This document shows positions 1 through 38,794 of a stretch of DNA of 38,794 bases, in pieces. Source of the stretch: a virus. Each line of letters starts with the position of its first letter. The first letter of the stretch is position 1. The notes under the pieces are model-generated. The model saw only the letters and a list, made by a program, of their open reading frames with translations. It had not been told where the DNA came from and did not search any database. The DNA lies in the IMG/VR virus record IMGVR_UViG_3300046506_000125, positions 1 to 38,794 of that record, one strand, 5' to 3'. The position numbers were made by a program, and so were the translations under genes.

Positions 1-1
1 T

Positions 2-127
2 GACTCAATCTTCTCCTATGCCGACAAGCTACAGATGAACCACGACTTCATTCTGTACGCATGGCTGGAATTCAAACGCCGTTACGCTGAAGACGATTCG
101 AAGAAATACAAGGACTGGCGCGCAACG
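2..127 (+). repeat. Terminal overlap, left copy
   Basis: Identical over 126 bases to 38669-38794. Base 1 (T) differs from the matching base 38668 (C). It is best explained as the overlap of a circular assembly or a circularly permuted genome. Confidence 0.97.
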
Positions 128-244
128 TTCCGCAATGCTGTGCGCGAGAACTGGTTCAAGTTGTGGTTTATCGCTGATGACGGTAGCTGCGGTCTGACGA
201 CGCGTGGCAAGCAGGTTCAACGAGAACATTCGGAGGGAGCATGA
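2..244 (+). CDS. O-like replication protein, C-terminal part (5' partial)
   Basis: This is the C-terminal end of the replication protein that starts at 38129 and is cut by the ends of the linear sequence. The reading frame continues exactly through the 126-base overlap, so joining 38129-38794 to 128-244 gives about 260 residues. The visible part is charged and helical (NHDFILYAWLEFKRR) and ends in a polar tail. The stop codon overlaps the helicase start (ATGA at 241), a typical coupling of a helicase recruiter with its helicase. The end of the protein probably contacts the helicase, as in phage O or DnaT-like proteins. That role is inferred from position. Confidence 0.85.
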   Translation, partial: DSIFSYADKLQMNHDFILYAWLEFKRRYAEDDSKKYKDWRATFRNAVRENWFKLWFIADDGSCGLTTRGKQVQREHSEGA

Positions 245-1611
245 ACAACGACATCCAACGCGCAATCCCGCAGAGCATCGAATCGGAACAAGCCGTCATC
301 GGCGCCCTGCTGATCGACAACGATGCCATCGACCGTATCGGCGACCTGCGCGCGGAGCACTTCTTTCGCGGCGATCACCGGGCGATCTTCCTCGAAGTCG
401 TCGCGCTGATTTCCAGCAGCGTCGGCGCAGACGTGATGACCGTTTTCGAGCGCTTGCAGGCAAAGGGCCGGGCGGCCGATGTCGGCGGGCTCGCGTATCT
501 GAACGACTTGGCGCAGAACACGCCGAGCAGCGCAAACGTCGCACGCTATGCGGAGATCGTGCGCGACCGGGCACAGAAGCGCGGCCTGTTGGCGCTGTCG
601 CACGAGATTCAGGATTCGGTAGGCACGACGCCCGACAGCGCCGCGGTGCTGATCGACCGCGCATCGACGAAGCTCGAAAAGCTCGGCGAGGCGATCGTAA
701 AGTCGGAGCCGGTGCGCGCGTCTGACTCGTTGCAGGAATATCTCGACTACCTCGAACATCAGATCGACGGCAAGATCAAGCCGGTTCCTACCGGCCTGAC
801 GGATCTCGATCGCAAGCTCGGCGGCGGCTTCTATGGTGGCGATCTGGTGATCGTCGCGGCGCGCCCGTCGATGGGTAAGACCGCATTCTCCCTGACGATC
901 TCTGCCAACGTCGCGCAGACGGCGCCCGTCCTGTTCCTGTCAATGGAAATGAAGAACGTTCAGCTTCAGCAGCGTTTAGTTTCGGCGATGGGCGGTATCC
1001 CGATGGGCCAGTTGCGCGACCCGGCGAAGCTCGACAACGAGCAATGGCAGCGAGTCACGCACGCCGGCCAGCGGATCAACGAGCTGCACCTGTACCTTGA
1101 CGACCAGCCGAATCTGACGCTGCTCGAAGTGCGCAACAAGGCGCGCGCGATCAAGCGTAAGCATGGGCTCTCGATGCTCGTCGTCGACTATCTCGGGCTG
1201 ATGGCGACTGGCGACGAGGAACGGCGCGACCTTCAGATCGGCGCGCTGACCAAGGGGCTCAAGAATCTGGCGAAGGAACTGGATATTCCGATCGTCCTGC
1301 TCTCGCAGCTCTCGCGCAAGTGCGAGGAACGCCCGAACAAGCGCCCTCTCTCGTCCGACCTGAAGGACTCCGGCGACATCGAAGCCGACGCAGATACGAT
1401 CCTGTTCCTCTACCGCGACGAGGTATACAACCCGGATTCGATGGACAAGGGCGTCTGTGAGGTGATCTGCACGAAGCAAAGGCAGGGCGAAACGGGCGTC
1501 GTCGGCCTCGCGTTTATCGGCGAACAGACCCGTTTCGCGGACCTTGCAAATGAACGCTCATTCGGAGCGCGACCTGACGTGAAACGCCCGAAATTCGGGG
1601 GTCTGGACTGA
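241..1611 (+). CDS. dnaB: DnaB-type replicative DNA helicase
   Basis: This 456-aa hexameric helicase should unwind the fork during phage replication. The N-terminal DnaB domain covers about residues 8-110 (IESEQAVIGALL near residue 12). The RecA-like ATPase domain carries the Walker A motif ARPSMGKT at 207-214, Walker B LVVDY at 313-317 and the typical LSQLSRKCEER segment near 356. Length and domain order match bacterial and phage DnaB. The ATG follows GGAGG and overlaps the stop of the O-like protein, so the two are translationally coupled. A phage that carries its own helicase does not need to capture the host DnaB. Family assignment is very secure. Confidence 0.97.
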   Translation: MNNDIQRAIPQSIESEQAVIGALLIDNDAIDRIGDLRAEHFFRGDHRAIFLEVVALISSSVGADVMTVFERLQAKGRAADVGGLAYLNDLAQNTPSSANVARYAEIVRDRAQKRGLLALSHEIQDSVGTTPDSAAVLIDRASTKLEKLGEAIVKSEPVRASDSLQEYLDYLEHQIDGKIKPVPTGLTDLDRKLGGGFYGGDLVIVAARPSMGKTAFSLTISANVAQTAPVLFLSMEMKNVQLQQRLVSAMGGIPMGQLRDPAKLDNEQWQRVTHAGQRINELHLYLDDQPNLTLLEVRNKARAIKRKHGLSMLVVDYLGLMATGDEERRDLQIGALTKGLKNLAKELDIPIVLLSQLSRKCEERPNKRPLSSDLKDSGDIEADADTILFLYRDEVYNPDSMDKGVCEVICTKQRQGETGVVGLAFIGEQTRFADLANERSFGARPDVKRPKFGGLD

Positions 1612-1645
1612 CAAAAGCCGTGCATTTTTGGCCTACTTGCGATAC

Positions 1646-1670
1646 TATTACGGCATGACGTACCGTAATA
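1646..1670 (+). promoter_or_regulatory. Perfect inverted repeat with operator-like word
   Basis: In the 198-base gap after the helicase, TATTACGG (1646-1653) and CCGTAATA (1663-1670) form a perfect 8-bp inverted repeat with a 9-base spacer. The left arm belongs to the word TATTACGGCAT, which also occurs at 38067 and, slightly changed, at 5782, 9764 and 32908 at other gene starts. TACTAT (1643-1648) could serve as a -10 element. This is probably an operator or promoter for the genes from 1810 onward. No convincing -35 is visible. Confidence 0.45.
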
Positions 1671-1809
1671 GATTCGCTTCTTCTTCGTGACTGAAGGATA
1701 TCTCAAAAATAGTGTGTCGTTGCGGAAATGCCAAAGCAGCAGTGTAAATGAATGCCGAAAAGGCATCTTAACCCATAAGTTTTTAGAAACGGCCAATACG
1801 AGGAACCCA

Positions 1810-2046
1810 ATGTTCAAGATCGAGAAGCACATCCCTGTCCCGGAGTCGCGTCGCGGCAGGCCGGCTATTTACCCGTTCGCAGAAATGAAACCGGGCGAAT
1901 CGTTCTTCGTCGCCGAAGCCGGACAGCGTCTGATCGCGATCCGTCGCGCGGCCAGCTCGCACACGCGGTACACCGGGAAGAAGTTCACCGTGCGCTTAGT
2001 GGATGGCGGCGTTCGCGTGTGGTGCTGCGAGAAAGCGGCAGCGTGA
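1810..2046 (+). CDS. Hypothetical early protein, 78 aa
   Basis: I do not recognise this small basic protein. It contains GRPAIYPFAEMKPGESFFV near residues 17-35 and an aromatic, charged C-terminus (RVWCCEK). The middle resembles short DNA-mimic or regulatory beta-rich proteins seen in proteobacterial phages, but the match is only impressionistic. I chose the ATG at 1810 because AGGA lies just upstream and the upstream extension to 1687 runs through the inverted repeat region with no ribosome site. The stop codon overlaps the GTG of the next gene. Confidence 0.75.
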   Translation: MFKIEKHIPVPESRRGRPAIYPFAEMKPGESFFVAEAGQRLIAIRRAASSHTRYTGKKFTVRLVDGGVRVWCCEKAAA

Positions 2047-2252
2047 GCGATCCGGTCAACAACCCGAAGCACTACACGTCGCACCCGAGCGGCGTGCAGT
2101 GTATCGAGGTCGTCGAGCACATGGGATTCAATTTGGGTAACGCCATAAAGTACATCTGGCGTTGTGACCTGAAGTCCGATGCGATCGAGGATCTCAAGAA
2201 AGCGCGCTTCTACATCGAGCGCGAGATCGCCAAAAGGGAAAAGAAAGCATGA
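2043..2252 (+). CDS. DUF3310 family protein
   Basis: This 69-aa protein matches the DUF3310 family common in phages: VNNPKHYTSHPSGVQCIEV is followed by GNAIKYIWRCDLK and EDLKKARFYIEREI. Those three blocks are the family hallmark. The family is often annotated as a nucleotide-kinase-like protein, but its biochemical role is not established. I chose the GTG at 2043, which overlaps the preceding TGA (GTGA), rather than the GTG at 2019, because the extra eight residues fall outside the family pattern. The stop overlaps the next small gene (ATGA). Confidence 0.88.
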   Translation: MSDPVNNPKHYTSHPSGVQCIEVVEHMGFNLGNAIKYIWRCDLKSDAIEDLKKARFYIEREIAKREKKA

Positions 2253-2347
2253 GCCCCGCCCTCGCGTACTGGATGTTCTTCAACGTCATGGCGCGGGCGT
2301 GGTCTATCCCAGCGCCCAGGCCCGAGCAGAAGAAGGAGGAAGCATGA
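2249..2347 (+). CDS. Small hypothetical peptide, 32 aa
   Basis: A 32-codon frame is linked to both neighbours by ATGA overlaps (2249 and 2344). It begins MSPALAYWMFFNVMARAW, a short hydrophobic stretch that could be a membrane segment, and ends in a charged tail (EQKKEEA). The purine-rich end of the frame also provides the GAGGA ribosome site of the lipoprotein gene. It may therefore serve as a coupling leader as much as a functional protein. No family is recognised. Confidence 0.45.
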   Translation: MSPALAYWMFFNVMARAWSIPAPRPEQKKEEA

Positions 2348-2667
2348 AAACAAAACTGTTGGCGCTCGCACTGGCAATCTCGGCGGCAGCATGCACGCCC
2401 ACCGCAGATGAAGTTTCTTCGAAGAAGGCAGAGCCGGTGCAGCAACAAGGTGAGACGCGACAGTCTTGGGCGATGCCGAGCGATGGGCGCTTCAAACTGG
2501 CGCGCGTGCAGGATTTCCAAGATAACGCGGCATACAACAACTATCGAAGCGTGTATCTGTTGATCGACACCGAGACGGGCAAGGAGTTTGTCGGAATCAG
2601 CGGGGTCGGGATCTCAGAACTTGGCTCGCACCGGTCAGGCAAGACTAGCGCCACCGACGAGCGCTGA
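2344..2667 (+). CDS. Putative lipoprotein, 107 aa
   Basis: The N-terminus is a textbook lipoprotein signal: MKTKLLALALAISAAAC, a basic start, a hydrophobic core and a lipobox ending at Cys17. The mature part is polar, with a DGRFKLARVQDF segment and a short beta-rich region (VYLLIDTETGKEFVGISG) typical of small proteins that end in a domain of unknown function. It would be exported and anchored in the envelope. A phage lipoprotein expressed from an early operon could act in superinfection exclusion or lysogenic conversion, but this is inference. The ATG follows AGAAGGAGGAAGC, a strong ribosome site. Confidence 0.75.
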   Translation: MKTKLLALALAISAAACTPTADEVSSKKAEPVQQQGETRQSWAMPSDGRFKLARVQDFQDNAAYNNYRSVYLLIDTETGKEFVGISGVGISELGSHRSGKTSATDER

Positions 2668-2910
2668 ATGAAGCAGCCGCAGCCATTACGCCAATACGAA
2701 TACAAAGACCCTCTTGAGGTCTTGATAACGCGCGAGGAACGATCATGCAAGGGCTGCATTTACGAAATCGGCAAGATCAGCTTAGGGGATACGGTCTTAC
2801 TCTGCGCGAAGCTGCGCGTGATGACGAGGCGATGCGAGGAGTACCGCTGTTCGCAAGCATGGAGGCAGCACTATCGTTCGCGCATCTCTGGCGGGCAACG
2901 TCAGGAGTGA
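2668..2910 (+). CDS. Cysteine-rich hypothetical protein, 80 aa
   Basis: I do not recognise this protein. It contains CKGC near residue 27, then single cysteines at LLCAK and RRCEEYRC, an arrangement that could bind a metal. The ATG follows the lipoprotein stop directly. The 3' end overlaps the following gene by about 79 bases in another frame, which is more than usual for this genome. One of the two starts may therefore be misplaced, most likely the downstream one. Confidence 0.6.
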   Translation: MKQPQPLRQYEYKDPLEVLITREERSCKGCIYEIGKISLGDTVLLCAKLRVMTRRCEEYRCSQAWRQHYRSRISGGQRQE

Positions 2911-3344
2911 AGGCGAGCGAGATCAAGGAATACACCGGCAAGGTCGGCGGCATGATCCTGTCAGCGAGCGAAAAGAAGGCGCAGGCGGGCCTGATCCTTG
3001 ACGTCATAGCCTCGCACCTATCCCGCGATCAGCAGGCGCTCCTAGACGCTTCCTATGGCGGAGAGAACGGCGAACGCCGCGCTGGCATCGAGCGCCTGAC
3101 GCACTTATGCGCCCACCAGAACCGCAGCCTGGTCCGCATGCTGATGATGCGCGAGTTCGTTCACGGTGAACGCTACTGCCCGAGCCAGCAGGACATCGCG
3201 CGTGAGTGCGCCGTCCATCAGGCAACCGTATCGCGCGTCGCATCCAAGATCGCCAAGACCATCGCCGAGCTGCGCGAGTCGACCATCACGAAACTGACGC
3301 CAGCGTTCCAACGGCGCGGCCTTATTCCAAGGGAGGAAGCATGA
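2832..3344 (+). CDS. HTH-type DNA-binding protein
   Basis: About 170 aa from the ATG at 2832. The C-terminal third has a helix-turn-helix: CPSQQDIARECAVHQATVSR, with the second helix VHQATVSRVASKIAK. The central part is helical (SRDQQALLDASYGG). This suggests a transcription regulator such as an antiterminator or sigma-like factor controlling early or late genes, but the family is not identified. An upstream start at 2745 is possible, but it would overlap the previous gene by 166 bases. GAGGCG lies before 2832, and the next in-frame ATG is at 2862. The stop overlaps the next gene (ATGA). Confidence 0.7.
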   Translation: MRGVPLFASMEAALSFAHLWRATSGVKASEIKEYTGKVGGMILSASEKKAQAGLILDVIASHLSRDQQALLDASYGGENGERRAGIERLTHLCAHQNRSLVRMLMMREFVHGERYCPSQQDIARECAVHQATVSRVASKIAKTIAELRESTITKLTPAFQRRGLIPREEA

Positions 3345-3553
3345 AGACGACTGAATGGTATCCGGGCAATGTAAAGCCGGTTCATGTGGGCGTGTACGAG
3401 ACGGAATCGAACGACGTGGGCTCATGGTTTCAATACTGGCATGGTACGCACTGGGGATATTCGGCACACACGCCAGAGTTCGCATACGAACGAAGGCATA
3501 TGTGGTCATGCCATCAGTCAGACAGCTGGCGCGGCCTGACTAAGCCTGCGTAA
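3341..3553 (+). CDS. Small protein, paralogue of the gene at 5356
   Basis: This 70-aa protein begins MKTTEWYPGNVKPVHVGVYE and contains WFQYWHGTHWG, with many aromatic residues. It shares the pattern EW(Y/F)P..VKPVH.GVYE and a W....G.HWG motif with the protein at 5356-5586, so the two are paralogues. The function is unknown. The strong GGGAGG ribosome site and the ATGA overlap with the preceding gene support the start. The gene closes the first early transcription block and is followed by a promoter. Confidence 0.8.
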   Translation: MKTTEWYPGNVKPVHVGVYETESNDVGSWFQYWHGTHWGYSAHTPEFAYERRHMWSCHQSDSWRGLTKPA

Positions 3554-3583
3554 CCGACCGCACAAAAAAGATCGCTTTAGTGC

Positions 3584-3612
3584 TTGCATTAAAGCATCGG
3601 TTAAAGTATCGT
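3584..3612 (+). promoter_or_regulatory. Promoter TTGCAT-N17-TATCGT
   Basis: TTGCAT (3584-3589) and TATCGT (3607-3612) are separated by 17 bases, 45 bases before the ATG at 3658. The same arrangement (TTGC.. N17 TATCGTTTCA) is found at 35577-35609 and, on the other strand, at 37316-37288. This repetition supports a real promoter class with a shared -10 or an overlapping operator. Confidence 0.7.
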
Positions 3613-3657
3613 TTCATCACAGCAGCAAAACAACCAAAACCAACGGAAGGAACTGCC

Positions 3658-4053
3658 ATGAAACCTCAAGCCCTTATGCAGTCTGGATTATTACGCAGCA
3701 TCGCCGGATTCCGCCCGCAACAGGCTCCTGTTGCGCGTAAAGTTTTGCCCTCCAACGATGCCGTAAAAGATACCTTGGCGTCCATCCCGAAATCGGTCTT
3801 CATGTCCGAACTGCGTAAGGCCGGCGACGAGCACCTTTGTGCTGTCCCCGAACTGGTCGAGATCTACCGCCAGTCGCAAATCTCCGAGAAGGTCGCCGAC
3901 ATGTACGTGATCCTGCGCGAGCTGGATCTCGAATGGCCTGCACTTCAAAAAATGACATCCGCCGATATGACAGCGTGGATGCAACTCCTTGTGAACCGTG
4001 CGCGCGTCCTGCGCGATGAAATCGACGAGATCAGCCATGCGGGCCGCAATTGA
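3658..4053 (+). CDS. Hypothetical early protein, 131 aa
   Basis: I do not recognise this protein. It looks soluble and mostly helical, with SVFMSELRKAGDEHLCAVP in the middle and a helical C-terminus (MQLLVNRARVLRDEIDEI). The first gene behind the 3584 promoter, it has a good GGAAGGAA ribosome site, so it should be strongly expressed. The genes after it encode recombination proteins (Erf, SSB). It could be an anti-host or recombination accessory factor, but nothing in the sequence decides this. Confidence 0.75.
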   Translation: MKPQALMQSGLLRSIAGFRPQQAPVARKVLPSNDAVKDTLASIPKSVFMSELRKAGDEHLCAVPELVEIYRQSQISEKVADMYVILRELDLEWPALQKMTSADMTAWMQLLVNRARVLRDEIDEISHAGRN

Positions 4054-4129
4054 TTGGGCGATCGCCGCGCTGATCTGCTTCGGCGGCAGCGCTTGGGCGG
4101 CACACGAAAACCTGCGGCTGCTGACATGA
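4037..4129 (+). CDS. Small membrane peptide, 30 aa
   Basis: A 30-codon frame starts inside the end of the preceding gene and ends at an ATGA overlap with the next frame. The peptide MRAAIDWAIAALICFGGSAW contains one hydrophobic segment, enough for a single membrane span or an uncleaved signal. No family is recognised. The tight overlaps on both sides favour translation, but a frame this short can also arise by chance. Confidence 0.4.
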   Translation: MRAAIDWAIAALICFGGSAWAAHENLRLLT

Positions 4130-4251
4130 GCGACGGCGCTGAGTGGCAGCAACAGATTGAGCACGAAGAACAGCAGCAACTCGAAACGGAGAACCCAAAT
4201 GAGCAACCAAGCACCGCACGTCTATTCGGCGATCTGCCGTGTGATCTTTGA
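4126..4251 (+). CDS. Small acidic glutamine-rich peptide, 41 aa
   Basis: A 41-codon frame starts at the ATGA overlap and runs into the erf gene in a different frame. The product is acidic and rich in Gln and Glu (WQQQIEHEEQQQLETEN). The GGAG ribosome site of erf lies inside it, so its translation would couple to erf. It may be a genuine small protein or only a coupling leader. Confidence 0.4.
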   Translation: MSDGAEWQQQIEHEEQQQLETENPNEQPSTARLFGDLPCDL

Positions 4252-4855
4252 CCTGTCACACGAAGGCATCGCGAAGAACAACCGCAACCAAGCGCAAGGC
4301 TACAACTTCCGCGGCATCGATGACGTCTACAACGTCCTGTCGCCCCTGCTGGCCCGCCATGAACTCTGCGTTCTGCCGCGCGTCATCACCCGCGAAGTGA
4401 CCGAGAAGACCAACGCGAAGGGCACGACGCTCTTTTACACGGTCGTTCACGTTGAGTTCGATTTCGTGAGCGCGGTCGACGGCAGCAAGCACACCGTTGC
4501 GACGGTCGGCGAAGCGATGGATTCCGGCGACAAGAGCAGCAATAAGGCAATGAGCGCCGCCTACAAGTACGCCGCGTTCCAAGCCTTCGCGATCCCGACT
4601 GAAGGCGACAACGATGCCGACGCGACGACGCATGAAGTCGCAGCACGCACGGCGCCCGCCCGCCCTGCCGCACCGCCAGCAATGCCGGATAGCGAAGTTG
4701 CTGATTGCATCGTCGCGCTCAACGACTCGGACGATCTGGAATCGCTGAAGGGAATTTTCGGCGCCGCCTGGAAGCGCGCGACGCCCGAGCAGCGCACGCA
4801 ACTCCAAAAGAAGTACGACGAGCGCAAGGCCGCGCTCGAACCTGCCCACGCATAA
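4199..4855 (+). CDS. erf: Erf family single-strand annealing protein
   Basis: This 218-aa protein matches the ERF family of phage single-strand annealing recombinases (P22 Erf). The N-terminal two thirds carry the family signature: KNNRNQAQGYNFRGIDDVYN, then GEAMDSGDKSSNKAMSAAYK and an FAIPTEGD end. The C-terminal part is a proline- and alanine-rich linker plus a small helical domain (residues about 165-218). In P22 this protein promotes genome circularisation and recombination in the host cytoplasm. It sits next to ssb, its usual partner. The start at 4199 follows CGGAGAAC and lies within the small acidic frame. Confidence 0.95.
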   Translation: MSNQAPHVYSAICRVIFDLSHEGIAKNNRNQAQGYNFRGIDDVYNVLSPLLARHELCVLPRVITREVTEKTNAKGTTLFYTVVHVEFDFVSAVDGSKHTVATVGEAMDSGDKSSNKAMSAAYKYAAFQAFAIPTEGDNDADATTHEVAARTAPARPAAPPAMPDSEVADCIVALNDSDDLESLKGIFGAAWKRATPEQRTQLQKKYDERKAALEPAHA

Positions 4856-4864
4856 GGAAACGTC

Positions 4865-5305
4865 ATGGCATCTGTGAACAAGGTAATTCTCGTCGGCAAT
4901 CTCGGCGCCGATCCGGAAGTGCGGTATCTGCCGAGCGGCGACGCGGTCGCAAACATCCGCCTCGCGACGACCGACCGATACAAGGACAAGTCAAGCGGCG
5001 AAATGGTCGAGTCGACCGAATGGCATCGCGTGTCGTTCTTCGGAAAGCTGGCTGGCATCGTCGGCGAGTACCTGAAGAAAGGTTCGTCGGTCTACATCGA
5101 AGGCCGCATCAAAACGCGCAAATGGACGGACAAGGACGGTGCCGAGAAGTACTCGACCGAGATCATCGCCGACCAGATGCAGATGCTTGGCGGCCGCAGC
5201 ACCGACGCAGGCGCCGCACAACAGCAACGCACTTCCGCGCGCAAGCCGCCGACACCGGCGCCCGCCAACGACCAGTTCGACGACGATTCGGACATCCCGT
5301 TCTAA
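4865..5305 (+). CDS. ssb: Single-stranded DNA-binding protein
   Basis: This 146-aa OB-fold SSB begins [20 protein letters not shown], followed by [15 protein letters not shown] and [19 protein letters not shown]. It has the usual flexible linker and ends in the acidic tip DDDSDIPF, which recruits partner proteins. Length is slightly shorter than host SSBs. It lies nine bases after erf and should work with it in replication and annealing. Confidence 0.97.
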
Positions 5306-5355
5306 AACAACGACCGCGCCGCTGGCCCGAGCTGGCGGCGCACCAAGGGGAAGGC

Positions 5356-5586
5356 ATGCAAGCATTCAGCGAGTGGTTCCCGCGCGACGTTAAGCCCGTT
5401 CATCAAGGCGTGTACGAGGTACGCGTAAAGGCAAACGGGAAACTGGTTCGATGGTTTAGCTGCTGGACCGGCGAGCATTGGGGGCTGTCGGATCAGACGC
5501 CGATCGCAGCATATGAACACTGTGAAACGCCGAGCGATGCAGCGAAGCACGCGGGCGGTTTCGAATGGAGAGGAATCAAGAAATGA
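5356..5586 (+). CDS. Small protein, paralogue of the gene at 3341
   Basis: This 76-aa protein contains EWFPRDVKPVHQGVYEV near residues 6-22 and WFSCWTGEHWG in the middle, the same two blocks as the 70-aa protein at 3341. Duplication and divergence within one operon is the simplest explanation. The function is unknown. The ATG follows GGGGAAGG, and the stop overlaps the next gene's ATG. Confidence 0.8.
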   Translation: MQAFSEWFPRDVKPVHQGVYEVRVKANGKLVRWFSCWTGEHWGLSDQTPIAAYEHCETPSDAAKHAGGFEWRGIKK

Positions 5587-5774
5587 GCCAGTTAGACAAC
5601 GCCCTGCCCGTCACCGTCGTACCGCTGTCGCATATCCGCGAGCAGTTGCGCAACGCCGAGATCGACATCGCAGAGAGCACCATGCGCCGCGACGCACTGC
5701 GCCTGATCCTCGATCTGCGCGAGATTCAAGAGCTTAATCGCACCAGAGCCATCATTGAAAAAATTTATCAATAA
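5583..5774 (+). CDS. Hypothetical helical protein, 63 aa
   Basis: A short, mostly helical protein with SHIREQLRNAEIDIAEST and a C-terminal helix (DLREIQELNRTRAIIEKI). It could be a coiled coil. No family is recognised. It overlaps the preceding stop (ATGA) and ends just before the regulatory region at 5782. Confidence 0.7.
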   Translation: MSQLDNALPVTVVPLSHIREQLRNAEIDIAESTMRRDALRLILDLREIQELNRTRAIIEKIYQ

Positions 5775-5781
5775 ACGATCC

Positions 5782-5829
5782 TATAACGGCATCGTTTCGC
5801 GCTATTATGTGTGAACCGATGCCGAAACG
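5782..5829 (+). promoter_or_regulatory. Operator-like repeat region before the Gp157-like gene
   Basis: TATAACGGCATCGTTTC (5782-5798) differs by one base from the word at 38067-38083 beside the early promoter. CGGCATCG (5787-5794) and CGATGCCG (5817-5824) are inverted, and the right arm continues into GAAACG, the complement of CGTTTC. TATTAT at 5803-5808 is a good -10 candidate lying between the two arms. This looks like a promoter covered by a two-arm operator. Confidence 0.55.
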
Positions 5830-5856
5830 GTGTCACATAACAACGAAGGAGCCGCG

Positions 5857-6351
5857 ATGAATTTGTTCGAAGTTGCCAGCGAATACCGCGCAGATGCCGC
5901 GAAGCTGGTCGATCTGGATCTGGATGACGCCACGTTCGCCGACACGCTCGAAGCGATCAGCGGCGATCTGGAAACCAAGGCGATGAATACCGCGTTCGTG
6001 TGTCGAAATTTGGAAGCGACGGCCGAGCAGATCAAAGAGCACGCGAAGGCCATGACCGAGCGCGCTAAGGCGATGGAAAACCGCGCGGCACGCATCCGCA
6101 AATACCTGCTCGATGGTCTGCAACTGGCGGGCCGCGACGCCATCAGCACGCCGTTCTTCAAGATCAAGATCGCGCTCAATCCGCCCGCCGTCGCGATCGA
6201 CGACGAAGCGCTGATCCCGGCGAACTACAAGACGGAGCCTGTCGCGCCCGCCCCTGCTCCCGATCGAAAATTGATCGCGGCCGCATTGAAAGATGGATTT
6301 GAAGTGCCCGGCTGCCGCCTTGTGCGCGGCACTCGCCTCGATATTCGCTAA
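5857..6351 (+). CDS. Gp157-like phage protein
   Basis: This 164-aa protein resembles the siphovirus Gp157 family. It has an acidic N-terminus (MNLFEVASEYRADAAKLVDL), a long helical middle (EQIKEHAKAMTERAKAMENR, then RIRKYLLDGL) and the family end with FFKIKIALNPPAVAIDDEA, IPANYK and DRKLIAAALKDG. The family is widespread in phage early regions, and its exact role is unsettled. The start has a strong GAAGGAG site. Confidence 0.85.
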   Translation: MNLFEVASEYRADAAKLVDLDLDDATFADTLEAISGDLETKAMNTAFVCRNLEATAEQIKEHAKAMTERAKAMENRAARIRKYLLDGLQLAGRDAISTPFFKIKIALNPPAVAIDDEALIPANYKTEPVAPAPAPDRKLIAAALKDGFEVPGCRLVRGTRLDIR

Positions 6352-6364
6352 CCAGAGAACCGCC

Positions 6365-6496
6365 ATGTCCACCTCGATCACCGTCTTATCTGGCGGCTAT
6401 ATGGAAATCGCCTGCATCGATCCTTGGCTCGCTCCCCTGCTGCGCCACTACGTGATTCGCAGGACGGTGGACTACGCGCGCATCTGCTGGTGCTGA
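6365..6496 (+). CDS. Small hypothetical protein, 43 aa
   Basis: A 43-codon frame lies between the Gp157-like gene and the next small gene. It contains GYMEIACIDPWLAPLLRHY, and the family is not recognised. The ribosome site is weak (AGAG). It fills the gap almost exactly and ends one base before the next ATG, which supports it being a real gene in a compact operon. Confidence 0.5.
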   Translation: MSTSITVLSGGYMEIACIDPWLAPLLRHYVIRRTVDYARICWC

Positions 6497-6497
6497 C

Positions 6498-6674
6498 ATG
6501 ACGGCCGCCGAATGCCTCGCCAGCTTCATGCAGGCGGTACGCGACGGCCGCCGCGGCGAATACGGCGCCGCTAGGGCGATCGTCGAGCGAGTGAGAGGCA
6601 AGGCCGGCGACGAGTGCGCCGAGCGCGCGAAAGCGGAATTGTGGCGCTACATAAAAAGCGACAAGAGAGCATAA
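6498..6674 (+). CDS. Small hypothetical protein, 58 aa
   Basis: A 58-aa frame precedes the methyltransferase by two bases. The product is helical and basic (CLASFMQAVRDGRRGEYGAA, then ERVRGKAGDECAERAKAELW). No family is recognised. The frame is easily missed because it is short, yet it fits the operon: it starts one base after the previous stop and ends where the methyltransferase begins. Confidence 0.65.
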   Translation: MTAAECLASFMQAVRDGRRGEYGAARAIVERVRGKAGDECAERAKAELWRYIKSDKRA

Positions 6675-6676
6675 AA

Positions 6677-7906
6677 ATGAAATTCGGAAGCGTTTGCAGT
6701 GGCATCGAAGCCGCAAGCGTCGCATGGCACGAGCTCGGATGGTGCGCGTCCTGGTTATCGGAAATCGAAGCCTTCCCGTCTGCCCTGCTCGCCCACCACT
6801 ACCCGAGCGTGCCGAACCTTGGCGACATGACGAAGATTGCGCGATCCGTGCTGACCGGCGAAACAGAAGCGCCTGACGCACTAGTCGGCGGCACGCCCTG
6901 CCAGGCGTTCAGTGTTGCGGGATTGCGCGAAGGTCTTGCAGACGAGCGCGGGCAACTAACAATAAGCTATGTGAGGCTTCTCGATGCAATTGACTATGTT
7001 CGCGGACGCGCAGGAAAGCCAGCAGCCGTCGCCGTGTGGGAAAACGTTCCGGGCGTCCTCAGTTCCAAAGACAACGCGTTTGGCTGCTTTCTTGGAGCAC
7101 TTGCCGGCGAAGATGTTGAACTCGTCCCGCCAGGGAAAAAATGGGCGAACGCTGGTTGTGTGTTTGGACCCTCGCGAACAGTCGCGTGGAGAATCCTCGA
7201 CGCCCAATATTTCGGAGTGGCCCAACGACGCCGCCGTGTGTTCGTTGTCGCAAGTGCTCGAAAAGACTTCAATCCCGTCGACGTACTTTTTGAGCGCGAC
7301 GGCGTGCGCCGGGATTCTGCGCCGAGCCGCCAAGCGGGGGAAGAAACTGCCGGAACCCTTGCATCGCGCACTGGCGCAGGCGGCTTCCCCGGAACCGACG
7401 AAGCATGCAGCGGATACCTCCAAGCCTTCGGGGGGGGCAACACTAGCGGAAGCATCGACGTCGCAACCTGCCTGACGACGAGCGGGCAACGGCTCGACTT
7501 CGATACGGAGACGTTTGCTCTCAATGCAAGGCAAGACCCAATTCATAGCCGTCATTACGTCGGCCCGTTGGATACGCGCGGCGACTCGCAAGCCGTTTGC
7601 GTCACTGGCGACATCACGCACACGTTGAAGGCCGAAGGATTTGACGCGAGCGAGGACGGAACGGGGCGCGGTCAACCGATCGTCAGCGAGGCGACGCGAG
7701 CCGTGCGCCGCCTGATGCCCGTCGAATGCGAGCGCCTTCAGGCGTTCCCGGATGGATACACGCAGGTTCCGGTGCGCGGCAAGCCCGCCGCAGACGGCCC
7801 GCGATACAAGGCGCTCGGCAACAGCATGTGCGTGAACGTGATGCGCTGGATTGGCGAACGCATCGAGCTCGTTGAATCAACACTCTCACAACAAAAAGCC
7901 GCATGA
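6677..7906 (+). CDS. DNA cytosine-C5 methyltransferase
   Basis: This 409-aa phage C5-methyltransferase should transfer a methyl group from SAM to cytosine in a specific DNA site. Motifs in order are: motif I FGSVCSGIEAASVAW at the N-terminus; motif IV GGTPCQAFSVAG with catalytic Cys75; motif VI WENVPG at 121-126; motif VIII QRRRRVFVVAS near 183; a variable target-recognition region around 210-350; and motif X ALGNSM near residue 380. The likely role is protection of phage DNA from host restriction. The region from 6984 to 7475 also encodes a plausible second protein in the +1 frame. The stop overlaps the rusA start (ATGA). Confidence 0.96.
   Translation: MKFGSVCSGIEAASVAWHELGWCASWLSEIEAFPSALLAHHYPSVPNLGDMTKIARSVLTGETEAPDALVGGTPCQAFSVAGLREGLADERGQLTISYVRLLDAIDYVRGRAGKPAAVAVWENVPGVLSSKDNAFGCFLGALAGEDVELVPPGKKWANAGCVFGPSRTVAWRILDAQYFGVAQRRRRVFVVASARKDFNPVDVLFERDGVRRDSAPSRQAGEETAGTLASRTGAGGFPGTDEACSGYLQAFGGGNTSGSIDVATCLTTSGQRLDFDTETFALNARQDPIHSRHYVGPLDTRGDSQAVCVTGDITHTLKAEGFDASEDGTGRGQPIVSEATRAVRRLMPVECERLQAFPDGYTQVPVRGKPAADGPRYKALGNSMCVNVMRWIGERIELVESTLSQQKAA
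6984..7475 (+). CDS. Nested protein in the +1 frame of the methyltransferase gene
   Basis: An open frame of 163 codons lies wholly inside the methyltransferase gene, one base out of frame. It starts at an ATG with GAGG seven bases upstream. The product begins MQLTMFADAQES and contains CSLSQVLEK, a YFLSATACAGILRRAAKRGK segment and LPEPLHRALA. The YFLS..AC.GILRRA.KRGK..LP pattern is, to my knowledge, shared by many phage proteins encoded next to or inside cytosine methyltransferases, so I regard this as real dual coding. The overlapped part of the methyltransferase is also conserved-looking (GPSRTVAWRILDAQYFG). The function is unknown. The family match is from memory. Confidence 0.6.
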   Translation: MQLTMFADAQESQQPSPCGKTFRASSVPKTTRLAAFLEHLPAKMLNSSRQGKNGRTLVVCLDPREQSRGESSTPNISEWPNDAAVCSLSQVLEKTSIPSTYFLSATACAGILRRAAKRGKKLPEPLHRALAQAASPEPTKHAADTSKPSGGATLAEASTSQPA

Positions 7907-8277
7907 CAGACCAATCATTATCCGGCGTCGCGCAGTTCCTGACGCTGCCCCTGCCGCCCTCCATCAACAACTACTGGCGCAAGTGCCCGCGCGGGATGTT
8001 CATTACGGCAGCCGGCAAAGACTTCCGCCAGAAGGTCGCCGAGATCGTCGCCGAGCACAACGCGATCAAGTTTGGCTCTGCGCGCCTGTTCATGGCCGTT
8101 CGCCTGTCGATGCGCGACCGACGCGCGGCCGATCTCGACAACCGTCTGAAGGCGCTAAACGACGCGCTGGAACATGCCGGCGTGTTCGATGACGACGAGC
8201 AGATCGACGAACTGCATGTGAAGCGCGGGCCGATCGTCAAAGGCGGCGAGTGCGTCGTCATGGTGATGGCGTCATGA
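7903..8277 (+). CDS. rusA: RusA family Holliday junction resolvase
   Basis: This 124-aa RusA-type endonuclease cuts four-way DNA junctions. It has PLPPSINNYWR near residue 16, AGKDFRQKV, then the catalytic acidic cluster RAADLDNRLKALNDALEH and FDDDEQIDEL, where the aspartates bind metal. The length is standard. It sits in a recombination cassette with ninB and a putative nuclease and should resolve junctions made by Erf-driven recombination. The ATG overlaps the methyltransferase stop. Confidence 0.94.
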   Translation: MTDQSLSGVAQFLTLPLPPSINNYWRKCPRGMFITAAGKDFRQKVAEIVAEHNAIKFGSARLFMAVRLSMRDRRAADLDNRLKALNDALEHAGVFDDDEQIDELHVKRGPIVKGGECVVMVMAS

Positions 8278-8690
8278 GCGATAAGGTCACGATCTTCCTC
8301 AATCGCACGAACCGCCGCATGGCAGCCGACGCGGTACACAGTCGTCCGGACGGACATGTGCTGATCCTTCAGGAATCGACGCGCAGCCTGCCGCAGAACG
8401 CCCTGCTGCATCACCTGTTCGGCATCGCCGCCAAGCACGCCACTTTCCAGAACCGTCGCCTAACCGCTCAACAGTGGAAGGTTCTTTTTGTGAGCGGCCA
8501 TGCGATCGCAACCGGCATCGGTGCGGACATGGTTCCGGGACTGGAAGGGGAGTTCGTGAATATCCGCGAATCGAGTGCGCAGATGGGCGTAAAGCGCATG
8601 AACAGCCTGATCGAGTACGTGACGGCATATCTGACTATCAACGGCATTCCCATGAGTGCCCCGCCAGGCTACGAGGAGTTGGCAGCATGA
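8274..8690 (+). CDS. ninB: NinB-like recombination protein
   Basis: This 138-aa protein resembles phage lambda NinB/Orf, a single-strand DNA-binding recombination mediator. It has RSLPQNALLHHLFGIAAKH, RLTAQQWKVLFVSGHAIAT, and near the C-terminus MGVKRMNSLIEYVTAYLTIN. Order and spacing fit the family (SL.QNA..H..F, W K.LFV, R.SS..M...M..LIEY). It starts at an ATGA overlap with rusA and ends at one with the next gene. Confidence 0.9.
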   Translation: MSDKVTIFLNRTNRRMAADAVHSRPDGHVLILQESTRSLPQNALLHHLFGIAAKHATFQNRRLTAQQWKVLFVSGHAIATGIGADMVPGLEGEFVNIRESSAQMGVKRMNSLIEYVTAYLTINGIPMSAPPGYEELAA

Positions 8691-9082
8691 GCAACACAGG
8701 ATGCAGTCTCAACCCCGAATCGAAGCGTTACGACAACTGGCGCACGATGCTTGATCTGCTGCAAAAGGGCATGACGGGAATCGACCTTGCCGACGTGATG
8801 GGGCTCCACCAGGATACCGTGCGCAGGGCTATGCGCGCGATGCACGCCGACGGCCTGATCCACATTGCCGGGTGGCATCACAAGATCAATGAAACCGGCC
8901 GCGTAATGGCTATCTGGAAGGCCGGCGAAGGCAAGGACAAGCCGAAGCCATCGAAGCGGACATGCGCCAAGATGCGACACGCTCGCCACTACGAGAAGAA
9001 CAAGGCCATCGAAAAAGCGCGACGTTGGGCTCAGTCGATGGCGGGTAATCCGTTTGCGCAGTTGATCCGGGCGACCGCATGA
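8687..9082 (+). CDS. HTH domain protein, 131 aa
   Basis: The N-terminal 60 residues form a probable winged helix-turn-helix: WRTMLDLLQKGMTGIDLADV, then GLHQDTVRRAMRAMHADGLI. The C-terminal half is very basic (SKRTCAKMRHARHYEKNKAI) and likely binds DNA. It could be a local regulator or a replication or recombination accessory. It overlaps both neighbours by ATGA, so it belongs to the same operon. Confidence 0.8.
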   Translation: MSNTGCSLNPESKRYDNWRTMLDLLQKGMTGIDLADVMGLHQDTVRRAMRAMHADGLIHIAGWHHKINETGRVMAIWKAGEGKDKPKPSKRTCAKMRHARHYEKNKAIEKARRWAQSMAGNPFAQLIRATA

Positions 9083-9372
9083 AGCGGCGAGCCACGAAGC
9101 GCGAGAGCGACTACATGGGGCGTGTCGCCGGCATGTCGTGCATCTGCTGCTACCTGCTCGACAGGAAGCAGGAGTCTAAGACCGACGTCCACCACATCAG
9201 AACGGGCCAAGGCGGCGCACAGCGGGCCGGAAACTTCCTTGTGCTTCCCCTCTGTCACGAAGACTGTCACCAAGGCCCGAATGGAATTCACGGCGATCAG
9301 ACGTATCTGCGCATCCTGAAATGCACTGAGCTTGATCTGCTGAACGCAACACTTGACCGCATGCACTCATGA
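9079..9372 (+). CDS. RecA-dependent-nuclease-like (Ref/HNH) protein
   Basis: This 97-aa protein is compatible with the Ref (P1 recombination enhancement) type of HNH nuclease. It has CICCYLL near residue 20, then DVHHIRTGQGGAQRAG, LVLPLCHEDCHQGPNG and IHGD. The His-His pair and the C..C....H pattern would form the metal site. P1 Ref is activated by RecA; whether this shorter protein is as well is unknown. It is coupled to the genes on both sides. Confidence 0.8.
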   Translation: MKRRATKRESDYMGRVAGMSCICCYLLDRKQESKTDVHHIRTGQGGAQRAGNFLVLPLCHEDCHQGPNGIHGDQTYLRILKCTELDLLNATLDRMHS

Positions 9373-9740
9373 AAAACACGATGAAACTTGGATCTTCGAC
9401 CGCGAAGACCGTACCGCAACAAGAGCTGATCGACGCCATGACGCCGGACACGATCTACAGCCAGGATCAGATCATGGACCTGTTGCCGTACCACCCTCGC
9501 GCCGCTGTGCGTGACACGCTGCATGTTCTCGTCGGCAAGGGCATCGTATGGCGCGAAGGGCGACGCAGCGGAAAGAGCGTGATCGTGCGATACAGCCTGC
9601 TCGAAGGTGATGCTTTACGGGAAGCAGTCGAGCGCAAGACGAAGCGCGCGGAGACGCCGGAATGGATGAAGGCGAATCTCACCGGATACGAAGCACCGAT
9701 GCGTCGACACTATGAACTTTGCATGACCGTGCGGAAATAG
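9369..9740 (+). CDS. Hypothetical protein with probable winged HTH, 123 aa
   Basis: Residues about 15-75 look like a winged helix: QQELIDAMTPDTIYSQDQIM, then HPRAAVRDTLHVLVGKGIVW and a basic wing (REGRRSGKSVIVRYSLL). The last part is charged and ends YELCMTVRK. No family is recognised. It ends this transcription block just before the promoter at 9753. Confidence 0.75.
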   Translation: MKNTMKLGSSTAKTVPQQELIDAMTPDTIYSQDQIMDLLPYHPRAAVRDTLHVLVGKGIVWREGRRSGKSVIVRYSLLEGDALREAVERKTKRAETPEWMKANLTGYEAPMRRHYELCMTVRK

Positions 9741-9752
9741 TTGTTTTAGCAC

Positions 9753-9781
9753 TTGCCAAAGCGATGCCGTATAAGTATTAT
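9753..9781 (+). promoter_or_regulatory. Promoter TTGCCA-N17-TATTAT
   Basis: TTGCCA (9753-9758) and TATTAT (9776-9781) are separated by 17 bases, a very good sigma-70 type promoter 45 bases before the ATG at 9826. The spacer holds ATGCCGTATAA (9764-9774), an inverted copy of the operator-like word found at 1646, 5782 and 38067. A repressor could bind between -35 and -10. Confidence 0.75.
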
Positions 9782-9825
9782 TGACACAAATAAAGCAGCA
9801 CTACAACAACCAACGGAAGGAAGCC

Positions 9826-10128
9826 ATGACTATAAACAGATGGATGGTTGCGGCACTCGCCGCGCGCTTATTACGTCGCGTTCGATGGAAGCACGATCAC
9901 GAACTGCGCGGCGCCTGGCTGTCGCGCTTAAAAGAGCGCGGAGAGATGAACCACCCGACACGAAAGGACGCGAAGCAGACGCTCGAAAGCATGTGCCTCG
10001 CGATCAAGCCGACAGCACAGCAGGTTCAAGCAGCGTGCGCGGCATTTGCCTCGCTGATTGCATTTAGCTGTAGCGAGCCCGTAGAGATCAAGATCGGCAC
10101 CGTGCTGATCGCAAGGAGCGAGAAGTGA
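9826..10128 (+). CDS. Hypothetical protein, 100 aa
   Basis: I do not recognise this protein. A basic N-terminal helix (WMVAALAARLLRRVRWKHDH) is followed by a helical middle, and AFASLIAFSCSEPVEIKIGT near the end may be hydrophobic enough to pack against a membrane. It is the first gene behind the 9753 promoter, with a strong GGAAGGAAG site. The stop overlaps the GTG of the next gene. Confidence 0.65.
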   Translation: MTINRWMVAALAARLLRRVRWKHDHELRGAWLSRLKERGEMNHPTRKDAKQTLESMCLAIKPTAQQVQAACAAFASLIAFSCSEPVEIKIGTVLIARSEK

Positions 10129-10607
10129 TCAATGACAAACGCGCGGCAGACGACGCGGGGCGGGAAGCGTTCGAGGCGTGGGAATCTTACTTGAAGGAGC
10201 AAAAGCAAATTATCGGCATGCCCGGACTGATGGCTCGGCCGTCTTTCTTGGCTGGCTACCGAGCCGCGCTGTCGTCCCGCGCCGATGGCGGAAAGGATTC
10301 GAGTGATGCGCACCGACTGAAGGTTGCAAATGACTGCTGCGATCGACTGATGCAAGCCTGCTCAGATGCGGGTTGCCATGACGGCGTTCGCATGGATGAC
10401 TGGATTCGGGCGAATGTGCGAGCCGATGGCGGCAAGGATTCGAGCGATGCGCGTGATGCGGAGCGGTATCGGCGAATCAGGCTTGGGCTGTCCGATGTGC
10501 ACGGCGATGTATATGCGATGGTATTTGCTGGCGATGGAGACTATCCGGAAGACGGCGATGACTTGGATCGCATCGTGGACGCCGCCATTGCCAGGGAGAA
10601 AAAATGA
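10125..10607 (+). CDS. Repeat-sharing hypothetical protein A, 160 aa
   Basis: A GTG start at 10125 overlaps the previous stop (GTGA) behind GGAGCG. The protein begins as a helical domain (DAGREAFEAWESYLKEQKQ) and then carries two copies of ADGGKDSSDA, the second followed by RDAERYRRIR. The same block is found in the next two genes at DNA level. The C-terminus is acidic with DRIVDAAIAREKK. This mosaic type is common in Burkholderia and Pseudomonas phages. The function is unknown. Confidence 0.7.
   Translation: MINDKRAADDAGREAFEAWESYLKEQKQIIGMPGLMARPSFLAGYRAALSSRADGGKDSSDAHRLKVANDCCDRLMQACSDAGCHDGVRMDDWIRANVRADGGKDSSDARDAERYRRIRLGLSDVHGDVYAMVFAGDGDYPEDGDDLDRIVDAAIAREKK
10422..10472 (+). repeat. 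51-bp repeat, copy 1 (ADGGKDSSDARDAERYR block)
   Basis: This 51-base stretch differs at a single base from 10730-10780 in the next gene. A shorter, more diverged copy (first 30 bases) lies at 10281-10310, and a stub (the first 17 bases) at 11035. All copies encode the same peptide frame, so they are likely sites of recombination between members of the gene family. Confidence 0.85.
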
Positions 10608-10924
10608 AAGATCGAATCGAAAGCCTGATCGGCGGTCTGGAGAATTGCATCGAGAACGCGAAACTTCGCGGCGATGCTTACGATGTTGGCTACATGAGTG
10701 CGATGGTCACTGAAGCCCGCGCCCTTCTAGCCGATGGCGGCAAGGATTCGAGCGATGCGCGGGATGCGGAGCGGTATCGGTGGTTGCGCGACCAGAATGC
10801 GAATTCTTCCGGCGCATTCGCCGTCATAGAGGACGACGGCGGTTTTTCAAGTTGGGATGCATGTTGGGTCGGCGAGGAATTGGACGACGCCATCGACGCC
10901 GCCATTGCAGGAGAGAAGAAATGA
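10604..10924 (+). CDS. Repeat-sharing hypothetical protein B, 106 aa
   Basis: This protein starts with a helical region (MKDRIESLIGGLENCIENAK and RGDAYDVGYMSAMV), continues with the shared ADGGKDSSDARDAERYRWLR block and ends in DDAIDAAIAGEKK, the same tail as protein A. It looks like a differently assembled member of the same family. The ATG overlaps the previous stop. Confidence 0.7.
   Translation: MKDRIESLIGGLENCIENAKLRGDAYDVGYMSAMVTEARALLADGGKDSSDARDAERYRWLRDQNANSSGAFAVIEDDGGFSSWDACWVGEELDDAIDAAIAGEKK
10730..10780 (+). repeat. 51-bp repeat, copy 2
   Basis: Second copy of the 51-base block described at 10422-10472, with one base difference (CGG for CGT). It is read in the same frame in its own gene. 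Confidence 0.85.
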
Positions 10925-11700
10925 CTGCACGCGAAATCATCAGCAATCTAGTGCTCGCTCTCACTGCGCGCCAGAAAGGGAACGTCGCCCGCGATGAAGG
11001 CGCGTATATCGATGAAGCCCGGACCTTCTGGCTTGCCGATGGCGGCAAGGGTGAGGCGGTGGCGTGGCAATGGAGAGACGAAGTGACACAGAACTGGCAT
11101 ACGCAAGCGCACAAACCGAACTTTGCGGATAGCACGCCGGTTCGCCCGCTCTACACCGCCCCGCAAGCCGAGTGCGCACCGCGCGAGGCGAACGAATCCG
11201 CATATCAGCGCGGCTATCTCGACGGTATGGCGAAAGGGAAGCATGACGCGCAGATCGACGCTGCCGAGTGCGCACCGCGTGAGGCGCAGCCGGATGCAGA
11301 CTATCTCAATTGGGTTTCAAAGTTCTTAAGCGCCGCACAGGCCGAAGAAGTGCGCGGAATTGCAAAACGCATCGCCGCCCCTACGCCTGAGCGTGCGGAC
11401 GCCGACACAGCGGGGGCGAAGCGGTTCAAGCGCTACGACTGGAACGGGCAAGAGAACGAGTACGGCGCACTGGTTTTCTTCGCCGATGTGCTTGAGGCGC
11501 TTTCAATTGTTGATGAAATCGCAGCGGGCGCGAGTCAGGAGCATGCGGACGCCGGGAAGGATGCGGCGCTGACAGATGAGCAACTTAAGGCGCTATCCGA
11601 ATTCATATTCCGCAACATGGGCAGTCCGAGTGATTGGACGGGATTCGACTTTAACGGAGCGCGCCGCGCAATCCTAGCCGCGAACAAGGAGCCGAAGTAA
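10921..11700 (+). CDS. Repeat-sharing hypothetical protein C, 259 aa
   Basis: The largest of the mosaic group. It has an N-terminal helical part ending in a shortened ADGGKGEA block, then GEAVAWQWRDEV and PVRPLYTAPQAE, a module common in phage proteins. ESAYQRGYLDGMAKGKHDAQ near residue 92 is nearly identical to part of the protein at 35921. The AECAPREA tag occurs twice. The C-terminus holds LTDEQLKALSEFIFRNMG. The architecture suggests shuffled modules, and the function is unknown. Confidence 0.7.
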   Translation: MTAREIISNLVLALTARQKGNVARDEGAYIDEARTFWLADGGKGEAVAWQWRDEVTQNWHTQAHKPNFADSTPVRPLYTAPQAECAPREANESAYQRGYLDGMAKGKHDAQIDAAECAPREAQPDADYLNWVSKFLSAAQAEEVRGIAKRIAAPTPERADADTAGAKRFKRYDWNGQENEYGALVFFADVLEALSIVDEIAAGASQEHADAGKDAALTDEQLKALSEFIFRNMGSPSDWTGFDFNGARRAILAANKEPK

Positions 11701-12209
11701 TGCCGAGTAGCAAGAAACCTCGCAAGCCACGCAAGTTACGCGAGGTCAAGAACCACATCATGTACCTGAAAAACGCCGACGAGCCGATGCAGGGGGAAGA
11801 GCGGCTCGAAGTGCTGACATCGGTTCACATGGCCGCCCTCTCCTTCTCGCGCGGGACGGCGACCAAGGCGGAATGGGACACGATCGTAATCGGCATGAAC
11901 ATTGCCATCGTACTGTGTGAAAGCGCGGGCAATGGCGAGATCGGCCTGCGTGCGCTGTACGATGCTCAGAACGCCATGATTGAAGTAGCCGAGCGGTTCC
12001 ATGTGCGCGACAGTTTCGTGCTGACTGGCGACGAGCTGCGGGCGTTGAATGGCGGGATTCACGTATTCGAGGCGCTTGTCGATACCGTGAGCCGGCGCCA
12101 GTACACGCGAGCGTGCGCCGAATATACGAAGCGGCTCCATGCCGGGAAGGCTGTACAGATACGCAAGGGGAAGGCGACGGAGCGGTTTGAACTGAGGCAG
12201 GCGGCGTAA
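11700..12209 (+). CDS. Hypothetical protein, 169 aa
   Basis: This has a very basic N-terminus (MPSSKKPRKPRKLREVKNHI), then a helical body (AALSFSRGTATKAEWDTIVI, NIAIVLCESAGNGEIGLRAL) and a basic tail. Similar proteins occur in many proteobacterial phages without a known function. It starts at a TAATG overlap, and it is the last gene of the mosaic operon before the repeat at 12211. Confidence 0.75.
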   Translation: MPSSKKPRKPRKLREVKNHIMYLKNADEPMQGEERLEVLTSVHMAALSFSRGTATKAEWDTIVIGMNIAIVLCESAGNGEIGLRALYDAQNAMIEVAERFHVRDSFVLTGDELRALNGGIHVFEALVDTVSRRQYTRACAEYTKRLHAGKAVQIRKGKATERFELRQAA

Positions 12210-12210
12210 G

Positions 12211-12245
12211 CAAGGAAGGAACCAAGGAAGGTTGGAACCTTGGTT
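12211..12245 (+). repeat. AAGGAAGGAACCAAGG repeat, outer copy
   Basis: Contains CAAGGAAGGAACCAAGGAAG followed by an inverted AACCTTGGTT, so AACCAAGG and CCTTGGTT can pair across ten bases. The same GGAACCAAGGAAGG-type words lie before parA (12466-12487) and inside the next gene (13178-13232). The cluster around parA suggests sites for its DNA-binding partner. Confidence 0.6.
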
Positions 12246-12264
12246 ATCCGAGGACGGTGCACTG

Positions 12265-12414
12265 TAAAAATGAAAAAGCCCGCTCGAAAGCGGGCTTTAA
12301 GAAGAATGCTGGGCCTCTTGGGTATGTCCACCTTTGGCGGAGGCCAGCTCATAAAAACATGAGTTGGCGGCATGGGCGCTACCTCCTGAGAGGACACCAG
12401 CGTATGCGCTCCAC
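12265..12414 (-). ncRNA. Putative structured antisense RNA (possibly C4-like)
   Basis: On the minus strand a perfect -10 TATAAT (12426-12421) is followed by about 115 bases of strongly pairing sequence and then a good terminator (12298-12275 with a T-rich tail). Pairing elements include CCTC/GAGG near 12385, CTCAT/ATGAG around a T-rich loop at 12350-12362, and GGCCTC/GAGGCC at 12312-12344. No supported protein covers it. C4-type antisense RNAs control immunity in P1-like phage-plasmids, and the overall appearance reminds me of them, but this is unverified. No clear -35 is visible. Confidence 0.4.
12275..12298 (-). terminator. Rho-independent terminator (best on minus strand)
   Basis: AAAGCCCGCT (12275-12284) pairs perfectly with AGCGGGCTTT (12289-12298) around a CGAA loop. 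Read on the minus strand it is followed by TTCATTTTT. On the plus strand only three T residues follow, so it may stop the early operon weakly and the antisense transcript strongly. Confidence 0.7.
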
Positions 12415-12429
12415 GAAGAAATTATACCG

Positions 12430-12484
12430 CCAAGTTTCCTTGATTGGTTTATTCTTTCCAAGATAACAAGGAAGGAAGGAACCA
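12430..12484 (+). promoter_or_regulatory. parA promoter/operator region
   Basis: CAAGTTTCCTTGATTGG is a diverged inverted form of the CCAAGGAA words, and AACAAGGAAGGAAGGAACCA at 12466 repeats them directly and doubles as the ribosome site of parA. TTGATT (12440-12445) with GATAAC sixteen bases later is a weak promoter candidate. The layout suggests autoregulation of the partition cassette. Confidence 0.45.
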
Positions 12485-13129
12485 ATGAAAACCCTCGTGT
12501 TTTCCTGCCTGAAAGGCGGGAGCGGAAAGACGACGCACAGCGCACACGTCGCCGTGGCGCTTGAACTGATGGGGAAGGGGCCAGTCGTCACGATGGATCT
12601 CGACCCGCAAGGATCGTTTTCCGCTTGGTGGAATGACCGGCAGGCCGCGACGCCAGCGTTCGCCAAGGTCAAGGATGCGAAGCACCTACCAGCGAAGCAT
12701 GCCGAGCTGGCAAGCGCCGGGTTCGAGTGGTGCATCATCGACACACCGCCGCAGGACCATGAGATCAACCGCACGGCGATCCGGCTGGCCGATCTCGTCA
12801 TTATTCCGGCCAAGCATTCGCCGCACGACATCCGGGCCGCAGAAAGCACGGTCGATCTGTGCGAGCAGGAGGGGAAGAAGTTCTATTTTCTGCTCAACGA
12901 GACGAACGGGAAGGCCGTTACGCTATCGGCAACGCGAAAGCTGGCGTCGATGGGGCCGGTTATCCCGCACGCCGTGCCGAAGCTGAACGGCTATTGGGAG
13001 TCGATGATCCCCGGCCTGACGTTTCAGGAAACGAGCCAAGGGACCGGCGCAATCATCATCGACAATGTTGCGAGCTTCCTTGTTGGACTGTTCGATAAGC
13101 CAGCGAAGAAGGAGAAAGCCCATGTCTAA
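12485..13129 (+). CDS. parA: ParA-type partition ATPase
   Basis: This 214-aa member of the ParA/MinD ATPase family carries the deviant Walker A KGGSGKTT at residues 10-17 with the signature lysine, DLDPQGS at 38-44 and IIDTPPQ near 82-88. It has no N-terminal HTH extension, so it is a short, type Ib-like ParA. Such ATPases segregate low-copy plasmids by moving centromere-bound partner complexes over the nucleoid. In a phage this implies that the prophage lives as a plasmid. A small DNA-binding-like gene overlaps its end, and similar repeats flank it, as expected for a partition cassette. Confidence 0.93.
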   Translation: MKTLVFSCLKGGSGKTTHSAHVAVALELMGKGPVVTMDLDPQGSFSAWWNDRQAATPAFAKVKDAKHLPAKHAELASAGFEWCIIDTPPQDHEINRTAIRLADLVIIPAKHSPHDIRAAESTVDLCEQEGKKFYFLLNETNGKAVTLSATRKLASMGPVIPHAVPKLNGYWESMIPGLTFQETSQGTGAIIIDNVASFLVGLFDKPAKKEKAHV

Positions 13130-13442
13130 GGCGACGCTCGATATGGTTGTGACGAAGAAAGGGGCTGCGGCGCCGGCAACCTTGGAAGGAAGCAACCAAG
13201 GAACCAAGGAACCAAGGAAGGAAGCAACCAAGCAAGAACCTGAGAGAGAGGCGAGAAAACGCCCGTGGGACGGCCAAGACGATGTGATAAAGGCCAATTA
13301 TGAAGTGCCGCGCCGGATTCAGACGAAACTCCACACCCTCAAGACATGGGGGAGGATCGAAAACCTAAAGGGGTTCGTGTCTGAGGCGCTTGAGAAGGCG
13401 CTAGACAGGGAGATTGCGGCAGCAGAGAAGGAGGGGTACTGA
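13122..13442 (+). CDS. Putative ParB-like partition partner (RHH-like)
   Basis: This 106-aa protein overlaps the end of parA by eight bases and has AAGGAG upstream. Residues about 15-50 are charged and disordered, which is typical of arms that stimulate ParA. The C-terminal half (NYEVPRRIQTKLHTLKTWGR and GFVSEALEKALDREIAAAEK) resembles a ribbon-helix-helix fold, a strand followed by two helices. Type Ib partition systems use such small dimers to bind the centromere and the operator. Function is inferred from order and size. The repeat cluster 13178-13232 lies inside its coding sequence. Confidence 0.65.
   Translation: MSKATLDMVVTKKGAAAPATLEGSNQGTKEPRKEATKQEPEREARKRPWDGQDDVIKANYEVPRRIQTKLHTLKTWGRIENLKGFVSEALEKALDREIAAAEKEGY
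13178..13232 (+). repeat. AAGGAAGCAACCAAG / GGAACCAAGG repeats inside the partner gene
   Basis: GGAAGGAAGCAACCAAG occurs at 13184-13200 and again at 13216-13232, with GAACCAAGGAACCAAG between. The 32-base spacing is not a multiple of three, so the two copies are read in different frames. This points to selection on DNA, for example as a protein-binding site. Confidence 0.7.
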
Positions 13443-13443
13443 A

Positions 13444-13692
13444 ATGATTCCACGCATTAAGCATGTGCCGAACGATCAGCAGCTAAACGCCATGATCCAA
13501 GACGGAATGATCGCAAAAATGGGCGTGGCGACGTTCGGCGTGTTCTGCTACCTGAGCACTAAACAGTTTTTTGGCGAGCCGCCTCCCTCTCTAGCAACAA
13601 TGTCCAAGCAGTTGGGCATGAGCGAAAAGCTCGTCCAGAGTGCCCTCAACTACCTGGTCGAACTGGGTTACGCCGAGATTGCGGGGGCATAG
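13444..13692 (+). CDS. Small HTH protein, 82 aa
   Basis: The first half is VPNDQQLNAMIQDGMIAKMG; the second half is a winged-helix-like segment: LATMSKQLGMSEKLVQSALN and LVELGYAEIAG. Such short wHTH proteins accompany plasmid or phage replication genes. It ends at a TAGTG overlap with the next gene, so they are translated together. It may regulate or assist the initiator. Confidence 0.7.
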   Translation: MIPRIKHVPNDQQLNAMIQDGMIAKMGVATFGVFCYLSTKQFFGEPPPSLATMSKQLGMSEKLVQSALNYLVELGYAEIAGA

Positions 13693-14297
13693 TGAAGTCA
13701 ACAATCGACACCAGCTACACCACGGCGCAGCAGGATCTATTCGCGTCCGGACTGGCCGCAACCATCGGCAGCAACGCCTTCATGCTATGGACGGCCATCA
13801 AGCAGCACGCGGACAACGACACCGGCGAGGCTGACCCAGGAATGCGCCGGCTGGCAGCAATGACCGGGATGAGCCTGTCAACTGTCTCCGAGAGCGTGAA
13901 GATACTGGTCGCGAATAAACTGCTGCGCGTGCTTGAGAAAGGGAAGGGGAAGGCGGGAACCCGCTACATAGCGCGTGAACGCATGGATATACGGGTCGGG
14001 AAGCGGATTCTATGTACGGTCGTTATCGATTACGTGCCGTGGCACATGGGCGAGAAGATCCAGGCTATTGGGGATGCCGTCAACAAGCAGGGGCGTGTCG
14101 ACCCTGAAGCGCTTGCCGAATGCGAGATCATCCCTGGAGAGGGTTTCCGATGGGATCCAGAGCGAGGCGTTATGGCCGGATCACTGCCGCCAGATGATCT
14201 TCGACCGGCGCCCGAACCAATCGACGAGGAAAACGCCCATCCGGCCGTCCGCCGATTGATGGACACTCGAAGGCGCATCGAAGGATCGCGCGGCTGA
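13692..14297 (+). CDS. Candidate plasmid-type replication initiator (wHTH)
   Basis: A 201-aa protein from a GTG that overlaps the previous stop. Residues about 20-80 form a winged helix (NAFMLWTAIKQHADNDTGEA, RRLAAMTGMSLSTVSESVKI, VANKLLRVLEKGKGK), followed by a strand-rich part (GTRYIARERMDIRVGKRILC). The C-terminus is acidic, then basic. It ends 40 bases before an array of repeats containing a DnaA box, the usual position of a plasmid Rep gene. The fold resembles small Rep proteins such as RepL, but no family is certain; a regulator is the alternative. Confidence 0.6.
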   Translation: MKSTIDTSYTTAQQDLFASGLAATIGSNAFMLWTAIKQHADNDTGEADPGMRRLAAMTGMSLSTVSESVKILVANKLLRVLEKGKGKAGTRYIARERMDIRVGKRILCTVVIDYVPWHMGEKIQAIGDAVNKQGRVDPEALAECEIIPGEGFRWDPERGVMAGSLPPDDLRPAPEPIDEENAHPAVRRLMDTRRRIEGSRG

Positions 14298-14300
14298 GAT

Positions 14301-14480
14301 GCTTTTATAAGATATAGATAGTTCTGTTCGGCTAGAGTAACGCTACGGGGGTTTAGCGTTCGGCTGGCGTAACGCTAGCATTTTCTAGCGTTACTCAGAG
14401 CGAACGCTTAAAAGTTATCCACAGGCTTAGCGTTACTGTAGCCGAACGCTAAATGACTCCCTAGCGTTCCCATAGCGAAC
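14301..14480 (+). other. Candidate plasmid replication origin: alternating iterons plus DnaA box
   Basis: At least eight copies of TAGCGTTA or its reverse lie here: TAACGCTA 14338 and 14370, TTAGCGTT 14353, CTAGCGTTA 14385, GAACGCTTA 14402, TTAGCGTTA 14427, GAACGCTAA 14444 and CTAGCGTTC 14461, with a weaker one at 14473. Orientation alternates strictly. A consensus DnaA box TTATCCACA sits at 14415-14423 between two of them. An A+T-rich stretch (14301-14321) precedes the array. There is no gene here. This is the layout of an iteron-regulated plasmid origin, directly behind the candidate initiator. Confidence 0.75.
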
Positions 14481-14526
14481 ACCCATCAGAAAGTTCGATC
14501 ACTTCTATTATGTCAAGTCGAAGAAA

Positions 14527-14546
14527 GCCGGCCACCCAACGCCGGC
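14527..14546 (-). terminator. Weak terminator at the end of the late genes
   Basis: Two GCCGGC palindromes (14527-14532 and 14541-14546) can pair with an eight-base loop. On the minus strand the second arm is followed by TTTCTTC. The hairpin lies just after the last late gene and would stop late transcription before the origin. It is weak. Confidence 0.4.
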
Positions 14547-14553
14547 CACGCAA

Positions 14554-14745
14554 TCAGCCGAATTGACCATCAAGCAGCAGGCGCGCATTCATCCCGTCAA
14601 TTTCCGTCCAATGCTTTTCATGGTAATTTTTGCAGTACGGGCACTTCTGCCAGTGAATCTCTGCGACCTTCCCGCATTCGTCGCACTTGCGCAATGCGTT
14701 CGAGAATGCCGCGGGATCGCGCTTTTTGTAGGTTATGGCTCCCAT
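14554..14745 (-). CDS. Zinc-ribbon-like protein, 63 aa
   Basis: This has a KCDECGK ... KCPYCKNYHEKHW arrangement: two CxxC pairs 14-15 residues apart, consistent with a small zinc ribbon. It begins MGAITYKKRDPAAFSNALR. It is the last gene of the minus-strand late operon, after the lysis genes, and may regulate or be a cargo gene. The function is unknown. Confidence 0.75.
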   Translation of the reverse strand: MGAITYKKRDPAAFSNALRKCDECGKVAEIHWQKCPYCKNYHEKHWTEIDGMNARLLLDGQFG

Positions 14746-14804
14746 TACCTAATTCCTCATTTGATAGGGGCAATGGGATTCTACCGACAAAAGGTTGACG
14801 CGCG

Positions 14805-15347
14805 CTATCCCCGGCTGTCTGCTTGCACACGCGGATCGGCCTGTGCTTTCCCGCGAAAGAACGAGGCCACGCCGAGCACCGCGCCGATTGTCAGCGTCAT
14901 ATCTGCCGACAGAGTGACCGGCTGCACGTGGAAAAGCGGCAGGATGAACAGTGAGGCGACGTAGAGCCCGAACATAAAGCCGATGAATGGGCGCCACGTG
15001 TACGACGGCCAATGATCTGCCTTCGATTCCGCCTGCATCGTATCGTTGACGGCGCCGATAGCGTCAGAACCGGCCTTAATCGACGCCTGCTCGGTTGCCG
15101 CGCTGATCTGCGCCATCTGAACATTGAAGTCGTTATCGGCCTTCTGAAGCGCCGCAATCGCGTCCGGCGAGAGCCCGGCTTGAATCGCCTGCGTCACCTG
15201 GTCGGAAGTGCCGTCCTGATGCCCGAGCACGGCGCCACTCACCGCACGCAACGCGGCGCCAGCCACCATGCCGGCCGGCCCGCCGACGACAGACAGCGCC
15301 GTCGCCAGAGTCGGCGCGACGCCGCCAAGAATCGATTTCCAGTCCAT
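14805..15347 (-). CDS. Holin-like membrane protein (3-TM type)
   Basis: This 180-aa protein starts with a glycine- and alanine-rich hydrophobic region (ILGGVAPTLATALSVVGGPA and GMVAGAALRAVSGAVLG), has a soluble helical middle, and ends with two clear membrane segments (FIGFMFGLYVASLFILPLF and ADMTLTIGAVLGVASFF). It matches the three-transmembrane holin family first described in gene-transfer agents. Holins permeabilise the inner membrane at lysis. It directly follows the lysozyme gene (one base), so the lysis role is well supported. Confidence 0.82.
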   Translation of the reverse strand: MDWKSILGGVAPTLATALSVVGGPAGMVAGAALRAVSGAVLGHQDGTSDQVTQAIQAGLSPDAIAALQKADNDFNVQMAQISAATEQASIKAGSDAIGAVNDTMQAESKADHWPSYTWRPFIGFMFGLYVASLFILPLFHVQPVTLSADMTLTIGAVLGVASFFRGKAQADPRVQADSRG

Positions 15348-15348
15348 G

Positions 15349-15807
15349 TCAGGCCCCCTTGCGCATCATATCGGCGAGGCGTTGAGCCCTGCCCTTTACT
15401 TGCGTTGCCCAAGCGCTCGCGAGCATCCCATCGGCTGCGGCGTCGTACTTTCCCTGGCGCATCGCAACGAGCGTGTTGCGGAACCCAAGCAACTTCGTGA
15501 TCCCCAAATTGAACGCCATGTTAGCGAGCGCGCGCTGTCGCACGTCATTGAGATCCGTCCACCACGGCAGGTTTCGATCGAGATCGCGAAACACGTCCTC
15601 AAGATCGTCGTCGAGCAGAGAATTGACTTGCGCGTCGTTGAGCGGACATTTCCAGCCGGCCGGCAGCGGATGCGCCTGAAGGTTGTGTCCGACGCCGACC
15701 GTATCGATGCCCTTCGTGTCCTTGTAGACCGAATAACGGACACCCTCGTCGCGGCGCAGCTCGGCGATCAGCTTCTGAAGGTTTTCGTTATTCATCGACA
15801 TTTCCAT
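15349..15807 (-). CDS. Phage lysozyme (endolysin, GH24)
   Basis: A T4-type lysozyme, about 152 aa, that cleaves peptidoglycan. The catalytic triad pattern E-x8-D-x5-T is intact: Glu21 in RDEG, Asp30 in VYKD and Thr36 in DTVGVGH. There is no N-terminal signal or anchor segment, so it depends on a holin for release. In-frame ATGs at 15801 and 15795 are close; AAAGGG at 15808-15813 fits 15801 slightly better than 15807. The gene overlaps the small holin at its 5' end and is followed by the 3-TM holin. Confidence 0.93.
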   Translation of the reverse strand: MEMSMNNENLQKLIAELRRDEGVRYSVYKDTKGIDTVGVGHNLQAHPLPAGWKCPLNDAQVNSLLDDDLEDVFRDLDRNLPWWTDLNDVRQRALANMAFNLGITKLLGFRNTLVAMRQGKYDAAADGMLASAWATQVKGRAQRLADMMRKGA

Positions 15808-15967
15808 CCCCTTTGCGAAGGCGCTTTACGGTCGAGTAGATTTGCAAAACCGTGTAGGCAATAGAGAGAACGAGCAGGATTCGGGGGAAATTTGCATCCC
15901 CCCAGGAAAGAGCGGTCACATACCAAGACGGCGCAGTCTTCATGACGGCGCCCGCGGTTTCTTTCAT
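15788..15967 (-). CDS. Small holin-like membrane protein, 59 aa
   Basis: A short frame that starts 44 bases after the tailspike stop and overlaps the lysozyme start by 20 bases. The product has a polar N-terminus (MKETAGAVMKTAPSWYVTAL), one clear transmembrane segment (PRILLVLSIAYTVLQIY) and a basic tail (KRLRKGDGNVDE). Size, single strong span, basic tail and position right before the lysozyme fit a small holin or a holin regulator. With the 3-TM protein downstream the phage would have two holin-type proteins, one of which may act as an antiholin. Confidence 0.75.
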   Translation of the reverse strand: MKETAGAVMKTAPSWYVTALSWGDANFPRILLVLSIAYTVLQIYSTVKRLRKGDGNVDE

Positions 15968-15986
15968 GGGATATCCAGAAATGAAA

Positions 15987-16006
15987 AAGCCGCCGGAAGG
16001 CGGCTT
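15987..16006 (-). terminator. Terminator after the tailspike gene
   Basis: AAGCCGCC (15987-15994) and GGCGGCTT (15999-16006) form a perfect eight-base stem with a GGAA loop. On the minus strand it continues with TTTTTCATTT. It separates the virion genes from the lysis genes, which may therefore be expressed by read-through. Confidence 0.85.
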
Positions 16007-16011
16007 GTAGG

Positions 16012-18027
16012 TCAGTGACCGATTGCGATGTAATTGACGTAAATCGTCCCGGTGGTTGCACCCCCTACTTGGATGCCGAAGCCGGTTTTTGTGTACGACG
16101 AATTCACTGTGTTGACGGGGTTAGTCGAGAAACCGCCGCCCGGATTTCCGTTACTGGCGAGCGCCAAATCGCAGGAAGTCGTGAACGGCGTTGCAAACGT
16201 CACCGTTCCAGTGCCGCCCGTAAGCGTGACCGGGACGTTAGACGCGAATCGCTGCTGGTAGCCCGATGCGCTGCCGTGCGATCCGGGGCTGCCGAGAACA
16301 TCGAAACAAAGAACGTTGTTCGTCTGCCCGCTGGAATCAGACAGCGGATTCGTAACGGATTGCAGCGAGTTTGTCTGCGAGAACGTGATGTAATTGTTCC
16401 CGCTGCCAAGGACAAGCCCATACTCAAGGTTCACGAACGTGTTAGCGTCGATAAGCGTTTGCGTGTTCAAGCCATTCGGATTCGCCTGATAAACGATGCC
16501 ATCGCGCGCCGTTGCGTGCGTTGTCGTCATGCCGGAGAACACATTCCCGCGAATCATGTTGGCCGCCCACAAGCCATGATTCGTGTCGTTCATCAGGAAG
16601 TTAATGCCGACCCACGTTGGAACCGCAACACCTGTATCGTAGGCGTAGAGCAGGTTATCAACGATATCGATCCACATCATGTTCTGGATCGAAATGCACT
16701 TGGATACGCAATTGATGTTGCAGCCCGCCACGCGCACGTAAAGATGCTGAACGCTCGACGCCAGGTTAAAGCCGATGTTGTTTGCGACAAGAAGGCTGTT
16801 CGTGAGCGTCATGCCCTCGAAGCCCTGATTGTTTCCTTCGCCGACGACATACAGCCCGTTGTCGCAGAAATACACGTTCGTTTGGTCGACGTACCAATCG
16901 CCAGCCTGCGAATCAGTGTCGATCTTGAGGCCGAATGAGCCGGCCGTATACCCGCCGCTGCCAGTGTTCGCGTTGGCGACTCGTACACGGTTGACCTTGA
17001 GCGTCGTCGCGTTGAACAGACGAATCCCGCCGCTGAAACCATTCGCGAGCGTTGCGCCGCAAACTTCGACATCCTCGATCGTCACCGCGCGCACGGTAGA
17101 ACCGTTGCTCCCGCTGCTGTACGAAACGTTCAGAAGTGCCGTGCTTGTGTTCAGCGTGTCGCCAGATTGCAGCGATACGCCGCTCAGGTGGAACTGATAC
17201 GCCGGAAACGCCGGCAGAGATCCGCCCGCATGCGTCCAGCATGCATTGCTCGTGAACATAATTCGAGTGCTCGACATACCGCTACCGCGCACCGTCACCG
17301 CGCCAGAACTGCTGATGCCCGTCGTGATGTGGTAGTTCGCAGCAGTCGACGGAATGTCGAGCCGAGTGCCAGCGATCGAGCACCACGTAAGCGCCGCTGT
17401 GAATGCCGCCGAATCATCGGTCGTGCCGTCGCCTTTCGCGCCGAATTGCTTAGGCGAGACGCTATCGAATACGCATAGTTTCCACCGGCCGCCGTCCGCG
17501 CCTACGATGATCGTGCCGCCGTTGTCTGCGCTCGACGTGTCCGCCGCGTCGTAGGTGTATGCGCCGCCACCGCCATCGTGCGCAGCATAGTAGCCAGTGA
17601 CGAACGCGCTGGCGTAAGTCAGCTTCGAACATGCACGAAGCGCCGCAATCGAGTTGACGACGCGAAGGTTCTTAGACTTGAAGAAATCCGCCAGCGTGCC
17701 GCCATCGAAACCGATCAGCGCCGCCCCCGGCGAGGTGCCACTTGCCAGAAGGTCAGCCGCGTTGGCCGCCGACGCAACGATCTGATCCCATATCGTTACG
17801 TTTGACGCGTCCTTGACGACTTGCCTGAATGTTCCGCTACCCCACACAATCGCTTGCCCGCGGCTATCGAGTTGGATAGGATTCGTGTTGGGGATCGTGC
17901 CAGCCGAATCCTGATACGTTGTGAGCGGGTTTGTCGTACCCGGCGCGTAGAAGTACACCGAGCCGTTGGCGAGCGGGGCGCCGTTCTGGTCGATCCACTG
18001 ATTTTTGCCGTTCGGCAGAATCTGCAT
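16012..18027 (-). CDS. Tailspike protein (head-binding domain plus beta-helix)
   Basis: This 671-aa receptor-binding protein attaches the virion to, and probably degrades, a surface polysaccharide. Residues 1-100 form a P22-like head-binding domain: NGKNQWIDQNGAPLANGSVY, FYAPGTTNPLTTYQDSAGT and NPIQLDSRGQAIVWG. A pectate-lyase-like entry follows at about residue 195 (SPKQFGAKGDGTTDDSAAF), then a long right-handed beta-helix and a glycine- and serine-rich C-terminus. The ATG at 18027 has GAGG upstream; a start further out would translate through the terminator at 18047. Substrate cannot be predicted. Confidence 0.92.
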   Translation of the reverse strand: MQILPNGKNQWIDQNGAPLANGSVYFYAPGTTNPLTTYQDSAGTIPNTNPIQLDSRGQAIVWGSGTFRQVVKDASNVTIWDQIVASAANAADLLASGTSPGAALIGFDGGTLADFFKSKNLRVVNSIAALRACSKLTYASAFVTGYYAAHDGGGGAYTYDAADTSSADNGGTIIVGADGGRWKLCVFDSVSPKQFGAKGDGTTDDSAAFTAALTWCSIAGTRLDIPSTAANYHITTGISSSGAVTVRGSGMSSTRIMFTSNACWTHAGGSLPAFPAYQFHLSGVSLQSGDTLNTSTALLNVSYSSGSNGSTVRAVTIEDVEVCGATLANGFSGGIRLFNATTLKVNRVRVANANTGSGGYTAGSFGLKIDTDSQAGDWYVDQTNVYFCDNGLYVVGEGNNQGFEGMTLTNSLLVANNIGFNLASSVQHLYVRVAGCNINCVSKCISIQNMMWIDIVDNLLYAYDTGVAVPTWVGINFLMNDTNHGLWAANMIRGNVFSGMTTTHATARDGIVYQANPNGLNTQTLIDANTFVNLEYGLVLGSGNNYITFSQTNSLQSVTNPLSDSSGQTNNVLCFDVLGSPGSHGSASGYQQRFASNVPVTLTGGTGTVTFATPFTTSCDLALASNGNPGGGFSTNPVNTVNSSYTKTGFGIQVGGATTGTIYVNYIAIGH

Positions 18028-18046
18028 GCGTGCCTCAATAAAAAAA

Positions 18047-18063
18047 CCCCGCACTAGGCGGGG
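18047..18063 (-). terminator. Terminator between ejection and tailspike genes
   Basis: CCCCGC (18047-18052), loop ACTAG, GCGGGG (18058-18063), followed on the minus strand by seven T residues. The same CCCGC-ACTAG-GCGGG hairpin appears inside the portal gene at 29204. It ends transcription of the ejection block. Confidence 0.8.
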
Positions 18064-18076
18064 TAGAGGAATAAAA

Positions 18077-18274
18077 ATGACAACAGTAGAAGCGATTGCG
18101 CTGGTTCTTAAGCCGCTCGCAATATGCGCGGTGATTAGCCGAAAGCCGCTATGGGATGGCCTACTTAGACTGACCTATCGAGTTTCCAAGAAGGTTGGCC
18201 GCTGGTATGGCAAGCGGCGCAGAGCCCATTACAGCGCGTCCGATCGGCGCGGCAATGCCGGGACGCTGAGTTAA
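18077..18274 (+). CDS. Possible small antisense gene, 65 aa
   Basis: A plus-strand frame in the 97-base gap between two minus-strand genes, running into the 3' end of the ejection gene on the opposite strand. GAGGA lies seven bases before its ATG. The product starts TVEAIALVLKPLAICAVIS, which is hydrophobic enough for one membrane segment, and ends very basic (YGKRRRAHYSASDRRG). No family and no clear promoter is seen. It could be a moron-type gene or a chance frame. Confidence 0.35.
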   Translation: MTTVEAIALVLKPLAICAVISRKPLWDGLLRLTYRVSKKVGRWYGKRRRAHYSASDRRGNAGTLS

Positions 18275-20326
18275 GAGCATGGTCGCCAGCTTGTTTCCCG
18301 CTTGCGTGTACGGAATCGATGCAGCTCCGGCAGCAGCCAGCGTTGGCAAGATCGCGCCAGGGGCAGCGAAAGCGCCGCCGCCGAGCAGGTATCCAAGCAT
18401 CGAGCGTCCTGCTGTACCTGAATCGGGGTACTTGTTGCCTAGCACCTTCTGCCCCGCGCCAGACCAGTCCTGCATCAGCGCGTTACCAGTCGCCGTTGCG
18501 CCCTTGCCCGCAGACTTGTCTGCGCTCCGAACCGCACTCTGCAACTGCGCCGCGGTGAACACGCCATCGTTATTCATGGCGCCAGTCGAGCCCGCAGCGC
18601 CACGCAAGCGCGCGTAGTTGGCATACGCCGCATTCGCACTCTTCAGCGCATCCGCCAATTCAGGGGTATTGTTTCGGCCTAGCGATTGGTCGATCAGGTT
18701 TTTTACTTCGCCCACTGCTGCGCCGAGGTTGCGTTTGTCCGCAGAAGGGTCGCCTGACCAATTGCGCGACAGCCGGCCAAGCTCGCTTTGCACTTCCTTC
18801 AGCGTCGCACCGTCCATCGACATTGTTTGCGGGTTGATCTTGCCCGCTACTTGGCGTTGGATCGCGTCAATAAACTGCTTCTGCTCAGTGGCCGGAAGAG
18901 ATTGCGCCATCGATGCAAGGCTTTGCAATCCTTGTTGGAACTGTCCGTCAGGCTTGAACGTCATCTGCGACAGGGTATTGTCGTAAGCGTCAGAGATCGT
19001 CTTCTTGACAGCCGCGACGCCTTCGCTTCCCGCATTAGCGCCGTTCGCCACATCGGAGAACTTCACGCCAAGCGGTTCAAGCACCTTGTCATAAGTCGCC
19101 GTGTTGTAGCCCTGTAGCGCGCGTTGCTGCGAGTTGCGAATTACGTTGCCAACGCCCGGAAGGCTCGTTGCCATATCCTCGACTTTCGACCAATTCCCAC
19201 CCTTGATCTGGCCCGGCGTGAGCGGCACGCCGGCATCGAGCAACTTCTGTTGCGCCGCGCCGATGGTCGGCGATATAGCCCCGCCGATCGCATGCAGCAA
19301 CGGATTTGCGACGCCACCGACTGCCGCGCCGGTAGCAGCTTGCATCGCTTTCTGCCTCGCGAAATCCGGGTTGTTGACACTATCGTTCTGGATCGGCGTA
19401 AGCGCGTTCGATGCCGCGCCCATCCCCGCGCCAACTCCGATTCGGCCGGCAAGCGTCGCTCCGGCCGCCTCGGGAGCGAGAAGGCCAAGCGGAGCAGTCG
19501 CCGCCACGTTGCCCGCGATTTGTCCTGCGCCGGTCGCAGTGGGATGCGCAGACGAGTACGGCGCAACGTCTGCCGCGCCCTGCGTCAGTCCCTTGTTCGC
19601 GTCATTGATCAGCCATTCTCCCGCGCCCTTCGTTGCGTCGAAGTTCGACAGCGCGTGGCCTAGCAACTGCTGCCCGCCAAGTGCCGTCTCTTGCACGCCG
19701 CGGCCTACGCCTGCGAGGAAAGACATGGCGCCGCCAGGTTTCTCGCCTTGCGATTGAGCGGCAGGTTGTGCGGACGGTTGCGCAGGTTGCTGGCTAGCCA
19801 TCAACTTGCTAAATGGATCGCCATCGGCAGACGGCGCGGAAGGCGCTGCCGCAGTCGTCGAGCCTCCCATGAGCTTGCTGAACGGATCGCCGCCCGCCGC
19901 AGCGCTATCGGCCGTAGGTGGCAGGCCGGGGAGCGTGGATTGCGCCATTGGCTTTCCTTGATAGTTCGCGGAGATCCGATTGACGTAGTTTTGCGTCTCC
20001 GGAAAATTCGGGATTCCGCCCGCCTTGTCGACAGCGCCAGGGCCAGCGTTATAGGCAGCGAGAGCGGTATTCACGTCGCCGTACTTGTCGAGCATTTGCG
20101 ACATATACCGAGCGCCGCCCATGATGTTTTGAGCGGGATCGTTCGGGTTCTTTACGCCCACCTCCTTCGCGGTGGCCGGCATCAACTGCATGAGGCCGGT
20201 CGCACCCTTCGGAGATACGGCGCTCGGATTGCCCGAACTTTCCTGCGTCATCATGGCTTTCAGAAGTTTCGGGTCTACGTTGTATTGCTTACCCGCAGCC
20301 TCGAAAACATCGTCGTAGTTCGCCAT
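18161..20326 (-). CDS. DNA ejection protein with lytic transglycosylase domain (gp16-like)
   Basis: This 721-aa virion protein is the positional counterpart of P22 gp16. Residues 1-125 are a soluble lytic transglycosylase domain: catalytic Glu29 in MMTQESSGNP, GATGLMQLMPATAKEVGV, and ALAAYNAGPGAV. It would cut peptidoglycan locally while DNA is injected. The rest is repetitive alanine- and glycine-rich helical sequence with PFSKLM repeats near 150-175 and a hydrophobic C-terminal section (GALIPTLAAAGAASIPYTQA-like). The ATG overlaps the previous stop (TAATG). Confidence 0.92.
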   Translation of the reverse strand: MANYDDVFEAAGKQYNVDPKLLKAMMTQESSGNPSAVSPKGATGLMQLMPATAKEVGVKNPNDPAQNIMGGARYMSQMLDKYGDVNTALAAYNAGPGAVDKAGGIPNFPETQNYVNRISANYQGKPMAQSTLPGLPPTADSAAAGGDPFSKLMGGSTTAAAPSAPSADGDPFSKLMASQQPAQPSAQPAAQSQGEKPGGAMSFLAGVGRGVQETALGGQQLLGHALSNFDATKGAGEWLINDANKGLTQGAADVAPYSSAHPTATGAGQIAGNVAATAPLGLLAPEAAGATLAGRIGVGAGMGAASNALTPIQNDSVNNPDFARQKAMQAATGAAVGGVANPLLHAIGGAISPTIGAAQQKLLDAGVPLTPGQIKGGNWSKVEDMATSLPGVGNVIRNSQQRALQGYNTATYDKVLEPLGVKFSDVANGANAGSEGVAAVKKTISDAYDNTLSQMTFKPDGQFQQGLQSLASMAQSLPATEQKQFIDAIQRQVAGKINPQTMSMDGATLKEVQSELGRLSRNWSGDPSADKRNLGAAVGEVKNLIDQSLGRNNTPELADALKSANAAYANYARLRGAAGSTGAMNNDGVFTAAQLQSAVRSADKSAGKGATATGNALMQDWSGAGQKVLGNKYPDSGTAGRSMLGYLLGGGAFAAPGAILPTLAAAGAASIPYTQAGNKLATMLLTQRPGIAAPIGRAVMGSAPLAIPAANLLGNSIGQSK

Positions 20327-21822
20327 TATTGGGGACCGTTAATGAAGCCGTTTTGAACCGCCCAGTTGTATTGCGTGCGGAACGTCGCCTGTTCCTTCGG
20401 GTTCATCTTCTTGACCATGCCTTGAATCTTGACCGGGTCTATCTGATCGGCAATGAACACGCGCGGGTCCATCGTCGAGCCGAACTGCGACTTCCACGCG
20501 CCGTATTGGGAAGGCTGCAAGCCTGCGCTTTGCCATGCCTGCATGCGCGCCTGCTCCATTCGCTCAAGCCCGAGATTGACCTTCACAACGTCTTGCGCCG
20601 CAAGATTGCTGATCTTTGTACTACCGTTGCCCGTCATTGCCGCCGCGAGCTGCGAATCCGTACCGTGGCCGAACGAGGATGCCTTGTTCTGCGCGTACTG
20701 CGTCAGGTACTTGTTCGCCTCGTCGTAGCTCGCAACCTTGTTGGCTTGCTCTTGCGATGCAAGGCCGAAGGTGACGAGAGCGCCGCGCAGGTTTTGCAAT
20801 CCCTCCGACTTCTGGCCGCTATCAGCCGACGCAAGCGCTTGCTGCGCGTTTTGCAGCATGTTGATGCGCGTGCCGGACTGCGCGTTCGATTGCTGGTCAG
20901 AAACGAGCATGTCGCCGCCCGCGGCATTCGCCTTCTGGTTTGCATCTGCGACGCCTGGCGCGGGTCCGGTGGCAACAACGCCGCCATTCGGTGCACCATA
21001 GCGCCCGTTGCTCTTGAACCCAGCCGGAAGAGCGCCGCCATATCCTTGCTCTTCCAATACGCTCGCCCTGCTGCGCGTGCCTGGTGTGCCGTCAGCGTTG
21101 ACGACTGGAACCTGAGCGGCCGCATCGGACGGCGACAATCCGTTGTTGACGGCGTATCCGACCGAGCCGACGCCCATCGGATGACCGTTCGCGCCGATAG
21201 CGTTAGGGTTCTGATTGACCGCAACAGTTGCTGGCCCGGTGTTGATCTGCGCGAATTGCGGCTTCAGGTTGGCAAGCTGCTGTTCGCCAGAGAGCGCAGA
21301 ATTGAAGTGCTGCGCGAGCCACGGCCGAATCTGCGCTGGATCTTGCGGCATGCTCTGCAACTCCGCTTCCGCGACTTGTTGCGGGATCGCACCGGCTTTC
21401 ACCATCGTGCCGACGAAGCCCTGAATGTCAGTGGGGGAAAGGTCTGCCTTCGTCAGCAACGAACCCATGCCGGAACGAAGCGCGCCCTGCGCCTTCTGCG
21501 CTTGGTCGAGCCTAGTTCCATCAAGCGTCGCTTGCTGCTGCTTCTGCGTATTGATACTCTGAACGACTTCCCCAAGCTTGTTTGCTGCGTCAGGGTCTTG
21601 GCTGATGATCCCCATCAGCTTGTTGTTGTCGACTTGCCCGGTTGTAGGGTCAGTCGCCTGCTGATAAGCCCGCGAGATGGCGCGATTGGCTGCAAGCGAC
21701 TGCTGCGCCTGAAGTCCGTTTGCGTTGTACGCGCGGAACTGCGCGACCTGCAACGCCGTCTGCAGCGGGTTCGTCGGCTGCGGAGCGTTCGCGTTTAGTG
21801 CGATCGAGGTATCAAGAGCCAT
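20326..21822 (-). CDS. DNA ejection protein (gp20-like)
   Basis: This 498-aa protein is rich in Gln, Ala and Asn, without cysteine-rich or membrane segments. Features include NANAPQPTNPLQTALQVAQF at the start, a long helical section (GEVVQSINTQKQQQATLDGT), and TFRTQYNWAVQNGFINGPQ at the end. Size, composition and position between the gp7-like and transglycosylase proteins match P22 gp20, one of three proteins ejected before the DNA. TAATG overlaps join it to both neighbours. Confidence 0.82.
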   Translation of the reverse strand: MALDTSIALNANAPQPTNPLQTALQVAQFRAYNANGLQAQQSLAANRAISRAYQQATDPTTGQVDNNKLMGIISQDPDAANKLGEVVQSINTQKQQQATLDGTRLDQAQKAQGALRSGMGSLLTKADLSPTDIQGFVGTMVKAGAIPQQVAEAELQSMPQDPAQIRPWLAQHFNSALSGEQQLANLKPQFAQINTGPATVAVNQNPNAIGANGHPMGVGSVGYAVNNGLSPSDAAAQVPVVNADGTPGTRSRASVLEEQGYGGALPAGFKSNGRYGAPNGGVVATGPAPGVADANQKANAAGGDMLVSDQQSNAQSGTRINMLQNAQQALASADSGQKSEGLQNLRGALVTFGLASQEQANKVASYDEANKYLTQYAQNKASSFGHGTDSQLAAAMTGNGSTKISNLAAQDVVKVNLGLERMEQARMQAWQSAGLQPSQYGAWKSQFGSTMDPRVFIADQIDPVKIQGMVKKMNPKEQATFRTQYNWAVQNGFINGPQ

Positions 21823-22571
21823 TAGATCGTGAACCCATATGAGTTGGTGCCGGTCGTCGTCCCTGCATTGCTTGTGCTGCCGGCGTTATTGCTCAGTAGC
21901 GCGTATGTCGACGCTCCGTTCGCAATGCTGCTCAGGCCACTAGAGAGCGCATTTGCGCTGCCGATCGTGCCGGATGCGCTCGCATTGGCTGCGCTTGTGA
22001 GCGTGTTGCCGATGCTGTTGGCCGTCTGTGCGCCGAGCGAACCTAGCCCCGCCGCTGCGTTCTGGCCGCTGCCAACCACGCTTTGCAGGCGGTTGACGTT
22101 GTTCGATGCCGTGTTGTAGTTCGTGTTGTACGTCTGCAAGGCGCGGCTGTACACGTCGTTGTACGTCGAGTCTGCAAGGCCAGTCGCATAGGTGGACGCG
22201 CCCTTTAGCGCCGCTCCCGACGTGCCAAGACCGCGTGCGGCAGCGCTGTTTTGCGTCGCCTTCAACCCCTGATTGAGCGTGAACTGATACCCTGGCGTCG
22301 CCTGCGCTTCCGCTTCCGTTGGCGCGCTGAATTGCTGCGTCAATGTCGGATTGGACAATGCGGCTTTTAGCGGGTTAATGTAGCTCGAACCCAAGTCCAT
22401 ATAGGGTTGGAGGTTCTGTTGCGTCTGCTGCCACTGCTCGTTCTGAAGTTCTGCGGCGTAGTTCGCGGCATCAGCCTGCTTGCTCGCTGCGCTCTTTGAT
22501 GCGCTCGAACTCATAGCGGAGCCGGCCACGCCCGCGACAGCCGCCCCGATGCCTACTGCTGCTGCAACCAT
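21822..22571 (-). CDS. DNA ejection protein (gp7-like)
   Basis: This 249-aa protein begins with a small hydrophobic section (AAAVGIGAAVAGVAGSAMSS), then AANYAAELQNEQWQQTQQNL and a Gln- and Asn-rich body. The repeated NxLxS, TASN and GSAN pieces and the Gly/Ser/Ala-rich end are typical of phage DNA-transfer proteins of this type. It is the positional match to P22 gp7, the first of the three ejection proteins. It would be packed inside the capsid and delivered to the cell envelope. Confidence 0.82.
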   Translation of the reverse strand: MVAAAVGIGAAVAGVAGSAMSSSASKSAASKQADAANYAAELQNEQWQQTQQNLQPYMDLGSSYINPLKAALSNPTLTQQFSAPTEAEAQATPGYQFTLNQGLKATQNSAAARGLGTSGAALKGASTYATGLADSTYNDVYSRALQTYNTNYNTASNNVNRLQSVVGSGQNAAAGLGSLGAQTANSIGNTLTSAANASASGTIGSANALSSGLSSIANGASTYALLSNNAGSTSNAGTTTGTNSYGFTI

Positions 22572-22574
22572 GTT

Positions 22575-23033
22575 TTAATCCTCTAGCCACTTGGAATAGG
22601 TCGTTTCGACCGGCTCGAACTTCAGGAATCGAAACAGCGCCGTCGCGTCGTGCGCGTTCTTGCTGCCAACGAACCACAGCTTGACGCCTCGGCGCTTCAG
22701 TTCTTTTTCGACGAACTTAAACAGGCGAACGCCAACCATGCCGGTGCGCTTATCCGGACGGACAAAGAAAATGTCAGGCGAGCAGGTAAGGCAGGATTGA
22801 TAGTGCAATCCAGGCGCAATGAAGCACAGGAAATAGGCGACGATTTCGCCATCCTCGCGCCCGACAACCGTCATCAGCGAGCCGTCACGCTCGCGCGCGT
22901 GGTACGCAGCCAACTGAGGATCGAGCGGAACATCGTGCGCTTTGTGCAGCGAGATTTCGCCGTAGTGCTCATGCAGGAGCGGAAGCATTTCGCCGTACAC
23001 GTCCGAGAACTTCTCGACTGCGTATGTGATCAT
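22575..23033 (-). CDS. GNAT-like N-acetyltransferase
   Basis: This 152-aa protein looks like a GNAT acetyltransferase. Strands around GEIVAYFLCFIAPGLHY are followed by DIFFVRPDKRTGMVGVRLFK, the region where the acetyl-CoA pyrophosphate loop (RPDKRTGMVG) would lie. A helix then leads to KLWFVGSKNAH and a phenylalanine-rich end (ALFRFLKFEPVETTYSKWL). It sits between oxygenase and ejection genes and could modify a virion protein. The substrate is unknown. Confidence 0.82.
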   Translation of the reverse strand: MITYAVEKFSDVYGEMLPLLHEHYGEISLHKAHDVPLDPQLAAYHARERDGSLMTVVGREDGEIVAYFLCFIAPGLHYQSCLTCSPDIFFVRPDKRTGMVGVRLFKFVEKELKRRGVKLWFVGSKNAHDATALFRFLKFEPVETTYSKWLED

Positions 23034-23609
23034 TCAGAACCTCAAGTCGACGACAAGGTGAATGCGATCCTCTGCCGAGTTGTTGATTACTTCGTGCTCG
23101 ATCGCGTTTTGGAACCACCACACTTCGCCTGGACGCATCCATACCTGCTCGTCACCGCAGCGGAACACGTTGCCCGGCTCAGACTGGATGACGATGTGAT
23201 AGCGATCCCAATACTGCGCATGCCACGGCGAGTCGGCGTGCGGGAAAATGCGCCCGCCAGGAACCACGCGATTTAGCATGCAGCGGCCGAGACGGGTTGC
23301 ACCCATCGACGACATAAGCGCCATGATGTGCGCGCGGGCCTCGGGTAGCGCGTTGACTTCCTCGCGCCACGGACATTCGTGCAAGTCATGGCCGGCGAGC
23401 TTGTTCTGCTTGTAGAGTTCAAGCTGCTCGTCGTTCTCGACATTCACCTTGTCTTGAAAGCGCAGATAGATCGTGTCTGTTTCGCCAAACGGCCCCTGCG
23501 GGAACTTGCGCAAGAAATCGTCTGCCTTCCACAGTTCCGGCTGGCGATAGACGGCGTTGAGTAGCGGCTGAACGTTCAGCCCTTCCGCGATCTTCAGGAA
23601 GTTTCTCAA
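23034..23609 (-). CDS. 2-oxoglutarate/Fe(II) oxygenase (aspartyl/asparaginyl hydroxylase-like)
   Basis: About 191 aa. The C-terminal half carries the metal site of the aspartyl/asparaginyl beta-hydroxylase family: GRIFPHADSPWHAQYWDRYH with the H-x-D pair, a second histidine near IEHEVINNS, and a final VVDLRF strand; the arginine of RIHLVVDLR would bind 2-oxoglutarate. It probably hydroxylates a protein side chain. I chose a TTG at 23609, which overlaps the previous TGA (TTGA) nine bases after GGAGG. A longer frame from 23663 would overlap the upstream gene by 58 bases. The gene lies within the virion operon. Confidence 0.85.
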   Translation of the reverse strand: MRNFLKIAEGLNVQPLLNAVYRQPELWKADDFLRKFPQGPFGETDTIYLRFQDKVNVENDEQLELYKQNKLAGHDLHECPWREEVNALPEARAHIMALMSSMGATRLGRCMLNRVVPGGRIFPHADSPWHAQYWDRYHIVIQSEPGNVFRCGDEQVWMRPGEVWWFQNAIEHEVINNSAEDRIHLVVDLRF

Positions 23610-23944
23610 GAGAACAAGCCTCCCGCCATCGATTGAATCGTCGCGGCGCTTGCTGTGTCGCACTTGTCTTGCAGCGAATCGCCCGGCCCCATCACAGGAA
23701 TGTCGACCAAAATCGTCTGGAACGGCCCGATTGACTGGTTGTAGAACGCGTTGCCGGTGCCAGCAGAGCCACCAGAAGGCACCGCATAGAGCGTCGGCGT
23801 GATCGATGCGCTGCTCGTGTTCGTGATGCTGACTCGACCGCCGCGCAGCAGGACGTTTGCCGGGTTAGTCGGCACGGTGTATCGGTTCGTGACGGTAGTC
23901 GCCAGCACCGCGGGCGCGAAGAACTTCGAGTAATTGATTGCCAT
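23606..23944 (-). CDS. Probable virion protein, 112 aa
   Basis: This is beta-rich: TVTNRYTVPTNPANVLLRGG, SITNTSSASITPTLYAVPSG and a QTILVDIPVMGPGDSL end. Such compact beta-sandwich sequences between the tail genes and ejection genes are usually small structural or decoration proteins. Exact identity is unknown. It precedes the oxygenase, which overlaps its stop. Confidence 0.65.
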   Translation of the reverse strand: MAINYSKFFAPAVLATTVTNRYTVPTNPANVLLRGGRVSITNTSSASITPTLYAVPSGGSAGTGNAFYNQSIGPFQTILVDIPVMGPGDSLQDKCDTASAATIQSMAGGLFS

Positions 23945-23947
23945 GGA

Positions 23948-24673
23948 TTAACCTATTCTCGTAACTGTTGCGCGCACAACCTGGTTGAATGTGGTCGTCT
24001 GCGTCGTCTGCACGCTCAGCCCAGAAACCGAGATCGTCTGAAACGTGCTGTTATTTGAGAGTGCAATTCGCGAGCTAGCGCCATCAGTCAAAACCACGGC
24101 GAAGGCGCCATAGCTGGACGCGTCGTTGACGTTGCCAAGATTCGCGTAGACCAAATACGCCGAGGCCATCGGGCGATTTGGCAGCGTGTAGACGGTTGTC
24201 GCGACGCCTGACGACGCCACCGCTGAGCCGATGCCCGTCTGAAATTTCGGAGCGGACACTGTGTCGCCAAAACTCGCGCCGATAGACAGGTTCGCCAGCG
24301 ATATCGGAGGGGATTGCGACGCCTCCAACTCCTCGAGCCGTCGCATGATCAGCGAGAGATCAGGCTGCGTTTGCGTCGCGCTTTCGAGGGCATCGAGCCG
24401 CGCCAGAATGCTGCTCATGTTCTCGGGCGCGCGCTGCTCAGACCATAGATCCTCGACGCCGCGCAGAGCCTGAATCGTCGCGGCGTTCTGCGGCGGGACG
24501 TCCTGCGATATCTCGTCCTGCTGCTGAAGCGTGTTGATATCGATCGGCGAGCCCGGGCCGCCCGTCCGATTGAATAGCGCGAGGAAGAAGGCGAACCACT
24601 GCGGCGACATTCGCCCATCACCCATCACAACAGGGGCGGTCGGATTCGGAAGGTTCGCGTTTGTGTTGCTCAT
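23948..24673 (-). CDS. Candidate tail needle or fibre-like protein, 241 aa
   Basis: The N-terminal part is polar (NPTAPVVMGDGRMSPQWFAF), followed by a predicted coiled coil around residues 85-130 (SSILARLDALESATQTQ and SLIMRRLEELEASQ). A beta-rich C-terminal domain follows (YLVYANLGNVNDASSYGAFA). It stands right after the gp10-like gene, where P22 has its coiled-coil tail needle gp26, so a plug or needle role is plausible but inferred. ATGA overlaps link it to gp10. Confidence 0.6.
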   Translation of the reverse strand: MSNTNANLPNPTAPVVMGDGRMSPQWFAFFLALFNRTGGPGSPIDINTLQQQDEISQDVPPQNAATIQALRGVEDLWSEQRAPENMSSILARLDALESATQTQPDLSLIMRRLEELEASQSPPISLANLSIGASFGDTVSAPKFQTGIGSAVASSGVATTVYTLPNRPMASAYLVYANLGNVNDASSYGAFAVVLTDGASSRIALSNNSTFQTISVSGLSVQTTQTTTFNQVVRATVTRIG

Positions 24674-26094
24674 GTGCGCGCCCTCGAAACGTCGACCCAT
24701 GCGCCGTTGAGCGCCGTCTTAACAGGAGACGACCACGACAGCTCGAACACGCGGTCGCGAGCGTAGCCGAGCCGCTGCCATTGGATCGAAGTTAGGAACT
24801 CGCCAACTTTGCCAAGCGAGCCCGTTACCGCGTTGCCCCACGATCGCCCGCGGTCATCCGACCAACGCAAGCGAATCTCAGGCGCATCCGTGTCGCCCGG
24901 CAAGCCGTTGCCGACTTCCATATCTGCGACGAACTGCCGGAACAGCACGCGGTTGCCGTCAGCGCCCGAGATATGCGGAAAGGAGCGCACATACAGCATC
25001 GGCGCACCGTTATCCGAATACGAATTCGGGTCGAGCATGTAGACGTTTCCGTTCTTGCAATCGCCGACGAGATTGCGGCCGCCGTTGAACGAATGGCAAT
25101 TCATGCGATGGCGACTCTGCGAGCCGTCAGCTTCAAGATGCGCGCGCTGGTGCCATTGGCCGGTAGCCGTGTCGAAGCACCACGTCTTGTTGGCGGTCGG
25201 AAATGTCAGCACATAGAAGGCATGGCCGCCTTGCAGATACGATAAGCCGATCGCGTCATCAATCCGGCTGTACGTCTGGAACTCAGCCTCAATCGCATGC
25301 GTTGAGATCCGCTCCGCGGCGTAGTTCTTGCCGGCGAACACGCAGCCCTGCCCTTGCAGGTCTTTCGACAGCCAGAACAGCGCGAGATCGATCTTTGCAA
25401 CCGAATATTTGGCCGCGCAACCATGCTCAAGGAACACGCCAGGCATGCGGCCGAACGTAAAGTCGGATGCGCCTGTGTTGTACCAAACTTCTGTTGTCAA
25501 CTCGCCGAACAGCCATACTTCCCGATGCATCACGGCGAGCGTGACGAGGTTGTCGGGATACGTCGACTTGCTGGCGATGTCGAGCGAATCGAACGCTATG
25601 TCTCCATATTTTGAGATATAGAACTGCTGCGTCGAAGGCTTGTTGAAGACGAAATAGCCGTCGACATAATCAACCTTATCCGCGCCGTAGAACGCAGGGT
25701 CGCTCACAGGGGCAAACGCGTTCGTCGTCAAGTCGATCGTGTAGCCGTTCGGCGTGCCGTCGACGATAAACACGTTGAATGTGTTATCGACCATCGATAC
25801 GGGGCCGGTCGCGCTCGTCAGAGTGCCTAGCGCGGTGTACGCGTTCAGCACATCGACAAAATAGACCGTCTGCCCGACGACATCGAAGCGCTTGCCGTTC
25901 GTTGCGGTATAGATGCAGCGCGACTCGCCAGCAACAGGGGGCGACGATACAAGCGTCAGGCCGGGCGTCGGGTAATGCGTGACTGGCGCGGTCGCGTCCT
26001 GCGGGTTGTTTTCCGGGTACAGGTTCACGGACCTTTGTGCGTCCGCTATCAAGCTGCGAGCCGCATAAGCGCCGCCAGTCAGAGGGATTCGCAT
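24670..26094 (-). CDS. Tail hub / packaged-DNA stabilisation protein (gp10-like)
   Basis: This 474-aa protein matches P22 gp10, the tail hub that closes the portal after packaging. It begins MRIPLTGGAYAARSLIADAQ, followed by RSVNLYPENNP and THYPTPGLTLVSSPP, the family's start. The middle has repeated beta-propeller-like strands (YVDGYFVFNKPSTQQFYIS, WCFDTATGQWHQRAHLE), and the end has IRLRWSDDRGRSWGN. The order gp4-gp10-needle is as in P22. Confidence 0.92.
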   Translation of the reverse strand: MRIPLTGGAYAARSLIADAQRSVNLYPENNPQDATAPVTHYPTPGLTLVSSPPVAGESRCIYTATNGKRFDVVGQTVYFVDVLNAYTALGTLTSATGPVSMVDNTFNVFIVDGTPNGYTIDLTTNAFAPVSDPAFYGADKVDYVDGYFVFNKPSTQQFYISKYGDIAFDSLDIASKSTYPDNLVTLAVMHREVWLFGELTTEVWYNTGASDFTFGRMPGVFLEHGCAAKYSVAKIDLALFWLSKDLQGQGCVFAGKNYAAERISTHAIEAEFQTYSRIDDAIGLSYLQGGHAFYVLTFPTANKTWCFDTATGQWHQRAHLEADGSQSRHRMNCHSFNGGRNLVGDCKNGNVYMLDPNSYSDNGAPMLYVRSFPHISGADGNRVLFRQFVADMEVGNGLPGDTDAPEIRLRWSDDRGRSWGNAVTGSLGKVGEFLTSIQWQRLGYARDRVFELSWSSPVKTALNGAWVDVSRART

Positions 26095-26808
26095 TTAGTA
26101 AGAATTTCCGCTGTATATGTTGAATCGTTGCTTGCTGCCAAGCCCGCGCGGCATCGTCATCGATTGCCCTTGCCAGTTCATGCGCTTTACTACGCGCTTC
26201 GCGTTCATCGCAAGCTGAACCAGCGCACGTTGCGGCTCGATCTGATACGACGGAGCGAGATACAGCGCGAGGTTGTAGCGAATCGCCGCCATGTACTCAG
26301 GCGGAAGGCTTACAACCGTTGCCGGCGCCGCAAACTGCGGCAGCGCTTCCATCGTCACGATGTGCAGCTCGAACGTGTTGTTCGGGACCGGGTAGAAAAT
26401 CAGATTGCCGAGCGGGAACGCCGGGTCGTAGTAGACATACGACGGGAAGGATTGAAGCGCCTTCAGAGCAATGCGCGAATAGTCCTCGCGCGAGTCGATG
26501 ATCGCGACCGGATAATCAATCGGCGTTGCGCTGCCGGCATTCAGCCGTGCATAAGCCGCATTGATCGCGATCGGGCGCTGGATATTGAAATTGCCGCCCG
26601 CGCCTACCGTGTACGACTGCGCGCCGGTCGACGGAATGGCGGTATCCACCAAGTGATAGACGCTCAGGCGTTCGCCCTGCCACTGACCAAGCATCATGTT
26701 CAGCGTGGCGAGCGCGTCTGCGGTGTCTTCAGCCGATATAGCCTGACCGATTCCGAGTGCGCCTATGTCCTTCAGCGCGAGCGTGATGAGGTCAACGGCA
26801 GTTGTCAT
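26095..26808 (-). CDS. Head-completion / tail accessory protein (gp4-like)
   Basis: This 237-aa protein resembles the P22 gp4 family, which links portal and tail hub. It has a helical N-terminus (LITLALKDIGALGIGQAIS, LATLNMMLGQWQGERL), then INAAYARLNAGSATPIDYPV and LPPEYMAAIRYNLALYLAPS near residue 180. The P22 protein also carries a muramidase activity; this copy is longer and I cannot say whether the activity is kept. Confidence 0.88.
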   Translation of the reverse strand: MTTAVDLITLALKDIGALGIGQAISAEDTADALATLNMMLGQWQGERLSVYHLVDTAIPSTGAQSYTVGAGGNFNIQRPIAINAAYARLNAGSATPIDYPVAIIDSREDYSRIALKALQSFPSYVYYDPAFPLGNLIFYPVPNNTFELHIVTMEALPQFAAPATVVSLPPEYMAAIRYNLALYLAPSYQIEPQRALVQLAMNAKRVVKRMNWQGQSMTMPRGLGSKQRFNIYSGNSY

Positions 26809-27137
26809 CAGACAGCCTCAATAGCGGCCCGAATCTTGTCATCGGACCAGCGTTTATCGATCTTCACGCCCTTTTCGGCCGCGATCTGGATCAGGATTTC
26901 GCGCTCGTCTGCCGTATCGGCGCCAAGCAGCGCGGCTTCTTCTTCTGCCGATTGAACGAGCGCATCGCCAATCCACTTGGGATAGCAAGCAAACTCTGGT
27001 TTCTGCTCGCGCGGAACAGGCGGAACGTATTCCGGCACCGTGTAGCCGGGGAGCGCGTCGAGCTCATCCTGATTCGCAACCAAGCGTTGCGCACCATCGG
27101 GGCCAGTCGCCCACGCGGGGAATTTTTCGTATGCCAT
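26808..27137 (-). CDS. Small virion-region protein with HeH-like tail, 109 aa
   Basis: The N-terminal part is acidic and proline-rich (YEKFPAWATGPDG, YTVPEYVPPVPREQKP). The C-terminus (ILIQIAAEKGVKIDKRWSDD, KIRAAIEA) resembles a short helix-extension-helix (HeH/LEM-like) motif frequent at the ends of phage structural proteins. The ATG at 27137 is chosen because anything further upstream would run through the terminator at 27158. It probably assists head-tail joining. The role is unknown. Confidence 0.7.
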   Translation of the reverse strand: MAYEKFPAWATGPDGAQRLVANQDELDALPGYTVPEYVPPVPREQKPEFACYPKWIGDALVQSAEEEAALLGADTADEREILIQIAAEKGVKIDKRWSDDKIRAAIEAV

Positions 27138-27157
27138 TGGCTCGTCAGAATGAAAAA

Positions 27158-27175
27158 CCCCCGCCGAAGCGGGGG
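27158..27175 (-). terminator. Terminator after the coat gene
   Basis: CCCCCGC (27158-27164) and GCGGGGG (27169-27175) pair around CGAA and, on the minus strand, are followed by TTTTTCATTC. It lies right after the coat stop and would reduce expression of downstream tail genes relative to coat. Confidence 0.88.
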
Positions 27176-27196
27176 CCGATTGCTGGATCAACACCA

Positions 27197-28405
27197 TCAG
27201 CGGACGATACGGCAGGCAAGTTCCGGGTACACGGCAGCCCATCCATAAAGGACGTCAATTCTACAAGGAACCGTATCCGTACCGATCGCGTACTGGCGCG
27301 AGATACGCATCGAAATGCCCTTGTGCATGCGACGCGCGCCCCATGCGCCGTACTGCGACACGTCTTCCAAGTCGGCGGTCACGAGCGTGAACGCATCCTT
27401 GTGATACGCGAGGTTCGCGCTGTACTGCGTCGACGGCGCAACGTCCCACGTCACGACAGCAGCGTTCGCCGGGCCAGCCGAAACCGTCTGATACTGCTGG
27501 TTGCTTGCCGCGGTGTTGATCGCCGGGAAGATCGACAGCGTTGCGTTGCCCGAGCCGTCAGCCGTTGCCGGTGCGGTCACAGTGAACTTGCGCAGCACGC
27601 CGGTCGACTGGCGGTTCTGCGGGTTCACGGCGTAGACGCCGGCGATCTGGAACGTATCGCCCTTCGCGATGGTTGCAGCAGCGCCAAGGCCGGTCACGGT
27701 CAGCGTCGAGCCAGTCTGACCAGCGCCGGAAACGGTGCCGTTCGTGCGCGTGCCGGACGTGAACACGTTGATGTTCTGGTCCATGCCGATGTCGAAGCCG
27801 AGCGACGAAGCCTGGAAGATGCCGGATTCGTACTGAGCGCCGATCGAGCGCGACGGGTTGAACAGGCCGGATGCAGCTTTGACCATCGACGCGTTCGTTG
27901 CCGGGTCCCACACAACGGTGCGGCTACCATCGCGCGGCGTTGCTTCGTTGTCGAGCACGCTGCCAGCGGAAAGAAGCGTCGCGATGTCGTTCGGGACGGT
28001 GCCAACCGTGCCCACGTTGTTCGCGACGTTGGCAGCGAGGCCAAGACCGTCGAAATCGATCTTGTTGGCGATCGTCGCCATTGCCGGCTTGATGTAGCGA
28101 TCAGCGAACTCGTCGACAACCAGCGTCAGTTCTTGCGAGCTGAACGTGAAATCGACGTGGAACTGAGTCGTCAGGCTGATCGGCAGCGACGATTCGTTCA
28201 CGTTTTCGATGTTCAGGTTCGGGCCGGTCGTACCGACAAAGCGGTTCGGCTTGCGCGCGTTGACGGTCGATCCGATCTTCGCGCCGCTGACGGCGAATTC
28301 CTTGCTGTATTCGCGGTTTGCACGCGAGGAGAACGTCAGATTGTTCTCCAAGATCATCAGCGATTCGTCAAGGATCTTGGTAGGGGTGAGAAGCGTATTT
28401 GCCAT
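27197..28405 (-). CDS. Major capsid protein (P22 coat family)
   Basis: This 402-aa protein begins ANTLLTPTKILDESLMILEN and NREYSKEFAVSGAKIGSTVN, the signature start of P22-type coat proteins (helix, then the S(T)V(N).RKP segment). An insertion domain near residues 220-300 (TVSGAGQTGSTLTVTGLG) corresponds to the I-domain position. The C-terminal part has SQYGAWGARRMHKGISMRIS. Size is close to P22 gp5 (430 aa). It is downstream of a scaffold and a portal in the canonical order. Confidence 0.95.
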   Translation of the reverse strand: MANTLLTPTKILDESLMILENNLTFSSRANREYSKEFAVSGAKIGSTVNARKPNRFVGTTGPNLNIENVNESSLPISLTTQFHVDFTFSSQELTLVVDEFADRYIKPAMATIANKIDFDGLGLAANVANNVGTVGTVPNDIATLLSAGSVLDNEATPRDGSRTVVWDPATNASMVKAASGLFNPSRSIGAQYESGIFQASSLGFDIGMDQNINVFTSGTRTNGTVSGAGQTGSTLTVTGLGAAATIAKGDTFQIAGVYAVNPQNRQSTGVLRKFTVTAPATADGSGNATLSIFPAINTAASNQQYQTVSAGPANAAVVTWDVAPSTQYSANLAYHKDAFTLVTADLEDVSQYGAWGARRMHKGISMRISRQYAIGTDTVPCRIDVLYGWAAVYPELACRIVR

Positions 28406-28412
28406 TTAAGTG

Positions 28413-29132
28413 TCAGCCTTTGTTTCGTTTCTTCCACGCGATGTATTCCGCCGTCGAGGCGAACTCAGCCGGCTCGACAGGTGCGGATTTGCCGCCAACC
28501 GGGGTAATCGGTGCGGGCGCTTTGGAAACTTGTTTCGGGGTAGGTGCGCTAGTGCCGGCTTTCGCCTCAAGGCGAGCCAGTTCAAGCGCCATGCGCAACG
28601 GGGGAAGGGAAAGGATGCGTTCGGCTGTCTCAGGGTCTTGACCCAAGGCGTGAAGCACCTTGTGGCCGTTATCCATCGACGTGATTGCTTCAAGGAAGTC
28701 GGGCGATGCACCGCCGAGCATTTGGAACGTCTTCAAGGACGAATCCCATTCGCCGCCAAACTCGGTTTTGCCCGCGTCGAACACCTTGTTGCACGACTCA
28801 TCGAACCTTTCCTGCTGAACCAGCCGCTTTGCCTCGGCGCGGATCTGGTCAGGCGTCATCTGCTGGCCGGGCTGGTGCTCGGTCTGCGGCTGAAGCTGTC
28901 GCAGTTGCGCTTCGAGTGCTTCGCGCTGTCGCTTTTCCTCGTGTTTCTCACGCGTGAGCTGGTCGATACGCCGTTGGACCCAATCGTTCTTGGGCTTGTC
29001 CTGCTGCGGCTGCTCGGTGGCTTGCGTGTTTTGCTCGGCGCCCGGTTCCGTGCTGACTTCAGCGGGCTGTTGCGCCTGTTCCAACTCCGTAGGCGTGACG
29101 GCTTCTTGCAGATTGTTTTCTTCGATTTGCAT
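28413..29132 (-). CDS. Scaffolding protein
   Basis: This 239-aa protein is highly charged and rich in Gln and Glu, with a long predicted helix (QRRIDQLTREKHEEKRQREA, LEAQLRQLQPQ), followed by SLKTFQMLGGASPDFLEA and a C-terminal helix-loop (EFASTAEYIAWKKRNKG) where P22 scaffold binds coat. It stands just before the coat gene in the operon. It should guide capsid assembly and leave the procapsid before packaging. Confidence 0.9.
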   Translation of the reverse strand: MQIEENNLQEAVTPTELEQAQQPAEVSTEPGAEQNTQATEQPQQDKPKNDWVQRRIDQLTREKHEEKRQREALEAQLRQLQPQTEHQPGQQMTPDQIRAEAKRLVQQERFDESCNKVFDAGKTEFGGEWDSSLKTFQMLGGASPDFLEAITSMDNGHKVLHALGQDPETAERILSLPPLRMALELARLEAKAGTSAPTPKQVSKAPAPITPVGGKSAPVEPAEFASTAEYIAWKKRNKG

Positions 29133-29177
29133 GGCTAGGCCAAGGATTGAGCCCGGTGATCCCGCACCGGTACGGGG

Positions 29178-31307
29178 TTATTGCTGTGGAGCGGGCAAAG
29201 AAAAACCCGCACTAGGCGGGTTCGGTTGTTGCGGCGTTTGTTGCATCGGATCGGGCGGTGGAGCGCCGCCTTCTGGCGCACCGGTCTGCATCATCTGCAT
29301 GACGACTTGCGTTGCGACGTGCGCGACGACTTCAGGATCGAGCGGCTGGCCGAGAGCTTGTAGGCGCTTCGTCTCCGCGTCATAGGCTTTGATGTTCGTT
29401 TCCTGCTGATCCTTGCCCTGCTTCGCCTCTTGAAGCTGCTGCGTCAAGTGCTCGATCATCTGGCCCATGTGCTGCATCTTCTGCGTGGCGTCCTGCATTT
29501 CAGGCGTCGGGCCTTCGCCCAAGATAGCCGGTGAGATCGTGCGATGCAGACGTTCGGCAACCTCGTCAGCCATCGGGAAGTCAGCCGCCTTGAACAGCAA
29601 GTCGCCGGCCACCTTCATCAGCTCCTGATCCTGCGACATGATCTGCGTGAGCGCGTTGAATGCTTCCTGACGGCGCGTCTCGTAGTTCGGGCCAACTTCG
29701 ACCGTCACGTCGTAACGCCCGATGCCAGGGTTGTAGATCAGTTGCACGTCTTTCAGGTGATCGCGCTCACTCTCGGGCGGCGCCGGCTGGCCGTCAGGCG
29801 TTCCGACCGGATGCGCTTGATCCGGATCGAACTTCGCGAACGTCTCCGTCCCGTCCTCGCCGATGATGCGAATCACGCGCTGCGTGTCGTAGATCTTCGG
29901 GATCAGGTCGATCAGCACGCGGCCTGTGTAGCGGATTGCGCGCGCAACGTTGTCGATGAAGTGATACGTTGCGCGATCACCCTGCCGTTGCCGTGCCTGA
30001 ATCGCGACGCCCGCCTGCGCGTTCGATTGCTGGCCGAACTGTTCCTGATACTGGCCGGATGCCATCATCAGTTCCTGCTGCGCTGTCTGCATGCCTTGCA
30101 GGTACGCAGAAGCGCCTACAGGCGGCTGCTCGCGCGTAGGGCGATCAATGGGAGAGCCGTCCTCTTTCAAGCCGTTGTAGGGCAGATACGGCAGGTTGTC
30201 TTTGTTCGCGTTCGCCCATTCGGATTCGAATCCTTCAAACGCCTCAATCGGGCCGACGAATGGCGTTTTCGTCTGAAGCGCAATGTACTCAACCTGTGCG
30301 CTGCTCATGTAGTTGTACATGCGCTGCGCGTCTTTCATGCTGCGCGTGTGACCCTTGCGCTCGATCTTGCCGTCGATCACGATCTCTTCGCCAATCACGC
30401 GCACGATCGGGATATAGCGTCCCGCCCACGGCTTTTCGTCAATGATCGTGTCGCCAGCGATCAGATACCACGTGATTTGCGGCTGGCTCACCGGGCGCTT
30501 CTGCACGCTCGGATCGCTCTCGATGACCTTGCGCTCTTCCGGGTCTTGGACCTCGGACAGCATCATCGGGCCGTTGACCGGATGATTGATCAGCGTGTCG
30601 GTCTTGGTCGTCTTGCGGAAGTATTCGCACACGCGAATCTTGTCCTTCGACAGCCAGGCGCTACCGGTCGTGTCGTCACCGAACGTCACGCTGCGCGCTT
30701 CCTCGCCCGGGTAGGTCGCCTCAAACTCCGTCTTCGTCATTTCTTCAAAGACGAAACCGTACTTGGCGTCTGAGCCATCAGCCGATTCGATGTCGCAGTC
30801 GAGATAGACCGTCAGCGGGTTTTTGACGCGGCGCAGGAAGATTTCCTGGTCGAACGAGCCGTCATGCGCGTACTCGCACACCACGCGCCAGTAGCCGAGC
30901 CCCGCCTGCACAGCAAACTCGGTCGCAGTGTCGTACACAATCTCGGCGTGCGAGTTGTATTCGATGTGGCGAACGATGCCGTCGAGAATCTTGGCAATCT
31001 CAATGTCAGCCTCGCCATCGACCGGCAGAGTCTTCACGCTCGGCTTGTTCTGCTTCGCGTCGTTGATGATCTGCAGATTGTGCTGGCGCGTCTTGTTGAT
31101 CGTCAGGCATGGCCGCTGGTCGCCGTCCCGCGCGTTGCGGATCTGGTCGGGCCACTGCCAGCCGTTATCGGCGTCGCCATTGGCAAACTTCAGGTCTTCA
31201 ACGAAGCGCTTACGGAAGTCGCTTTCGGCTTCCTCGCAGCGTGCGAACCGCTCTTTGGCCTCAGCAACAATCTTCGCTTTCGGATCTTCTTTCGGCTTTC
31301 GCGCCAT
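29178..31307 (-). CDS. Portal protein (P22 gp1-like)
   Basis: This 709-aa protein forms the dodecameric DNA channel. Conserved features include CLTINKTRQHNLQIINDAKQ, near residues 80-100, TEFAVQAGLGYWRVVCEY, and KDAQRMYNYMSSAQVEYIAL. The C-terminus is a helical region (LAQQLQEAKQGKDQQETNIK-like) and a proline-rich end. P22 gp1 is 725 aa. The ATG at 31307 is chosen over one at 31334 because that would overlap the terminase stop. The last 15 codons contain a terminator hairpin (29204-29222). Confidence 0.96.
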   Translation of the reverse strand: MARKPKEDPKAKIVAEAKERFARCEEAESDFRKRFVEDLKFANGDADNGWQWPDQIRNARDGDQRPCLTINKTRQHNLQIINDAKQNKPSVKTLPVDGEADIEIAKILDGIVRHIEYNSHAEIVYDTATEFAVQAGLGYWRVVCEYAHDGSFDQEIFLRRVKNPLTVYLDCDIESADGSDAKYGFVFEEMTKTEFEATYPGEEARSVTFGDDTTGSAWLSKDKIRVCEYFRKTTKTDTLINHPVNGPMMLSEVQDPEERKVIESDPSVQKRPVSQPQITWYLIAGDTIIDEKPWAGRYIPIVRVIGEEIVIDGKIERKGHTRSMKDAQRMYNYMSSAQVEYIALQTKTPFVGPIEAFEGFESEWANANKDNLPYLPYNGLKEDGSPIDRPTREQPPVGASAYLQGMQTAQQELMMASGQYQEQFGQQSNAQAGVAIQARQRQGDRATYHFIDNVARAIRYTGRVLIDLIPKIYDTQRVIRIIGEDGTETFAKFDPDQAHPVGTPDGQPAPPESERDHLKDVQLIYNPGIGRYDVTVEVGPNYETRRQEAFNALTQIMSQDQELMKVAGDLLFKAADFPMADEVAERLHRTISPAILGEGPTPEMQDATQKMQHMGQMIEHLTQQLQEAKQGKDQQETNIKAYDAETKRLQALGQPLDPEVVAHVATQVVMQMMQTGAPEGGAPPPDPMQQTPQQPNPPSAGFSLPAPQQ
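29204..29222 (-). terminator. Terminator inside the 3' end of the portal gene
   Basis: AACCCGC (29204-29210), loop ACTAG, GCGGGTT (29216-29222) lies within the portal coding sequence, about 25 bases before its stop, and is followed on the minus strand by TTTTTCTTT. The hairpin core and ACTAG loop are the same as at 18047. It encodes the odd C-terminal peptide NPPSAGFSL. Confidence 0.75.
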
Positions 31308-31308
31308 A

Positions 31309-32571
31309 TCATCCCATCCAGGCGCCACCACCAATCACGGTGCGGCGAATCGTCGGTTTCGGTTGTGGTTTCGGAGCCTTGCCAGCGCGTCGTGCGCCCT
31401 CACAGGCGTACCGCAGCGCGTCGATGACGTGGTTATCCTTGTCTTCGAGCATCGGCAGAATGGCGCCCGTCAGCGGGTCTTCCTTGTACTTGTAGAGCGT
31501 CAGTTCGTCGATCAGATGCTTGCAGCGTGGGTGAACAATGATGTCGAACGACTTGAGGAATTCAACGCCCTCTTCCAGCGATTTCGCGCCCTTGATGGCC
31601 GGTCGAATCTTCGGGAAGCCGTTTTTCTGCATGTGGCTGATCGTCTCCGGTCGCGCAGAGTCAGCCGTGATCGGCCACTTCTCTGCGTCAGGAACGCCCA
31701 TGAACAGTTCAGGCAGGTTCACGATCTCGCATCCGACCATGTACGCCTCGTAATCGACATACAGACGATTGCCGTCTATATCGCATCGAATCAGCACGGA
31801 CGGATCGACCGAGAAGCCCCAGTCCGCACCCAACCGATGAATGGTGCCGCCCGGCCGTTCGAATTCTTCAATGCGCCAGTTCTTGAATACGCGCGCCTCG
31901 CTGTTCTGCTGATACTGACCGAGCCATACGTGCGCGTACTTGTCCGGGTCGCGCTTCTTATCGAACTCCATTTCGTCGCGCAGCGTCGTTTCTTCGAACC
32001 AGGGGTTATCCATGTAGTTCGCTTCGACTACGATCGACCCTGGCGGAAGTTCAGGGCCGCGCATCAGAACATCGACAGGATCAGTGGCAAGGCGAGGATT
32101 CCAGCCCAACCATATCTGCGATCCCGGCTTACGGATGGTCGGGCGAAGCATCGTAAGGCTGCTATCGCTGGCGTTCTGCGCTTCCTCAAACCACGCGCGA
32201 TCGAATCCTTCGAGCGACTTGATCGAGTCGGCTGTATGGTTCTGCATGCCTTCAAAGATCGTCACGCCACCTAGACGCGACGTGATGCGCTTATCCTGAA
32301 CGTCGAAATAGTCGCCAGCGTTGAACGACACGATTTTCGACTCAAGCAGCTTCTTCACGGAGAACTGGAGCGATTTCAGCGTCTCGCGCAGGCACACAAC
32401 ATCGAGCTTTTCCCGAATATTTTCCTCTAACCACAACTCGCCGAAGAAATGCGACTTGCCAGAGCCTCGCCCGCCATGCGCAGCTTTGTAGCGAGCTGGT
32501 CGACCATCCGGCGCGGTATCGGCCAACAGCGGCAGAAACGCACGCGGCGTGTCAATAACCAGTTCATCCAC
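31309..32571 (-). CDS. Terminase large subunit
   Basis: This 420-aa packaging motor has an ATPase and a nuclease. Walker A is GGRGSGKS at residues 33-40 and Walker B/catalytic RAWFEEA lies near 122. The motor section continues with IWLGWNPRLATDPVDVL. The nuclease domain has GADWGFSVDPSVLI with the first catalytic Asp, and DKDNHVIDALRYACEG near the end with the last. I chose GTG 32571, six bases after AAGGA; TTG 32577 directly overlaps the small subunit's stop and has no room for a ribosome site. Confidence 0.95.
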   Translation of the reverse strand: MDELVIDTPRAFLPLLADTAPDGRPARYKAAHGGRGSGKSHFFGELWLEENIREKLDVVCLRETLKSLQFSVKKLLESKIVSFNAGDYFDVQDKRITSRLGGVTIFEGMQNHTADSIKSLEGFDRAWFEEAQNASDSSLTMLRPTIRKPGSQIWLGWNPRLATDPVDVLMRGPELPPGSIVVEANYMDNPWFEETTLRDEMEFDKKRDPDKYAHVWLGQYQQNSEARVFKNWRIEEFERPGGTIHRLGADWGFSVDPSVLIRCDIDGNRLYVDYEAYMVGCEIVNLPELFMGVPDAEKWPITADSARPETISHMQKNGFPKIRPAIKGAKSLEEGVEFLKSFDIIVHPRCKHLIDELTLYKYKEDPLTGAILPMLEDKDNHVIDALRYACEGARRAGKAPKPQPKPTIRRTVIGGGAWMG

Positions 32572-32573
32572 GC

Positions 32574-32858
32574 TCAATCCTTTTGCGGGTCAACGATGCG
32601 GCGCACGATCTGGCTGAACTGCATCGGCCCACCATCGGGACCAGCCATCTCTACCGATTGCGTCGCCTTGCCATATCCGCGATCTAGGATCTCTTTCGCA
32701 GCAGCAATGCGCGCTGAATGGTTCTCACTCGTCGTCAAGATCGTTGCCAGTTCACGAATCGCGTCTTCGCCGTACTCTTGGGCGAGCGCGCGAACGTCAG
32801 CCGTGATCTTGTTCGGCGTACCCTTCACGCGGCCGCCGGTTTTCACGCCTTTAGCCAT
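32574..32858 (-). CDS. Terminase small subunit
   Basis: This 94-aa protein begins KTGGRVKGTPNKITADVRAL, a motif seen in small terminase subunits and other phage DNA-binding proteins, followed by a helical core (ATILTTSENHSARIAAAKEI) and a LDRGYGKATQSVEM end. It should bind the packaging site and recruit the large subunit. It is the first gene of the late operon and overlaps the large subunit. It is shorter than P22 gp3. Confidence 0.88.
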   Translation of the reverse strand: MAKGVKTGGRVKGTPNKITADVRALAQEYGEDAIRELATILTTSENHSARIAAAKEILDRGYGKATQSVEMAGPDGGPMQFSQIVRRIVDPQKD

Positions 32859-32888
32859 GTGTCTAATTCCGTCTAAATCAATCTACTT

Positions 32889-32918
32889 TTGAGTGGTGGC
32901 TGTATCATTGCCGTATAA
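32889..32918 (+). promoter_or_regulatory. Divergent promoter/operator between terminase and the RHH gene
   Basis: TTGAGT (32889-32894) and GTATAA (32913-32918) form a possible promoter for the gene at 32938. TTGCCGTATAA (32908-32918) is an inverted near-copy of the operator-like word TATTACGGCAT found at early promoters and overlaps the -10. The same site lies upstream of the late operon on the other strand. Confidence 0.5.
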
Positions 32919-32937
32919 ACAGTTCCTAGGGGCAACA

Positions 32938-33165
32938 ATGACAGAGGCGCGAATTCGCCAAGGAATCAAATCCAGCGTACCGACGACACCCATGCCGGTT
33001 CGGCTGCAAACCGACCAAATCAAGATGCTCAAGATCCTTGCCGCACTCGAAGGAACTACATCATCGGCCATCATCCGGGACTGCATCAGCGCGCATCTTG
33101 AGCAGAAACTAAAGCAAAACTTAGCGTTCGGAGATGCTGTGAGATCGATTCTCGATAGGCTATAG
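32938..33165 (+). CDS. Ribbon-helix-helix (Arc-like) regulator, 75 aa
   Basis: A short basic protein with a strand followed by two helices: TTPMPVRLQTDQIKMLKILA and GTTSSAIIRDCISAHLEQKL, which fits the Arc/CopG ribbon-helix-helix pattern (PVRL as the DNA-contacting strand). It is likely a dimeric repressor. It stands divergent to the late operon and could control it and itself. In P22 the Arc/Mnt type of regulator belongs to a separate immunity region. The gene has a good AGGGG site. Confidence 0.75.
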   Translation: MTEARIRQGIKSSVPTTPMPVRLQTDQIKMLKILAALEGTTSSAIIRDCISAHLEQKLKQNLAFGDAVRSILDRL

Positions 33166-33234
33166 GTGCGCGCTCACCGGCCCGTATGTGTCGCCGCGGA
33201 GCCGATCCGCTGGCAGGGAGCGCGCGGGGGATCG

Positions 33235-33450
33235 TTAGTGTGCTGCCCTGCCGCGCGCCATGATCTTGGCTGCGGCTTCGAACAGGTCGATCAGTTGGTC
33301 GTCTTCGTAACAGTCCGTGCGGGCTGCTATCTGCCTCGCTGCGTCCTCGCTCATGTCGATCGCGCCTGTTGCGTACATGTGGCTCATTGCGATAGCCAGC
33401 GCGTCGCATAGCGTGTCGATGTCGACGTGCGGGTCAACGGGGCGCGTCAT
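33235..33450 (-). CDS. Hypothetical protein, 71 aa
   Basis: A small acidic helical protein (DIDTLCDALAIAMSHMYATG, MSEDAARQIAARTDCYEDDQ, LIDLFEAAAKIMARG). No family is recognised. It is convergent with the RHH gene and overlaps the next gene's end by 17 bases. It belongs to the 35488-to-33235 minus-strand operon. Confidence 0.65.
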   Translation of the reverse strand: MTRPVDPHVDIDTLCDALAIAMSHMYATGAIDMSEDAARQIAARTDCYEDDQLIDLFEAAAKIMARGRAAH

Positions 33451-33607
33451 TGTTTCCGTCCCGTTTAGCGTTGATTTCAGCTATCACGGCGATCAGGCCT
33501 GCCCGTTGTTCGTCCGTGATCTCTTTTGGTGTCCCGTCAGGGTGAAAGCAGTAGAAGCCGCCTTCGCATCCGATCGACGAGCATCCGCCCGGTTTGCATT
33601 TGCTCAT
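33434..33607 (-). CDS. Cysteine-rich small protein, 57 aa
   Basis: A 57-aa frame links the phosphoesterase (ATGA overlap at 33604) and the gene at 33450. The N-terminal half is SKCKPGGCSSIGCEGGFYCF, four cysteines in 20 residues, likely a metal site. The second half is a charged helix (EQRAGLIAVIAEINAKRD). No family is recognised. The frame is easily missed because it is short. Confidence 0.65.
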   Translation of the reverse strand: MSKCKPGGCSSIGCEGGFYCFHPDGTPKEITDEQRAGLIAVIAEINAKRDGNNDAPR

Positions 33608-34497
33608 GCCATCCTCTGCCCGCGAAAGTACGCCTTGCCGTCATCCCGCACCGAGCAGAACTCAGGGTGCAGCAGTTCGCCATCACGCCACGTCAGCACG
33701 GCAAAGCCGCTCTGCCAGTTCGCATTGCGCCCGGTCAGGTAGTGGAACTCGTCTTGCTCGGGATCGGCCAGCATGCCCGTCTCGATGCCGTAGCGCAGTT
33801 TCCCAAACCCGCGGAACTGGACGCATTGCAGGCGGTGCGTGTGGCCCGTCACGACGTGATAGCCGGCGCCCTTGACGACGTTGTTGTATGCGGCATGCAT
33901 ACCGTTCGCCACCGAGTGGATAATGATCGTGTCGGCGTTCACGTCGATTCGGTAGCTGTCTTTCCACGCCGGCAGATGGTCAGCCAGCGCAAATCCTGCG
34001 ATGCCCTCGTATTCCGGCGCGGCGTGCGCCAGGCGGCTGTCGAACCGAATATCGTGGTTGCCGATCGTGCGAAGCAGCTTCATGCCTCGCGCGGCGCCTT
34101 CGATGTCGCTTAAGCGCTCGCGGACGGCTTCGAGCTCGTCCTTGACGCTGTACGTCTTCTGCCATCCGATGCGCGCGTGCTTGCTGATCCTGGCGCCGTC
34201 GAGCAGGTCGCCGTTCAGGATTACAGCCTTAACATCGCTCGCATGTTCCGCGATCACGTTGCAGAACGCCTTGTGCGCGGTCGTGACAACCTTCGGCGAG
34301 TAATGCGCGTCGGAGCCGATGACGATCGAGCCATTGCGGATCGCCAGCGTGTTGATGACCTTGTTCTCAGCGATCGTCAGCTCGACGTCGCGCTTTGCCT
34401 TCAGGCGGTCGCGGAACGTGCTTTCGGCGATGCCGTGCGCCCGAGCGGCCGCGCGAATGCTGCCGTGTGTATCAACGGCCTTCTGAAAGTCGATCAA
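33604..34497 (-). CDS. HTH plus metallophosphoesterase protein
   Basis: A 297-aa two-domain protein. Residues 5-40 look like a small helix-turn-helix (GSIRAAARAHGIAESTFRDR). The remainder has calcineurin-type metallophosphoesterase motifs: GSDAHYSP, NGDLLDG, GNHD near 148, HSVANGMH and GHTHRLQ near 225, supplying the usual Asp, His and Asn metal ligands. It could cleave a phosphoester in DNA or RNA or a signalling nucleotide. I chose TTG 34497, which overlaps the previous stop (TTGA). Related proteins occur in many phages. Confidence 0.85.
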   Translation of the reverse strand: MIDFQKAVDTHGSIRAAARAHGIAESTFRDRLKAKRDVELTIAENKVINTLAIRNGSIVIGSDAHYSPKVVTTAHKAFCNVIAEHASDVKAVILNGDLLDGARISKHARIGWQKTYSVKDELEAVRERLSDIEGAARGMKLLRTIGNHDIRFDSRLAHAAPEYEGIAGFALADHLPAWKDSYRIDVNADTIIIHSVANGMHAAYNNVVKGAGYHVVTGHTHRLQCVQFRGFGKLRYGIETGMLADPEQDEFHYLTGRNANWQSGFAVLTWRDGELLHPEFCSVRDDGKAYFRGQRMA

Positions 34498-35234
34498 GCA
34501 GCCTCCAATGACTGAGCGCCCGCAATGCGGTTCGTCGCAATAGCGAAGTAGCTAGGATCGCGCTCGATGCCGATGAACTTGCGGCCGGTGTTGGCGCACG
34601 CGACGCCGGTTGTGCCGGAACCCATGCAGTTATCAAGCACCGTGTCGCCTTCGTTCGTGTACGTGCGGATCAGGTATTCCATCAGCGCGACGGGCTTTTG
34701 CGTCGGGTGAAACCCGCACTGACTCGGATGCTTCGGGAACTTCTGAATAGACTTTGGGTATTTCATGCCAGACACATCGGACGCAACGCCGCTCATGCCA
34801 TTTCCGCCCATGAATCCGCGTGATTGCTCAGGCTTTACCGTGCGGGTATGGTTCGGCTTACCGGGCGTCTTGATTGGGTAGTACGGCGCCGTTCCGAACG
34901 CGAACACGCACACATCCTCATGTACCTTCAGCGGTTGACGCTTCGCCTGCGCGAAGTTGGCGTGAATTTCCTTGTCCCAAACCCAGCAGTATTTGAACGC
35001 CTTCATGTTCGACGCGATCAGGGCCGTCGTGAACGGCTGCGATGCCGTCAGCACAATCGCCGCGTTAGGCTTCGCTATGCGCCGGTACTGCGCCCATAGC
35101 GGCTCAAATGGGATAACCGAATCCCACTTGCACGCCGTCGTGCCGTAGGGCAAATCGCACAGGATCAGATCGACCGACTTATCAGCGATCGTCTGCATTA
35201 CTTCCAGGCAATCGCCAAGTTTTAAGTCGATCAA
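34494..35234 (-). CDS. DNA N6-adenine (or N4-cytosine) methyltransferase
   Basis: A 246-aa beta-class amino-methyltransferase. The catalytic motif IV is DLPYG near residues 27-31 (DxPY type), and motif I, the SAM site, is DNCMGSGTTGVACANTGRKF near 200-220. TQKPVALMEYLIRTYTNEGD precedes it. It has the typical permuted beta-class order, with IV before I. The likely function is protection from or imitation of host restriction-modification. It starts at TTG 35234 overlapping the previous TGA, with GGGGA six bases upstream. Confidence 0.93.
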   Translation of the reverse strand: MIDLKLGDCLEVMQTIADKSVDLILCDLPYGTTACKWDSVIPFEPLWAQYRRIAKPNAAIVLTASQPFTTALIASNMKAFKYCWVWDKEIHANFAQAKRQPLKVHEDVCVFAFGTAPYYPIKTPGKPNHTRTVKPEQSRGFMGGNGMSGVASDVSGMKYPKSIQKFPKHPSQCGFHPTQKPVALMEYLIRTYTNEGDTVLDNCMGSGTTGVACANTGRKFIGIERDPSYFAIATNRIAGAQSLEAA

Positions 35235-35488
35235 GCGCTATCCCCTGTCTGTTTCCGGATTACCGGCACGGCGTTACCCGGCGTTTGCAGGTAGTCGGCG
35301 AATGCCTTCTCGCGATCAGCAATCATCGCCTCAGCCATCCTCGCCACTTTGGCAAGGTGCATGTCGTCAGCCAGATCGGCGTGCGGATCGCGCTTGCTTT
35401 CAAGCCCTCGGTCGTACTCAGCGGCGCACATGACGATCGCCAGCACCACGCATGCGAACAGCACGACGAACAGAATGCTCACGATCAT
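35231..35488 (-). CDS. Small membrane protein, 85 aa
   Basis: The N-terminus is one strong transmembrane segment (MIVSILFVVLFACVVLAIVM), followed by a charged, mostly helical cytoplasmic or periplasmic tail (KVARMAEAMIADREKAFADY). The ATG at 35488 follows GGGAGGGTCAG, an excellent ribosome site. It could be a Rz-like or superinfection-related protein, but no motif decides. It is the first gene of this operon. Confidence 0.7.
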   Translation of the reverse strand: MIVSILFVVLFACVVLAIVMCAAEYDRGLESKRDPHADLADDMHLAKVARMAEAMIADREKAFADYLQTPGNAVPVIRKQTGDSA

Positions 35489-35576
35489 CTGACCCTCCCG
35501 AGTATCTTTTTCCGATTCGCTTATGGGGTGCGATGATCGCTCTGTATCCACGATCTCGCTTATTTACACAAAATGC

Positions 35577-35605
35577 TTGCTAAAACGCTGCTTTATTAGT
35601 ATCGT
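35577..35605 (+). promoter_or_regulatory. Promoter TTGCTA-N17-TATCGT
   Basis: TTGCTA (35577-35582), 17 bases and TATCGT (35600-35605), followed by TTCA, 46 bases before the ATG at 35651. Sequence around it (TGCTTGC ... TATCGTTTCA) parallels the promoter at 3584. It should drive the 35651-36607 genes. Confidence 0.7.
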
Positions 35606-35650
35606 TTCACCATGCGCTGAACGAAGCGCGAAACGAACCGGAGAGAAGAA

Positions 35651-35878
35651 ATGTTCCAAGCCACCGCAAAGAGTCAATGGAAGCAAGGCCAGAAAGTCGT
35701 CGGCGTTTATCACGGCCAGCAGTTCGCCGGCGCCATCGGCCCCGAGACGCGCCCGACGATCGACGGTCGCAATGTTCAGTTCCAAATCATCTTGAACGTT
35801 CCGATCACGGTGTACGGAACGCCTCGCGAGCGAGTGATGATCGAGACGAATAGCTCAGACGTTCTGTACCTCGCGTAA
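35651..35878 (+). CDS. Hypothetical protein, 75 aa
   Basis: This is beta-rich: QWKQGQKVVGVYHGQQFAGA, TRPTIDGRNVQFQIILNVPI and RERVMIETNSSDVLYLA. It looks like a small barrel-type protein of unknown role, similar in style to many phage early proteins. It is directly behind a strong promoter, with GGAGAGAAG upstream. A CCCGC-type hairpin follows (35886-35901). Confidence 0.65.
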   Translation: MFQATAKSQWKQGQKVVGVYHGQQFAGAIGPETRPTIDGRNVQFQIILNVPITVYGTPRERVMIETNSSDVLYLA

Positions 35879-35885
35879 CAACCCC

Positions 35886-35901
35886 GCCCGCGCAAGCGGG
35901 C
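35886..35901 (+). other. GC hairpin without T-tract
   Basis: GCCCGC, loop GCAA, GCGGGC. It lies between two genes and has no T-run, so it is more likely a partial terminator, RNA-stabilising hairpin or processing site than a full stop. Similar hairpins follow at 36195-36210 and 36227-36242. Confidence 0.5.
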
Positions 35902-35920
35902 ATCCCCCCAAGAGGCAGGC

Positions 35921-36217
35921 ATGGACCAAAAGAACATCGTAGCAAAACACGCCTCGCGCCCTATCGAAGCGCCCGACACATCGCAGGCGGAATCCGCATA
36001 CCAGCGCGGCTATCTCGACGGTATGGCAAAGGGTCGCCGGCAAGCGGAATGTGATGCCGCCGACTCGCAGGCGACTGTATTGAGCGCAGAGCAAGAGCGC
36101 GAGCGGTTTGAATCCTGGCTAGATCAAGGAAACCGTTGTGGGTGTAACGAGAACATGCGGAAGGCATGGAACGCTCGCGCCGCTTTGTATGCACCCCGCG
36201 CTAAAGCGGGCACCTAA
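35921..36217 (+). CDS. Hypothetical protein with shared YQRGYLDGMAKG module, 98 aa
   Basis: This contains AESAYQRGYLDGMAKGRRQA, almost identical in protein and DNA to a segment of the 259-aa protein at 10921 (near 11196). A charged helix (LSAEQERERFESWLDQG), then RCGCNENMRKAWNARAA, ends the protein. The FE.WL.....W.AR pattern is frequent in phage early proteins. The function is unknown. Confidence 0.7.
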   Translation: MDQKNIVAKHASRPIEAPDTSQAESAYQRGYLDGMAKGRRQAECDAADSQATVLSAEQERERFESWLDQGNRCGCNENMRKAWNARAALYAPRAKAGT

Positions 36218-36259
36218 CAACACCGCGCCCGGTACGCCGGGCCTTCACTGGACACAACC

Positions 36260-36607
36260 ATGAACCAAGCCGACATTCACTACTGGTTACACGAAGCGCC
36301 CGACGCCAAGATCGAAGCCGCCATTGACGCGGCCGAGCATCGAGACGAACTTATCGCAGAGAAGAAAGCAGAGTTGATCGAGCAGCGCACGGAAGCCATG
36401 TCGAATGACGACATCATTTGCGCATTGCAAAGCGGCTATGTGCAAGACATCGCGCCGCAGATCCGCGAAGCCATCAAAGAGAAGAACACGATGCGCTCTT
36501 GCGCCCTCCTGACTGTGCTCGTAGAGCTGTGGATTCAGTCGGACAGCGAGATCGAAGCAATCAGATGGATGGAGCGACTAGAGAGCCCCAATCATCCATG
36601 CCACTGA
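36260..36607 (+). CDS. Hypothetical helical protein, 115 aa
   Basis: This is mostly helical and acidic: HEAPDAKIEAAIDAAEHRDE, LIAEKKAELIEQRTEAMSND, then a hydrophobic section (CALLTVLVELWIQSDSEIE). No family is recognised. It ends seven bases before a strong terminator (36614), so it is the last gene of this unit. Confidence 0.65.
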   Translation: MNQADIHYWLHEAPDAKIEAAIDAAEHRDELIAEKKAELIEQRTEAMSNDDIICALQSGYVQDIAPQIREAIKEKNTMRSCALLTVLVELWIQSDSEIEAIRWMERLESPNHPCH

Positions 36608-36613
36608 TCGACC

Positions 36614-36636
36614 AGCCCGCCATGCGCGGGCTTTTT
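36614..36636 (+). terminator. Rho-independent terminator
   Basis: AGCCCGC (36614-36620) and GCGGGCT (36626-36632) pair around CATGC and are followed by TTTTT. It ends the 35577 transcription unit. Confidence 0.88.
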
Positions 36637-36639
36637 GTT

Positions 36640-37027
36640 GAGAGCGGCGGGATGTCGCTCAATGGCCGTCTTACGCGCGATAGTCCGTCGCGCTGCCCGC
36701 TGTCGGCTTTGACATGCCCTAGCTCTCACGGCTGGCGGCTCGCGGATGAACAACAAACATCCTACGCTGGAACGATTGAACCGCCATGCGTGAGAGTGCC
36801 CGTAGCTTTCCGGGCTGTCAGCGATGGGGGGTCGCGGTGGCATTAAAGCACAAAGCCGCCGCATGATCTCTCAGGCGACGGCTATGGAATAAAAGCGCTG
36901 CTCAAGCCCGAAAGCGAGCAGCAAAGCAGTCGTGAAGACCGCGGAAGGAACCTGTATCAGCGCGTTAGACGCACTGAAGACATGTTAGATAGAATGATAC
37001 AAATCTTATGCAGATGCGTCAAGCTAC
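36640..37027 (+). other. Gene-poor, highly base-paired region
   Basis: No convincing gene lies in this 390-base stretch. CTCTCACG (36723-36730), three bases, GGCGG (36734-36738) pair with CCGCC (36781-36785), three bases, CGTGAGAG (36789-36796), a symmetric interrupted stem. GCCCG/CGGGC (36798-36815) and GCTGCTC/GAGCAGC (36897-36922) form further hairpins. A 64-codon frame (36652-36846) crosses it but has a poor ribosome site. A structured RNA is a reasonable alternative; strand and ends are unknown. Confidence 0.4.
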
Positions 37028-37231
37028 TTATGAAACTTTTTTGGCATCGTTTTGCTGGCAACAAGCCAGCGCAAGAAGCGCGGCGAGTGCTTCCTGCCGC
37101 TTATCGGCGGGAATGGCGCTACAGAAGGCGCGAATGACTTCACTGTCCGACCATGAATCCGATAACTCGGACGGCAGATCGAGGGCCACGTGAGGGGTAG
37201 ACGACGCCGACGAAGTTTGAACACCGGTCAT
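37028..37231 (-). CDS. Small protein near the immunity region, 67 aa
   Basis: This has a polar start (TGVQTSSASSTPHVALDLPS) and a helical second half (SDSEVIRAFCSAIPADKRQE and ALAALLALACCQQ). The family is not recognised. It has its own promoter (37316-37288) with the phage's recurring TATCGT -10, and GAAGG before the ATG. It may be a lysogeny or host-interaction gene. Confidence 0.65.
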   Translation of the reverse strand: MTGVQTSSASSTPHVALDLPSELSDSWSDSEVIRAFCSAIPADKRQEALAALLALACCQQNDAKKVS

Positions 37232-37287
37232 TTATTTTCTGCCTTCGCAATCTGTTAGGGGATCGTTTGCTCTGAAACGATGCTGTA

Positions 37288-37316
37288 ACGATAGTCCCTA
37301 TCATATGCTGAAGCAA
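37288..37316 (-). promoter_or_regulatory. Promoter TTGCTT-N17-TATCGT on the minus strand
   Basis: Read on the minus strand, TTGCTT (37316-37311), 17 bases and TATCGT (37293-37288) match the promoters at 3584 and 35577. GCATCGTTTC (37283-37274) follows immediately, another copy of the operator-like word. It drives the gene starting at 37231. Confidence 0.7.
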
Positions 37317-37467
37317 GCGTTTTTCGTTGCGAAATGTTGCATTTTTGTCGGTACAGCAAGGAAATATTACTTGGCGCAAACGTTGCCGAAATAATTACCC
37401 GACAGTTGTAATTTTGCTGTCAACCGAAAGTTGAATGTGTAATCCATGCAATGATTTGTCTGCTGAA

Positions 37468-37896
37468 TCACTTCCTGCGCTTACCCTGCTCGACCAGCGC
37501 TTCTAGTGGCTTGTTCGTGACCAACGCGCTCATGACCTTCAGCATGGCCGAGCGGGTCGCTTCAGGCGCCTGGTTGTAGAGCGCCATTACAGACTCGCTG
37601 AACGCCTTCGCGTCGTCGTCTTTGGCAAGCATGTCTTGCGAGTGGTCAGAGTCGAGCCAGCCGCGCGGCAGGTTCAGCGCGTCCTCGATGCGATCCCGGA
37701 TGTTCGGGCCGGCCAGCTTGTGACCGCTCATGATCTGGCGGAAGTTGATAACGCTGATCCCCACCCTTTCCGCGAACAGCTTGAGCATGCCCCGTTCGGG
37801 GTGCTCTGGATACTGCGCCCGTATCTCGTCCTTGAATTGCTCCAACAAAAATTTCAGGTTCCGCAGACGAACCTGATCCACTGTTTCGATTGTCAC
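37468..37896 (-). CDS. Repressor-like HTH transcription regulator, 142 aa
   Basis: The N-terminal half holds a lambda-repressor-type helix-turn-helix: MLKLFAERVGISVINFRQIM, then SGHKLAGPNIRDRIEDALNL and PRGWLDSD. The C-terminal half is short and helical, without the LexA/CI serine-lysine protease site. The gene points away from the early genes and shares their control region, the classic place for an immunity repressor. GTG 37896 is preferred, with AAAGGGA six to seven bases upstream; TTG 37902 directly abuts that site. It may bind the repeated ACGGCATCGTTTC words. Confidence 0.82.
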   Translation of the reverse strand: MTIETVDQVRLRNLKFLLEQFKDEIRAQYPEHPERGMLKLFAERVGISVINFRQIMSGHKLAGPNIRDRIEDALNLPRGWLDSDHSQDMLAKDDDAKAFSESVMALYNQAPEATRSAMLKVMSALVTNKPLEALVEQGKRRK

Positions 37897-37933
37897 TGTC
37901 AATCCCTTTGGGTGAGTGTGCGCCGTGAGCCCG

Positions 37934-37945
37934 CGGCATCGTTTC
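37934..37945 (+). promoter_or_regulatory. Operator-like site CGGCATCGTTTC upstream of the repressor
   Basis: CGGCATCGTTTC is the same word as at 5787 and 38072, here 38 bases before the repressor start codon. It probably lies within the repressor's own promoter region, as expected for autoregulation. Confidence 0.5.
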
Positions 37946-38040
37946 CAGTATGTTCCTGCGTTTTAAATTAAAAAGCAACCGCAAAAGGAGCCTATTTCTA
38001 GTGTTTTCACGCACTTAGAGGGCGCCGCAGCGCGTTTGCA

Positions 38041-38083
38041 TGGACAACTATAAAAGCATCGCGTACTATTACGGCATCGTTTC
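38041..38083 (+). promoter_or_regulatory. Early promoter with overlapping operator
   Basis: TGGACA (38041-38046), 17 bases and TACTAT (38064-38069) make a good sigma-70-type promoter. TATTACGGCATCGTTTC (38067-38083) starts within the -10 and repeats, with one change, at 5782. Repression here would silence the O-like and helicase genes. A 29-codon frame (38040-38129) also crosses it and ends in TAATG with the next gene, but it lacks a ribosome site. Confidence 0.7.
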
Positions 38084-38128
38084 TCTTGGGAGGGACGACC
38101 CGCTCAAGCGCACCATTCGAGGAAAGTA

Positions 38129-38794
38129 ATGGCAACCCTGTTATTCGACGAGCCGCCGCTTGTCGTATCCCCTACATTAGCCTGCGCAATCGGCCTGCAG
38201 GAAGCGATCGTCCTGCAACAGATGCACTACTGGCTGTCGCACAGCAAGTTCGTCCACGATGACCGTCATTGGGTCTACAACACCTACGAGGATTGGGCGA
38301 AGCAGTTCCCGTTCTGGAAGCCGGAAACCATCCGCAAGATCATCGCCAAGCTGCGCGGTGACGGGCTGATCGACATCGCCAAGCTGTCGGATAACCCTTG
38401 GGACAAGACCAACTATTACGCGATCAACTATGCGGTTTTGGCTACGCATGGCGCCCGCATCGATGCGGAAAAATCCACCGCATCAGAGCGGAAATCTGCA
38501 CCGGTTCAGATGCGGAAAAATCCACCGCATCACTGTACAGAGAATACAGAGACTACTACAGAGAATACAGAGCGCGCTCCGCGCCGTCGCGCTGCGCGCG
38601 CCTCCCTCCCCTTGGCTTCCTGGCTGGAAGCATGCAAAACGAGCGGAGAGAAGGCTATCCCTGAAGACGACTCAATCTTCTCCTATGCCGACAAGCTACA
38701 GATGAACCACGACTTCATTCTGTACGCATGGCTGGAATTCAAACGCCGTTACGCTGAAGACGATTCGAAGAAATACAAGGACTGGCGCGCAACG
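38129..38794 (+). CDS. O-like replication initiator, N-terminal part (3' partial)
   Basis: The first 222 residues of a protein that continues at 128-244. Residues 1-110 form a winged-helix DNA-binding domain typical of phage O-type proteins: LACAIGLQEAIVLQQMHYWL, VYNTYEDWAKQFPFWKPETI, KLRGDGLIDIAKLSDNPWDK. A low-complexity linker follows (TENTETTTENTERAPRRRAA), coded by direct repeats, and then the helical C-terminal domain. By analogy with lambda O it should bind the repeats in its own gene and load the helicase. The ATG follows GAGGAAAG. Confidence 0.88.
   Translation, partial: MATLLFDEPPLVVSPTLACAIGLQEAIVLQQMHYWLSHSKFVHDDRHWVYNTYEDWAKQFPFWKPETIRKIIAKLRGDGLIDIAKLSDNPWDKTNYYAINYAVLATHGARIDAEKSTASERKSAPVQMRKNPPHHCTENTETTTENTERAPRRRAARASLPLASWLEACKTSGEKAIPEDDSIFSYADKLQMNHDFILYAWLEFKRRYAEDDSKKYKDWRAT
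38462..38572 (+). repeat. Iteron array in the initiator gene: candidate lytic origin
   Basis: GATGCGG-N9-CCGCATCA occurs identically at 38462-38485 and 38509-38532 (24 bases each), with a degenerate copy exactly between (38486-38508). Each perfect copy is itself an inverted repeat. The copies are read in different frames, so DNA is what is conserved. Two copies of TACAGAGAATACAGAG (38536-38551, 38557-38572) follow. This is the position and layout of the lambda origin inside gene O. Confidence 0.75.
38669..38794 (+). repeat. Terminal overlap, right copy
   Basis: Right copy of the 126-base overlap with bases 2-127. Joining the two gives one unbroken replication gene and a unit of about 38,667 bp. 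Confidence 0.97.

Follow-up and report, generated by a model that had tools for sequence, protein, structure and literature searches.

The block and its genomic setting

Between 12.2 and 14.5 kb of the window, by which we mean the whole analysed stretch of 38,794 nucleotides, a short parA gene, an overlapping gene for a ribbon-helix-helix (RHH)-like protein and a winged-helix gene, here called rep, follow one another on the same strand and are accompanied by several groups of repeats and a DnaA box (Table 1).

Table 1. Features of the block and of the surrounding phage genome
Feature	Position	Strand	Remarks
End repeat	1..127		duplicates 38668-38794, sole mismatch at base 1; circular map 38,667 nt
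DnaB-like helicase	241..1611	+	lytic replication
AAGGAAGG/GGAACC repeats	12212..12251		precede parA; conserved in close relatives
Terminator-like hairpin	12275..12298		separates early operon from cassette
Second repeat group, AAGGAAGGAACC	12458..12484		directly adjoins parA start codon
parA	12485..13129	+	ParF-like partition ATPase, 214 aa, short, without N-terminal HTH
parB/parG-like partner gene	13122..13442	+	106 aa, disordered N-terminus and RHH-like C-terminus; start ATG 13122
AAGGAACC repeat array	13176..13236		within 5' part of RHH gene
Winged-helix ORF, 82 aa	13444..13692	+	HTH_36 28 bits; homologous to N-terminus of alternative Rep (R2) of G002/G037
rep (R1)	13692..14297	+	winged helix, 201 aa; proposed to bind the iterons and initiate replication
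Plasmid origin candidate	14326..14480		five palindromic iterons, two one way and three opposite
Iterons 1 to 5	14326-14345, 14352-14377, 14386-14408, 14428-14453, 14462-14480		
DnaA box TTATCCACA	14415..14423	+	perfect; between iterons 3 and 4
ATTATGTCAA element	14507..14516	+	3' of rep in 6/15 loci examined
Lysis genes	14805..15807	-	holin/spanin-like 14805-15347, lysozyme 15349-15807; converge on cassette
P22-type coat protein	27197..28405	-	PF11651 E=4.5e-50
P22-type portal protein	29178..31334	-	PF16510 E=1.5e-171
Terminase large subunit (TerL)	31309..32577	-	
Repressor-like protein	37468..37902	-	phrog_5736 E=7e-7, phrog_12107 E=5e-5; divergent from replication genes
DnaD-like/O-like replication gene	38129..38794	+	crosses circular junction; 260 aa total

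The window is an essentially complete genome that maps circularly at 38,667 bp; we consider it complete or nearly so because of the 127-nt end repeat and because the DnaD-like ORF continues across the joined ends. Headful packaging of a circularly permuted genome would give a circular map as well, and this equal expectation counts against reading the circle as a plasmid. The virion and packaging gene set is complete, and the portal and coat proteins, both far over their Pfam cut-offs, establish the P22-type virion that a preliminary description of the sequence had claimed. Proteins resembling the tail accessory proteins gp10 (phrog_578, E=1e-114) and gp4 (P22_Tail-4, 22.5 bits, cut-off 21) are also encoded; Pfam Phage_stabilise stayed under its cut-off in the window. 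A DNA-level search found no near relative among GenBank phages. The repressor-like gene noted earlier is likewise real and is retained in the par phages G002, G013 and G019. The O/DnaD-like gene, with its internal repeats (38455-38532), probably marks the lytic origin.

Partition genes and their repeats

The ParA protein matches the PHROG profile of ParA-like partition proteins (E=7e-27) and Pfam AAA_31 (49.8 bits, cut-off 27), and carries a deviant Walker A motif, KGGSGKTT. Among solved structures it comes closest to plasmid ParA and ParF, and comparison with plasmid proteins gave 45-49% identity at best, to Xanthomonas plasmid ParA. A scan of the contigs of 84,980 species genomes revealed no ParA relative and hence no host genome bearing the cassette; with no extrachromosomal copy in sight, this counts against the plasmid reading. 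The RHH-like gene shares 8 nt with parA. Its product has no sequence-family match; the structural model shows a disordered N-terminus followed by two helices of a ribbon-helix-helix, and a structure search listed ParD-type RHH proteins as best, though only weakly (E>1). A short ParA with an RHH partner bearing a disordered tail recalls ParF/ParG of TP228 and comparable plasmid systems with a short ParA, from which the window differs by the lack of a sequence family for the partner and by the limited identity of its ParA to plasmid proteins. Operon position, conservation and the RHH-like model lead us to regard this product as the partition partner of ParA, for which there are no binding data.

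The AAGGAA/GGAACC repeats reported near parA also exceed chance; of the 34 AAGGAA/TTCCTT sites in the genome, 13 fall in 12212-13218. Without binding data, the repeats upstream of parA remain a candidate operator or centromere and the array inside the RHH gene a candidate centromere.

Rep and its iterons

The iterons and DnaA box proposed from the sequence have strong support, in the perfect box at 14415 and in the repeat density at the iterons (23 in 160 nt, compared with a mean of 1.1 and a maximum of 9 in 2000 shuffles). The candidate initiator, Rep, scores only as HTH_36 (26.3 bits, cut-off 25). It passes no initiator profile, its matches to PHROG replication-initiation families are weak, and a structure search returned only generic winged helices, the model resembling MarR/PerR-type regulators; this counts against the plasmid reading. 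Rep had no match in a plasmid collection and one weak match in phages. The preceding 82-aa ORF is probably a remnant or a regulator.

In all 15 loci examined, rep is followed by its own palindromic repeat array, and in 14 of them by a DnaA box (about 0.004 expected per locus). The repeats differ with the Rep type: those of R1 contain AACGC, those of R2 CCAGCGGC, and others AGGTCTCA or GGTGACAC. Rep and iterons have been swapped as a unit, independently of parA (L018, G002). These patterns bear on the alternative that survives best, unlikely as we judge it, in which the winged-helix gene merely autoregulates the par operon with the palindromes as operators, and the circle replicates from the O/DnaD-type origin while ParA adds stability. 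Lambda dv is a model for a circle replicating from a phage origin, a second phage replication gene with repeats is indeed present, and the HTH_36 score and regulator-like fold of Rep would suit such a role. However, the repeats lie 3' of the gene rather than at its promoter, and neither the recurrent DnaA boxes nor the joint exchange of Rep and iterons favours it.

The block at the integrase site

The missing tyrosine or serine integrase of the preliminary description was not recovered by closer search, as PF00589 and PF00239 were negative across all six frames of the window. PF00589 alone was not trusted for absence, since it had overlooked a divergent tyrosine integrase in the related phage G036 that was recognised by reading its ORF; the window was therefore additionally searched with the integrases of five relatives, again without a match. 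It also contains no tRNA gene.

The isolated relative Xanthomonas phage PBR31, with the gene order lysis-(deacetylase)-int-xis-early, carries int-xis at the position of the cassette. PBR31 and a Pandoraea eparura prophage share with the window the P22-like virion module as well as the order and orientation of the genes (TerL 74-78% identical; coat 46% to PBR31 and 84% to the prophage), but both possess an integrase, in PBR31 together with xis. Among the P22-I phages, eight have the cassette, ten an integrase and none both. In a tree of 21 phages, those with par/rep group together in a single clade, apart from those with an integrase; this requires a single change rather than repeated integrase-to-par swaps within the P22-I clade, and none of 2000 shuffles gave as few. 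We hold it to be likely that the block between 12.2 and 14.5 kb serves plasmid maintenance and has displaced the integrase in a temperate podovirus of the P22 type.

The block in other phages

Beyond what had been noted for the window, we found the cassette in a second P22-like lineage, two N4-like genomes and four T7-like genomes, with the parA-RHH-rep order preserved across these virion types. G002, a second circularly mapping genome, has the layout of the window, but its Rep and its iterons are not those of the window. The cultured N4-like Schitoviridae phage Acinetobacter vB_IME_Ab2712 also has parA-RHH-rep followed by palindromic repeats, and its Rep is homologous (38% identical to that of G022); it differs in its virion, in a ParA only 35-37% identical and in lacking a consensus DnaA box by the repeats. 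Its record is unannotated and states no lifestyle. Among GenBank phages, 11 records with a related coat protein or TerL contained no member of the ParA family, and only EBPR podovirus 1 had a match to the Rep model (52 residues).

Two plasmids whose records include a P22-like portal (A. seifertii pAS51-4 and E. coli pB1.H1.1.c7) were rejected as earlier P22-type phage-plasmids; they look like excised prophage circles because pAS51-4 has an integrase after the lysozyme gene and, as far as the available stretches of the records go, no par gene is annotated in either. An Arsenophonus plasmid with a related TerL is of another kind, using ParM/RepL.

N4-like and T7-like phages are usually regarded as lytic, and a prophage state is not established for the carriers among them, which counts against the plasmid reading. 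The cassette might accordingly act while the phage grows lytically, where it would position or copy phage DNA or regulate genes, without plasmid prophages ever being formed; ParA-family proteins do have other cargo. We think this improbable: in the P22-type clade the cassette replaces the integrase and never stands beside one, the repressor-like gene is kept, and phage replication genes are already there. Some T7-like carriers encode a tyrosine recombinase of 262-303 aa near parA, which would fit integration by another route, through host XerCD or homologous recombination, with the cassette as an accessory; given that neither recombinase family is represented in the window, which also lacks a tRNA gene, this is very doubtful. 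That a plasmid and a phage were fused during metagenome assembly is already contradicted by the many separate contigs (G002, G013, G016, G017, G022 and G037 among them) in which the same cassette is joined to virion genes, and can practically be dismissed.

Discussion

From the genes, repeats, position, conservation and lack of an integrase that we observed, the best reading is probably that a mobile partition-replication cassette keeps these podovirus prophages as low-copy circular plasmids. The phage-plasmid lifestyle suggested by the preliminary description is strengthened by the comparison, because the block lies at the integrase site of relatives, is present clade-wide, and has a rep with its own repeats and nearly always a DnaA box. 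The extrachromosomal state is still inferred, as is every biochemical step, and neither a host nor a copy number nor a function has been demonstrated. In the proposed mechanism, Rep would bind the palindromic iterons immediately downstream and, with host DnaA at its box, open the origin, so that the repressed prophage could replicate in theta mode at low copy number. For partition, the RHH protein may bind the AAGGAACC repeats around parA, repress the operon and form a centromere complex, so that the ParF-like ATPase could move copies apart. Lytic growth would rely on a distinct O/DnaD-DnaB origin close to the circular junction.

Prophages kept as plasmids have precedents. P1-type phage-plasmids have separate plasmid and lytic origins, an iteron-DnaA plasmid origin and a partition operon; the window resembles them in the partition operon and, as inferred from sequence alone, in the two origins. 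Cluster A mycobacteriophages such as RedRock and Miko carry parABS in place of an integrase and were shown by experiment to persist as low-copy extrachromosomal prophages (PMC7157519). They are similar in that one temperate group replaced its integration cassette by a partition system, a subset adding Rep, but they are actinobacterial siphoviruses, most without RepA and with origin repeats not identified (PMC7157519). The window belongs instead to P22-type podoviruses related to Proteobacteria prophages, with ParF/RHH partition and a Rep with iterons and DnaA boxes; a cluster A virion and an actinobacterial host do not apply to it, its TerL relatives being found in Pandoraea, Cupriavidus and Methylotenera. 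Well-defined phage-plasmid groups consist of sipho- or myophages with genomes of 55-111 kb (PMC11652158, Table 1), whereas the window, at 38.7 kb, is that of a P22-type podovirus whose small Rep differs from theirs. Group 10 of the glacial phage-plasmids comprises circular environmental phage genomes of 37-38 kb, some with ParA/ParB and one with an integrase; in the parts of that report available to us, it has toxin-antitoxin genes, its virion is not given as P22-like, and Rep or iterons are not reported (PMC4490671).

Whether a single mobile parA-RHH-rep-iteron cassette has made phage-plasmids of several unrelated podovirus lineages (N4-like, T7-like and two P22-type) is, in our view, evenly balanced. 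If so, some members of supposedly strictly lytic groups would exist as plasmid prophages or in a stable carrier state, and the cultured Ab2712 could serve as a test case. In P22-type phages that have a repressor-like gene alongside an O/DnaB-like replication module, our results show one such replacement fixed in a clade, after which Rep and ParA types were shuffled. Such phages could be sought in metagenomes with a marker set made up of ParA, RHH and this family of Rep proteins together with their iterons. The cassette in N4-like and T7-like phages allows phages deemed lytic for want of an integrase to be tested for plasmid persistence, and suggests that the rule "no integrase means virulent" misclassifies some phages.

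Results

The window (G000), one whole IMG/VR record, repeats its first 127 bases at its terminus with one mismatch (base 1), and the reading frame of a DnaD-like gene at the terminus runs on into the window start. This end repeat and the gene crossing the junction indicate that the genome maps as a circle of 38,667 nt and is complete or nearly so, and a missing gene is therefore informative. Late genes (terminase, portal, scaffold, coat, tail accessory, ejection proteins, tail spike and lysis) occupy the minus strand and early genes the plus strand; portal (E=1.5e-171) and coat (E=4.5e-50) match P22 families. The repeats inside the DnaD/O-like gene probably form a lambda-type lytic origin distinct from the plasmid origin. 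A similar repeat-density peak is seen at 37.3 kb in the related record G002.

Features of the window
Feature	Position	Strand	Remark
parA	12485-13129		
RHH (ribbon-helix-helix) partner gene, 106 aa	start 13122		8-nt overlap with parA
Winged-helix ORF, 82 aa	13444-13692		
rep, winged-helix protein, 201 aa	13692-14297		
Five palindromic iterons	14326-14480		3' of rep
DnaA box TTATCCACA	14415		in iteron region
CxxC zinc-ribbon-like protein, 63 aa	14554-14745	-	between origin and lysis genes
Repressor-like gene	37468-37902	-	divergent to DnaD/O-like gene and DnaB-like helicase
23-nt repeats	38455-38532		inside DnaD/O-like gene

The preliminary description had proposed a ParA gene with an overlapping small gene, repeats and an iteron/DnaA-box region, and all of these are present, parA through the iterons at 12485-14480, with an iteron density (23) far above the maximum of 9 in 2000 dinucleotide shuffles. 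ParA belongs to the short, ParF-like type. Its partner is modelled with a disordered tail and a pair of RHH-fold helices, and it weakly resembles ParD-type RHH proteins in structure. Repeats of the AAGGAACC type occur both upstream of parA and towards the 5' end of the partner gene, and close relatives retain them. The early operon is set off from the block by a terminator-like hairpin. The 82-aa ORF appears to be what remains of a Rep of the alternative type, R2. Of the first 23 records compared by tblastn, G017 alone matched the 63-aa CxxC protein.

None of the initiator profiles recognises Rep, so that position, repeats and co-variation are the basis for its assigned role. A Rep profile matched 17 of 17 par/rep-type records searched, and no integrase-type phage record at comparable strength. 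Palindromic repeats of their own follow rep in all 15 loci read, and a DnaA box (TT[AG]TCCACA, either strand) is present within 280 nt in 14 of them (chance about 0.004 per locus); these loci are related and hence not 15 independent trials. Iteron type tracks Rep type in the loci read: R1, the Rep type of the window, goes with AACGC-containing iterons, R2 (G002 and G037) with GCCGCT..CCAGCGGC iterons, and other Rep types with GGTCTC-type or GGTGTCACC-type iterons. The genes rep and parA are swapped separately from each other: locus L018 has a Rep 100% identical to that of the window and a ParA just 31% identical, and in G002 ParA is 97% identical and Rep is of another type.

The proposed lack of an integrase also held: no tyrosine or serine recombinase turned up when the window was searched in six frames, nor did the integrases of five relatives used as queries find one. 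In Xanthomonas phage PBR31, the nearest isolated relative (TerL 74.5%), the lysis genes give way to genes for a deacetylase, an integrase and an excisionase and then to the early genes, encoded opposite to the late genes; the window has lysis, iterons-rep-RHH-parA and early genes, with matching relative orientation. By gene order, the par-rep block occupies the integrase place of its relatives. The TerL-closest isolate genomes are from Pandoraea, Cupriavidus and Methylotenera (contigs of 198-311 kb), and the Pandoraea-type prophage record G041 has an integrase. The related phage G036 encodes a divergent tyrosine integrase (19603-20775, minus strand) that PF00589 does not detect, which is a caution for claims of integrase absence. 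By inspection, G002 (10526-11605), G022 (13487-14605), G037 (6509-7702) and G036 (18013-19131) encode acyltransferase-like membrane proteins, possibly host surface-modifying, in the interval that separates the lysis genes from the rep or integrase site.

In a tree of 21 phages that resemble one another in coat, gp4-like and gp10-like proteins, the eight par/rep phages (G000, G002, G013, G016, G017, G019, G022 and G037) form one clade, outside which lie all nine labelled integrase carriers. The labels require one change, 0 of 2000 label shuffles require as few, and no tree phage carries both systems. Contigs G016 and G017 stop before parA and were scored on RHH and rep. G036, a tenth integrase carrier, was labelled unknown because PF00589 misses its integrase. 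Three further phages stay unknown, among them G023 and G025, which stop right at the site. Since most tree records seemingly come from related metagenomes, the pattern represents one evolutionary event seen repeatedly rather than many independent events, and the par clade may reflect one sampled environment.

The cassette extends to other podoviruses. It is present in a second lineage of P22-like phages whose coat differs (G003-G006, G014, G015 and G021), and the parA-RHH DNA of the window is 91-93% identical to that of several contigs in this lineage, which points to recent exchange. ParA (74-82% identical), RHH (about 50%) and the Rep family of the window also occur in N4-like G009 (IMGVR 3300046794_000123, 78537 nt, 1,037-nt end repeat) and G053 (3300049460_000157, 74740 nt, locus L184), from different metagenomes, and in T7-like G010-G012; T7-like G018 shares the Rep family with a more distant ParA (32%). 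Both N4-like cassettes include iterons, and both genomes encode virion RNA polymerases of 3400-3600 aa (G009: 3616 aa, 2602 bits). The four T7-like carriers (loci L118-L128) have a single-subunit RNA polymerase (E<1e-93) and, in those scanned, a family A DNA polymerase and a T7-type primase-helicase. About 1 kb upstream of parA they encode a tyrosine recombinase of 262-303 aa, which may be an integrase or may resolve plasmid dimers. The N4- and T7-like evidence comprises two and four assemblies, respectively, and one cultured phage. A further record, G054 (IMGVR 3300046543_000128, 53952 nt, locus L189), encodes a ParA with 64% identity to the G011 ParA but no P22 coat, T7/N4 polymerase or window-type Rep.

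Discussion

The phage-plasmid groups that are well defined consist of sipho- or myophages (PMC11652158). Environmental phage-plasmids of 37-38 kb with ParA/ParB are described from glaciers (PMC4490671), and a large mining study catalogues phage-plasmid-like IMG/VR elements by the thousand (PMC13221032), among which the window record may be counted, undescribed. We found no description of P22-type, N4-like or T7-like phages with a parA-RHH-rep cassette in the literature searched, which left most subscription journals outside coverage.

The cultured phage is Acinetobacter phage vB_IME_Ab2712 (Schitoviridae; locus L192, OK149216.1 27141-35749, unannotated record). Its genes for ParA (35-37% identical), an RHH-like protein and a homologous Rep (38% identity with the G022 Rep, E=5e-32) are arranged as in the window, and GGTATCAGTCTGATACC-type repeats come after rep; no consensus DnaA box was found near those repeats. 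The 55-kb isolate plasmid RHOApg of Rhodovastum atsumiense (L167), with a 50% identical TerL, P22-family coat, ParA and ParB, is probably a phage-plasmid of a different type. Two circular "plasmid" records, A. seifertii pAS51-4 (L169), which has an integrase, and E. coli pB1.H1.1.c7 (L170), are genomes of P22-type phages; no par gene is annotated in the parts of them that were read, and both are probably excised prophages deposited as plasmids. The cassette was not found in isolate genomes, and the plasmid state was consequently never seen here.

The repressed prophage most likely exists as a circular plasmid at low copy number, an inference made without host, reads or experiment. While its sequence features are observed, each biochemical step of the following scheme is inferred. 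The iteron origin would be fired by Rep together with DnaA, and the AAGGAACC repeats would be the sites through which the RHH protein and ParA partition the copies, while the O/DnaD-DnaB module, which contains repeats of its own, would serve lytic growth.
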